From the NCBI GenBank assembly GCA_948567375.1, contig OX419759.1:40142593-40206592 (forward strand): a stretch of DNA of 64,000 nucleotides, written 5' to 3'. The notes below the pieces were generated by a model that worked only from the letters and a program-made list of their open reading frames with translations, was not told where the DNA came from and did not search any database. Each line of letters begins with the position of its first letter. Position 1 is the first letter of the stretch. This document shows positions 1 to 64,000 of this stretch, piece by piece. The stretch is from Lunularia cruciata (taxonomy: Eukaryota; Streptophyta; Marchantiopsida; Lunulariales; Lunulariaceae). The position numbers were made by a program, and so were the translations under genes.

Positions 1-1008
1 CAATACGCTCAGCCAAACCAAAGACTACTACCAAAGTGGGCGAAGTAGCCTGCAACAACGTAGCATCACAAACTCTACGTCGCAACTCCCTGTCCAGTAT
101 CCCATACCAAAACTGGACTGCCTGGGCCTTAGTAACTCCCTGAGTGAAACTGATCAGCCGCCTCATGCGAGTATATGCCTTGCGTAGGCTCTCTCCAGCC
201 TTCCACTGGAACTCCTGCAAGCTCCTTAGCTTGTCAATCTGCACTCCCTGGTAGTTTTGCCTCAAACATAGGAAGAACTCAACCATGGGGTTAAACCCCG
301 GTACCACACCACCTCTTGCAGCAGTTCCTCCACTCGTAGTAGCACTATCTCCAGCTAGTGCACCTCCACTAGCTCCACCCACACTACTCGAGCTAGAACT
401 TGTAGGTACAGCCGATCTACTCCTGGCCACCGAGCCTGAAGTGATGGAGACATAGTGTGGAGACCAATACTGCTCCATAACTCAATCTCCTCCAAATGAG
501 CTCTCCTGAACTCATGGTAATCATCCATCGGTGGACCCTCCAAGTGCTGAAACAACCCCTTCCATGCCATGAAGGGTGTGAACAAAGTCGGGTTCCACAT
601 CTGCTGCAGATCACACCAACTATCGAACTCTTGGATGAAGTCATCCAACTCAATGGTACCCACTGTACCAGAGTAATGCCTAGGGCCTTTGGAGGCCCCA
701 TAAATCTCGTCCATGTCCCACAACAACGGTGCGGACACACCAAGTGCACTCTCAACTGAATCAGCTCCGGTGTCGAACTCCAACTCAGAGTCAATCTCCT
801 CCCTCACTGGGACCTGAGATACAAGCTGATACCGAGTACCACTCCGAGTAAACCCACTACGTACTGCAGGGCTAACTCCTCTGGAATCTCCAAAGAACTC
901 CGTCGTGACCACGTAATTGCAATAGCAAACCCGAACCACCAACTGCAACTGCAAGTCGCAACCACAAGTACCCCACCAAGTGCTAACACCACCACGTGCC
1001 AACACCAA
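1..1008 (-). pseudogene. Ty3/gypsy gag remnant (element F), cut by the window edge
   Basis: Capsid-type gag of an LTR retrotransposon, the protein that packages the element RNA in cytoplasmic particles. Read on the minus strand, the upstream part (about 820 down to 461) carries a DDFIQEFDSWCDLQQMWNP stretch and MAWKGLFQHLEGPPMDDYHEF. The downstream part (about 460 to 1) is in another frame: a Ser/Gly-rich linker, then FNPMVEFFLCLRQNYQGVQ, LRSLQEFQWKAGESLRKAYT and QAVQFWYGILDRELRRRV, which is the classic retrotransposon gag helix-rich pattern. A single frameshift near 460 separates the halves. Zinc knuckle and pol would lie to the left, outside the window. The true start is not resolved; a weak GGTATCAG primer-site-like string lies on the minus strand near 822-832. 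Family assignment is firm; exact ends are not. Confidence 0.8.
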
Positions 1009-2707
1009 CTAAACACCACCCACTAATGTAACTCTACCAAGATAACTACACTAGGGGAAGGGCAACCTATAACCTGCCATCATAACATGCACTCTCACGG
1101 TCTGCAGGTCATCACTTCCTGCCTCACTGGAGAGAAACAAAGGTAGTCTGACTGGTCATCACTCCAGCCTCACCACCGAGAGCACACCAGAGCACCAACG
1201 CTCAAAAGTCAAGGCACCTCACACAAACATGGTGCACAAACAAGAAGCAAAGAATGGAGGGGATCTAATCACAAGAAATCTAAATGAAAACCCTCCATCT
1301 CATAACACAACACGGGACTGACTCTACCACCATTTGGCATTTGACATAAGAGTAGTTCGTATCTAAGTCCTAAGCTACCAGGATCACCAAGAATGGGATC
1401 AAACTACCTCTCCTAGCCAAAGCTACATGTGTATAGGTGACAGTGGCACAGTCACTATGACAACAAGTGAGGGTGGACCAGTTGGCTAGGGCACCAGTCT
1501 AGGAACAAGAGATCTAGGGGTCAAACCTTGTTGCGCACAATCTAGCAAGAAAGGCAGATTTTGCCAACCAATGACCAAGATCTACACTAAACTAGCTAGC
1601 CTCACGCCAACAAGCTGGCTTGCTGGCCCTTCTAGGCCTTTGTAGCCTCTCATAGCCCACAGCCCTATGCCTCGAAATGCCAAAATTCAGCCAAATGAGG
1701 CCTTTCTTGTTGCCACTTCGAACCTCCTCCAAAATTGGCAAAACTTCTCCAAATCTGCGAAACTCCTCCAAACTAGCAAAACTTCTCCAAATCTGGCCAA
1801 ACATCAAAACTCCTCCAATTCTGGCCCAAAATCTGATGTAAATTTGACGTAAAATCTGACGTAAACCCTAAAGATGGACGTCTGCCAAATCTCCCGCTAA
1901 CTTTCCACTCGAGCCAAATTGACAAAACGGGTTTTTCCAAATCACAATTTCATGAGCTTTCCAACTCCACCTTCAATTTCACTTTCTGAGCCCAACTCGC
2001 AGCAAATTGGTCTTGCCTTCACCTCCTGAGCTCAAAATCACAACACTGCTCAAAAATTGCTCCTTCTTTGCTCGAAATTTGGCCAGCGCTTCCGCACACC
2101 GTCCGCCTAACTGCCAAATTTGCATCAACTACACAAGCTTCTGCACACTAGGGAAACACAGAACCTGAATCGAGCTACCACGATCCACCGAGCTGGGAGA
2201 TACCACCAACACTCAACGTTCCTGCACTCGATTTCCCCCTGACCTCACTTCTCTAATGTAATCAGATTGCTTAACACTCTCAACTCAACTCAACTCAGAT
2301 CAATACTTGATCTGTCACTCTATAAACTACCAACAACTGGGCACTGATTACAGTCAAGCCACACCCACTCAAGCACAGAGAATCCAGGTGACGCTCGCCG
2401 GCCTCTGTCCACCATAGCCAGGAACTCGAAGGCTCAACATCAAAGAAGTGAGCTCTCTGGAGCTCACTTCAAAACTATACCCCCTGGACTCGAGCTAGCC
2501 CTGAAACCCTAATGGTCCCACTGATGGCACACTCGACGGTGCAAACGGTGCAAAGTGACGGTGGGCCCCACCGTGAAGTCAGTACTCCGAACACAAAATC
2601 TAACCGTCGGAAAGTAGTCCCTGAGAAACTGCTAGAATAACTCTAACTACCATCACTGGAACTCCAGTGTCCGAGCATCTAGATGTGGAACTACAAATGG
2701 CGTGACA
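1009..2707 (-). repeat. 5' LTR and leader of gypsy element F
   Basis: On the minus strand the block starts at 2707 with TGTCACGCCATTTGTAG, a typical gypsy LTR start (TG then CACGCC). A TATA-like TTTATAGAG lies near 2318-2326 on that strand. The stretch 2257-2454 recurs in inverted orientation at 11357-11556, so it is a dispersed repeat. The inner LTR end, the primer-binding site and the start of the gag leader could not be placed. CG dinucleotides are well kept here, which suggests a younger insertion than its neighbours. No gene seen. Confidence 0.6.
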
Positions 2708-3190
2708 ATGGTTCTACATTAGTCATGATTAGCTAAATTTAGTCATAACTAAGATAGAGGGGACCTTACTTTAGAGGAAGTGAAAAAGATGAGCACCATT
2801 ATTTTGGATTCTAGTGTGTTGACTTGGTATTATTCCTAGGTATTTGGCTTTGAGGAAAGAGTTGAGAACTCTTGGGCCCACAAGCCTTTTTGTTTTGGAT
2901 TCTTCTATAGTCCAAGGATAGCCCATGTGAAGGAATCCTTGACTTAGTGGTTGGGTCAAGATAATATCACATGCTAGTGGAATATGCCCATGTGAATGGA
3001 TATGCCTTTCTACTTTTTGACTTTACTTGACCTTTAGTCTAGTAACTTGAGTTATTGTGGTAATTAGTAAATTTGGTACGTAACTTTGTCACAAGTATAT
3101 AAACAAGGGGTGAGGAGGTACTCAAAATTATTTCATTTGCAACTATATCTCTCTCATTGAGTTCTCTAGAGAGCAATATCTTGAGTCTTG
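2708..3190 (+). repeat. 5' LTR remnant of element A
   Basis: Matches the 3' LTR of A from about 10755 onward, and the B LTRs, starting at the string ATGGTTCTACATTAGTCATG. Homology stops at the phrase cttgagtcttg, and the sequence jumps to what follows the LTR in B. A TATATAAAC promoter box is at 3096-3104. Both LTR termini are lost. Confidence 0.8.
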
Positions 3191-4137
3191 CCGAGACTTC
3201 TCTAGAAGGCAAGATAATGTTCCGTGTTCAATTTTACATTAGGCAAAAGGAGAGTATGAGAGCTCACTTGGAGAGAACATTAGGAGAGGAGAGGGCTGAA
3301 CTTATGTTAGAGAACCAAGATCCATTTGTATACCCTATAGTTCATTATGATGTCTTTGAAGTGATTTTGTACATCTTGTACACATGAGAGGATTTGGAGA
3401 GATTGTGTGAGATGGATTGTAGATTTTGGGTAAAATCTCAAGCTTGAGATCTAGATTTGAAATTTCTATACATTATAGCTTGGGTTATCTTTTGGTTTTC
3501 ACACTTAAAATTATTGTGAGAGCTAATATGCGCACTGGACTAGAATTTTTTAAAGTTCATAGGGTAAACTGCTCTTGCAACTACATGCTCTCTGGAAAAT
3601 TTTATAGAGTCTACCATTTCTTCAATTTATTTTGGGTTCATTGTCCTCAAATTTTTCAAGAAAATTCAGTGCATTATATCCTACTTGCTGACTAAAAAAT
3701 TAGAGAGAGATCATTCTTGCATACAGAGTTATGAGTTTTTGAAGTGAAGGGGGTGGTTATCAGACCAAATCTGAAATATGTGTGATAAATAGAAAGGTGT
3801 CTAGGCCAAATGGCTTGATGAAAAGATCTGAAATTTTGCAAGGAGGTATGCCTTGAAGTTGTGATCAAGTGCAAAAAATTTCAAAGGATTGTCACATATT
3901 GGTTGAGAGATTTGAGTAAAAGTGTGAGGAACGGTCAATTCTACAAAGTGGAGATCTCATGCATGAGAAGTTTGAGAGCAACAAAAAGCATGTTTGAGTA
4001 TTAAGATTCATCTTTGGAACATAGAGTGTCATCAAGAGTGGAAATTGAGACTATGTAAGGTTTTTAACGGGTTTGAGGTGATTGTAGGGGTGGATTTGAG
4101 GAAAAGAGAGTTTACAATAGAATCTGAAGAGAGTGTT
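3191..4137 (+). pseudogene. Leader and upstream-ORF remnant of element A
   Basis: Collinear with 46720-47645 of element B, the region between LTR and gag. Shared stretches include the DNA phrases ggccaaatggct, gaaaagatctgaaat and gagatctcatgcatgag. In translation, KLRLCKV and KREFTIESEESV align with MLRLCKV and KKEFSIEFGESV in B. Frames are broken by several stops. The match ends abruptly at 4137, where element C3 begins. In B this reading continues into a zinc-knuckle-like ORF; here that part is missing. Function unknown. Confidence 0.55.
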
Positions 4138-7100
4138 CCTCCACTAATGCACCTCTTCCTAATGACTCTACAAACCTGCAGATTTGAAATGACAATGCAC
4201 CTCTTCATATCTGCCTATTCACATCTCAAATTGGTTACTTATCCAATCCAATGTCTACTTCTTCCTCGTCTTTCAAACCCAAACTCAAAGTAACTTTACT
4301 TCCTATTGCTCTATCCTCGAGTTTCATAATTCCTACCACTTCGACTAGATCTAACAGTTCTCTTTCTTGATCTGACATTTCACTTATGGGTAATCTATCT
4401 AACTCTTTATCTTCTGACCCACTCTTCTCTAATGTCTCCAATGGTAACTCCAAAGACATCTATACTCCTACTTCATCTACTTCAGGTTTTACTCTAACAT
4501 CTTTCTAAAGTTTATCTATCTCTAACTTTACCAAATCTAATCTAATCGTGATATTATCTTCTACTTATTATAATTTTCTTATCTTCACAAGTTCTAAGAC
4601 TAACTAACAAAGCATTCAAGTTTGTGTCCTTTGCTTGTCTCCTCCTCGTCTCCTGTACCAACAACTTCAACTTGTGCAGCCTCGTCTCTTCAGTACAAAC
4701 ACTGGCCTCTATACTCAGCATTGCATTCATCTTGATTAAGATCTCCTTCAATGGCTCCAATCTCATCTTCCTTTCATGCTCACAATCTGCAAGCCAATCT
4801 TCCCTGTACATTGCCAATTCTGCCTCAAACTTGGGTTTCACAATTTCCTTCTCCTTCTCCTTCTGTGCAACCGTCGCTTCCTCATTACAAAGTAACTCTT
4901 GAAATCTCTCTTCTTCCCTATATCTCACTGTCAACTCTTGTTGCCATAGTTGCTTCTTCTCTTCTACACTCTCCATCACTCTATTGAGCTCTTGTTTCTT
5001 CTCTGCTACCCTCGCCATAGCATGGATAATTTCTAGTCTTGAATTAGCAAACTGCTGCTTCAAGATTTTGTACTCAACTACTTGTCTTTCCCTTGCTATG
5101 TCACTCTGCTTCACAAGTTCCTCTTGATACCTCACTTCTCTCTTCAAGTTCTCAATCACTTGACTTTGCACTACTGCATGCACTTGCAGTACTTCCCTTT
5201 CCTCCTCACCTTAGATTATACTCTTCTTCAACTCCAAGTTCTCTTCTTCCAGTCTTGCTAATACCTGCAACACAGTCTTCACCTCCGGACACTTTGATTG
5301 CATCTCCTTCTTCTTGTGCTCTAGCTTCACTAACAACAAGCACACAACTTCTCGTAGGTAGTCCACTCCATCACTTGCAACTACTTCATAGTGTGGAGTG
5401 ATCTCCTTTTTTACCTCTTCTTCTCCTGATACTCACCTTCTTCTCTACAATCGTCGTATCGGAATAGACGCTTCACTTCCTGAACTAGCATTCTCCTCTT
5501 CCCTTGCCTTGCTTGGACCCACTTCACACTTTGCCTTGCGCCTCAACCAAACTCCCCTTTGAATCGTAATCTTCTTCTCCTCTGGCTCAAGTACCTTGTC
5601 CTCCAACTTTGCATCATTCTCTTCCTCGAGCTTCACCCGAACTTCTTCTTCTTCTACAAGTACCGACATCATCTTCCCACCTTCATTGCTATCACTACTC
5701 GTATCCCCACTTTGTAGCATGAGCTTGGGTTCTTCCTTGTGTTCCAAGTCTTTGGACTTGCACTTGGCTTTGCCCTTCAAGTCTTCTTCCAATGACGCAA
5801 TCACCACCATACCTTTCCTCGGGTTTCCTCTCCTGGGTCTTCTGAGGTCTTGTCTTCTCTATGTCTTTGCCTTCTCCTTATTGACTCCGCTTCTTTGACT
5901 TTGGAGTACTTACTTCTACCTTTGCACTCTTCCTTGTCTGCATGTAGTACTCATCATTGTTTTGGATTTGAAGAATATACTATTGCTCCTCCGCGTCGAC
6001 TTCCTTTCTCAAATCGGGATGAAAGTGAGACACCATTCTACTACGCTAAACTGCATTGAGCAAATTCAACCCAAGGTAGAAATGTGCTGCAAACGGCACG
6101 ATGTAGTGTAGAGGCAACTTATCCCACAAATTCCATACCATCTACCTCGTTCTCCCATGGAAGCACCTCGCCTAATTGATGGGTTCTCTTGCAAATATCT
6201 TATGGAAGAACACCGCTTGGTGTTTCATCACATAAGTCGTTCTCTCCGGCTTCAAGATTGCCATGAGAGAACTCACAATCCCTCCTTGACCAGATCTTTG
6301 TTACTCTCTACTTTATTCTTTGTCTACTTCAAAGAGAAGGCATCCCTCACTTCTTGGGTTTCTTTGGCTACCTCTTCCTTCCCCAAGAACATGGCACCTT
6401 GCTCTGCGCCTGCTTCTCTTTCGAGTTCCAATCTCCAATCCGACTCTGTCCAGCAAGCCGGATTTCCTCTCTTCTCCTCTTCCTCAGGGCCATCCAGACA
6501 CTTACTCTTGATTATCTCGGTCATGAATCCTAGAAAACTCATGTTCTAGTTCCACGCCAAGAATGTGATCCAAAGTCGGCTCAAGACTTCAATTCTTGCG
6601 ATCACTCTAACCTCCGAATTGCATGATTTCTCACTATGAATTTGGAGTTCTTCTTTCCTCCTCCCATCTTTCTTGCTTCCTCACTGTCTCTCGGGTTAAC
6701 TCTCTTGAATTCTCCTCTACACACTAGTGCAGCTTCAACTCTACTTCCCTTCCCCCGATCTCTTACAGAATGACTCCTCAAAGGCAAAGGAAAATTGCTC
6801 GACATTGCTTTGTTCTTAGCCAAATTTTTATAGAGTCACGCCTTTTTTATCTCTCTTCAATTTGAGTTTCTTCCAAGAAATCACACCTCTTGCATGCGCT
6901 TGTCATTGTCAAGTGTACTTCACGCGTATGACTGCCGGTTTTTGAACGGTCCCTTCTTGAATTTCTTGCCCCAAAGAAAAGTTATTACATTGTCTTTGCC
7001 TCGGGTTGAGCTCCCTCCAATAAGAAAACTTCTTACTTTGGGTTGTATGCTGACAGAGCAAGTCTGAGTACTTTGCCTTATGACCCAAAGCCACGTTACC

Positions 7101-7220
7101 TCGGGTTTCATCCCGAAGACTCTTTTCTTTGCCTTCTTTGGCCATACAGGCGCAATCCAACTTTTCTATACACTTCTTCTTCTCTATTTCAAAAAAAAAT
7201 AAAAAAATGTAGGTACCACA
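4138..7220 (-). mobile_element. C-family element copy C3, 3' truncated, minus strand
   Basis: Inverted copy of the complete element C1 (40344-44131). Its 5' terminus is at 7220, reading TGTGGTACCTACATTTTTTT on the minus strand against TGTGGTGCCCACATTTTTTG in C1. The copy ends at 4138, so it lacks roughly the last 700-750 bp of C1. The insertion site inside element A also lost about 1.6 kb of gag (compare B 47645-49276), so no target duplication is visible. A conserved TATAAAAAT box lies at 6824-6832 on the minus strand. Coding content is given separately. Confidence 0.8.
4235..6805 (-). pseudogene. C-family coiled-coil protein, broken (C3 copy)
   Basis: Two joined readings on the minus strand. 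A short first ORF starts at 6805 (MSSNFPLPLRS) and ends, after one frameshift, at a TAG at 6546-6548 directly after AWN. The second starts 3 bases later at ATG 6542 (MSFLGFMTEII) and includes NPACWTESDWRLELE. After frameshifts it runs through an acidic, Ser-rich segment (SGDTSSDSNEGGK), a basic patch, and a long coiled coil (5183-4554: NRVMESVEEKKQLWQQEL, MYREDWLADCEHERK). It ends in an acidic tail with ELPLETLEKSG. It has no polymerase, integrase or zinc-knuckle motif. The coiled-coil part is better preserved than in C1. Role unknown; a nuclear or structural protein of the element is only a guess. Confidence 0.65.
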
Positions 7221-7915
7221 ACTCTTCTCAAGGATTTACTCCAAGCAAGGATACTCCTTTGTCTACTAGGAGCACTTGCTCCTCAACACTATCAACAACA
7301 AAGACTCTAAGGAAGAAGTTGGGGATGGAGGATTTCTTGATTTCAAAGCAACAGTGGAACTACAATTTGTTGGAGGATGTTGGTAACCACAAGGCTAACA
7401 TCACAATGGGCCAATTGATTGCTTTGAACCCTACCTTGAGAAAGGAGCTTAGAGGTGGTTTGAGTTCTACAAGGAGCAAGAGGAAGAAGAAGGAAAAAGC
7501 TCCAGTATCAATGGGGTTGGTGGATGCCAAGCTAGCACCATGGGAGACTTGTGAATATGCCTCTAAGATTGATATAAGAGTGAATGGTCACAACATCAAG
7601 GATGCATTGGTTGATGGTAGATCAACAATAAATGCCATGTCAAAAAGGTTGATGAAGAAGTAAGGTGTATGCTACCCTCAAGACCTTCAACATTTGTGGT
7701 GAGCATGGCAAACAAGCAACAAGTTAGACCAGTAGGGGTGATGGATAAGGTGGTAGTTTCAGTTATGGGAGTTCAAAATCTCATGACTTTCCAAGTCTTG
7801 AAGGATTCAAGCTATGACTTACTTCTTGGGAGGACATGGTTGAGAGCAACACACAAAACTGATCAATGGCACAAAGTGTTCTTGAGTATTGGCCATCAAA
7901 CCATAGAGTCATAGT
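7221..7915 (+). pseudogene. Protease and gag-pol linker of element A
   Basis: Aspartic protease region that would cut the gag-pol polyprotein. Visible in order: a linker (MEDFLISKQQWNYNLLED, then HKANITMGQLIALNP), a Lys/Arg-rich patch, then the protease core with VNGHNIKDALVDGRSTINAM, where VDGRST stands in the place of the D-S/T-G active site. In B the same site reads VDRRS. A frameshift at 7660-7669 leads to MLPSRPSTFVVSMANKQQ and the conserved DLLLGRTWL near the domain end. The first codons follow directly on the C3 terminus at 7220. Probably inactive. Confidence 0.75.
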
Positions 7916-9215
7916 TCTTGTGACTAACACCACCAACACTTCACATTCAAATACACCGTCTTCCGATTATTGGGAATCTGATTTTGGAGAAGGAGCTTCA
8001 GGTTTGGACACAAGCATAGAGGAGGAGACTTCCATGAAGGAGGATGAATCTCAATCGGATTCAAATGTGTATCCCTTGTGTTCTATAGATTTTGCACCTA
8101 AGCCAGAGGTTTTGAAGGACCCAGATAAATCACCATTGACACTTGAGGAAGTAGAGAGAAGGTTATCTATCCTCAAGTGTGGCGCAAATGTTACCAAGGA
8201 GGAGAAGGTGAGATTTGAGGAGATTTTCCACAAGTTCATGCATGTGTTTGCTTTTAGTTACAAGGATTTGAATGAAGTCACCTTGGAGGAGCACAAGATA
8301 GAGGTGGAGTCACATGCAAGACCAATCCGCCAAAAGCAACATTGCATTAGCCCACCAATATCTTTGGTTGCAAAGGAGGAGATTGATAAGCTCAAGGAGG
8401 CCGGATTTATCTTTGAGGTGGAGAATTCAGAATGGATGTCTCCAATTGTCATTGTGAAGAAAAAGAATGGCAAGCTTGAGGTATGTGTGGATTACAAGAA
8501 GCTCAATGTTACTACCAAGAAATACTACTACCCATTGCCATTCATTGATGAGATCTTGGGGGAGGTTGCAGGTCATGAGAGGTACAATTTTGGAGATGGT
8601 TATAGTGGATATAACCAAATCAAGATTGCACTAGAGCATCATCAACTCAGCACATTCACCACACCTTGGGGAACTTTTGCTACCAAGGTCATGCCTTTGA
8701 GGCTTTGCAATGCTCTAGCCACATTCCAATAGTTCATGAACAAGGTATTTGAACCTTTCATTGGGAAATTTGTGAGAGACTTCATTGATGACTTTTGTGT
8801 CTATGGGAGCAAGGAGGAGCACTTTGAGCACCTAATCAAAGTCTTGCAACGCTTAGATGAGGCAAATGCATCACTCAACCTAGATAAGTGCATTTTTGGA
8901 TGTGAAGAAGGTCTACTTTTGGGGCACATCATCTCCAAGGATGGAATAGCAGTTGATCTTGAGAAGGTGAGGAAAATCTCAGACCTTCCATTCCCTTCAA
9001 GCTTGAAAAATTTATGCCAATTCTTGGGGATGGTTGGATACTATAGGAGGTTCATCTTCTCATTTTCCAACAAGGCTTATGCATTGACCATCTACATGAA
9101 GAAGGGTGTAGATTACATGGTGATTTTAGAGGACAAGAAGGCTCTCAAAGCTTCTGAGGAGCTCAAGCAATCCCTTGTTGTAGCTCCAATTCTTGCTCAA
9201 CCTGATTGGAGTTAG
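7916..9215 (+). pseudogene. Reverse transcriptase of gypsy element A
   Basis: RNA-directed DNA polymerase that copies element RNA to cDNA. Reads through the N-terminal arm (RFEEIFHKFMHVFAFSYKDL), RPIRQKQHCISP, the primer-grip region SPIVIVKKKNGKLEVCVDYK, DGYSGYNQI, and TPWGTFATKVMPLRLCNA. A TAG stop at 8730-8732 falls just after ATFQ. The frame then continues with FIDDFCVYG at 8781-8807, the gypsy form of the YxDD active site, and FLGMVGYYRRF. A second TAG lies near 9213-9215, after QPDWS. DGY is preceded by FG where FL is usual. Otherwise the domain is nearly complete, so this is the best preserved RT of its family in the window. Confidence 0.9.
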
Positions 9216-9640
9216 CCGTTCATCCTCTACATTGATGCTTCTAATGTAGCTGTAGGATGCACTCTTAGTCAATTAGACCAAGATTGGCATGATCATCCAA
9301 TAGCTTATGCTAATAGGCAGATGGTTTCAGCAGAAAAGAACTACTCTATCACGGAGAGAGAAGGGTTGGCAATGATCTTTGGTCTCAAGAATTTTAGACA
9401 ATACTTGATTGGAGGGAAAGCCACCATTGTCACGGATCACAAGGCTTTGAAGTACATCTTCAACAAGTTTAATGTTGAAGGGAGACTAGCAAGTTGGATG
9501 ATACTGAGTATGACTACACCATTGAGGCTAGGATAGGAAAGAAACATGCAAATGTTCATTTAATATCTAGAGCCTATGATCATGATGGAGATGAGCCAGT
9601 GGATGATTCCTTCCCAAATGAGGAGCTCATGATAATCTCA
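9216..9640 (+). pseudogene. RNase H of element A
   Basis: Follows the RT directly. PFILYIDASNVAVGCTLSQ carries the first catalytic Asp (usual form YTDAS), then NYSITEREGLAMIFGLKNFR with the conserved Glu, and VTDHKALKYIFNKFN with a further Asp. A small deletion near 9500, compared with B 50545-50565, shifts the frame between SWMIL and EYDYTIEARIGKKHANVHL. RNase H removes the RNA strand during reverse transcription. Inactive as it stands because of the stop and frameshift. Confidence 0.85.
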
Positions 9641-10645
9641 ATCACTCAAGAGGTTCCAATGGAGTACAAGGAGATTGTGGATTTTGTGACAAGAGGTTAC
9701 TATCCAGAAGGGATGCATGCTAGGGAGAGGAAGGCCCTTGTAGCAAGATCTAGACTTTATACAATGGTGGAGGATATTCTTTCTCACCAAGGAGCAAATG
9801 GTCTACTTCGAAGAGTAGTGGGTAAGGAAGAGTCTATCCTACTTATAAAGGAGTTTCATGAAGGTTAAGTGTATGGAGGACACTTTGCAAGAAAGGTGAC
9901 TGCTTTCAAGATTCTAGATGCATGTTACCATTGGAGAGGTATTTTCAAAGATTGTCTTAATTATTGCAAAACTTGTCATGTTTGTCAAGCTTTTGCTAGA
10001 AAGTCTACATCCACTCCACCACTTAGATCAATTCCATTGCTAGGACCTTTTGAGAAGAGGGGAATTGATTTTGTAGGTCCTCTCAATAGAAACCCGAGGA
10101 ACAATTGGTACATTGTGGTTCTTACTGACTACCTTACCAAGTGGGTTGAGGCTAGACCATTGAGGGACAAGAATGAAAATGAAGTTGGTAGATTTCTTTA
10201 TGAACGCATTATCACTAGATTTGGATGCCCTTTGGAGTTGGTTTCTGATAGAGGAGGAGGGTTTATAGGAAGCATTACTATAGCCATACTATGACATTTC
10301 TCTATCACACATAGAGTAACACATAGAGGCAAGAGCAGTTGCTATGGTTCAAGTGGAGCAAGCCCAAGGGAAACAAAAGGAGAGCTATGACAAGAGGCAA
10401 GGCAAGAAGAAGGTGGAGCCTTTCAAAGAAGGTGATTGGGTAATGTTGTTTGATTCTATCAATTCAAGAGAGTGCAAAATAATTTTTTGCCTAAGTACTT
10501 TGGACCTTTCATAGTGGAGAAGGTGTGGGGCAATTACACCTATGATCTCAAGGAGTTGGGAGGAAGACACTTTGATAGGATTAACCATGATAAGTTGAAG
10601 ATGTACCATAGAAGGTAGAGAGACCTTCACTTTGAGGACAAAGTG
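9641..10645 (+). pseudogene. Integrase of element A, with the catalytic Glu region deleted
   Basis: DDE integrase that inserts cDNA into the genome. The HHCC zinc domain is visible as GGHFARKV with CKTCHVCQAFARKS, interrupted by a TAA at 9866-9868. The core begins GIDFVGPLNRNPRNNW (first Asp), followed by TDYLTKWVEARPL and LVSDRGGGF (second Asp, about 10240-10260). After about 10315 the sequence jumps to the C-terminal part; about 270-300 bp present in B (51360-51690), holding the third acidic residue in NSNGLVERTNQ, are gone. The tail keeps KYFGPFIVEKVWGNYTYDLK and a short H-rich end. No chromodomain. Confidence 0.85.
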
Positions 10646-10651
10646 AAAACT

Positions 10652-10666
10652 TAGTCCGGGGGTAAA
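10652..10666 (+). other. Polypurine-tract-like site of element A
   Basis: The string AGTCCGGGGGTAAA directly precedes the TG of the 3' LTR at 10667. Element B has the same arrangement (agtccggggataaa before 52042). This is where plus-strand cDNA priming would occur; it is only partly purine. Confidence 0.5.
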
Positions 10667-11355
10667 TGTAACACCCATTTGTAGATGTGTGTGGTATTAT
10701 GATATTTAGCTTGGTATTACAAGTACTTAAGAGATATTACTTATATAAAGATAAAGGATGGTTCTATATTAGTCATGGTTAGCCAAAGTTAGTCATAGCT
10801 AAGATAGAGGGGACTTTACTTTAGAGGAAGTAGAAAAGATGAGCACCCCTATTTTGGATTTTAGTATGTTGACTTGGTATTATTCCTAGGTGTTTGGCTT
10901 TGAGGAAAGAGTTGAGAACTCTTGGGCCCGCAAGCCTTTTTGTTTTGGATTCTTCTATAGTCCAAGGATAGCCCATGTGAAGGAATCCTTGACTTAGTGG
11001 TTGGGTCAAGATAAGATCACATGCTAGTGGAGTATGCCCATGTGAATGGATATTCCTTTCTACTTTTTGACTTTACTTGACTTTTAGTCTAGTAACTTGA
11101 GTTATTGTGGTAATTAGTAACTTTGGTACATAACTATTTCACAAGTATATAAACAAGGGGTGAGGAGGTACTCATCATCCTTTCATTTGCAACTATATCT
11201 CTCTCATTGAGTTCTCTAGTGAGCAATGTCTTGAGTCTTGGAGTGTTAGCCTTGGAGGAGTATGATGGAGTTGGGGTTCCTTGCCTTCTTAGTCCATGGT
11301 GCGCTACCATAATAGTCATCAGGGGTTCATGCTGAGTGAGAGACAGGCCGGCTCA
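10667..11355 (+). repeat. 3' LTR of element A (complete)
   Basis: Starts TGTAACACCC, ends GGCCGGCTCA. It is the same family as the LTRs at 2708, 45306, 45936 and 52042, and as the inverted pieces at 44947 and 52735. A TATATAAAC box is at 11146-11154. The next bases after 11355 are tagctcac, where an inverted F-type LTR scrap begins. Confidence 0.85.
11146..11154 (+). promoter_or_regulatory. TATA box in the A/B-family LTR
   Basis: TATATAAAC, preceded by acaag and followed by an aaggggtgaggaggta-type stretch. It recurs at the same place in the other LTRs (3096, 45786, 46418, 52520), so it is likely the element promoter. Confidence 0.55.
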
Positions 11356-11356
11356 T

Positions 11357-11556
11357 AGCTCACTTCTCTAATGTTGAGCCTTCGAGTTCCTGGCTATGGT
11401 GGATAGAGGCCAATGAGCGTCACCTAGATTCTCTTAGCTAGAGTAGGTGTGGCTTGACTGTAATCAATGCCTAGTTGTTGGCAGTTTATAGAGTGACAGA
11501 TCAAGTATTGATTTGAGTTGAGTGGATTCAAGAGTTGTAAACAATCTGATTATTAT
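11357..11556 (+). repeat. F-type LTR fragment, inverted relative to element F
   Basis: Matches the reverse complement of 2257-2454 almost base for base (for example GAGCCTTCGAGTTCCTGGC and GACAGATCAAGTATTGAT). It carries the same TTTATAGAGTGACAG promoter-like run. It starts within two bases of the end of A's 3' LTR and stops where copia coding begins. Confidence 0.8.
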
Positions 11557-11979
11557 AGCACTTTAGAGTCTATGTGTGACTTATGTGTGAGTTGTGCTTC
11601 TATAGTGTATGATGTTGACAGCAATGTATGTTGTGTAGTGATGTATATACAAACTACACTTTTAAGCTTAATTGAAGTGGAGTATCATGGAGCTACAAAT
11701 GTAGCATGTGAATCATTTTTGCTCCAAAGTTTAATTTCAAATATCGGTAGTGATGAGAGTGTTTTGATGTACATATATAATATTAGTAGCATCAAATTAG
11801 CTATTAATCTTGTGTTTGATGCTAGGAAAAAACATATTGAGGTGCATTATCACTTTGTTTGGAAAAGGATCTTTGTAGCAAAGATTGATCTTAGATACAT
11901 TATTAAAGGAGAGCATGTTGTGGATATCTTCACAAAAGCATTACCTAGAGATAAGTTGATTGATTTAAATATTATCTAA
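11557..11979 (+). pseudogene. Ty1/copia RNase H C-terminus
   Basis: Final part of a copia pol polyprotein. Visible: LLSLIEVEYHGATNVACES (usual form SSTEAEYxA), the conserved KHIEVHYHFVWKR and LRYIIKGEHVVDIFTKALPR, which are diagnostic for the copia RNase H end. Asp/Glu positions are partly kept (IYNISSIKLA in the place of DNxSAIxLA). It ends in a TAA at 11977-11979. Everything upstream of this domain is missing, cut off by the inverted LTR scrap. Confidence 0.85.
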
Positions 11980-12000
11980 GAGTATGAGATATTGAGTCAA

Positions 12001-12013
12001 GCTTGAAGAGGTA
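12001..12013 (+). other. Polypurine tract of the copia remnant
   Basis: GCTTGAAGAGGTA sits directly before the LTR start TGTTGATAAATC at 12014. Confidence 0.5.
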
Positions 12014-12300
12014 TGTTGATAAATCACTAAGCTTGATTAGATCAAGAATAGATACTCGCTAGAGTTGTTAGTGTAGTTATGTACAATCAATATAGTTAGT
12101 TAGAGAGTTAGCCCAAGATTAAGGTTTCATTGTTACTATCCCCCATATATATATGAGGGAGGCAATTTGCTCCATCTCATTCTCTTTCTTCCATCCTTGT
12201 CTACTTGCTTTGTTGTTTCTCTTCTTAGAGTGAATCCTTGTGTATTGGCAATTTACACTATAATGGTGTTTTCTCTTCAATAAAATTAGCAACTTCATAG
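12014..12300 (+). repeat. Copia 3' LTR (right end not certain)
   Basis: Begins TGTTGATAAATCACTAAGC, a usual copia LTR start, right after the polypurine tract. A TATATATAT box is at 12146-12154. The 3' end is not fixed; AACTTCA near 12297 is one possible CA end. Confidence 0.65.
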
Positions 12301-13308
12301 TTCTGCAAAGATATCTCTTTGTTAGGTTCTCTTGATTATTGTGACTAGATTGATATACAAAACATAATGCAACCATTATACAAAGAATGAAATAAAGAGA
12401 TGCATGTGAAATTGTGTCCTTTTTGAATGTTGTTTGTGAGAAACTTAACTAATATGGATGACTTGCCTGTAGATATAATTTGCTGCACTTTGGAGTTTTA
12501 GAGAATTGAAAGTAGACATAAAAATAAGCCTTTATTGAAGCTATATTTAGGAATGAGACCCAATTTTCCCATTGTTGTCATGACTTTCAACTTCAATCAT
12601 CACTTGTATGCAGATGATGTTTCAAAGCTTAGACTAGATAATTCCTTTCTCATTTATGTGGTGCAAATTTGGTTTAATTGAATTTAATGAGGTGATAAAA
12701 AAAGCATCTATCTTTATGTAATTGATCTAGGAAGCGGAACCATTGTCTTAATTTAAGTTGTTACTTTAGTGTCTTAATTTAAGTTGTTCCTTTAGGTTTC
12801 CTTAGAAATCTATGCTTCTTTGACAATGTGATACATAGAAGGTGATGTTGCACATTTATATATGTTAATTGGACATATTGCTTATGACAAATATTATTTC
12901 TTGTGATATCTTGGTAATGTGGTGATTCTAAAGTGCAAGGTTCCCAAGCACAAAGGGATCACAATGTCTCTTCTATTAAGGTATTGCTGAAAGTTATTCT
13001 CTTTTCCTTGGAAGGATCCAAGAACCATATAATTCCAAGATTGTGCGAGATCTTGAAAATAACGTTAGAATTAAGTAGTTCCTTTGATGGCTCTACTACA
13101 ATGTAAGTAATATAACTTGACAACTTAGACTCATTGGATTTTAAGAGTGTGTCATTTCCAAGAGTATTATTTCCAAGAGTTCCTTAGCACTATATTTTTA
13201 AAGATTATCTAGATAATGTAGGAAAGCTAACCAAATCATGGCTGATTTGCTAGAAAAGTGTGAGATTCTACTTGTAGAGCATCAAATTCATTTCCTTGAA
13301 ATTTGGTG
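12301..13308. other. Unrecognised AT-rich sequence left of D1
   Basis: No readable domain. It resumes at 16950 after element D1, so 12301-13313 and 16945-18295 were once contiguous. Probably very old transposon sequence. Confidence 0.4.
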
Positions 13309-13313
13309 AGGCA

Positions 13314-16300
13314 TTTGACAACATTGTATCATACTATTTATAATAAATTGGTAAAATATAGCTCTTTCCTATGGAGATATGGTTTAGAGATGGAAAAATT
13401 TGAAGAGAAGTGTCATTAATGTAGTTCTTTATTGTTTCTTCTTGAACTTCTTGGGCAAGAACCACTCCCAAAAGATGGTAAAGTCACTAATTTTGGCACA
13501 CTATGGCAAAAAGAAGATCCAAAGTCACTTCACATAAGCTAAGTTCCAATTAATTCTTGAAGGTAATGATCCATAAGCTAAGCTCCAATTAATTCTTGAA
13601 GGTAATGATCCAATCACTCCAAGGAAGATACTTCACTACAAATAATACAATTCCAAAGAATATATCCTACTCTTCCCTCAAGGCATAACTACAAAGGTGC
13701 TTTGCATTGGTGGTAAATCTGTGCTTTTCCTATTCTTTGGTAATTTTAACACTATAACTCACTTAAGACCTATAAAGGCATTGCTCCTTCACAATTACCA
13801 AGTGTTAGAGCCTAGCCACAAGTACTAGGGATCACACACAATTATCTACTTGAGTTCTTATTATGAAGTTCCTCACCACTACTCACCATAGAATCATTGC
13901 AAATACTTTGAATCATTTAAAGTGACAAAGAGCTCTTGCTCTTTTAATTTCCTCTCTTAAATGAAAAGAATGAATTATTTATTGTGACAAAGAGCCTTAA
14001 ATAGGTTCTACTTCTCCTAATCTAGGAAATTTGAGAATTGTAGAAGTACTAAGATTTATCAAAACTACAGTTCTTGCATCTAAACTATACAATCAAGATT
14101 TTTATAATCTTTTCCTAATTTGCCAAACTTTACACTTCTAAATACCTAACATGTATCTTTGGAAATCATTTTAATTCTTTCCAAAAAAACTCTATCTTGT
14201 CCTCTTGAAAATTCCCCTTTGAAGATTACAAAACTAAGAAGAAATGTACAACAACAAAGAATCTTCATTTAGGGAAGGATTCTTCATACTGCTCTATTGC
14301 AAAAAAACTTCCTTTGCCTATAGCTTCTCTTGAGAGGTTTTCATTTTTCTCCTTGTTATTTGTAATTTCTTGTACTATTATATCACAAGTTACCTCAAGC
14401 TTCCTATTTGTACATTCTCTTAACTTCAAGGATACTTGCTCTAGTTTAGAATCATCATATACTTGAGCACTAAGAGTTTGAGCTTGAAGTTTGAGCTCAT
14501 AGATCTTTGCCTTGGTGAGTTTACCTATTGCAGCTTCCTTTTGGACTTCTAATATCTGATCCTTATCTTCTCAAACTCTTGAGTAATCCTAGCCATTTCT
14601 TCCTTTGAATGATTATAAGCTCCACTAATTTTGCTAGTAATATCTTCCATAATCTTGGCTCTTATAGTGGTTCTTTTATCTTTCCACTCTTGTCGTTTTT
14701 TCTGTAGGGCCTCAAGCTAGATTACTACTTCTTTGTGGTATTCAGATATATTGAATTCCAAAGTAACAATGGTTTTATTAGCTATTTGTCTACCTACAAG
14801 TGTCTTCTCTTTGTCTCTTTTTTGTAGTTGTTCTTTGTAATCTTGTTGCCTTTGCTTCTCTTCTATTCAAAGAGCTCTCAATCCTCTCTACATTCTTTGG
14901 ACATCTTCTTCGTACATTTCTATTCTTCAATCAATGAGGTGTTATGTCTCTTGACCTTGTGGTTCTCTTGCATCATGGTATTTACTTTTCATGCATTTGT
15001 CTTTGTATAGTTATCTTACCCTTTCTAAGTCTCCTTGCATTTTGGTCACTTTGTACTTGTTTGTGTGCATATGCTTACAAATGAAGTGTAGTCCACTACA
15101 TTGGGCCATTCCTATCTATATTGAGGAAGTAACACATGTAATAACCTAAGAGTTGGTCATTGAATTTATCATGAAACTTAGCACATCCACTACATGTTGT
15201 GCTAAATAACTTCTACAAAGAAACTCTATCCCCTTCTTCTTCTTGGTGCAATCTGAGTTAGGTCTCTCATTGCTTTGCCTTTTACATCCACCTAGTTTTC
15301 ATTTTGAATGTCTCAGCTTTGTCCCACCTGAGCTAAACTTGTAGCCTCTTCAAGTCAAAGGTCTTCTTGATCTTAGTGTTCTTTGACCATTACTATTGCT
15401 TCTTCTTCTTTTCATACTTCTTCTAGTAGAACTAACTCCACTTTCTCTTGATAATCTCCTTCTTCCTCTAAATGAAACTCTGTTCCGTTAAAAGTAAGCT
15501 CTTCTTTTGCCACATTGTCTTTTGTTCTTCATCAATTTCTTCACTCTGAGCTTCTTCTTCATTGGAAGAAACATCCATCACCTGAGGATTTCTTCTTGCT
15601 CTCTTTGGTGGTCTCTCTACATTCTCACTAGTAGAGGGTTGCTTCTGCCTCTTAGGAGGTGGCTATCATTATTACCTCCTTCACTTCTACAAATTCAGCT
15701 GTTGAGAAAAACTTGGCATTTGCATTTTGATGGTTCTAAATTGTGGAGGGTCCTTTGGGTTGAGCCAAAAGTACTCCAATATAAAGTGAGCCAAAACTCC
15801 TCCTCTTATCTTTGCTTAGCAAATTTTCTCCATGTAGAAGTAAATTGCAAATGAAGCCAAGTAAGTAGCTTCACTATCCTCCTCAAGTTCCTAAATCATG
15901 GCTTGTTGATAGAACATGTAGGCCCAATTGATAGGTTCTCCCCTAACTAATTGCTCAAATAATTCTACCTGGTTGATAGTCAAGTAGATATTTTTTATGG
16001 TGTAAACTATCCTTATAATAGATTGAACAAGAAATCTATGAGAAAGGATCCTCATAAATATGAACCTTCCACCCATTACTAATTTATATCTTTTCTACAA
16101 AGGAATCCTAAATTATTGTGTTGAATCTATTTCCATATTTCTAAATTTTGTATCCAAGGTAATTGCCCCTGGAGGTCTTGCATCTATTTCAAGAACCATC
16201 CTCTAGTGTTCCTTTATCTAATTGTATGGATTCCTATGAAGATCCTTAGCTACTCTATCATTTATCCTTTGCATCTCTTAAATGATTATAGGAGAACCCA

Positions 16301-16944
16301 ATTCCTAATTTTAGAGTAGAAACATCACATGCTTACTCTAGAGTAAATCACTCCTAGCTCTCATTGCCCATTTGTTGAATTCTAGAGGATCAAAAAATCA
16401 CCTCAAGGATCTTCTTCATAATTACTTTGCTTTGGTTATATATTGCTAATAAGAGTTCTTCTTTGACAAAGAGAAATATCATTCAAGCACACTTCAAAAT
16501 AGTTACTGCAAAAATATACTAGCACAAGTAAAAACCAATCAATTTGCTATTAATTTTATAGATAGAGATTATTATGTTATTCTACTTAGTGTGCAAGACA
16601 TCTCCAAATATGAAACTCTCCAAGTGGCACCATCAACTTTGGGTGGCAGTTCTTTATCCCTACTAGCGGCATCATATAAATCAATGTATCGTCATTGATT
16701 CCAAAAATCTTCAACTACAAATATCTTTCATACTTGTACTCTTCATACTTTCCACTTCTTTAAACTTGACTTCTTCACGCCTATTACTTCTTTGATGATT
16801 TCTTCTTTGCTTCCAAACAAGCACACAAATGAACTCCAAAGAATACTCATGAAAAAGGTTTCTTATCCTAAACATGAAACTTCTTCAATCAAAAAGTAAT
16901 AAAATGAAAAAAATTACAAATTCTGCAAAAAGGTGTGCACTCCA
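13314..16944 (-). mobile_element. D-family element copy D1, full length with target duplication
   Basis: Complete on the minus strand: starts TGGAGTGCACACCTTTTTGC at 16944 and ends GTTGTCAAA at 13314. A 5-bp direct repeat, aggca, flanks it (13309-13313 and 16945-16949). The length is 3631 bp. There are no LTRs inside and no RT, integrase or transposase motif. Both termini match the C family. A 39-bp tandem pair lies at 13533-13610, near the 3' end. The coding content is a broken minus-strand reading related to the C-family protein. Confidence 0.75.
14480..16090 (-). pseudogene. D-family protein remnant (D1)
   Basis: On the minus strand, 16076-15891 reads VELFEQLVRGEPINWAYMFY, matching FFHKLFKGEPINWVRCFH of C1. 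It is followed by SEATYLASFAIYFYMEK, the counterpart of LPPHYIVPFAAHFYLEL. Next come a basic segment (PPKRARRNPQV near 15570-15610) and an acidic run (SSNEEEAQSEEIDEEQ). Remains of a coiled coil extend to about 14480. Many stops are present. It shows that D and C carry the same protein family. Function unknown. Confidence 0.55.
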
Positions 16945-16949
16945 AGGCA

Positions 16950-18295
16950 ATTTGGAAGTTATGGTAGATTTTCCATTTGGATTGCTTAGTGTATTGATTA
17001 TATAAATGTTTAGATATAATCTTCTATGAGAAGATGTAGATTGTGGACGTTTCGCTAATTTTTAACTTTGGAAATGTGAATGTTCTTTGATAATCAATGA
17101 GTACCTTTAAGGTAGATACTAAAAAGACTACTAGCATAATGGCTTCTTAGCCTTAGACAGCTAGAACAAGGAAAATCTTGAAGTTAACTTGTATGATGAG
17201 CAATATGGCCATATAGTTCTAAGAAGTTTTTTGTGTTCACTTGTGAGGTTGAGCTTCATAATCTTTTGAAGAATTTTCCTAAAAATTCCATAATATGGAT
17301 AATATGTGTAGGATTCTTGATGTTCACCCTATAGGGTTGAATCAAGGTTTCAAATACTATGTTGATGTAATAAATCTCATGGTTAAGTCAATCTTAAAAG
17401 GTCATCCAAATTTTTAAATGACATTCTTGACAAGGGAACATTTGATTAGTGTTGTATTTGCACTTTTGGTATTTTCTCCTTTTATTCATGGAGCACACAA
17501 ATTATGTTGCATCTTTCAATTTTTAAATTTTAGATCCCTTTGATTTTGTATATATTGGATAAACATAATAAATTCCTTGTTTCTTAAAATTTCAACTTCC
17601 AATAATTACACCCTAGCTACAGATAAAATGCTAAAATAGTACATTTGTTTCAAGGAGGACTAATATATCAACTTTATCACAATTTTTGGACAAATAGGAT
17701 TAAAATTTTAAACTTCAGGTCTAAAAATATGACTTTGGTTTATAGCCTAAGGGATATAACTTTCAAGTCAACTTTAGGTCTTGCACCCAAAAATAAGAAA
17801 GTTGAAATCTTTCATCAGGTTTCATACTTAAGCTTTAAGGTTGTCACATCTCATTATATTTATATTAGATTTCCCAAAGGCCAATACAATTGATACCTTA
17901 CTACATTATTCACAAAATTTTTCATCTATCTTCAACCAAACTTTGCCCACAAATGCCTTTGAGTTTAATCAACCAATGTAAAGGAATTTAGTTTTTTGCC
18001 ATGCACAAAAAGCTATAGTTAAATCATCTTGATTATCTTGGTTATTATTTTGATAAATAATGTTCTAAATTCCATTCTCTAAGTGAAATGTGAATCACTA
18101 TTGCTCAAAAAGTCATATTTTCTAGAAAAACTTCATATGGAGATACTTAATTTCAATCAAAATCCTACATTTTAGGCCTCAATACATTGCATTGGGAAGT
18201 CTTTACAAAAAACTTGCACAATCTATACATCAAATATTCATCATACAACCAAGTACTTAATCAAGAAACTAGAAGTGTCAACTTGGAATGCAATG
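16950..18295. other. Unrecognised sequence between D1 and D2
   Basis: AT-rich, no domain found on either strand; the right half of the sequence that D1 entered. The 82-codon open frame at 17645-17893 has no recognisable motif and is likely chance. Confidence 0.4.
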
Positions 18296-21200
18296 TGTAA
18301 CAACATAGTGTCAAAAAATTGCATTACATCAATAAGAAATAGGTTGTACTTGATAGGATACACTTTAAAAAATGAATAAATACAAAGAAAAGTGCCACAA
18401 ATCTCATTCTTTACTATTCCTTATTTCACCTCTTGGGCAGAAAGCAATCCCAAAAGAGGATAATGTCACCATGAAGGCACATTATAGAAAGATAAAGGAA
18501 GATCACAATCACAATCACAAAGGGTAAATCCAAACTAAACCCTAATAGTGATGATTTAGTACAATATGATGATGACTTTCATACAAAGAATGTTATGAAG
18601 AACCTTGTTCTACCTTTCCCAAAAGACATGCCTTCTTGTGAAAGTTCTTTGCTATAAGTATCAACCTTTGGCCTTGCTTCTATTACATATTCTCAACACT
18701 ACATGTCACTTAAGTCCTATGAAGGCACACCTTTAAGAGAATTGCACCATGATCAAACATACATAGTATTCACCATCACTCATTGCAAAGAATTGAGATT
18801 CCTTTAGGAATTAAGAAAGTGACAAAGAGCTCTCTCTCTCTCTCTTGCCTAATTCACCTTATGCTCCTATTGAATAAGAATGCACTTCAAATGATCAACT
18901 TAAATACCAAAGTAACTTTGGAGTTACAAAAACTAAGAAAACTGAGTAACTTTCATTTCATGATAATTATGAAGAAAACTAACTCCTCAAGTTCCCTTTG
19001 GAAATGTAATAATTCTAACTCCTGGTCTTCACACATTATGGTTCTTTGCCACTTTACATTTCCTATAGTCTTAAAAAAAATTTCTTCTTAATGCACTTAT
19101 TTTCACTTTTCATTTCTACGTTTTGGGTAACCCTAAACTGCCTTTAAAAATCAAGAAACATTGACTTTATTCAAATGTTCATAACTTCTGCTATGCTATA
19201 GACCTTCAATCAAGGCCATCTTGGACTCAATCCAAACTTCTTGCAAAGATTATTTCAACAATCAAATATTACTTGAATAAGACTTGTGAAAGTGATAATT
19301 TGGTCCATTAAATTAACTCTCCCTTCAACTCTAAAACACTTGGGAGTCCTAAAATTTCAAATGCTTATAAGTTTAGCTATAAACCATCAAACTTTGCAAT
19401 GTTGGTATCAATGGAAAGCCCTTGAAAAGATGATTATAATTTAATATAATTCTTCATTTGTAAATTTTACTATAAAGATACTAGCCCCAAAGCAAAAATT
19501 GCAAAATTCCTTTGGGTCAAGATTCTTTGTAATAAAGTCCTTAATGCTTTGGGCATTTGGCCAAAAAATTCCTTCATAGGAGAGGTCTTTGTACTTCCTT
19601 TAGTCTTTGGATTAGAAATCCTTTTCCTTCATCTTTGACCCTATCTTTGTCTTTGGTTCTTTTGATTGGATTTTAGAGTTCTAATACTTTGCTCTTGAGA
19701 CTTTGCATTTCTTGCCCAAATACAAAGACATACCCAAATTACTCCAAAATATACAAATTTCTTCCCAAAACGAGGGAAATTTTTCTCCTTAATTGTAGAA
19801 ACCAAAAGAAAGAAAAGAGATATCCAAAAATTCCATATTTCTAGATACCATACAATGTTCTCTATAACCATCTCTCTCTACAAATAAACTATACAGTGAG
19901 GTTTATAGATGGATTTATCAATTTAAGTCACTTACTTACACTACAAAAGCTAAGTGGCTTTCCTTATTCCTACCTCTTACAAATCTCTTCGAAATGAAAT
20001 CAAGTGGTTCCTTTCTAACTACCTTTTCTATGACACATCAAAGTCTTTAGTTATCAAAGGCAGTCTATATCTCTAATTTTGGTCTCATCTTTGCTCATTG
20101 ATCTACAAAAGCAGCAATAGAAATTGAATTTTAGCCAAAGAGTAGATATGATAGCTCTTTGCTTGCTCAAAGTTTTATCCAAAGTCTTCACCTTTTTAAG
20201 TGCAAGAGGTGATAATAAGTACAATTGAGTATAAGTAAGTGACAATTAATCTTAATTACTTGGGCTATACAAAAGAAGTCACTTCATGAAAGATTGAGGA
20301 AGTGATGAGAAGTTTGCAATCCTTTACTTTTGTCACCATCTGCATGGACTGAATGCTAGACACTTCAAATGCACAACTTAAATAGTTGAGTGCACTTGGT
20401 TATTATACTACAAAACTAACTAATGGTTGTAACTCAACCATCAAAGACTAAACTACTTAAAGTTGTCTAACTAACCATTCTGTTGGTGACAATTTTCTAC
20501 TCTTACTAATGATCCTCTTCTTCTTTATTTGCTATTAGTTATAATCTACATGCTAAGTCTCTTAATTCTAACTTCCAACTTTCTTTAATTTCTTTTGTCA
20601 ATTTCTATTGGTCTTCTACTTATTGAATAGCAACCTTCTACTATCATTTGTTGTAATATTTTTGTGGGTTGCACAGTATTCCAATCCATGAGTGCATTAT
20701 CCATATTCTCAATAATTTTTAATTGGAACATTGCCATCTCTAGCAACTCATGGTACCCATTTCTTTCTGATTTCTTTTTGGTTATTTTGGGGTGTGATTT
20801 GACCTTTCTTATCTTAATGGTTGTCAAGGATTATTCCTACCTAACCACTCTTCTTCCCTCTCCTCCAATTTACTTAGAAAAACTTGCCACACACACAATT
20901 TGGTTTTTATGCTAGCCAACTCCTCTTCTTGTTCCATAAATCACTTATGTGGATCTTCCTTTAAGTCTAATTTGGGCTGCAGTTCTCTTCTCTACTCTTC
21001 CATTGCTTCTAATTCTTGTTCAACACTGAAATGATGCATGTATTTTTGCAATTCTTCTTCTAGGTATCTTCTATGATTGAATTGGTTATATGCTTCATTT
21101 CAAGGTAGTCTTGCTAAGACTTAACAAGCTTAGCATCCAAGACATTCTTCTCTCTTTGGATTTCAATAATCATCTACACTTTCTCCTCATTCTCCTTTCA

Positions 21201-21868
21201 ATACTCACCTAATTCCAACTTTACCCAACTTTCTTGCATTACAAGTTTGTGTTTGTTTTGTAATTGTACAAAGTGAAGTGCATCTTCTTCACAAGATGAA
21301 CAATGTCATGGAAATTTTTTATATACTATAGGAAAATTGAATCTACAAAACCTAAATTAGAAGAAGAACTATCCTCACAATCTTTATCTAGGATAGTCCC
21401 AATTTTGGTTCTACCCAACAATGTTTCTATCTCAAGCACTATTTTGGGTGTTGTTGGTTCATCTAAGATTGGAATCACTACTTCCACTCCATATGGTTTA
21501 GTAACTTCTACTCCTCTTGAGGCATCTCAAGTGGATACTTCAAGTTGCTTGGTTGAGATGACTTCCTTTTCTCCTCCAAGTTCATATTTCACTTCTCTTG
21601 ACTCAAATGACAGCACAATGTTCTCCACCATGCTCTTCTTCTTCATCATCTTCTAATGCTCAAGTTGCACTCCATTGGTAGTTTTAGCAGTAAGTTTATG
21701 TTTTTTCTTCTTGTAGGAGGAATGCTTTGCACTTTTAACTCCTCTAGTACAACTGACTTGCCTATTCTTACAAAATGCTAGTTTTATCCTGGATGGCATT
21801 CAATCTGTCAAGTCAAATTGGTGAGCAAGCATACTTGTTTGGTGGAGGAAAGTGATGTTTAAAGAGCA
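18296..21868 (-). mobile_element. D-family element copy D2, 5' truncated, minus strand
   Basis: The 3' terminus (TTGTTACA on the minus strand, at 18296) aligns with the ends of C1 and D1. Shared landmarks are GCCCAAGAGG near 18430 and the gtgacaaagagctc string near 18820, also in D1 (13920) and D3 (24875). The coding part (about 20100-21860) is badly decayed, but FVRIGKSVVLEELKV near 21760 aligns with FLSIGKFVRVKKVTLV of D3. The first 1.2 kb or so is missing: D2 stops where the D-type 5' end in the other orientation begins. An extra AT-rich stretch around 18900-20050 has no counterpart I could align. Confidence 0.55.
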
Positions 21869-21869
21869 C

Positions 21870-21992
21870 TATGGTGCACATCTTTTTGGAAAAATTTGTA
21901 ATTTTGTTTCATTTTAATACTTTTTCACACTATAGTGCACACCTTTTTGCAAAAGTTGTAATTTTGTTTCTTTTTATTACTTTTTGATAGAC
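21870..21992 (+). repeat. Tandem pair of the D-family 5' terminus (61 bp)
   Basis: TATGGTGCACATCTTTTTGG at 21870 and TATAGTGCACACCTTTTTGC at 21931 head two consecutive 61-bp units, both running through GTAATTTTGTTTC. Only the second continues into element D3. Confidence 0.7.
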
Positions 21993-24900
21993 AAGCAAGA
22001 TAGTTTCATGTTTAGAAGAAGAACCTTCTCTCATAAGTTTTTTTTATAGTTCATTAGTATGCCTATTTGAAACTAAAAAATACATCATCCAAGAGAGAAC
22101 AAGTATGAAGAAGTCAAGTCTAGAGAAGGAGTAAGTACAAAGAGTATAAATACAAATAATCTTTGTAGTTGAAGATTTTTGGAATCAATGACCGTGCACT
22201 GATTTAAACAATGCCACCAAGAGGGATGAATAACTGCTGCCAAAATCAGATGGCACCACTTGAAGATTTCACATGTGTAAAGAGTGATATCTCACACAAT
22301 GAAGACAAGTACACAAAAAACCTTGGCTATAAAATTGTAGAATGATTAATTTCCTTTTTTGCCAATATGTTTTTGTGAGTGCTTCAGTGATACTTCTTTT
22401 TGTAGTTGTTGTCTCTTTGTCAAAGAAGAACCCTTGTTAGCAATATAGCCATAGCAAAGAAAAATGAGGAAGATCTCTGAGGTGATCCTTCAATCCTCAA
22501 GAATCAACAAATGTGCAATGAGAGCTAGGAGTGATATACTCCAAAGTAAGCACTTGAAGTTTCTACTCTAGAATTTGGAATTGGATTCTCCCATGGAATT
22601 CAAGAGATGTGGAAAATAATTGAGAAATCAATGAGGATTGTTGTGTGAACCCTTACAATTGGACAAAGGAGCACTAGAATATGGTTCTCAAGGCAGATTC
22701 ATGACCTACAAAGGTGATGACCCTAGATACTAAATTTTGAAGGAAGGGTGGAATTTGACACAATGATCAAGATTCCTTTGTAGAGAAGAGGTCAAAGAAT
22801 AATGGATGAAGATTTTATATTATAAGGATCTTGCTCTTAGATTTCTTGTATAGTCTATTACTAGCCTATTTTTCCCGAAGCAAACTATCTACCTGAATAT
22901 TAATCCAACAATTATTTAAGGGAGAACTGCTTCATGATTAAGGAACTTGAGGAGTATGGTGGAGCTACTTACATGGCTCCATTTGTAATTCAGTTCTATA
23001 TGGAAGTGAATTTTCTAAGTAAAGATGAGAGGAGGAGGTTTGGCTCTCACTTTATATAAGAGGAGTACTTCTTGGCTCAATCAAAAGGACACTCCATGAT
23101 CAAAAATCACCAAGATGAAAATGGCAGTTTCCTCTCAATAGGAAAATTTGTGAGAGTGAAAAAAGTGACATTGGTATCCAACTACAAGAAGAAAAAGCAA
23201 CCCTCTAACAATGCAAACATAGAGGGACCAAAGAGAGCAAGAAGAAATCCTCAAGTGGGGATGTTGAAGAAGCTAAGGATGAAGAAATAGAAGATGATGT
23301 AGTAGAAGAAGATCTTACTTTGTACAAAACCAAGTTGCAACTAGAGGAAAAAAGGCCACAATCAAGAAGAAGAGGAGACAATTACTCTTGTAGAAGAATA
23401 AGAAATAGTGTTCAAAGAACACCAAGATCAAGAAGACCTTTGACTAGAAGAGCCTACAAGTTCAACTCAAGTGAGACCAAGCAAGGAAACTCAAGATGAG
23501 GACCAGGTAGATATGGAAGGCAAAATAGAGGAGACCACACTTGCATTGCACCAACAAAAAGAAGGAAGACAAAGTCTCTTCACATAAGCAATTTCAACAC
23601 CACCTTTAGTGGATGTGGCAGCTTTCCTAGTAAATTCAGTTAGATTATGTTCTTGTAGATGATACTCTCTTATAGAGACAAGTGGCTTGATGCAATGAAC
23701 TACACTTCATTAGTAAAATGCATGCACACAAATGAGTATCTAGTGAAAGTAGAGATGGGCAAGGAAAAGGAAAGCATGGAGAAGGTGAAAAACTTATACA
23801 AGGAAGAGTGTTAGAGAGGGAACACCCTATTATAGAAGACTTGAAGAGGGAGAAAGCCTTAGTAGAAGATATCAAGAGAAAGAGAATCAGAAGCTATAGG
23901 AGGAACTAAGTGCTCTCCAAACTATGAGTAAACAATAGAAGGATTGTTACAAAGTAGAAGTTCAGACCAAAGTTAATCTCATTAGTAAGTTACAACAGGA
24001 CCTGTAGCAAGAAAAGGCAAGAAGTATACTCAAGAATTTATCTTAGAGGAATACAAGCAGGGAATCAGCATAAGGCTTGAGGCCTTGCAAAATGAACTTC
24101 AAGAGAGAAAGATAAAAAAATCGCTGTAAGAGCCAAGATGATGAAAGTAATTACCAATGAAATAAGGGATGCTAATAATCATTCACAGGAAGGAATGGTT
24201 AGGATTACTCTAGAGTTAAGAAAAGATTAGGGATCAAATGTTAGAACTCCATGAGGAAGTTGCAATAGGCAAACTCACCAAAAATAGACCCTTGAGCTAA
24301 AACTTAAAGCCTAGACTCTTAATGCTCCAATATATGATGATCCCAAACAAGAGAAAGTATCCTTGAAGTTAGGAGGACATACAAATCTGAAGCTTTAGGA
24401 AACTTGTGATACAATAGTACCAGAAATCATAGATTACAAGGAGAGAACTGAAAACCTCATTAGTAAAGCTATAGGTGAAGGTAGTTCTTTGTAATAGAGT
24501 AGTATGAAGAAGTAATAAGGATCCTTCACTGAATGAAGATTCTTTGTGGTTGAAAATTTCTTCCTAATTACATAATATTTGAGTTGGATTCCAAAGAAGA
24601 CAAGATAGAGTTTTTTTGGAGAGACTAAAATGCTTTCCCAAGACATGTATTAGTTATTCAACAATGTACATAGTAGAATATTAGGATCAGATTGGACAAT
24701 ATAATCTCAATTGTATAGTCTAAATGCAAGAAGTGTAGATTTGATAGATTTTAGCACTTTTGCAGCCATGAGATTTCCTAGGTTAGGAGTGGCATAGTCT
24801 GTTTAAGACTTTTTTTCATTGTAAATATTCTTTTAGTCTATATAAGACAATAAGGTGAAAGAGAGAGAGCTCTTTGTCACTTTTGCTGAACTCCAAGTAT

Positions 24901-25458
24901 TGGTAGTGATCATTTGATGAGTTATGGTGAGTAACTTTGTTGTAGGAACTCAAGAAGTTGAGTGTGTGTGATCACTACTACTTGTGGCTAGGATCCTTGG
25001 TAATTTTGCAGGAATGGAGCAATACCTTGATGGTTCTTTAGTGAGATGTAGTGTTGAAAGTACCATGGAATTGAAAAGCAAAATTTACCACCAACACAAA
25101 GAAACTTTGTAGTTATGCTTTCTAGGAAGAGTATAACACATTCTTTGGATTTTATTCTTTGTAATGAGGTAGCCTCTTTGGAGTGACTAAATCATCACCT
25201 TTACAAATTAGTTTAAATTAGTTTAAAATTTAGCTTATGTGAGATTGATTTTGGATATATTTTTGCTAAAGTGAGTTATAGTTGATGACTCTACCTTCTT
25301 TTAGGAGTTGTTCCCGCCCAAGAGGTTAAATAGGAAAAAATAAAGAACAACATAAGTGATACTTTCTCTTCAAATTTATCCATTTCCAAACCACATCTCC
25401 ATGGGAATGAGCTATTTCTTATTGATTTATTGCAAAATATATGACATTGGGTATGCCA
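21931..25458 (+). mobile_element. D-family element copy D3, plus strand
   Basis: Plus-strand copy aligned with inverted D1 over its whole length. The leader matches (GTAGTTGAAGATTTTTGGAA near 22163), as do the coding region and the 3' tail, including TCCATTTCCAAACCACATCT near 25380 and CTATTTCTTATTGAT near 25412. The 3' end, TTGGGTATGCCA at about 25458, aligns with TGGGTTGTCACA of C1. No target duplication is seen (cacac before, ttggt after). With D2 it forms a head-to-head inverted pair. Confidence 0.7.
22480..24480 (+). pseudogene. D-family protein remnant (D3)
   Basis: Plus-strand broken reading: YGGATYMAPFVIQFYMEVNF and LSKDERRRFGSHF (22950-23060), then GSFLSIGKFVRVKKVTLV and GPKRARRNPQVG (23120-23265). 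An acidic segment (EEIEDDVVEEDLTLYK) and coiled-coil remains reach to about 24480. Motif order equals that in C1: aromatic/PF..FY domain, basic patch, acidic run, coiled coil. Numerous stops and frameshifts. Confidence 0.55.
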
Positions 25459-27000
25459 TTGGTGGAAGAAACTAATGTGCAAAGAACACCTTTTCATCTT
25501 TTGACAATAGCTTCATGCCACAATAGAAATGACTCACAAAGGGAATAAAGTGTTTTTGGTCCCTTCTTTATAAATGTCTCATACATCTTCTTTATTTTAG
25601 CCCAATGAATGTTCTCTCTTGTGAAGACAAGCTCAAAGAACACCGCTTGACTAATTGAAAGGTTAGTTGTCCTCTAGACTCAAAACATAACAGCTCTTAT
25701 GATGACTTGCTTCTTTGATCCAATATGCATTAACTAGAAGGCCATTGTTGTTAGCAAAATCAAGTATTTATTTTCTTCAGATTGTGCATGGTCAACAAAC
25801 AATGCCTCCAACTTCAACATCATGTCTTTATTTTCTTTATACTATGTGTTGAGAATGTGTCCTCTTGTTGTGCCATCATCTTCCTCTAAAAATTGCTGCC
25901 CAATCTGTTGTGCCATCATCTTCCTCCAAGACTTGCTGCCACTGGTCCTAAGTCCAATTGGTAGGATTTCCACAAAGAGTATCATATCCTCAATAATTCC
26001 CTTGCACAATCTCTTGCACAATCTCAATTGAGATGTAGCTATGTAACAAAAAGCTCAATTGCAATTACTAAAGATACTCTAGCCACAAAGCTATATCAAA
26101 ATTCTCCACCATGGGTGCCTTGAGATTCATTCCTTCCATGCCAGTCTTTCCTCCTCTATAAGATACAACTTATTTAAAAAAGGATTTAAGAAGGTTGTTT
26201 AAATTTCATTGTATTTCTCAATTTTTAGTAAAATAAATCGATATTTTAATTAATTATTATTTTAGGTATAAATATATAAATGGTTGAAGCTTTGTTGTTT
26301 GGAATTGTTAGTGTTTGAACCTTTTGAGATGATGGAAGAATTTGCTATTTTGGTTTTGCAAGTCCTTAGGAAAAATATTGGATATAGATTGGTATCATAA
26401 GAAAAAGCAAGAAATGAGTGGTTTTGGTTTTCTAGGCATCCACCAGCTAATTTGGGGTTTTCCACCTCTATGGCTATCCTCAAGTCTTTTTTGATATTAA
26501 ATTCATGCAGTTACTATGGTAACAACATGTGTTTTTATGATAACAAGGTGCTCCTCTTTATTTGAATACTCATTAGATGCTTTGATTATTGTTAGTTTTG
26601 TAGGTGCTATGATGTCATTCTTTGTGGCAACCACATGATTTTGAACTTCATATCAAACCATACACACCACTAGGCAACCCGTTGATTTAGTATACAAAAA
26701 AGGTCATGTCTTACATGGTCTACTTTGAATTAAGTCTAGAACTCAAGATCCTCTTTTTGGATTCAGTTACAAATAAATGGTTTACATTACAGAGAAGACC
26801 AAGCCTAGGGCTTCCCTCATCTTATCTATCAATTTTTTTGCAACAACATTTGATTCTTCACATACTACTTTGTTAAACTCTATCTCAACAACTAAGCAAC
26901 TGAACTGAAGCAATCCTATTATGCACTCTCCTAGAGTAAAAATATAATGAATGAAATTAGCCTTTTTTATAAGGGAACAATAGTATACACCATCTTCATT
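25459..27000. other. Unrecognised, possibly another C/D-like N-terminal region on the minus strand
   Basis: Minus-strand translation around 25500-26100 has fragments such as KREHSLG and DIYKEGTKNTLFPL in a layout resembling the C/D N-terminal domain, but too broken to assign. A 40-bp tandem pair (TGTGCCATCATCTTCCTC units) spans 25866-25945. Nothing recognised from 26160 to 27000. Confidence 0.25.
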
Positions 27001-28200
27001 TTATCATTTTTACTTGCTCACTTGTCTTGCATGCATTTCACTCACCTATAGAATAGTAAGGCAATTCAAGGCACCTCTGAATTGATTTTGAAAATCCCAT
27101 GTCATTCATTAATTGCTAATGGCCATGCATTCTTTGGGATCTTTGTGCAATATCTCCTTGTCCAGTATCTCTTTGTCTTTGGGTTGGTGTCCAGGTTCCC
27201 CTCTTTGTCTTTATAGTGGCTCTTCCCCAAAGGGATAGTTTGTGAGCTCACTCATCCTCCCTTCTACAAAGAATGGTCACCTCAAGGTTTAATCCTTGTT
27301 TTATGCAACAATCTTTACTAATGTTAAGAATCTGGGGCAAAAATAAAGCAAACTTAAAACTTTTAAAGTTCCAAAGACCCCATCTGCACTTACATGTTTA
27401 TTAGTTAAGCTTCAATTGTTTAAAGTACTCTCCCTACTTCCAAAATAAAGACACTCTTCTCCCTTTTCTCCTTTCTAATTGGACCATCTCTTGATGCATA
27501 AGTAGACACTTGTGCTCAAACAACCTCTTAAGGGTCTTTGTACTTTGCCTTTGAGAGAATGACATCTTTCAATCCTGTAATGAGATTCCTAAAGAGTTAT
27601 TTTGAAATATCTTTGAGCTTGGTTACCCAATCCTTGTAAGTTTTTAGCTCCTTCCAAAGTTTGATATTCTCACTCTTAACTTGGTTTAGCTAATGAAGAT
27701 TTTCTTGCGTACTTGGGCATCACTCGCTTCATTAGGATGAAGAATGATATTAAGCTTGGTCTCCTTCACAAAATCTATACAATCACCTGACATTTCTCCA
27801 AATCATCTCATGAAATTAAAGATCCATCTCTCTAATAGTATTAGGGACAATTGCCTTCCTATGCCATTTCACTATGGATGGAAGATAGGCTAGACAATTG
27901 CCTTCTATCATGATATGCATATGCATATCATGATGGAAGTTCTTATCTTAAGAGAAGACAAAACTAGTGATGTAGTCCAAGATGGGATTGTATCCTTCTC
28001 CTTTGAGAGCTTCTTACAATGACCTTTGCATGGTTACTAGTGAACGTGGAAGAGAAGAAGTGAAAGGTATTTTGGTGTTTGTAGAACCAACATTAGTCTC
28101 TAACATAGATGGAAAAGGCAAGCATCTCCTAAGTAGACCTAGTCTGCACTACCAAAAGCCATAGAATTCTAAATTCCTCCATCTACTTGGATGACAAGTC
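27001..28200 (-). pseudogene. Coiled-coil protein remnant, unassigned
   Basis: Minus-strand reading near 27760-27420 gives NIKLWKELKTYKDWVTKLKD and later heptad-like, charged stretches, with many stops. It resembles the coiled-coil part of retroelement-associated proteins such as C/D, but I cannot align it to them. A perfect 28-bp palindrome lies at 27907-27934. Confidence 0.3.
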
Positions 28201-31200
28201 CAATGCTTGTCATAGTTCTTAGGTTGTAATATTCTCCTATGGATCACCTTCTCTTTGTTTTTTGTACCTCCTACTTTATCTACTACCAAATATGTTTTGG
28301 TGACATCCTTTTACTTTCACATCCAAATCCAAGACATAAGATTATTGCTAAAAACTACAATATCTATGTAGATGGTGGACATAGGATATTAATCTTATAA
28401 TTTCAATCTCTTCTTAGTTCTTTGGACAAATCTTCCTCATTGGTCTAACTTTGAAGGTCTCATCTTTGCCAAGCAAAAGCAAAAAAATTTGATCTCTTCT
28501 CCGCCTTGTTTTTGCTTATTTTTGGAAGTGAGCTCTCCTTTGCAATAGAACTAAAAGCCACATTCTCATTGGTATTGGCCTTAGCCCAAACTTTACTATT
28601 TGGTTGTATGTTGTATTTCCTTCTACTTATAGAGTGCTCTTGGACTTTAGCATGTCAACTGTCTCTTCTATTGAAAAATACACTATAAATTTGTAAAATA
28701 GGCAAATATATCTTGGCAAGTAATTAGGAAAATTTACCATGAACCATTTTTCATATAGTTTGTTATCATGGAGTTTAGTTTCCAGCTATTAGAAGACCAG
28801 AATCCTTGTTGAATAGATTCCGGGTATTCTTGTAAGAGAAATGATGAATCTTATAAGCAAGGTACCTCCAAGTCCAATCTATCCTCTAATTGCTCCCTCA
28901 TGCCTATGGGAAGGGAGTCCAATGGTGTGAGAAGCCTTATTGGCTCCATATTGAAACATGTAGTAACCCTTGGTACGGGCCCTTAAAAGCTTAGAGATAG
29001 CCAATACAAGAGAGTATTGATACCATTAGTCTTGCATGATTTTGGAATCAAATAGAAAGGGGAAGGATTTTTTCATGCCTAAGCACATAATGGAAATATT
29101 CATATGCTATTGCAGGAAGTATGGGACTTCAAACTTTGATTTTCTAGTCCAAGTGGTAAGGTACATGAAGTCCTTTTACTACGGGCTTGGTGGACTTAGG
29201 TACAATTAGGACTTAGGACTTAATGCACAATGGACACCATTTCATGCTTTTTAACTGAATCCATGTCCTATGTGCTGATGTCAGAGTTGTATTCCTTATT
29301 GCAGTACTTGATTACATAGATTGAGTGCTTTGTAAGTTAAGGAAAATTTGAAGGCTTGACTCCTACATATTTGTACTCATTTTTCTAAAACAGCCAAGGA
29401 TGCATCAATCAATTGGTCAAAATTGGTATGGACCCATAACAGTTTTTCCCATTATAGTTTTGACATACTAGTCTCTCTCTTAGTTGCTCTTGTGTTGTCT
29501 TTAATTCCCATATCATTGTATTAATGGCTACATTTTAAGTATTAGGATTGGTATTGATGGTGGCATTATGGGTGCCCTATAGTCTAAGTCTTGATGTATC
29601 TGTGTGATCTCTTGGTTGAGCACCTAGGAAACCTTGATATATTCCTTCCAAGATATAAGTGTGGTTTGAAGGCCAACCCTTGATTCACCAACCTCAAGCA
29701 ATCGACTAAATACCTTAAGGTGAAATACAAAAGATACATTGCTATATAAGTGATTTCATGGGGGTTTTCTAATTGGATATTTCCCCATAGTGTTGCTTCT
29801 ACTAATACATATACTAATATAGATACCTAGTCCTCCCAAATTCATGAAATTCAACTCTGTATGCTTGGCATGGCAAATAAAGGTGGCAAATGTCTCCTTT
29901 TTCATATCTTGTGTAAGATTTGGTCTTGGTAGGAAAGGACACCAAGCTTAGCACTCCTTGTCCACTTGGAAAATGTTATAACTGCCTCCTTGACTTGGTT
30001 GACATTGATGAGTATGGGCTCCCAAAATGTCATAAACAAAGGAAAAGTGGTTATTGCTATAGGATTGTAGCTAGACGCATAGTTGGAAAGAACCACTAGC
30101 TATAATCAATGTTGGAAATCATGCAGATCCTGTAGGACTTGCTTAATGAACTCTGGTGGTGGAGCCATTTCTTGTCTAGATGCTCATATCACCATCATTG
30201 CCCAATCATAGCCTTCCAACTCTTTTGTAGCTTATATTTTGAGACAAATTTTCACCTATATCATGGGTTCTTGGGATTTGGGGCTTGCAAGGCCATCATG
30301 AACAAAATTTGTTGTCTAAGATGGTCATACTTTCTATTTATTGCCTAACCAATTCTATTGCTTCTAGGGACAATTGTACTCCTTCTTCCTTTGCTGTCCC
30401 AAAAGTTGAGGCCTCATGGGCCCCCCTTATTTTGTCTACTTCTGCTACTTGGAGGCTAGGACCATTGGGCCTATTTCCCGTCTAGGGTCGCTTCATTTCT
30501 GCAAGTATTGGTTGTATCTTTGGAGCCATAGATAGTCTTATAACAACATCAGCTCTTGCAAATAATCATAAGTATGGACTTAATTGGCTCATTTCTTCCT
30601 CTAGTAGATCCAAATAGTGAGCTCCCTCTATCCTATTGTGGTTTGCATAGCCCATGAAAAAGTAAACTAGTATGGTTTATCTCCATAAAGATGGAGTAGG
30701 TTGTATTACAGATCCCACTGTTGAGCTACAACCATATGAGAAATCTATGTGCACTTAAGTGGCTGGCCATGTGGAGTATGATCTTATCCTTTTCAAGGGC
30801 TTTGATGTATATAGGTGGCGGAGAGTTGAGAGAATGGTGTGTTTTAGTTTGAGGTGTCTTGAGCATAAGGAGGACATTGGGAGGGAAAGTTATAAGAGAG
30901 CGTGAACATTAGAGTGTGAAGAAAAGCATTTGAGCAGGAGATGTCCCATGCTCCCAATTTGCCACTCTTGAATCCTATTTATATCAAACTTCAGATTCTA
31001 CACCATGACAGTTTATGGGATTGCATATTTTGGGGTGGCATTCATGGAATCGGTGATGGAAAACCTAAATCATATCATCCTTCCAATGCTTAATTACAAG
31101 CAAGTTTATAATTTGAAAATCTATATTATCTTATAGATGGAAAATGACTTAATTTTTCTCATGAGCTTCAAGGTGGAGTTGTGAGGTCCATTTGTCAAAA

Positions 31201-32640
31201 AAGGAAGAGGCTAAATGACAAATTTGCAAGAGTTTGGGTCCTAATAGGAGAAGCTTGGACTTATTAAAATATTGGAGGAGTTAAGGAAGGTCATTTGAGA
31301 AGAGGAGACCATGGTTGGAGAAAGGAGCTAACATGCTACAAATACATTATAGAAAACAAATGATTTGAGTAGATTCTAGATGAGATGTGATTGATTGTAT
31401 CAAGGGGGTAGAATTGATACCCAAGAGAAAAAAAATAAACAATTTGGAGAGCTTCATGAGACATTTATATGACCTGTTATTGGATTTAGAGAAAAAATAG
31501 AATGCTTATAGTATTAAGTACAAAAAATTATAGGTCTTGATCAATCTCAAATCAGATCTGGTCAATTGAAGTTGGAGCTCTCGGAAGTGAGGTGTTGGAG
31601 ATGAGATGCTGATCATGTTTGGAATTTGGTCACTCTTGAAGTTGTGATTTGAATCACCTTATGAAAATGTTCAGTATTGTTGATAGTTAGATCTTACACC
31701 TTGCTATAGAGGTTTCATGTGAATTCTTCAAATAGAAAATTTACGGTCTTGGATTAAGCATACCTGGGGGTGTAGAGCTCATAAGTTAGCTCAAATCAAG
31801 AATTGATCCATATCTAGGGATTGGAATTTGATTGAGCTATCAAAATTTGCAAGGATTTAAATAAGAGCCCAAATAGCTATTGTGGAAAATTTGGTTGGCT
31901 CAGAATCTATAGAGAGTGAGAATTGGTATTATAAGTTCCACTTAAAAATATTGCCATAACCTCAAGAGAAGCATTTCTATCTTCAATCATTGTGAAATAT
32001 CAACTCTTCCATTTTTGTGTCTATTATTGAAGATTTTAGGTTATTGGAGTGGCTTTGAGAACAATTTGTACCTCTGATCTTGAAATCCGATGGAAATTGC
32101 CAATACCTAAGAGCAAACCCTCAATTAAGGATTTTGAAATTAGGGTGAAAACCTACAAAACCGTGGCCAGGTTTGAGACCTTGTCAAGGGAGTTGTAGTG
32201 ATCTGATTGTAGCTTATTTCATATTATAGAAAGCTTATCTTATAGGCTTTCCATTGAATCCTAGAACACACACACATGGAAGTCACAAAAATGTTTTATG
32301 TCCATATGAGTTACATAGAGTTTTCCCCATCAAAAAGACAAAGAATCTCCACTTGAAAGTACATATTGGAAGAAGCTTGTAGTATAGGTTGAAATTATCT
32401 TGATGATAGAGGAAGAAGGCTATGCAGCTCATTTTTGACAAAAAGTACAAAGAGTTATTGTTGAATTCTTGTGATTGGGTCCTCTCTTTGCTTGCATGCC
32501 TGTTTCTATGCCCAATTGGTTTGGGTTGGTATGCATATGTTGCACTTAGGTTCTTTCCTTCTAGGTGTTTTTTTAATGTCTCCTTGGTAATAATGCTCGA
32601 AGTGATGACTAATAGATTAAGAGTGCATGTTATGATGACA
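28201..32640. other. Old transposon-like sequence, mostly unreadable
   Basis: On the minus strand 30480-28800 shows scattered gag-like phrases (LFMMALQAPNPKNP, PLDSLPIGMREQLEDRLDLE) suggestive of a decayed gypsy gag, possibly an E-type element. 31000-32640 reads like decayed LTR or leader DNA, with no open frame of note. No function can be supported. Confidence 0.25.
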
Positions 32641-35111
32641 ATTTAGGTTACCCGTTACTACCCTACCCAATAACAAGAATACAAAAAAATGGGTGGATGG
32701 TACCAATAGCTAAGTGACATGCATGATCAGACTAGTAGTAATAGATTTACACATAACTTTGATCCATTAACTCCACAACAAGGCACCTTGTATGTTCCTA
32801 GAGAGAGGAAGGCAAATACAACACTACTATGGAATTGCAGACTCCTCCTCCCTTACTAGTTCTAGCATATCCATTATACAAGTGGCCTCCATTGTGTTGA
32901 TATTATTCTGGTGTTTATTTGTATGATTTGCCCTGCTTTGGCTGCCAATCTCCTTCTTGTGATCCTTGGGGACTCGGAGGCTTGCAAGGCATTTTAGTTG
33001 CCTTCTTCCTCCACCTAAATTTTCTCCTACCTTCTATTATTATGGAGGTCTGATGAGTCTCTTGGGTCTTAGGAGGCTAGAAGGTACTTAACATTCCCTA
33101 CATCTATATTGGCATGGGGCTTTCTCTTGCCACTTCTTCTTGGATGGGCCTGTTGCCACTTCTTCTTGGATGGGCCTGCTTCCCATAGATTCTTCCAATA
33201 TGGGATTGTCCACCTTCTTCTTCTTAGGAGCTGTGGATTTCATCTCTTTCTTGGTGCTTTGCCTTGAACTCTTCCTACTATTGCCCATATTTGTAGGATT
33301 CATAGGTCAAGACAAATTGGAGGTGGAAGATTGTTTGCTTGTGGGACTCTCTCCTATCTTTTTCCTAAATGACCCTCCTTTATCATCATTGCAAACGTCT
33401 TTCTTAGATCTATCTCTTGTGGATCCTTTTGGTTTGCTTGCATCATTTCTTTCCTTGGGATTGTCCTCCCAGCCAAGTCCTCTTCTACTATTAGTGTCTC
33501 TAGCAAGTTATGGCTAATAAATTGGAGAGCTGGCTCACTCTTTGTTCCAATTTTTGGTTTTGTATTGTTAAATTTTTCTTGGATATCTATTGGGCCTTTA
33601 CTTTGGCTTCTTCCTCCTTCCTACGGAACTTGTAATAAAGAGTTCTTTTGATATCAAACCTTCTCATTAACAAGCTCATTTTTTGTCTATTCGTAGGTGC
33701 CAAATCCCCTCATTATAGCTTCCCATACTCTTTGCCATGTTATCTTCTCTTTTCCTAAGGCAACCTTCTCTTCAAGGTTAAACTTAGTCTTTCTTGCTTT
33801 GCTTGCCACCTTGAGGGAATTCTTTGATTGAGTTGCTAGTTCTTGCTACTCTGGACTTCTTCCTGGTGCTTGATGCCTCATCTTGTAGCTTTTGGAGTTC
33901 TTTTATACTCCAATTATTTTTGAACTATGTGCTTGCCAACAGCATATTGATAGTGGATTCTCCTTCCTTGCAAGTTGGAGTCATAATTTCCTCTTGGTCA
34001 GCTTATTTCTCACTTGGTAGACTCCTTCTACCAATTTTCCTACTTCTACACCCATGCAAGTTGTGTTTCTTGTAGCTTATGGTAACTTTCTTGCATGAGT
34101 TGGTCCCATTTTTTCCATAAGTCCATTATGATGTTATGGGCTTCTTTGACCACATTGTATGTTTGTGAGTACAAACACAACACCACAATTCTATGTTTGA
34201 TCAGGGTTCTCTATCCACCCACTAAAGCAATCCCCTATCACTAGGTTATTGGCAAGGTGTAGTGACTCTTTTCCCATTTGAGGAAGTTTTCCTCTTCTTG
34301 GGTTGAGGGCACTCAATCTTTTCCTCCTTGTTAACGGGAGTCCTTATCCTTACTTTCAATTTCTTTTTCTCTATTGGGGATAGGGATGCCACAATTTGCT
34401 TCTTGGGGCTGGCTATCTTCTTCCTATTAGGTTGTCCTATCTCTTCTTCTATGGGATTTAGGTGTTTTTGTAGTTCCATTGCTTGTACTTCTTTTACTTT
34501 GGCCATTTGTAGTCTTAAGAGGTTGGATTGTTTCCTACTGGTCCACTTCATGAATTTTTTGACAAGCTCAATTGTCATATAAGGGCTCATGTCTGGCCCC
34601 AATCCATCTTTCCATCTCCTAATAGCTTTTCTTAAAGATGGAAAGAAGGATACATTCCTCTATCTACCAATAAGCCAATGAAAGTTCTTCATGGTGTAAA
34701 AGAGGGGTGGTTGTATTACCACCAACATTGGGAACCCGTTCTTGTGCATGGTTCTCACCAAGCTATCAGCTGCATTAAAACAAGGGCCTTGGTAGGTATC
34801 CTAGGCTGAATGTGAGCTCCTTCCAAGCTGAAGGAATTTCTTTTGACCGCTTCTTTTGGCAAACACCTCCCTTACCATATCCTTGGTGATAGAAAGAAGT
34901 GTTGGATGATTGGAGGCAACTCCAAGAAAAGGGATATGTATGACTTTGGCTTCACTTGGATACCATTTACCATTGCTAGGACTCTTAGGAGCTCCTTATC
35001 CATTGGTAAGTATTTTGTTTGGACCATGATATTCCATATTTTGCCCTTCTCTATATTCTTGTGTGTATCAAAATCTACATTGTTAAAGTCTCGTACATAG
35101 CCAAACTTCAT
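32641..35111 (-). pseudogene. Minus-strand basic and coiled-coil protein remnant
   Basis: Beginning at 35111 the minus strand reads MKFGYVRDFNNVDFDTHKNI, with ELLRVLAMVNGIQVKPKSYI. Broken sequence follows (LEGAHIQPRIPTKALVLMQ), then a Lys-rich block (34602-34246, with KKIASPKKQI and PIEKKKLKVRIRTP). Charged helical sequence down to 33500 precedes a Ser/Lys-rich tail (33303-33088: STKKEMKSTAPKKKKVDNP). The layout (N-terminal domain, basic block, coil, basic tail) recalls the C/D proteins, but I see no direct motif match. A 26-bp tandem pair at 33127-33178 sits in the tail. Unrecognised; likely element-encoded. Confidence 0.35.
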
Positions 35112-36180
35112 GTAAATTGGTACTTTTGCTTCAATGTTCTTTCATAGGGCCATTACTTCTCCTTCTTCTAGAATTTGTGGGATTTGCCAAAGTCTCTCAA
35201 TTGCTCTTCCTTAGAATTATTCAACATCTATGCAATTGTCAAGTTCTTTTGTGATTGATTGTAGATTTGTTTTAGATCTCTTATGTGTAGAACTCAGGCT
35301 ACTCAATTTCATTCTATGTTTTGACAGTATTTATGAATGCTAGAGATGGACAACCTCTTGACTTGTTTGATCTAAATGGTCCAAGATTGCTCCCACAATC
35401 AACCTACTTGTGTATCCTTGCTCATTGTGCATAAGTACTCTGACTTTTGGTTGATTTTTCTTGTTCTTATAATGCCTTCTATCAATTTGTGGTTGATAAT
35501 CTACCTTCCCATGGTCACTTTTTGTAATGAAATGTTATTTTCTTCCTCTGTTTGAGCTTGCTCTAACTATCTCTCTCTCAATTGAATTGATAGAATGAAT
35601 GAACTTTGCAATTGCCTAGAGGTTTTGTTTTAGTGGTTAATACCAGCCATGGTACTTTCTTGTTTAGGTTTAAATGCTTCACACAAAATTTACCACCTTA
35701 TATTAATGTTAAAAATTTCTTCTTCCATCTGGCATTATTTTGTATTTGAATTCAAAGCATTGCAGATTTGGCACCATTTTTCTATTGAATGTAAATCATC
35801 ATGAATGTAACATCATCTTTTCTTTGAATTGGTACAATGGTTATCTATTGTGAGAAATAATGAATTCCTGTAATGGTGGATATTTTGTTGTTTGGCTATT
35901 TTGCTATTGTTTGAAATTTTTTTTGGGATTGTGGGTCTAGGAAGAGATATCTCTCCATGAAGAAAACCCTGCAAGTGATGTCACCATTGTTCAAGCAGTC
36001 CTTCACCTCTTGGGGTAATACAATCCTATAGTGTAGTTCTTGTAGGGTGGTGTGTGGGTGAAATGAAGAGATTTCTTGCAGTATCTTCTCTCCTCGGCTT
36101 CTCAATGCAATGTAGTGCAGGTTGTATTCAAACCATTGGTGCAAGATGTCAATAATTTGTTGTCTAATGTTTCCAATGGG
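35112..36180. other. Unrecognised sequence after the E integrase
   Basis: Would be the 3' end of element E (minus strand), perhaps including its LTR, but no LTR start or end could be recognised. The open frame 36144-35896 on the minus strand (MHQWFEYNLHYIALRSRGEK) has no known motif. Confidence 0.3.
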
Positions 36181-36912
36181 ATAGAGGAATTGTCAAAAAT
36201 TCTATAGGGGGCTAATCATTTATTGGCAAATTTGCTAGGGAATTTGCCCACCCTATCATTATACTTCAATACTAGGTCGCTATTATAGAGTGCAGTTCTT
36301 TGTTCTTGTTGTCAAAATATATTTTTTGCTTGGCTTGCATGGTGTATTTGTATAAAGTTCCCATAGACATTTTCATACAGATCATGAAGCATAAAGATAA
36401 GAATCTTTATGTTTATCTTCATAAAGAATCCTCTATTGTCTCCCTCTCGCCAAATAGAGACATTCCTTGTGACTTATAATAAAGATACTGAAGTCCGGCA
36501 TGAGGAATTTAATTGGGAGAATGGCCTCTTGCCCATATATAAGTTGAAATAGGATGAATTACATAGCTATCTTTATAGTACTACCATAAACCTATAGTGC
36601 ACTCATGAGTTTTTGATCCCAATCTGTGGAGTTATGATTGACCATTTTTTGAGAACAGTCAACAAGATTCTATTGATGTCCTCAACCTTACCATTTGCTT
36701 GTGGGTGGTAGGAGGTAGAGCAGTTTTGCTAGATCTCATAGGTACTGGTCAAGTCCCATATGCCTTTATTGATGAAGTGTGACCTATCCTTGTTTGTGAC
36801 AATGGATAAGAGAACACTAAATCTTGAGATAATGTTTCTCTATAGGAATTGGATGGTGATAATAGCAAAGTTGTTGAAAAAGGATTTGGCTTTGGCCCAT
36901 TAATTATTTAAT
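36181..36912 (-). pseudogene. Integrase of element E, C-terminal half
   Basis: Minus-strand reading, in order: WAKAKSFFNNFAIITIQFL, a partial second-Asp region (LLSIVTNKDRSHFINKGI), SYHPQANGKVEDINRILLTV holding the catalytic Glu context (normally QANGQVE), KRPFSQLNSS, and the C-terminal DLVLKYNDRVGKFPSKFANK followed by LAPYRI. About 130 residues (zinc domain and first Asp) expected between the RNase H end and here are absent at the C2 junction. Several stops. No chromodomain seen. Confidence 0.8.
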
Positions 36913-39026
36913 TGTGGTACCCAAAATTTTTTGGGTAGAAATTAGAGTAAAATTAGTAGAAGGTTAATTTGCTTTTGTAAGGACCTACAATCACAAGATT
37001 AGCACAATGCAAACAACGCAAAGGAGGTGAAGGAGGTTAGATTACAATGGTAGAAGCCCAAGTAAGTCTGCAAAAAATCCACTTGGATGATGAGAGAGAG
37101 AATCTGCATCCACAATTTCAAGGAATACATTACTTGTCCAATTTGGTATGTGACGTGCTTGTCTAATTTTAGGAATAGTTGTAGTACTATAAGAAGGAGC
37201 ATCTCAAGGTACAAAACAAATTGTAGGTGGTGCGGATGATGCAAATGCATCACAAGGAGTTAGAAGGCAAGCTCTATACATCTAGAGTGAAGTCAAAGAA
37301 CATAGAGTAGAATGTGAGACATGTAAGAGATCAGTTAAAGATGTGCAAGGGAGTTACAATCAAAGATGCAAGTGTCTAGAGAGGCAAAAGTAGAAGCTCA
37401 AGGAACAAAAGGAAAAATTAGTGAAGATAAAAGACAAGCTGGATGCAACTTAGAATGACCTTGCTCAATAATGTAGCAAAGACAAAGTGCAAGTAGTAGA
37501 TATCATAGTATTGAAGGCGGATGTAGTCATGCAAGAGTGGGAGATGACAATGAAATTCAAATTAAGGTTGAAAGAAGAGTATAATTTAATTTCTCACTTT
37601 AAAGAGATGGAGTCCAGCTTAGCCAAGCAAGAAGTGTGCATAGTAGTGCTGATTGTGAAGCATCATGACAAAGTGGAGCAGTTGTAGAATCAATTGGCAA
37701 AAGGACATCAATGGAGTGTAGCAAGTCAAAGTTAGCATAAGGAGGAAATCAGACTACATATGTCTGATTAGCAGCCCAATGCTTCAAAACTGTGTTGAGT
37801 ATAGAGATGGATGCCAAATTGAAGGAATCCTATCTTCATGAGCTTCAATTGCAAGTATAGGAGACACGTAGAAAGAAGGCAAAGGATGTAGATATGAATA
37901 AATTGTTAATTGATTTTAAGAAAAGAGACTAGATAGGAAGGTAAGAAAAGTAGCTGATAATCTTTGTATTAGATTAGACTTGGTAAAGCAAGAAGTAGAT
38001 AGTATATTGAATCTATTAGCACATCATGTTGAACACCAACCCAAATCTTTTGACTTTGGCATGCAAGTTAACTCAGATAACTTGTTTAAAGTAATTGAGG
38101 ATGGTATTGAGTGGGAAAGCATATAATTAGACTACTTATGATGTTTGCAGCAATCCAAACTAAAGGTGGAATAGAAGGCAGAAGGCATAGAGTCAATTCT
38201 TAACTTCCCAAGGACATAGAGAGTTATAGAACTATTACATTTACTTGTAATTAATGTTGGTTCAAAGTTGAGTGAAGGAAGAGAAAAAGTGAAGTGAAGT
38301 AAGTAGAGTCAAATCTGATTAAATAGTAGTAATAGATCCAAAGTGCTAGTTTTGTAGGAAGAGTTGCTTCATATCTATGGAACCAATTGAAGTAGTTGAA
38401 GTAGTTAGTAGTTTAAGTAGTTTTTGTAAATTTTGAGTGCTCGAGCTACTTAAACCTTACATTCAAAGTGTTTTGTATTTAACAAGAGCAAAAGATGAAT
38501 AAGGCAAAGTACTATTGAAGTGCTCATTGTTTTTCTTTATTTTGATTGTCAATTGTGTCTTTATTTGTGAATGCCTGAAGAATTTTGATGTACAAGTAAT
38601 GGAGTGTTAGATGTTGGATTTTTCATCTCTAAATTCCATTTTGTGTTTTTGATCTTACGTAGAAGACTTGCAAACCAATGCCTTGATGGATCTTGAGAAT
38701 TATAGTGTTGTCACTATTTAGGATTTATAGGCAAATCAAGATGCCAATGTGAACTAACTTGAAATAGGGAAGTTGTGCCTTTGGTGGAGAGGTGGAATAC
38801 AATTCCAAGCAAAGTCACTTCATGACAAAGTAGACATCATTGTATCAACTAAATCATCACAATTGAAGTTAATTTTCATTGGAACTGAATAATTGTGACT
38901 TTGAGTGACAATATTATTTCTAGAATTCACTTTTCAAGAGATAATTGTGCTCTTTTTGGTGTTATTTCTGCCCAAGATTTTAAAGACATGATCCGTATGA
39001 ACTGTTAAGTAAATTTAACCTTGTCA
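36913..39026 (+). mobile_element. C-family element copy C2, internally deleted and decayed
   Basis: Starts TGTGGTACCCAAAATTTTTT at 36913 and ends TTGTCA at about 39026, matching the C1 termini. The 3' third aligns well with C1 (tccattttgtgtttttgatctt, gcaatgccttgatgg, gaagttgtgcctttggtgga). The coiled-coil end is readable as ETRRKKAKDVDMNKLLIDF against ETRRRQAKDTNMNALLISL. It is 2.1 kb long, so about 1.7 kb is missing, mainly the N-terminal coding part. No target duplication is evident (ttaat before, atcac after), and the host element E lost sequence at this point. Confidence 0.7.
37261..38170 (+). pseudogene. C-family coiled-coil remnant (C2)
   Basis: Plus-strand helical, charged reading with stops: KADVVMQEWEMTMKFKLRL and KEEYNLISHFKEMESSLAKQ (37487-37687), then the segment matching C1's ETRRRQAKD region (37855-37930) and RLDLVKQEV (37970-38000). 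The N-terminal GEPINW domain is not present. Confidence 0.5.
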
Positions 39027-40343
39027 ATCACATTGTGATGTGACTTTTTGGGATGCTATTTGATGATAAAAGCAAATTTTTGTAGGAGGAGCATCCAACA
39101 AGCAAGTTGTCCCGCATGACATGGTTTTTTGATAATGTACTTGAGAATTTATGATCAACATGAAATAGGGAATTGCTGCCCATGAGATAGTGGTGCAATT
39201 TTGAATCGTAGAGATCATGCCAAGACATTCCTGCTCTGTGCTAGAATACATATCTTTTTGCTAAACTAAGCTAATGACTAGTATAGTAGATGGGATGTTC
39301 CCATTGTTGGTCATCATAGTATGCCAAATAGTGCACATGGCCATGTTAGAGGTTTCTATGAAGACATGAAAGTTCAATTCCCAATTGAGAGCTATGAGAA
39401 TTGGGTGGTAGCTTATTTTGTTTCAACGTCTCAAAGGCTATCATGCATTGGCTAGTCAACAAGAACTCACTAGTGTTATGTAGTAGGCTAGTGAGGGTCA
39501 AAGAAATCTTGGCATACATGTGGACATACCATTGGTAATATCTTGTATAGCCTAGAAAATACCTGATATCATGTATTATGTTTTGTACAAGCAATTGTAA
39601 AATGATTTGGACTTTCTTTGGGTTGATCATGATGCCATTTTCATAGATAAGGTGGCCCAAGAGAGGTCCACACAAGACAAATAAATATTTATGGAGATCT
39701 AGTGAAATCCTAACTAACTTACACATATGCAAAATGGTCCCTAGTACTTGGATGTGATCAGGATGGGAACTATGTGCACACATGTCATCAAGGTATACTT
39801 TGATGTCTCTTCTTCATTGAAAAAGGAATTCATCATGTACCATTGAAGCATTTCAAGAACATTTTTTAATCTGAAGGCATAACTTGGTAGACATAAGCAC
39901 CCCACTCTATGACAAAAGTGGTTCTATATTGATCCTCTAGAGCATTGGAAATTTGATTTTTGTTCAAATAGCCATCTAGGAATGAGAATCATTGGCTATG
40001 GGCCACCTTGTCTAACGATGTATTGGTGGACGGAAAGGAGAAAGGGGCTAGGATGGTTTGTGATTTCAACTTGCAAAATTCAACACAAATTTGAACCTTT
40101 CTTGTATCTTCTTTGGCACCACTAACATTGGGGAGGCCCATTCAGTCTCTATATGGGATAAATGAACCTACACTTGAGTACCTACACTTGAGTTTGTCCA
40201 ACTCTTCCTATACCTTTTGAGAGTAGGTGGGATTCAATCTGTATGGTTTGGACCCGATTGGTATGGCATCTGGTTGTAGCAATATATGGTGCTGACATGT
40301 TTGTGTGTCCATGCCCATGGGTTCTATGTAGTCATAAGCAAAC
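39027..40343 (-). pseudogene. Reverse transcriptase and RNase H of element E
   Basis: From 40343 leftward: FAYDYIEPMGM, QHHILLQPDAIPIGSKPYRL, NPTYSQKV, VQICVEFCKLKSQTILAP, FLDGYLNKNQISNALED (near 39968-39990), then the YLDD active site at 39784-39795 in KVYLDDMCAHSSHPDHI. After this come RISLDLHKYLFVLCGPLLGH, VRYFLGYTRYYQWYVHMYAK-type sequence, and the RNase H end STEQECLGMISTIQN with KKSHHNV just before C2. Stops and frameshifts occur, but most RT motifs remain. The YLDD motif itself is intact. Confidence 0.85.
40339..40343. repeat. Target-site duplication of C1, left copy
   Basis: The bases caaac occur directly before the element and again at 44132-44136 directly after it. A 5-bp duplication is typical of integrase-mediated insertion. 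Confidence 0.75.
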
Positions 40344-40726
40344 TGTGGTGCCCACATTTTTTGTTTTTTTCAAAATAAAGAAGAAGAAGTGTACAAAGAA
40401 GTCGGATTGCGCCTGTATGGCCAAAGAAGGCAAAGAAAAGAGTCTTTGGGATGAACCCAAAGTAAAGTGACTTCGGTTCATAAGGCAAAGTACTCAGAAA
40501 TGCCCTATCAGCATACAACCCAAAGTAAAATGTCTTCGTAATGGGGGGAGCTCAACCCGAGGCAAAGACAGTCTAACAACCTTTCGTCGGGGTGAGAAAT
40601 TCAAGAAAGGATCGTTCAAAACCGGCGGCCCATACGCACGAAGGTTGATTGACAGTGATAGGTGCATGTAGGAGGTGTGATTTCTTGATAGAAACTCGAA
40701 GTGAAGAAAAAAAAGAAGTGCAACTC

Positions 40727-40735
40727 TATAAAAAT
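40727..40735 (+). promoter_or_regulatory. TATA box of the C family
   Basis: TATAAAAAT in CTCTATAAAAATCAAA, 19 bases before the first ATG (40754). Copy C3 has the same box and spacing class at 6832-6824 on its strand. Confidence 0.5.
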
Positions 40736-40753
40736 CAAACTCGCAACGACAAA

Positions 40754-41014
40754 ATGTCAAGTAATTTTCCTTTGCCATTGAGAAGTCGTCTTGTAGGTCA
40801 TCGTGGGAAGGGAAATAGAGTTGGAATCGTGGTAGTGCGTAAGGGAGAAGTTGCAAGAGTGAAATCGAGAGATAGTGAGAAGGCAGAAGAGATGGGAGGA
40901 GGAAAGAAGAACTCTGAATTCGTAGTGAGAAATCATGCAATTTGGAGGTTAGATGTAATCGCTAGGATCAAAGTCTTGAGCCAACTTTGGATCACTTTTC
41001 TAGCATGGAACTGA
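40754..41014 (+). CDS. C-family ORF1, small basic protein
   Basis: An 86-codon frame starting MSSNFPLPLRSRLVGHRGKG, rich in Lys/Arg and Gly (EEMGGGKKNSEF), and ending VLSQLWITFLAWN then TGA. The start is chosen because C3 conserves MSSNFPLPLRS at the same position; an upstream in-frame ATG at 40649 precedes the TATA box and is unlikely. In C3 the stop is TAG after the same AWN. The next frame (41018) is in phase, three bases further. It may be a separate small protein or the start of one long protein read through the stop. No known domain recognised. Confidence 0.5.
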   Translation: MSSNFPLPLRSRLVGHRGKGNRVGIVVVRKGEVARVKSRDSEKAEEMGGGKKNSEFVVRNHAIWRLDVIARIKVLSQLWITFLAWN

Positions 41015-41017
41015 AAT

Positions 41018-43329
41018 GTGAGCTTTCCAGGTTTCATGACAGAAATCATCGAGAGCAAGTGTCTCAATGGACCCAAGGAAGAAGGGAAGAGAGGGAATCC
41101 GGCTTGCTGGACAGAGTCAGATTGGAGACTTGTACTCGGGAAGGAAGCAGGCTCGGAGCAAGGGGCCACGTTCTTGGGAAAGGGAGAGATAGCTCAAGAA
41201 ACCCAAGAGGTGAGAGATGCTTTCTTGTCAAAGCGGACAAAGAATGGGTACAAGGTTGAGAGCTACAAAGACCTTGTGAAGAGAGGAATTGTGAGTGCAC
41301 TGATGGCCATCTTGAAGCCGGAGAGAACCACTTATGTGATGAAACACCAGGCAGTGTTCTTTCACAAGCTATTCAAAGGAGAACCGATCAATTGGGTGAG
41401 GTGTTTCCACAGGAGAACGAGGCAGATGGTGTGGAATTTGCAAGATAAGTTGCCTCCACACTACATTGTGCCATTTGCAGCACATTTCTACCTCGAGCTA
41501 AATTTGCTAAACTTGGCGGAGCAAACTCGGATGGTGTCGCACTTCCATCCTAATTTGCAAAAGGAGGTCGATGTCGAGGATTTAGGATTATTGCAAATCA
41601 GGAGCACCAACGACTACTACATGAAGACAGAGAAGAACATAGAGTTCGTAGTGAGTTCCCCGAATACAAAGAAGAGGAGTCGGCAAGGCAAAGCCAAAGA
41701 CACAAAGAAACCTCAAAAGACACGGAGAGGCAACCCGAGGCGAGGTATGGTGGTGATCAAGTTGGAGGATGAAGACTCGGAAGGTGATGCCAAGCTCAAG
41801 ACTGAAGACTCGGAACACAAGGAGGAGCCTGAACTAACGCTGCAAAGTGGAGATACAAGTAGCGATAGCGATGAAGGAGGAGAAATGACATCGGTGCCGG
41901 CGGCTGAAGAAATGAAGAAGAAGAAGTGCAGGCAGAAATTGAAGCCGAAGATAATACACAGTTGGAAGACGAAGTAACTATGCCCAAAGAGAAGAAGATC
42001 GCAGTGCAAAGAGGAGTTTTCTTGAGATGTAAGGCAAAGTGTGAAGCGGGGCCAAGTAAGGCAAAAGAAGAAGTAACTGAAAGCTCGGGAAGCAAGGCGT
42101 CAATTCTGATACAAAGACTGCAAAGAAAAAGGCGAGTATCAGATGAACATGAAGTATGGAGAGAAGTGGCCACGCAAGAAGAAGTAACCCCGAGCAATGG
42201 AGTCGAGTACCTGCGGGATGTGGTATGTCCTCTACTGGTAAAGATGGAGTACAAGAAGAAGGAGATGCAGTCAACTTGTCCGGAGGTAAAGACTGTATTG
42301 CAGGTGTTGTCCATATTAGAAGAAGAGAACTCGGAGTTGAAGAAGAGTATAACCCGAGGTGGGGAGGAAAAGGAAGTACTGCAATCGGAGGCAGTGGTGA
42401 GAAGTCAGGTAATTGAAGACCTGAAGAGAGAAGTAAATTATTGAGAGGATCTTGTGAAGAAGAGTGACATAGCAAGGGAGAGACAAGTAGCTGAGTATGA
42501 GATCTTGAAGCAACAGCTTGTTGATTCAAGAGTAGAGGTAATCTATGCTATGGTGAGAGTAGCTGCAAAGGATCAGGAGCTCAATAGGGTGATGGAGAGT
42601 GTCGAGGAGAAGAAGCAACTCTGGCAACGAGAGTTAGCGGCACAATATAGAGAAGAAGACCGATTACAAGAGTTACTTTGTAATCAGGAGGAGAAGGTTG
42701 TCCAGAAGGAGAAGGAGAAGGAGTTGGTGAAAGCCAAGTTTGAGGTGGAGTTGGCAATGTACCGAGAGGATTGGCTCACAGATCGGGAACATGAGAGAAA
42801 GACAAGATTGGAGCCATTGAAGGATATAGTCCTCCAAATGAATGCAATGTTAAGTACAAAGGCCAGCATTCGGATTGAGGAGACAAGGCTGTAGGAGTTT
42901 AAGTTGTTGGTGCAAGAGACAAGGCGAAGACAAGCAAAGGATACAAATATGAATGCCTTGTTAATTAGTCTCAAAACTCGTGTAGACAAAAAGATCTTAG
43001 AGGTAGAGGATAACATTCCGATTAGATTAGACTTAGTGAAAATAGAGATAAAAAAGCTTCGGAAAGATGTTAGAGCAAAACCCTAAGTAGATAACATAGG
43101 AGTACAAATGTCTTTTGAATTACCATTGGAGACATTGGAGAAGAGTGGGTTGAGAGATGAAGAGTTAGATAGATTACCCACTAGTGGAATTTTAGATCAG
43201 GAAAGAGAATTGTTGGAATTGGTAGAAAAGGTAGAAGATATGAAACCCGAGGACAGAGTATTAGGAAGTAAGATTACTTCGGGTTCAGGTTTGAAAGCCA
43301 AGGAAGAAGTAGACATCGGATTGGAGTAG
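41018..43329 (+). pseudogene. C-family ORF2, large coiled-coil protein (best copy)
   Basis: Protein of roughly 770 residues if breaks are ignored. It begins at 41018 with GTG in the place of C3's ATG (SFPGFMTEIIESKC). The N-terminal domain (41220-41560) has KHQAVFFHKLFKGEPINWV and LPPHYIVPFAAHFYLELNLL. A basic patch like a nuclear signal follows (KKRSRQGKAKDTKKPQKTRR, about 41665-41730). Next is an acidic Ser/Asp region (SGDTSSDSDEGGEM), a second basic part with RCKAKCEAGPSKAKEE, then a long coiled coil (42300-43080: NRVMESVEEKKQLWQREL, MYREDWLTDREHERK) and an acidic tail (ELPLETLEKSGL). Breaks: one-base slip near 41920, TGA at 42442-42444, TAG at 42892-42894, TAA at 43084-43086. No enzyme motif. 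The N-terminal part may be distantly related to the putative plant transposon protein families, a guess to be tested. Confidence 0.65.
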
Positions 43330-44131
43330 AAACAGTTTTGAGATTTGAAGAGGTAGATATGAAGAGGTACATTGTCATTTTGGATCTGCAGGTTAGAAAA
43401 GTTGTTGTAGAACGGTATAGTTGTTAGAACTGTTGATTGCTTCACTACTCAAGAGTGGCATTCGCAGAGAAATGTTGTTCAATGCTCATAATTTTTGAGA
43501 ATAGATAAAGCAAAGTGCTACAAAGCAGTGCTCATCGCTTGAGCTTGATTCCAAGTATCAATGTTGTACTTGTGTTTGTGAGTGTGTGAAGAAATTCAAA
43601 GTGCAAGTCAGAGTGTTTGTTGGATGTTGGATTCCACAGCCTTGATCTTCATTCTGTGTGTTTTTTTTTTGATCTTGAGTGAAGCACAATCAAAGCAATG
43701 CCTTGACAGATCTGAGAGGAATTGTTGTGTTGGTAGTATTCTGCATTTGTGAGTGCAGTGCGAGGTTGATGTGAAGCAATTTAGAATGAGGAAGTTGTGC
43801 CTTCAGTGGAAGGGTGGAACACAATTTTGAGGCAAAGTTGTTTTGCAATGAAGTGCCATTTTCGGGAGAGCCTGAATCATCACAATCAAGATTGTTTGGA
43901 AAGAATTGATGGAGTTGTGATTAAGGAGTGTGAAATTCGTGACAAGACTGTGAGTCAGTGCTTGTTACTCTCTTCTAGGTGTGGTTTCTACCTGAGAGAT
44001 TAAAGACACAACTAAGAAGAACTGCAATTGTTACTTTGACTTTGTATTTAGACATTTCTGACTCGTATCTCTGCGGAAACAAACTTTACTTACCCGATTA
44101 CCGCAAAAGTAATATTTACTGGGTTGTCACA
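43330..44131 (+). other. 3' untranslated part of C1
   Basis: No open frame of note. It contains a T-tract at about 43662 and conserved stretches shared with C2 and the D copies (AATGCCTTGA, GAAGTTGTGCCTT). The end, ATTACCGCAAAAGTAATAT then GGGTTGTCACA, is the best-conserved terminus of the C/D family. Confidence 0.55.
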
Positions 44132-44136
44132 CAAAC

Positions 44137-44946
44137 ACATCCCAATATTCTTGGAAGAAGGCTTGGTAAGTAAGTTGTTCCTTGAGGTCCACATTGGTGC
44201 TAATCTTGACATACTCAAGCATTTCCTTTGCCCAAAAGATATCCAAGTTCTAAAATGTTATGACCACATGTAAGTGGAGTGGGATGGTCTCAATTAAATG
44301 TTTGGGAGGTTTGTCCAAAAAAATTGTGTCTTGACCTTTCTTCTAGTATGTCTAATGGACTTCATATTCCCTTACAATCTGCTTTGTAGGTTTAGTCTAT
44401 GTCAACAACAATGATGTGGGATAGTGAACTCATCCTCTTAGACTAAGCTAGAAGAGCTATGTTGACCATCGTAGGTCCTGTTTCACTATTGTGAGCAATG
44501 ATAATGTCATCAAGTAGAGTACCATCAAGATGGAGACATTCCTTGTTGGTTTCTTCATCCTTGCAGTCAATGTCATCTTTGATATAGAAGCAAGAGGTAG
44601 TTGAGGTTTCTTGAGTATGTGTTTCCATGTAAGAAAAGGAGAACATAACATGGCAGAAAGCTCCATTTTCAATGGTAAGAGAAGCCTTTGAGTCCAAAAA
44701 GATTGCATTTGGGATCAAGGAAGTATGCCCATCAAGAAAATTTTGTGGTCTTTCCAAAAGAATGGAATTATAATGGTGTAGTTTTCTGGTATGGCTACTC
44801 ATTTCCTCTTCAATTATGAAAGGAAATTAGCAATGGCATTTGTGATTTCCTCATAGCTATCAAACGTGAGTAGGACTCCATGCATCAACATTGAAACTTG
44901 GTTCTCCTTCTTGATCTGAACTTGATATTGGTCTAATATAGTGGTA
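44137..44946 (-). pseudogene. Linker between protease and RT of element E
   Basis: On the minus strand the part nearest C1 reads NLLPRILGCVC, which joins FAYDYIEPMGM on the other side of C1, as in gypsy RT N-termini (FxDVFAWSYEDM). Farther upstream a frame at 44802-44443 (YNSILLERPQNFLDGHTSLI) holds acidic sequence typical of this linker. No catalytic motif. Confidence 0.6.
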
Positions 44947-45304
44947 TGAGCCGGTCTATCTCTCTTTCAAGATGAACCTCTGATGGCTATTAGGGTAGTG
45001 CACCATGGACTAAGAAGGCAAAGAACAAACACTCCATTACCCTCCTCCAAAGCTAGAACTCAAAGGTACCTCCAAGACTCAAGCCATTGCTCACTAGAGA
45101 ACTTAATGGGAGAGATACTTGTGAATGAAGGAAGGGTGAGTATCTCCCTATCCCTCATTTATATACTTATGAAATAATTACATACCAAAGTTATTAATTA
45201 CGATAGTAACTCAAGGTACTAGGAAACAAGTCATAAATTAAAAAGTCTAAAGGAATATCTCAACTCATAAGAATAATTTGATAAGCATATAGTCTTATCT
45301 TGAC
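44947..45304 (-). repeat. 3' half of an older A/B-family LTR, inverted
   Basis: Reverse complement ends AGATAGGCCGGCTCA at 44947 and contains AAGTATATAAATGAGGG and TTAGTCCATGGTGCACTACC, matching the downstream half of the B LTR. It stops at cttatcttgac, exactly where the other half resumes at 52735. It is therefore one LTR, cut in two by element B. Confidence 0.8.
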
Positions 45305-45305
45305 T

Positions 45306-45935
45306 TCTAACACCCATTTGTGCATGTATGTGCTATTATGATATTTAGTTTGGTATCATAAGTACCTGAGAGATGTTATTTACATAAAGACATAAAGGAT
45401 TATTCTACATTAGTCATGATTAGCTAAAGTTAGTCATAGCTAAGATAGAGAGGACCTTACTTTAGAGGAAATGTAGAAGATGAGCACCACTATCTTGGAT
45501 TATAATGTATTGACTTGGTATTATTACTAAGTGTTTGAGGAAAGAGTTGAGAACTCTTGGACCCACAAGCATTTTTGCATCAAATTCTTTTATAGTCCAA
45601 GGATAGCCCATGTGAGGAATCCTTGACTTAGTGGTTGGCTGAAGTGAAGACCACATGCTTAGGAGAATATTCCCATCAGTATGGATATTCCTTTAGACTT
45701 TAGACTTTAGACTTTATTTGACTTTTAGCCAAGTAACTTGAGTTACTCTAGTAATAAGTAACTTTAGTGCAAAATTTTTCATAAGTATATAAAATAGGGG
45801 TGAAGATGTACTCATCATCCTTTCATTTGCAACTATCTATCTCTCATTGAGTTATTTAATGAGCAATGGTTTGAGTCTTGGAGTGTTAGCCTTAGAGGAG
45901 TATGATGGAGTTGTGGTTCCTTGCCTTTTTAGTCC
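45306..45935 (+). repeat. First 5' LTR of element B, 3' truncated
   Basis: Begins TCTAACACCCATTTG (family start TGTAACACCC) and runs to TTTTTAGTCC, where the second LTR starts. It lacks the final 130 bases or so. The TATA box reads TATATAAAA at 45786-45794. It contains a (TTTAGACTT)-type triple repeat near 45695-45715. Confidence 0.8.
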
Positions 45936-46689
45936 TATAACATCCATTTTTGTATGTATGTGCTATTGTGATATTTAGTTTGGTACTACAAGAAATTGAA
46001 AGATATTATTTATATAGAGATATAGGATGGTTTTACATTAGTTATGATTAGCTAAAGTTAGTCATAGCTAAGATAGAGAGGACCTTAATTTAGAGAAAGT
46101 TGAAAAGAGTAGCACCAAAATTTTGGATTGGAGTGTATTGACTTGGTATTATTCTTAGGTGTTTGGCTTTGAGGAAAGAGTTGAGAACTCTTGGACCCAC
46201 AAGCCATTTTGATTTGGATTCTTCTATAGTCCAAGGATAGCTCATGTGAAGGAATCCTTGACTTAGTGGTTGGATCAAGATAAGACCATATGCTTAGGGG
46301 AAAATTCTCATGAGGATGGATATTCCTTTAGACTTTAGACTTTAGACTTTAGATTTTATTTGAGTAACTTGAGTTACTCTAGTAATTAGTAACTTTGGGA
46401 CATAACTATTTCATAAGTATATAAACTAGGGATGAGGAGGTACTCATCATCCTTTCATTTGCAACTCTCTCTCATTGAGTTCTCTTGTGAGTAATGTCTT
46501 GAGTCTTGGAGTATTAGCTTTGGTGGAATATGATGGAGTTGGGGTTCATTGCCTTGTTAGTCCATGGTGCACTACCATAATAACCATAAGGGGTTCATCC
46601 TGAGCAAGAAACATGCTGGCTTATAATCCATGGTTTAATACTATAAGAGCTATTGGAGGTTTGTCCTAAATGAGAGACAAGCCGGTTCA
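45936..46689 (+). repeat. Second 5' LTR of element B, complete
   Basis: Starts TATAACATCC (G to A in the TG start) and ends GCCGGTTCA at 46689. It carries a 50-60 bp internal addition near 46620-46680 relative to the other LTRs. TATATAAAC lies at 46418-46426. The TTTAGACTT microrepeat has four units near 46330. Confidence 0.8.
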
Positions 46690-46695
46690 TATTTT

Positions 46696-46713
46696 TGGTT
46701 CTATTGTTGGGAC
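46696..46713 (+). other. Primer-binding-site-like sequence, decayed tRNA-Asp type
   Basis: TGGTTCTATTGTTGGGAC lies six bases after the LTR end. It fits the tRNA-Asp site used by many gypsy elements (TGGCGCCGTTGCCGGGG) if several C and G are read as decayed to T and A. Confidence 0.4.
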
Positions 46714-46739
46714 CTCTATACAAGGCAAGATAATGTTCC

Positions 46740-48001
46740 ACGTGCAATAATTTAGTACACAGAAGTACGTTATGAGAGCTCACTTGAAGAGAACATTAAG
46801 GGAGTAGAGGGCTGAACTTTTGTGAGAGAACTTGGACCCATTTGTATACCTTGTAGTTTATTATGATGTTTTTGAGGTGACATTGTACATACTATACACA
46901 TGAGAGGATTTGGAAAGATTGTGTGAGGTGGATTGTAGATTTTAGAGAATATGGTGATTTTAGGCAAAACCTCAAGTTAAAGATCTTGATTTGAAATTCT
47001 TATAATAGATAGCTTGGATTATCTCCCATGTATTTCACTCAAAATTATTCCAAGGGTTGCTACATGCATTGAGCTAGAATTTTTGGAAGGTGGTAAGGTA
47101 AACTATTCCCGCAAACTACACACACTTTGGAATTTTATATAGAGTTTACCATTTCTTTATTTTTCATTATATCTTTTTGAAACTTTTGTAGAAAATTAAG
47201 TGCATAGTATCTAACCTTTCTACCTAAGAATTAGGGATAGATTGTTCTGGCACAAAAATTTATGAGCTTTTAAGAGGGGGTGGTTTTTAGATCAAATCTA
47301 AAATATGTGTGCTGAATAGAAAGATGCCTAGGCCAAATGGCTAGATGAAAAGATCTGAAATTTTTCAGGGAAGATGCCATGGGGTTTTGATCTAGTGTGC
47401 AAAATTTTAAAGGAATATGACCTACTAATTGAGAGAATGGTAAAGAAGGGTCAATTTTGGAGATTTGAGATCTCATGCATGAGGAGTATGAGAACAACCA
47501 AAAGCATGTTTGAGTGTTTAGACTCATCTTCAAGGGTCACCAAGGATCACCAAGAGTGTATGTTGAGGCTATGCAAGGTTTCTCAAGGTTTGAGTTGATG
47601 ATTTGGGGAAAAAAGAGTTTAGTATAGAATTTGGAGAGAGTGTTGAGAGGATCCAAAAACATAAACTACTTGGAAGAAAGAGTGATTCTAAGTGCTTCTT
47701 ATGTGGAGAGAAGAGACATAAGGCAAGTTCATATCCATTGACCTTTAAGAGCAAGAGATTGATGGTAAGGAAAGGCTTACTTGACTTGGGATTGCATGTT
47801 GGACTTTCATCACCAAAATTGGAAAGGAGTAGATCTAAGACCAAGGAGTTGTGTGAGGTTTGTGGAGTAGAAGGACTTCCAAAAGGATATGATTGTAGTG
47901 GAATAACAACACTATTGAAAAATTTGGTGAAACATCTTGGAGAGAGTCTTAGCACAACTATAAAGAAACTACCACCTTCATCAACTAGTTCTCAAGTTTA
48001 G
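46740..48001 (+). pseudogene. Leader and extra ORF upstream of gag in element B
   Basis: After an unreadable leader, 47374-47600 reads MPWGFDLVCKILKEYDLLIE with stops, and 47603-48001 is open: KKEFSIEFGESVERIQ, then CFLCGEKRHKASSYP. The last is a CX2CX4HX4 zinc-knuckle pattern whose fourth ligand is Tyr (TAT), one G-to-A change from Cys. Then ELCEVCGVEGLPKGYDCSG gives three or four further Cys, and LLKNLVKHLGESLSTTIKKL is helical. The frame ends at TAG 47999-48001, well before the gag start at 48171. Extra ORFs before gag are known from Tat/Ogre-type gypsy elements; whether this is homologous is unknown. A conserves the first part (3600-4137). Confidence 0.5.
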
Positions 48002-48170
48002 TGATAGAGATAATCTTCAACTTGAAAATCTTGGAGTAACCTGAAAATTTTATGTTCTCTAGGGTGGATTACTCTCAAATGATGTTAGTCATGTATATAT
48101 TCTATTAGTTATAGAGTGAGAGAAAAGAAAAAAAGATTGAGAGAAAAGAGAAAGACAGTGAGGGACTTAG

Positions 48171-49053
48171 ATGGGGAAATTTCCAATTTTCTTTGGCAAG
48201 GATGGAGAAGATATGGAGGCCTTTGTGAGAAACTCCAAGAGAGCTTGCTTGGGAAAAAAAGAGAGGATGAATAATGAGTGGGTCTCATTATCATCAGATA
48301 TCTTTGAGGATGTATCCCTTACATGGTATGAGTTAGAATACCAAAAGAGGGAGAGGAGAAATTGGCAAGAAGAGTCTTAGAGAGTTTGACTTCAATACTC
48401 ATTGAGAAAATTTTTCCAATGAGAGTTATGAGAGATTGATGAGTGACGTTACCTTCCTCAAACAAGGAGATGGAGAGAAAGTGAGAGTCTATGTGGAAAG
48501 AGTGGAGAAGTTAAAGTCCAAGTTTTGCATAGTGTTGAAAAAGAGTGTGGATGATATGGAGATTACTATGATTGGTGTAGGAGCCACTCTCACCAAGAAT
48601 TTTGTGGGAGGGTTGAGACCTCAAATAAGAAGCAAGGTGAGATATGAGAAATCTTCTTCCAAGGTTCAAGCTATCAAAATTACAATACATATGGAGGAGA
48701 GTTTGGAAGGGAATGAGAGTGATTTGGTGATGAAAGAGGTTGTGCATATTCCTCAAGGCTATAAGTTTGGTGGAACTTTTGATACTTTGGTGTTAAGGGT
48801 TGCACCACAAGTAGTAGTTGCTCCGATTCTTGCACTTATACCAAAAGTTCAACTTCAAACCATCATAGAATCACTTGCAGATTTCAAGATCAATGTAGTG
48901 CAGCTATGAAAGAAGAGAGAGATGGATTTGAATGTAGGGAGAGGATCTAGGAGTTATAGAAACTATCCAGATAGAGGAGGCTAACCAAACAACAATTTCA
49001 ATGATAAAAATTGTTTTTGTTGTGGAGGAAGAGGTCATCTCTAAAGGGATTGC
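48171..49053 (+). pseudogene. Gag of element B with zinc knuckle
   Basis: Starts MGKFPIFFGKDGEDMEAFVR, the usual retrotransposon gag opening (PxFxGxDxEDxxxW), with WVSLSSDIFEDVSLTWYELE. After a stop near 48378 and a frame change it continues 48436-48909 with FLKQGDGEKVRVYVERVEKL and KNFVGGLRPQIRSKVRYEK. A TGA at 48907-48909 ends that frame. A CX2CX4HX4C zinc knuckle (residues CFCCGGRGHL then RDC) lies at 49012-49053, with a TAA at 49042-49044 inside it. Gag would coat the RNA in particles. This is the only gag of the A/B family in the window. Confidence 0.8.
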
Positions 49054-49967
49054 CCAAATTCTACTTACCATGGAAGAAGGGATTATGAGGGAGCCAATAG
49101 AGGTGAAGAAGGAGGTAGGGAAACCCGAGTGGCTCCTAATCTTTACAAAGATAAGAGGATAGCATCCATAGATGTGATTGAGAGCAAGTATGAGAAGGAG
49201 GAGTGCTCAAACTCCAAAGGTCTTAATTTGAATCTTTTGGCCCAAGAGAAGAAGAAAGCTTGTTTTGCAAAGGATGCATACTCTTCTCAAGGATTTACTC
49301 CTAGCAAGGATACTCCTATGTCAACTAGGAGTACTTGCATTAGCACCTCAACACTACCAACAATAAAGACTCCAAGGAAGAAGTTGGGGATGGAGGACTT
49401 CTTGATCTCAAAGCAACAATGGAACTATAATGTGTTGGAGGATATTGGAAGTCACAAAGCTAACATAATAATAGGTCCATTGATCATTTTGAATCCTACC
49501 TTGAGAAAGGATCTTAAAGGTGGTTTGGGTTCTTCAAGGAGCAAGAGGAAGAAGAAAGCAAAAGCTCCAATATCAATGGGGATGGTAGATGCCAAACTAG
49601 CACCATGGAGGCTTCTAAACATGCCTCCAAGATTGATGTGAGAGAAAATGATCACAACATCAAGGCTGCACTTGTTGATAGAAGATCTATAGTGAATGCC
49701 ATGTCAAAGAGGTTGATGAAGAAGTTGAGAATGGTACCTTCTAGACCTTCAACATTTGTGGTGAGCATGGCAAACAAGCAACAAGTTTGACTAGTAGCGG
49801 TGATGGATAAGGTGGTAGTTTCAATTATTTGAATTTTAAATCTCATGACTTTCCAAGTCTTGAAGGATTCAAGCAATGATTTGCTTCTTGGGAGGCCATG
49901 GTTGAGAGTAGCATGCACAATTGATAAATAGCACAAAGGGTACATCGGGATTGGGCCATCAAACCAC
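49054..49967 (+). pseudogene. Protease region of element B
   Basis: Aligned with 7221-7915 of A: MEDFLISKQQWNYNVLEDIG, HKANIIIGPLIILNPTLRKD, the basic patch SKRKKKAKAPISMGMVDAKL, then after a frameshift at 49615 VDRRSIVNAMSKRLMKKLRM and PSRPSTFVVSMANKQQ. The active-site region is VDRRS, so the catalytic Asp is followed by Arg-Arg-Ser. Stops at 49788 and in the LLLGRPWLRV region. Upstream, 49129-49280 is a charged linker (SKYEKEECSNSKGLNLNLL). It ends where the sequence jumps into RT. Confidence 0.75.
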
Positions 49968-51990
49968 ATCATTTCTAAGGATAGAATAGAAGATGATCTT
50001 GAGAAGGTGAGGAAAATCTCAGACCTTCCATTCTCTTCAAGCTTAACAAATTTATGCCAATTCTTGGGAATAGTTGGGTGTTATAGGAGGTTAATTTTTT
50101 CATTTTCCAACAAAGCTTATGCATTGACCGGATATCTGTATGAAGAAGGGTGTAGAATACATGGTGATTTAGGAGGACAAGGAGGCTCTCAAAGCTTTTG
50201 AGGAGCTCAAGCAATCCTTTGTTGTGACTCCAATTCTTGCTTAACGTGATTGGAGTAAGCCTTTCATCCTCTACACTGATGCTTCTAATGTAGCTTTAGG
50301 ATGCACTCTTAGTCAATTAGTCCAAGATGGGCATGATTATCTAATAGCTTATGTTAGTAGATAGATGGTTTTAGCAGATAAGAACTACTCAATCATGGAG
50401 AGAGAAGGATTGGCAATGATCTTAGGTCTCAAGAAGTTTAGGCACTACTTGATTGGAGTGAAAGCCATAATTTTCATGGATCATGAGGCTTTGAAGTACT
50501 TTTTCAATAAGCCAAATGTGGAAGGGAGGCTAGCAAGGTGGATGATACTCTTTTTTGAGTATGACTACACCATTGAGGATAGGCTAAGGAAGAAACATGC
50601 AAATGTTGATTTGTTATCTAGGGTCTATGATCATGATGGAGTTGAACTAGTGGATGATTCCTTCCCAAATGAGGAACTCATGACAATCATAACCACTCAA
50701 GAAGTTCTAGTTGGGTCCAAGGAGATTGTGAACTTTATTACAAGAAGTTACTATCCAAAAGGGATGCATGCTAAGGAGAGGAAGGCCCTTGTAGCAAGAT
50801 CTACACCTTACACAATGATGGAAAATATTATTTTTTTACCAAGGAGTAGATGGTCTACTTCAAAGAGCAATGGGTAAGGAGGAGTCTATTCTACTCATAA
50901 AGGAGTTTCATGAAGTGTTTAGTGTGTCGGAGACACTGTGCAAGAAAGGTGATTGCTTTAAAGATTCTAGAAGTAGGTTACCACTGGAGGGGAATTTTCA
51001 AAAATTGTCTTGATTATTCCAAAACTTATAATTTTTATCAAGCTTTTGCTAGAAAGTCTACTTCCACTCTCCTTCTTAGATCAATTCTATTGCTAAGACC
51101 ATTTGAGAAGTGTGGAATTAACTTTGTAGGTCCTCTCAACATAACTTCAAGGAACAAATTGATACATTGTGGTAGTTATTGATTACCTTACCAAGTGGGT
51201 TGAGGCTAGACCACTAAGGGACAAGAATGAAGATGAAGTTGATAGATTTCTTTATGAATGCATTATCACTAGGTTTGGGTGCTCTTTGGAGTTGGTTTTT
51301 TTTATAGAGGAGGAGTATCACTATAGCCATGCTATGACATTTCTCTATCAAACATAAAGTAACTACATTCTATAAGCCAAATTCCAATGGCTTGGTAGAG
51401 AGAACCAATCAAACCTTGTGCATGATATCAGCCAAAGATGCAAAAATAGAGAGGGATAAACATCATTTGGACAAGAGGATTCATGCAATTTTGTGGGAGT
51501 ATAGGACAATCATGAAGACTTCCACCAAATATTCTCCATTTCATTTGGTATATGATATTGAGTCAACTATACCTATTTACTTTGATCTTCCTACCTTCCA
51601 AACCATTCATAAGAGATTAAAGAAAGCACAAGTAGGTGATGCAAAGAAGTCAAGGAAGGATCAACTTATGGTGTTGAAGGAGGCAAGAGAAGTTGCTATG
51701 GTTTGAGTGGCATAAGCTCAAAGGAACAAAAGGAGATCTATGACAAGATGAAGGGCAATAAGAAGGTAGAGCCTTTCAAAACAATGATTGGGTAATGTTG
51801 TTTGATTCCATTCAATTCAAGATTCAATTCAATTTTCAATTCAAGAGTGCAAAAGAAGTATTTGCGTAAGTACTTTGGACCTTTCATAGTGGAGAAGGTG
51901 TGGGGCAATTTCACCTATGATCTCAAGGAGTTGTGAGGAAGACACTTTGATATGATTAACCATGATAAGTTGCAGATGTATCATAGAAGA
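49968..51990 (+). pseudogene. RT end, RNase H and integrase of element B
   Basis: Resumes with ISKDRIEDDLEKVRKISDLP, which is position 8930 of A, so the RT core including FIDD (about 1 kb) is deleted. Then FLGIVGCYRRLIFSFSNKAY, a decayed RNase H (TDASNVALGCTLSQLVQDG, REGLAMILGLKKFRHYLIG, MDHEALKYFFNKPNVEGRL), and integrase. Integrase shows WRGIFKNCLDYSKTYNFYQA (zinc Cys lost), CGINFVGPL (first Asp changed to Asn), KWVEARPLRDKNEDEVDRFL, and NSNGLVERTNQTLCMISAKD, which holds the catalytic Glu that A lacks. The C-terminus keeps KYFGPFIVEKVWGNFTYDLK. Confidence 0.85.
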
Positions 51991-52041
51991 TAGAGAGACC
52001 TTCACTCCAAGGATGAAGTGAAATCTTAGTCCGGGGATAAA

Positions 52042-52729
52042 TGTAACACCTATTTGTGCATGTATGTGTTATTGCGATATTTAGTTTGGTATTATAAGTA
52101 CTTGAGGGGTATTATTTCTATAAAAATAAAGGATGGTTTTATATTATTCATGATGAACTAAGGTTAGTCATAGTTAAGATAGAGGGGACCTTACTTTAGA
52201 GGAAGTGGAAAAGATGAGCACCACTATTTGGATTGTAGTGTATTGACTTGGTATTATTCCTAGGTGTTTGGCTTTGAGGAAAGAGTTGAGAACTCTTGGA
52301 GTCACAAACAATTTTGCTTTGGATTCTTCTATAGTCCAAGGATAGCCCATGTGAAGGAATCATTGACTAAGTGGTTGGGTCAAGATAAGACCATATGCTT
52401 AGGGGAATATTCTCATGAGTATGGATATTCCTTTAGACTTTAGATTTTATTTGAATTTTAGCTTAGTAACTTGAGTTTCTTTAGTAATTAGTAATTTTGG
52501 TGCATTACTATTTTACAAGTATATAAACTAGTGATGAGGAGGTACTCATTATCCTTTCATTTGCAGCTATCTTTTTCTCATTGAATTCTTTAATGAGCAA
52601 TGGTTTGAGTCTTGGAGTATTAGCCTTGGAGGAATATGATTGAGTTGTGGTTCCTTGCCTTTTTAGTCCATGGTGTGTTACGATAATAGAAAGAGGAGGT
52701 TCATCCTAAGTGAGAGATAGGCCGGCTCA
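52042..52729 (+). repeat. 3' LTR of element B
   Basis: Starts TGTAACACCTATTTG after agtccggggataaa and ends GCCGGCTCA. TATATAAAC lies at 52520-52528. It is followed by tagac, the probable target duplication. Confidence 0.85.
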
Positions 52730-52734
52730 TAGAC

Positions 52735-53063
52735 CAAACTACTAAGTCAAGGATTCTTTCACATAGGCATTCCCTTGGACTATAGAAGAATCCAAATCAA
52801 AAAGGCTTGTGGGTCTCAATTCTTTCCTCAAAGCCAAACATCTATAAATAATGCCAAGTCAATACACTAGAATCCAAAATAGTGGTGCTCACTTTTTTAA
52901 CCTTCTCTAAAGTAGAATCAACTCTATCTTGGCTTTGACTAACTTTAGCTAATCATAGCTATGTAGAAGCTTGCTCTAACTTTACACAATAAATATCTCA
53001 CAACTACTTGCAATACCAAACTAAATATCATAAAAGAGCATACATGCACCAATGGGTGTTATA
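52735..53063 (-). repeat. 5' half of the older A/B-family LTR, inverted
   Basis: Reverse complement starts TATAACACCCATTGGTGC at 53063 and runs to GTCAAGGATTC..TAGTTTG at 52735. Joined to 44947-45304 it forms one complete inverted LTR sitting in element E. No internal region accompanies it, so it was a solo LTR or the remnant of one. Confidence 0.8.
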
Positions 53064-53770
53064 GTATATAGGTAATAGAGTGTGTTTTGAAATTCATCCA
53101 AGGGCTAGCCTGCTGGTCCATGACGAGGTTACATCTGCATCTACAAGCCAAGGATTTCCAATAAGAGTGGGAATTGTGTAGGCATAGGCGTATGCATGAT
53201 TAAGTAATAAATCAAGAAGGTTTGCTCTCTTATAATTGTGAGAACTTTGATTAACACTCCAAGGGGTAATGTTGTTGTCCATTGTCCATACAAAGAAGGG
53301 TGGTTATCTTTGTCATGCCCATCAACCCTAGAGTTTCCATCATACCCTTAGTCATGATGTTTATCAAGGATCCCAAGTCAATGCGCGAGTTGGGAATAAT
53401 GCTTCCTTGGATGGTTATAAGGATATTTGGATCATGAAATTTGGTGTATAGCACAAATGATTGCACGGGATTTCCTCAACCAGGGCAACATGCGGAATGC
53501 TTGTAACTAGAGGTAATGGACTATCTATGGGAACATGCTATGGGACAACGTTCTCTGAAATGAAGGTCGTGAAATGAATTGCATGCCATAGTATTGTGAG
53601 GAATTTCTGTAGCTTCCTACATTTCATGGGGGAGACTTTGCATAGTTGTTTTATGTTGATGTTAGCTTTTTTGTTTGCCAAATTGGCAAGAATGTTGTAG
53701 TTGTGTATGATAGACATTGATAGTTGCTTTGCCAAGGTGTCAAACATAAGTATGGCAGCTCTATACATCT
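53064..53770 (-). pseudogene. Protease and preceding linker of element E
   Basis: Minus strand, upstream first: NYNILANLANKKANINIKQL followed by CKVSPMKCRKLQKFLTI (53700-53600), the same linker type as HKANITMGQL in A. Next is the protease with ITIQGSIIPNSRIDLGSLIN and IMTKGMMETLGLMGM, where RIDLGS occupies the active-site position (usually xIDGGS). IPTLIGNPWLVDADV at 53200-53130 is the domain end. Frames are broken by stops. Confidence 0.7.
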
Positions 53771-54080
53771 CTAAAGCGGGTTGTAGGACTTCATTTTATG
53801 TAGCATATTCAACTGAGCTCTCAAAAGAATAACTTTCTATATGAGAGCTACTACCTATAGAAGGTGTTTTATAAGTGCAAGATGATGTTGCAAGGAACAC
53901 ATTTGCCTCAATAATTGCATAAATGTTTTTTCAAAAGTGCCTCTCTCATATTGGATCCTTCCTCTATGGTGATGAAATGCACGTTCACATTAACACCAAC
54001 ATGATTTTGTGGTTTTTTCTATGCATGAGTGCCTTGTGTTTGAGTTATGAAATTCTTGATTCTATGTGATTAACATCGAT
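53771..54080. other. Probable continuation of E upstream of protease
   Basis: No motif can be read. By position it should hold the end of E gag. Confidence 0.3.
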
Positions 54081-54240
54081 TGTTGCATGTATGCTCTATA
54101 GGAATATTAAATTTGGTATTACAAGTAGTGAGGAAATATTATCTATATAGACTTTAGCTAAGCTTCTACATTAGTAATGATTATCTAGAGTTAGTCCTAG
54201 CTAAGATAAAGGTGACCCTATTCTAGAGGAATAGACATAG
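54081..54240 (+). repeat. A/B-family LTR 5' fragment
   Basis: Contains the phrases tgcatgtatgctctat, atattaaatttggtattacaag and ttagtcctagctaagataaaggtgacc, matching the first 150 or so bases of the LTRs at 10667 and 52042. No further LTR sequence follows. Confidence 0.65.
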
Positions 54241-57180
54241 AAAAATTGGAAGTAACTTTGATGATTTGTTCTAGGTCCACTAAGACTTGATTCACAAGCA
54301 AGTGGGCTCATCATGATGCTTAGGAAGTCACTCTTCTCCATTCTGATTTAAAGCAATACATGTATGCAGTAAGTGAGTGCAAGTTGTCTTGTACTCTAGA
54401 GTTCTTATTGATTTTTGGCAACAAACATGGAATGGGCCCATGTTGTATTTCTTTAATACCAATAGCTAGACATATCATCTAGAGTTGAAAATTGGCTTGG
54501 TACCATCTAGAAGGGTGTTATGCATGATGGGCTAGGTAATTCAGAAAGAGGTGTCACCAAAAAAGGACTTCTACTAATAGAGCAGAAGCCAAAAATAACA
54601 TGGAAACGTCAGAGCAAATTTTGGAGGCCTAAACTGATGAATTAGGTCTCAAAAATGTGTGTATCCCCCCAATAGAGGAAAGGTTGGCTTCCACCTCCCC
54701 CAAGTTTATCTCATTGAGAGTTTTCCAACGGTACCTCACCCATGTGATTTGGAGATTCCTACTAGAAGATTCTCTCTAGTCAAAGATGGTTTGACCAACC
54801 AAATATGATCAGAACAAACATGTCACCCATGTATGCAACCAATCTAAGGACAAAGCTAGCTCACAGGTCACCTATCCATGTATCTGATCCAAGTGTAGAG
54901 CTTCCTTCGGAGGAGCCCCTTTGCTATATAATACAGTCAAGGTGCTCCTCTGGGGCATCGATGGTTGAGTGTGAAATTGTGTGTTTCTTCTTCAGTGTTT
55001 CTTTTCAGATCTTCTATTTACAATTTCCCAAGATTAAAATTTCCCACCTGTCCTTTTCTTCTCACCTAATTTTTGTGAGGCTGTGTTTTCATCAGCATTG
55101 CATGCAAATTCGTCACAAGCCTTGGTGATAAGATGGATGTTCAAATCGAGACAACTCCTTACAAATCAAATCAAGGAGTATATTCCTTGGACAAAATTAT
55201 TGAACGAATGATGCTTTTCTCTATTAGGCCTCTGATTCTCCTTCGTAGTGGTTTAGCCAAGGCTTTTCTTGTTTGGTTCTTCATTTATATCTTGTGGCTC
55301 CTTCCCAATCTATGAAGTCAAACTTGGGTAACGCTTATTATCTTGAAACAAAAAGTAGAACGTAGGTTCAATATGTACCAACAATCCAACGCGTGATCAA
55401 ACTTATCAAATCTTGAAAGCAAACGCTAAGTATATTTGTCCAAGATGTTTCACAACCTCAGCATATACTACCCCCCTATAAACCTTGTATCCTTCACGCA
55501 ATTGCAGTAACTTTTAGTCCAATTCTCCTCTACGTTTCCTGTTCAAATCCTCCTATCAGAATTGACTGTACTGATTCATCGCTTGTGATCTTCCTACAAT
55601 CCCAGTTCGTCATTCGATATTGAATATTATTCAGGTCATTTTCCAAACTGAGACTTGGGACATTCTCTAGCACACTTGCTAACTGCTCTAACCCTGATAA
55701 TCACCAAGTGATTAACTCTTTCGCTAATCACTCTCCAAAGCATTCATTAAATTTCAATTTGAAAAGGCATGTGACGGACCAAGGAAAGTACGAATATATC
55801 ACGAGTTTGTCTCGCTTCTTTGATAACCACGATGAATTGTCACGCTTCTTTGACCAACCACCGATGAATAGTGATATTCTACTTTGGTTTTAGTTTTAAA
55901 CATTCCAATGAGCATGTATAGAGAACAAAGTCCTTGTGTTAAGGGAATTCCAGTGCCAACGCGGACTAACAGGGGCGAGGTCAAGCATTAGGGTACTATT
56001 GAGTTTTTCGCCAACTTGGGGTCCCGTTAAGTCGAACGCCAAGTTAGGGGTATTGTTAAGTCTGTCTCTCGATATCTAGGGGGTTTTAGATGTAAAGTCA
56101 ACAGATACTTACGGGACATCTAGTGACATCCACATAATATATTTGATGAGTAATGGAATCGTCCCGTGAAATGTTAAGGTTTACGGGACATCTAGTGACA
56201 TCCACATAATATATTTGATGAGTAATGGAATCGTCCCGTGAAATGTTAAGGTTTACGGGACATCTAGTGACATCCACAAAATATGTTTGATAAGTAATGG
56301 GATCATCCCGTGAATGTTAAGGTTTATAACATTTGAATGTAATTAATGTTTTCAAGTTTTCAACTTTATGGGCAAATAGTTTTGACAGTTTGATGGGCAA
56401 TACCGTAACTCGATAAACCACGTGTCATAGTTCTAGATTATCCAAAACAAATTACAATTACAGAATTTTACCCATAAAACCCCTTATGCTTTTGTGCACG
56501 ACCCATAAAAGACTTTTACATATTGTCTCTGAATTTATTTTACAAACATTTATAGACCCATAAAAGCTAAATCTGAAACCCTGCTGTCATTTTCATGCTG
56601 ACTGGTGTGCTACCAGTCCATACCTTGCAAATGCATGTTCATATGTGTCCACTTCCCCTTTCTTTGATCACTTTTTCTTGCCATGAACTCTTATGTGCGA
56701 GGCTGCAGGAGAGTGTGGAGCCGGGAGAGGAGAGGGAGACATGAGAAAAGACATATCTATAATTTCTAAGGACTCTTTAGTATATAGCACTCGAGTGAAT
56801 TGTAGATTCTTTTTGTTTTTCAATTTAGGTTCCATTGGTATCAAAATTGAAGACTGGAGCATTGAGTAGAAAGTTATGAGGATTTTTAGCTTTTTTAAGG
56901 TTTAGAGTGATCAATATTCATTGAGAGTGATGGGTCTGGAATTTTCATTTCTAATCTCTTGGTTTCCACGATTAAGTTCCATGGGAATTTGGTTTAAAAA
57001 TTTTGGAGATGGAAATTGAAAGTTATGAGAGTTTATAGTTTTTAGGGTTTGGAGAGATTGTTTTCTTATGTGAGTTGGAATGTGAGGGGTTGTAGTTTTG
57101 CAGATATGGGGAGATATGGAGAGGAGCATCATGTATTACTATTATTATTCTTGTGCTAGCCATGGCTACACTTTCCCATG
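54241..57180. other. Region without a recognised gene
   Basis: 54241-54790 reads like decayed LTR or leader DNA, possibly E. Beyond 54790 CG content is higher. A TATATAAT-like string is at 54925. Short repeats: a 30-bp pair at 55813-55872 (TCGCTTCTTTGA units), a loose triple of 25-28 bp around 55988-56072 (GCCAACTTGGGG / GCCAAGTTAGGGG), and the 72-bp array listed separately. Open frames are 60-107 codons and match nothing I know. Confidence 0.4.
56111..56326. repeat. 72-bp tandem repeat, three copies
   Basis: Units start at 56111, 56183 and 56255, each beginning ACGGGACATCTAGTGACATC. Copies 1 and 2 are nearly identical; copy 3 has several changes and a one-base deletion. Within each unit ACGGGAC is answered by GTCCCGT about 43 bases later (GTCCCGT decays to ATCCCGT in copy 3), so each could fold into a hairpin. 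Confidence 0.9.
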
Positions 57181-57219
57181 TGAGTGTAGTTTAGAGCGGC
57201 TCGGGATATACTATGCCCG

Positions 57220-57530
57220 GTGTGTTACCGATGCTTTACCTTGCAAGGGGTAAAGACCCATGTGGGAAGGATTCACAAGGACTATGATTGGACCACTTGG
57301 GATGCCCACGTGCGACGAGCGTCCACATCAACAACAGTGACACTCGAGATTACACATGCTTCTTCTATCCCTTCATTGATTGTTCTAGGGATACAGATCG
57401 AGTCGTGGGGTGGTTAGCTTCTCAAGCGGGTTGCATTTTGGGGTTATTTGAGATTAGTTTTCCATATCTACGTCTATTCCATAGGCTACCCCACACACTC
57501 CATGATGAGGCTAGATAGGTTTTTTGCCTA
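57220..57530 (+). pseudogene. N-terminal zinc-finger region of G
   Basis: CYRCFTLQGVKTHVGRIHKD encodes a CX2CX8HX4H finger; the spacing between the Cys and His pairs is shorter than usual, so some residues may be lost. After a frameshift YTCFFYPFIDCSRDTDRVVG and a hydrophobic region follow. Such fingers bind target DNA in R2-type proteins; here that is inference. The start of the protein upstream is not identifiable. Confidence 0.5.
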
Positions 57531-57782
57531 CCACTTGATTGTTTGGCACGTTATCACTTGGACAAGTTAGCATGGTTCCTATTCCTCTTACTCCCTCAAT
57601 GGTGTCTTTGTTAAGTTAGAGGAGGACGTGCAGGGCATAGAGAGGTGACTGCTAGATTTTGTTGATTTCGAGTGAAGGATTGGGTGGCCCTTTAGGAGGA
57701 GTCTGTTAAGGCTACACAATTTAGGAGACAGACATTGCCATAGGATACCATAGAGTCCACTCAATTATGACGGTGTAGGACA

Positions 57783-59220
57783 TTGGGTCAAGCGGGAGAG
57801 TTTAGTAGAGCAGCACAAACGCTACACCCTTTGTCTATGGCGAGTCCTATTGATGAGATTATCTCTTCCCTATGCTCACTACATCCTATAACAGAAGAGG
57901 GACTACCACAAGAGATCTTAGATTATAAGCCTGAGCAGCCTTTATGTCTTGAAAGGTCACTATTTGCAAAAGCATTATATGCACTACCCCTTGCTTTTCC
58001 TTAGGAGGCTTGTTGAGGATGGTTTACGAGCACCTTAGAGATTGCTTCCAAGTAGATGATCCTTCTAGTGGTTTTACCGAGTTGTTTCAAGTGGATGTAG
58101 CAATAGCAAGAGGAGACATTCCTATGTCTGTTAGTCGGGTGTTAGGTGCTAGTCGACTTCTTGCAATGGAGAAGGACACATGGGACATTAGACTGATTGC
58201 TATTGGAGAAATTTGTGTGCGTTTGGTTAGTCATACCATTGTCCTTAAGCATCATTCTCACTTTCAACAACACCTTAGTCCACATCAGTTTGGAGTAGCT
58301 ACACCTGGAGGATGGGAGGCTATATCTCTAGGCATTAGGGCACTCCTAGATATCCAGCCGGAGTGGGTCGTCCTACAAGTGGATATTGAGAACACTTCTA
58401 ATAGCATCTCACAAGCATCTATCTTTAGAGAGCTTAGGGAGGTTGGTGGATCCTTGGCAAGTCTCATACCTTTTGTGCGGTCATTTTATGGCTCTCTTGC
58501 TTCCTTTTACTACCAACACGGTGGTTCACAAGAAGGAATCACCGTCTTGGAGTCAACTGTTGGTACATGTCAAGGAGATCGTTTGAGAGGACCATTATTT
58601 GCCATGGCTCACTTTAGAGCTCTCCTATCTACTACTTTGGCCATGCTAGGTTATGTATTTCCCTCCTTGGCAGATGATACAAATATTCTAGGCCCTATAG
58701 ATTAGATTAGGCAGACGTTTCACTACTTGACTATCAAGCTACATCTAGTAGGCTTGAAAGTCAAGGTGTCAAAGTGCAAGGCATGATCCCCTTTAGGTAT
58801 CACTCCCCACCTTGTAGAGGTGGGGTGTATCACATCCACAGATGGACTTTGTGTTCTTGGAGTGCTAGTAGGATTGGAGGATTTTTTCACACTCTTCTTA
58901 AAGTTGCCCTTGCAGAGGATGTTCTCCATGTTGATGACCTTCCATTACTAGGAGATCGGCATATAGCATTTGGTATACTCTCTTCTTGTATTGCTCGTCG
59001 ACCATCCTGCCTCATCCGTATAGTTCCTCCCTCATCGTCCTTCCTATCATGTCTGAGAGCATTTGATAGGAGGATTATGAGAGTCTTTGGTGATATTATT
59101 GGACCATGGACATTTGAGTGTGTGACATGGGATTTGGCACATAGATAGACGGCTCCGCTGATCTCATGTGGTGGGGTTGGCTTGCTATCTATGGAGGAGA
59201 TGACACTTATAGCATTTTTG
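57783..59220 (+). pseudogene. Reverse transcriptase of element G
   Basis: After the linker (GEFSRAAQTL, EIISSLCSLHPITEEGLP) the RT reads IRLIAIGEICVRLVSHTIVL (finger motif, normally RPIAxGExxxRL), LSPHQFGVATPGGWEAISLG, VVLQVDIENTSNSIS (first catalytic Asp in QVDxxNAFN), VGTCQGDRLRGPLFAMA and LADDTNILGPI. LADD at 58667-58678 is the active-site pair. The stretch to 59148 gives the thumb (LLGDRHIAFGILSSCIARRP, FDRRIMRVFGDIIGPW). The motif QGDxLxGPLF separates it from LTR-type RTs. Frameshifts occur at 58005 and 58705-58770. Confidence 0.8.
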
Positions 59221-59225
59221 GGTAG

Positions 59226-60110
59226 TTGGGCTCTCTTGGCACCCTACTTTCCTCTCATTTTGTGGTTGATGATGGGCCGGTTTGGGAGACTTATGTGATA
59301 AAGGTGGAGGGAAGATCCTTTTCTCTCCAGATGTTAATATGGCAGATGAGAGATAGTTTATTCCCACATGCACAAGAGGATTTTCCACTTTTTGCTTCAC
59401 TATTGTCAGATTGGACTAGAGGTTTACAGTCTTCTTTGATGGAGCAACAATGTGAGCACACATTACATTCTCTCTTAGTCAACTCGTCCATTCCGCAAGC
59501 TACTAGAGCACATCTTCACTCTTGCTCCGGCAAGGGTGCAAGCTCTTGGATCCTAGCTTGATCTTGCATTAGGGCATTCTGACTTGCACTAACTACTTTC
59601 TCTACAATGATGAGGTTTTGCCTAGGTTTGGTCCACCCATCTGCATCTTCATTACTCACTTGTGAGTGTGGTTCTACACTAGATGCAACAACGGTCCACA
59701 TGACACGGTGTCCTTTTGAAGGATAGAGGATAGCTACCCATGATGCCATTAGAGACATAGTGTTTGCTATGGCACGAGAAAGTGGATACTTGGCTTGGAG
59801 GGAGCATTTGTATGCTTTGCAGACAACACATGTGAGGGCAAACTTATACTTGGTCCGAGATGATCAGGTGATAGTAGCAGATGTCATGGTTATGGACCCT
59901 ACGCGAGATACAGTTTTGGAGGGAGTAATTACCCATCCCCTTGGATGGGCAACAAGTGCAACAGTAGATCGCAAGGTCTCCAAGTATAGGGCCATGCAGC
60001 AAGGTCACATCTTTGTTCCTCTAGCCTTGGAGTTATATGGAGTGATGGACACGGCATTTTACACATTGTCAGGGAGTGCGCGAGAGCTTATCATGTTAGG
60101 TGCCAAGTGA
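59226..60110 (+). pseudogene. C-terminal CCHC and endonuclease-like domain of G
   Basis: A helical part (LLSDWTRGLQSSLMEQQCEH, SIPQATRAHLHSCSGKGASS) precedes CECGSTLDATTVHMTRCP at 59661-59711. In the same frame, after a TAG at 59727-59729, comes RIATHDAIRDIVFAMARESG and then VIVADVMVMDPTRDTV, KVSKYRAMQQGHIFVPLALE and LYGVMDTAFYTLSG. The order (Cys-His cluster, RIxxHD, an acidic V-A-D-V strand, Lys, late Glu) is like the restriction-like endonuclease end of R2-type proteins (CxxC, HxxxC, RHN, PD, D, K). No structure-level check was possible. Confidence 0.55.
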
Positions 60111-60310
60111 TACCACTCTCACTCATACTTTGTAACATATTTTAGACAGCGTGTGTCCATTGTTCTATAGAGTGCAGTGGCTGGTGCAATCCATAGCAGA
60201 GCTATCACATTAGATGATGTTTCTTCCATGCTCTAGTTGTGTGTAGAGAGTGCGACTTGCATAGCTTTGATATCTTAGGTGCCCCGTACGGCAGATTTCT
60301 AATATTGACT

Positions 60311-60412
60311 CTATTGGGGCTTAGCCCCATTTTACTTTTCTTTTTTTTCCCTTGTAGGGGTTGATGGGGTCTTCCCTTCCTTCGTATTTTTTTCTACGCG
60401 GTTCGCCCTCTT
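60311..60412 (+). repeat. 3' tail of G with two hairpins
   Basis: TATTGGGGCTTAGCCCCATT contains the stem GGGGCT/AGCCCC around a single T, and TTGATGGGGTCTTCCC is a second stem (GATGGG/CCCATC in the better copies). Both recur in the same order at 62811-62945 and 63036-63130. Confidence 0.75.
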
Positions 60413-60440
60413 TCTTCTTTGATCTGTAGAGTCTTCTAAT

Positions 60441-62760
60441 GTCCAAGTTTATTGACCCCTACGCGAGTGTGTTAGTGTACGGTTGCATGTTGGCGCATTT
60501 AAGAAGTCTGTACTTGGACGAATAAAGCCTCAGGCTCGACATTACAATGGAGTGCGTCAAGAATTTACTTAGAATTTTATGCTGGAAATTTTAACGGTTT
60601 GCTTTTCACAGGAATGGATGCCCATATAAAAGTAACGTGACGAATTGCGGGCCAACATGCAGATGCCAGTTGTTTGTTGGATCTTTCCTGCATGAACACT
60701 CGCGTCAAAGTGTTGAAATAGTGTTGTGAAGATCATTGATCTTTAGACTCGAATTCTGCTTCTGTCGTGCAGCCATGGTCGCTGCTTTTGATGCCAAACA
60801 CATGTAGGAGACGGACGAACTGACAGAAGTAAGGACAACTGGTCAGCTGATCAAAGAGAACAACAACTGCTGATCAAGAGTACTACATGACAAATCCGAT
60901 CTAACTGCTCTGAGGAAAATTATAAAAGTCCAAATTGTTGTTGATTTCTTTTGAGTGGCTTCTGGAGAATTCGCAATAATGCTCCCTTACCGTCGACTTG
61001 AGACACTAAAAGTATTTGCGTTTGAAACATTACCGACCGAATTTAGTCAACGATATCCATGAGAAGCATAACTAAGCACTCACAGAACGGTCATTCTAAC
61101 AGCAAAATCACAGAGGAGTGTTTTAGCTTGCTGATTAGAAATTTCCCAACTTGATCTATACTTGTCCTACCTGGTCCGGAACATGATATCAACAGTACTC
61201 ACCAAACTTGCATCAACACTCCTGACACTTTCTTGCGTGCAATTTTACTAGAAGCACGGCAGGATATGACTCGACGGCTAGCACTAATAGTGTGCGCGAG
61301 CTGACGCTGTACGTACATAGTCGAGAAAGATGTTGCGTTGCTAGTTTGCGATGGGCAGTAAACCAAAGGCTATACTCGCTAAATAGCTCATTAGGTTGGC
61401 CGCATGTGTGGTGCCATAGCAACTTCTAATTGTCTACAAAGTGAAATTCACCAAATCCTCTACTGTGATCAACTGTCTTGCAAACTAACTAGTCGCATTC
61501 TATTGCGCAGGAATCAACATAAGACTGCAAGTTTGTCTACGACCAATACAGGAAATGGAAATTTGTGCTTAGCGCTGCAGCTTCAAATTGAGGAATTACT
61601 TGATCGACCGGCCTATTTACTATTCGGGAAGGAAGATGGAGTCTTTCCGGTTATGACCAACTTATCTCTCTGGCAAATCGCTAAGATGTCTTCGGTGAGC
61701 TATCTAAACGTACTATTGTGGTTAGGTAGTCCCAATTTGTCTATGCATTGCGCAGGCTGTCTAGAGCCCTCTCTCTAGAACTCAACTATGATATGTAGTC
61801 TCTCAGGACATCTCTGAAGCACATCACCCCTGGACGGACGGCTTCGGCTGACGGCAGGGTGGCATGTAATAAAATATCAATTGCGGCCAGTATGTCAAGG
61901 ACATCATGGCTTCCGTAATTGACCCTTGCAAGACACATAATTGGAGAAACATTGAGTCACCACCGGAGCACACCTGCTCGGATGCTCATCTACTACTCTA
62001 CATTACTGATCTGAAGGAGCAGTGGAGGCTGACTGCTCGTCGACGACTAGTCGCAGAACATGTAGCTTCCAAGAAAACCTACTTGTATGAATAATTTGTT
62101 AATATAAGTTTATGTAATTATTAGGGATATTAGGGTATATAATTAATATATTTCTACACTGTTTAAAGTCAAAAATCTGATTTGAGGAATTTCTTAGACT
62201 TTATGCACATGAAGTCTTTCTAAATTTTACTGAAACATCTTAAGATAGTCTTTTTTATCAATTAGGTACGTTATCAAGAAAATTCTTTTGCTTATAATTT
62301 TTATATATGACTTATAATAATTATCCTGTTTTACTGATGTGATTTTATTCTAAAATTAAACTTAACTAAAGAATTTGACAAGTAAAAAATCTACTCTGAA
62401 TACAGTCTAAATATGTAAAACATATTACTTATCTGTAACATATTTTTCGATGTATTTGCTGATATATATTTTAATATCGACATCTTCATACTTCTGCCTA
62501 CCTGGCATGATGGGTTACAAACATGAGCTACTAGTGTGCAAAGACCCTTACCAGATTGGAGATTCAACCGAGGAAAAACAACTTCTTGCAATACCTCGGT
62601 CAGACCTTCTCGCGTACATCTCAAACACATGACTATCGGCTTTGTGGATTGTAAAAACAGCTGGCGCTAAGGATATATATGTAGAAAATGTTTTCAAGAT
62701 TGTGTTGATACAAAATACGCCTAACATCAGAATATCTGGGTCTGATTATGGTTATATGGT
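60441..62760. other. Region without a recognised gene
   Basis: Mixed composition with many CG dinucleotides up to 62090, then AT-rich. The longest open frame, 61404-61778 (MCGAIATSNCLQSEIHQILY), has no motif and no support. Nothing else seen. Confidence 0.4.
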
Positions 62761-62790
62761 CTGATGGGGTCTTCCCACCCTTCATGTGTT
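62761..62790 (+). repeat. Partial G-type 3' tail
   Basis: CTGATGGGGTCTTCCCACCC and the following ttcatg match the second hairpin and its flank. Confidence 0.6.
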
Positions 62791-62810
62791 CTATTATTAT
62801 GGTTATAAAC

Positions 62811-62945
62811 AATGGGGTTTAGCCCCATTTTACCTTTTTCATCTCTCCCTTGTACCTTTTTCATCCTCCCTTGTTTTATCATGGTTATAAACCCTTGTAC
62901 GGGCTTGATGGGGTCTTCCCATCCTTCATTTTTTCTCCGCGGTAG
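62811..62945 (+). repeat. G-type 3' tail copy 2
   Basis: AATGGGGTTTAGCCCCATTT, then CATCTCTCCCTTGTAC, an internal duplication, and CTTGATGGGGTCTTCCCATC with a complete GATGGG/CCCATC stem, ending TTTCTCCGCGGTAG. The phrase ATGGTTATAAAC occurs before and inside it. Confidence 0.75.
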
Positions 62946-63035
62946 TCCTTCTTCCTGTTATAAACAAAACAATACTTGTATCATTGTAACATCACCAAGT
63001 AGTTTAATGGTATCCTTAACCTTCTGTCCTACAGA

Positions 63036-63130
63036 TTCTATTGGGGCTTAGCTTCATGTTACCTTTGATGTCTCTCCCTTGTAAAGCTTGATGGGGTCTT
63101 CCCATCCTTCATTTTTCCTCCGCGGTAGCC
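63036..63130 (+). repeat. G-type 3' tail copy 3
   Basis: TCTATTGGGGCTTAGCTTCA (first stem decayed), TCTCTCCCTTGTAAAGC, CTTGATGGGGTCTTCCCATC and TTTTTCCTCCGCGGTAGCC. The same order as in G and copy 2, without any coding sequence before it. Confidence 0.75.
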
Positions 63131-64000
63131 TTTTACTCTTAGGCGATTCACATGGTTCTTTTGGGCTCCGGCGACACCCTATAAGACAAAGTCCGGCAAT
63201 TAGAATTTTGACGGAGCTCATGTGCACGTCAGTCTGCCTGACGTTCAAAGCCTCAGCCGGAGCTTATCCCTCAGGCAGCTCTAGCTCCGTTTGAATGGGT
63301 CGGGTGATACAACGTGCAATAAAATTATCGGAATACCCTTTCTGTGACAGGTTTGCCCGAGAATGAACCTGTCAACTTCCCGTCTTCGTTACATCGAGTC
63401 TTTAATCTTTCCAAGTAAATATATTTTCGATTTTAATTTTTGACCTTCGAGACTGGATGCAGATGTAATATGTTTTACCTTTTTTCATTTTTCGACCGTT
63501 ATTCAATGTTGGTCAGGTGTGACTTAAGAATGAAAGCATTTTATTAATATTCTTTTTTGAGATAGGAAAAGAAATGGTTTGTCAACGAAAACCAATTCCG
63601 ATATGCCGGTGTAATATTTTCTTTTTATTCATAAATTTTTTCTCCCCTTACTAATGTGATTAATTCCATAAGATTTTCTGTTTGAAACTCCATTAATCAT
63701 AAAAATATGAAATCATAAAAAATCATCAATATATAGGAAAACGAAAAGCTAAATTTGATGATCACTCCTTTGTTGTATATATAGGAAAACTAAAAGCTAA
63801 ATTTGATGATCACTCTTTTGTAGATAACGAATGTGAAAATTTTCTTATTGATTTGTAAACCTTGAACTCTTTACTTTACATAACCTAATTCGAGAACTGG
63901 TTACTTATTAACGCCAGTCAATCATCCAAAGTGCGTTATCACAAGTATACATATGAGGTTGACGTACGTCCAAATTAACTGCCGGACCTATGCACTCCCA
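63131..64000. other. Region without a recognised gene
   Basis: No open frame of note beyond 68 codons. A 48-bp tandem pair is at 63731-63826 (ATATAGGAAAACGAAAAGCT units, ending GATGATCACTC). CG content is fairly high near 63150-63400. Confidence 0.4.

Follow-up and report, generated by a model that had tools for sequence, protein, structure and literature searches.

Plant solo LTRs stand as single copies with TG...CA ends, a 5-bp duplication and promoter- and terminator-like motifs inside, and the elements described here, which form two related groups (C and D), resemble them in ends, duplication and single state, with putative motifs of both kinds in some copies. They differ in that the C and D elements are ~3.6-3.8 kb long with a selected gene, and in that no C/D pair is present in the window (the whole 64-kb stretch of DNA that was analysed). 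The LARDs of barley, said to have been described by Kalendar in 2004, reportedly have very long LTRs and no polymerase, and consist of LTR pairs around a non-coding interior. The great length and the missing polymerase are shared with C and D; however, C and D have a coding gene, C1, D1 and D2 contain no direct-repeat pair, and there is no LTR-like pair in the 64-kb window.

A gene inside an LTR is known from an animal retrovirus, mouse mammary tumour virus (MMTV), whose LTR holds the accessory gene sag with its own promoter (PMC9412291); the likeness to C and D is one of gene position and not of protein comparison. The usual site of extra genes in plant LTR retrotransposons is the interval separating pol from the 3' LTR (PMC7264820), and in sunflower extra ORFs are grouped as before or after gag-pol (PMC11728184). 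Examples are an Athila ORF with Transposase_32 (PF20167), the Tekay 5' aORF and Grande gene23, and nuclear signals are reported for one Athila and one Tekay accessory protein (PMC11728184, PMC7264820). As retrotransposon accessory proteins with no assigned role these would be comparable to the C protein, but as described in those sources they are encoded beside gag-pol rather than within an LTR, and C1 has no PF20167 match. The LTRs of the pine families described in PMC3762812 measure ~0.35-1.5 kb. Among the papers listed, judged by titles and abstract openings and by passages of the papers cited here, we recognised none on a gene inside a plant LTR.

Insertion, ends and target duplications

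C1 is a complete element of 3788 bp (40344..44131, plus strand) with the termini TGTGGTG...TGTCACA, starting with TGTGGTGCCCACA at 40344 and ending with GTTGTCACA at 44131. It is flanked by the target duplication CAAAC, on the left at 40339..40343 and on the right at 44132..44136 (no strand), and interrupts a minus-strand Ty3/gypsy pol. In an empty-site test, we joined the C1 flanks with 0-8 bases removed (nine trials) and scored each product against the pol of another gypsy copy, A1. Removal of 5 bases gave the top score of 85.9 bits (71.2-81.3 bits in the remaining eight trials), in a match to residues 173-356 of the A1 pol that spanned the junction at ~residue 200. This optimum backs the 5-bp duplication and the C1 ends independently of the repeat itself. 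C1 is a true insertion, and the start, end and CAAAC flanks assigned to it in the initial annotation are all correct. Among the integrase motifs of LTR ends compiled by Benachenhou et al. (PMC3601003), TGTGGYG of the gypsy clade CsRN1 agrees with the 5' end of C1, but the 3' end of C1 does not follow that clade. The first 13 bases of C1 (40344-40356) form an inverted repeat, TGTGG TGC CCACA, which is partly kept in C2 and D1.

Both ends could be placed in three of the six copies in the window, C1, D1 and D2. D1 is complete (13314..16944, minus strand) and, read on that strand, runs from TGGAGTGCACACC at 16944 to GTTGTCAAA at 13314, with AGGCA on either side as the initial annotation had it. 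D2 (21931..25460, plus strand) has both ends, the 3' one placed to within a few bases, and no 5-base duplication was found around it. The 5-bp duplications proposed earlier are therefore exact in two of the three testable copies, C1 and D1, and fail in D2. At one fixed boundary an exact 5-base match has a random probability of ~0.0013, a value that may flatter D1, since its ends may have been picked with the repeat in view. The TG/CA ends, also proposed for the family, are exact on both sides in C1 only: D1 has TG...AA and D2 begins with TA. Where a single end is available, it is TG in C2 and CA in D3.

We compared the two ends of each placed copy with each other. The 200-bp ends of C1, D1 and D2 held no direct repeats beyond those of shuffled sequences, and the scores of the 450-bp ends were equalled by 24, 48 and 27 of 300 shuffles, respectively. 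Weak inverted matches between the end regions of C1 (3/300 shuffles as high) and D2 (1/300) fell at unrelated places, and D1 had none. The idea that the unit contains short LTRs or inverted repeats was rejected, with direct scores within the shuffled range and no consistent inverted match. None of the six copies is paired in an LTR-like manner within the 64-kb window, and a scan for tRNA primer sites of two types, with at most 2 mismatches allowed, found none adjoining a C/D 3' end. The absence of an LTR pair, of reverse transcriptase and of integrase, noted earlier, was upheld: C1, D1 and D2 have no direct-repeat pair, no polymerase domain was found, and no integrase family was matched in Pfam by the pieces of C1 and C2. 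Integration of the retroviral type, as first suggested, is supported by the TG...CA ends of C1, the duplications of C1 and D1, and the lack of long inverted repeats and of a polymerase domain.

Copies, kinship and the selected gene

The remaining copies are incomplete. C2 (4138..7220, minus strand) sits in gypsy A1 and has an intact 5' end and a lost 3' end; it was recognised by its identity to C1 (77.8% over 3082 columns). Its 5' end, TGTGGTACCTACA, was fixed by the junction with A1 as compared with the relative A2, position 7221 aligning to 49280. C3 (37793..39111, plus strand) is 5'-truncated with an approximate 3' limit, and was delimited by a profile match at 37793-39021 (E 4.5e-39) and a C-terminal protein piece. 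D1 and D2 are 70.4% identical over 3686 columns. D3 seems to be split by D2: its 3' part (18300..18870, minus strand; profile E 8.6e-38) ends with GTTGTTACA near 18300, and a probable N-terminal part with an uncertain 5' end lies on the far side of D2 (25457..26018, minus strand), where the profile match is weak (E 2.5e-4) and the protein pieces score no higher than the best shuffle. The copy count leaves out weak rows of nhmmer, among them 35917-36015 and 19705-19815. Two candidate 5' ends, TGTGGTTGCCACA at 26635 for D3 and TGTGGTACCCAAA at 36913 for C3, were rejected as having no exact matching duplication. At the 5' end of D2 the first ~59 bp are tandemly repeated (21867-21985, 88% identity), and by eye its flanks resemble each other over ~30 bp.

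In profile searches, D detects the 3' part of C1 (E 3.9e-20), and C detects that of D2 (E 5.4e-13). Weak DNA similarity is present in the 3' 600 bp and at the 5' terminus, where C and D begin alike (TGTGGTGCCCACA, TGTGGTACCTACA, TGGAGTGCACACC and TATAGTGCACACC). For the N-part of the C1 protein, the match scores 48.5 bits in D1 and 37.0 bits in D2, at about the equivalent position in the element, against a best score of 25.8 bits in 300 shuffled elements. Judged by these alignments, C and D are one superfamily; the kinship claimed for them is borne out by the reciprocal profile matches and by N-part protein matches above those of the shuffles. The further claim that all copies carry the same large protein held for C1 and C2. 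D1 and D2 retain degraded pieces of it, C3 has the C-terminal piece only, and D3 has only weak N-terminal pieces, the best of which (25.8 bits) equals the best shuffle.

The C1 gene (41018..43329, plus strand), defined by open frames and by Ka/Ks against C2, has ~770 codons and is interrupted by three in-frame stops and by one change of frame around 41900-41980. Its start at 41018 is GTG in C1 and ATG in C2. In-frame Ka/Ks between C1 and C2 was 0.115 (218 codons), 0.155 (173), 0.166 (149) and 0.217 (140), rising to 0.424 in the frame-disturbed middle segment (78 codons). Out of frame, nine of ten values lay within 0.56-1.52, and the tenth, from the disturbed segment, was 0.237. Two stretches of gypsy pol compared between A1 and A2 gave in-frame values of 0.49 and 0.56, and out-of-frame ones of 0.53-0.76. 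The C gene was maintained by purifying selection while the C1 and C2 lineages diverged. The D1-D2 comparison has no codon phase, so selection is demonstrated for C only; D1 and D2 look old and decayed. The first 150 bp of C1 and C2 are 89% identical, and each 150-bp window of the gene is lower (67-84%).

The C protein has three parts: an N-part of ~210 residues, a linker that is both basic and acidic, and a charged, coil-like stretch with little proline and glycine (0.06 and 0.01 in the two pieces of that stretch). No relatives were found among 5.8 billion proteins at E up to 0.01 or up to 1, in a database where plant retrotransposon proteins are present. Predicted proteomes often omit such retrotransposon genes. 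Pfam searches with the C1 and C2 pieces gave no family at curated score. A likeness of the N-part of C1 to Transposase_32, the Athila accessory protein (PF20167), was considered; that family was unlisted at E up to 10, in a search whose HMMER filters drop most matches above ~0.1, so that a remote relation may still exist. The PDB gave no relative, its one row being at chance level (E 0.31). Viral contigs and genome contigs, collections that hold few plants, yielded no protein relatives; the 3'-block DNA pattern described below was absent from both, and the 5'-end pattern from the viral contigs. Structure prediction of the N-part had a mean pLDDT of 36. On the strength of the basic linker and the coil-like part, the protein may perhaps be a nuclear or RNA-handling accessory factor.

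Putative signals within the element and a proposed mode of propagation

A putative promoter motif, TATAAAA, lies in C1 at 40727..40733 (plus strand), element position 384, and recurs at the equivalent place in C2 (389), D1 (385) and D2 (398); the probability of its chance occurrence in a 60-bp D1-like stretch is 0.016. D1 has a second TATAAAA at 2839, and the candidate 5' part of D3 has none. In D1 and D2, AATAAA is found ~120 bp upstream of the 3' end, marking a probable poly(A) region there; the motif is absent near the 3' end of C1. The most conserved 3' DNA block in the five-copy alignment (43970..44006, plus strand; consensus CTCTTTTNGGAGTGGTTTCTGCCCAAGAGGTTAAAGA) lies 125-161 bp before the C1 3' end. 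A stem-loop in this block gained no support as a conserved RNA: double-sided change was seen in one of eight pairs, and likewise in 209 of 500 shuffles.

Since the promoter motif and the probable poly(A) region are inside the ends, an element copied simply as RNA would be deprived of its two termini, which an LTR cycle or DNA transposition would preserve. On this inference a solo copy of a giant LTR, the first of the initial annotation's two models, fits better than a unit mobilised in trans. The probable identity of C1 and the related copies is that of solo LTRs, ~3.6-3.8 kb long, left by a plant LTR retrotransposon that has a whole protein gene inside its LTR. Such an LTR would have its promoter ~390 bp from the 5' end, then the accessory gene of ~770 residues in the would-be U3/R part, and a poly(A) region ~120 bp from the 3' end. 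The full element, with its own or a borrowed gag-pol, would replicate by the LTR cycle and insert via an integrase of retroviral type, which would account for the TG...CA ends and the 5-bp duplications. The two long repeats would then recombine, losing the interior and leaving one LTR in which the gene is retained. In general, long LTRs tend to recombine more readily.

Several observations count against solo LTRs. No copy in the window (0/6) is paired around a primer site and pol, exact TG...CA ends are limited to C1, and D2 is without a duplication. The signals are also uneven, with no TATAAAA in the D3 candidate, an extra one in D1, no AATAAA in C1 and no codon phase between D1 and D2. Relative to full elements, solo LTRs are reported to be fewer in conifers, although solos prevail in some pine families (PMC7602945); as far as that source goes, finding six single copies out of six would count somewhat against solo LTRs if the host were a conifer.

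These old single elements, with LTR-like ends and a gene maintained by selection, suggest that a plant retrotransposon retained a gene within its terminal repeats. A full element would then have two copies of the gene, and one would survive in every solo LTR, so that deletion of the interior would spare a gene where otherwise a bare promoter would remain. The strong selection on the C gene and the recognisable homologue in the diverged D family indicate that the gene mattered to the element. Annotators would also have cause to look again at long single repeats left unclassified in large plant genomes.

Among the alternatives, the one that survives best, though we think it unlikely, is a separate class in which the 3.6-3.8 kb unit is itself mobile, was never paired with a second LTR, and integrates as linear DNA with the help of an LTR-retrotransposon integrase supplied in trans. 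All six copies are single, no tRNA primer site of the two kinds sought adjoins a C/D 3' end, and the promoter motif, gene and 3' region all lie within the unit. Inspection by eye shows no purine tract as the 5' flank of C1, D1 or D2, and the purine run preceding C2 belongs to gypsy A1, its sister A2 being identical there. The difficulty is in the copying: no mechanism is known by which an RNA started internally would reproduce such a unit complete with its two ends. The gypsy family of the window has different ends (TGTAACACCC...) and is thus not an obvious helper. As a class of plant mobile element, a self-contained promoter-gene-terminator cassette of ~3.7 kb with retroviral-type ends and 5-bp duplications, never LTR-paired, would need a new way of copying its ends as well as a borrowed integrase; we give it a small chance.

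More doubtful still is a DNA transposon of the cut-and-paste type, with duplications of 5 bp, inverted ends that are very short (TGTG...CACA) and a single gene encoding its transposase. Single units, purifying selection on the gene and the TGTG/CACA ends of C1 would all suit it, but the inverted ends amount to 4 bp in C1 and to nothing in D1 (TGG...AAA), the further inverted matches described above are weak and misplaced, and no transposase or integrase family was matched in Pfam by the pieces of C1 and C2, whose gene is broken; D entered these searches only in pieces. Least probable are solo LTRs whose gene runs opposite to the retrotransposon, as the antisense extra genes of Grande, RIRE2 and Retand do, with the difference that here it would be inside the LTR: the C1 end in reverse complement, TGTGACAACCC, does resemble by eye the LTR start of the window's gypsy family, but the shared TATAAAA and both AATAAA motifs are on the gene strand, and the opposite strand has no TATA motif in C1 or C2 and four each in D1 and D2, at no place shared with C.

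Surrounding repeats

The window is land-plant repeat DNA with 38% G+C. Among the best 120 of 178 matches of a gypsy pol piece at 7863-8729 are a Marchantia paleacea relative, with 73% identity over 69% of the query, and relatives in Riccia, Adiantum and Taxus. One Ty3/gypsy family is present in two copies, ~2669-11357 and 45938-52731, its LTR starting with TGTAACACCC after a G-rich tract. The first lacks ~1.6 kb next to C2, and the second has an extra LTR copy (45308-45935) directly before its 5' LTR. An open frame at 57953-58702, non-LTR-like by eye, has a weak RVT_1 match (E 0.0037) below the curated score, and one at 11512-11976 appears by eye to be of the copia RNase H type, with no such Pfam match; beside the latter, 11357-11552 recurs inverted at 2259-2454. 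At 56109-56326, a 72-bp unit is present in three head-to-tail copies, two of them identical.
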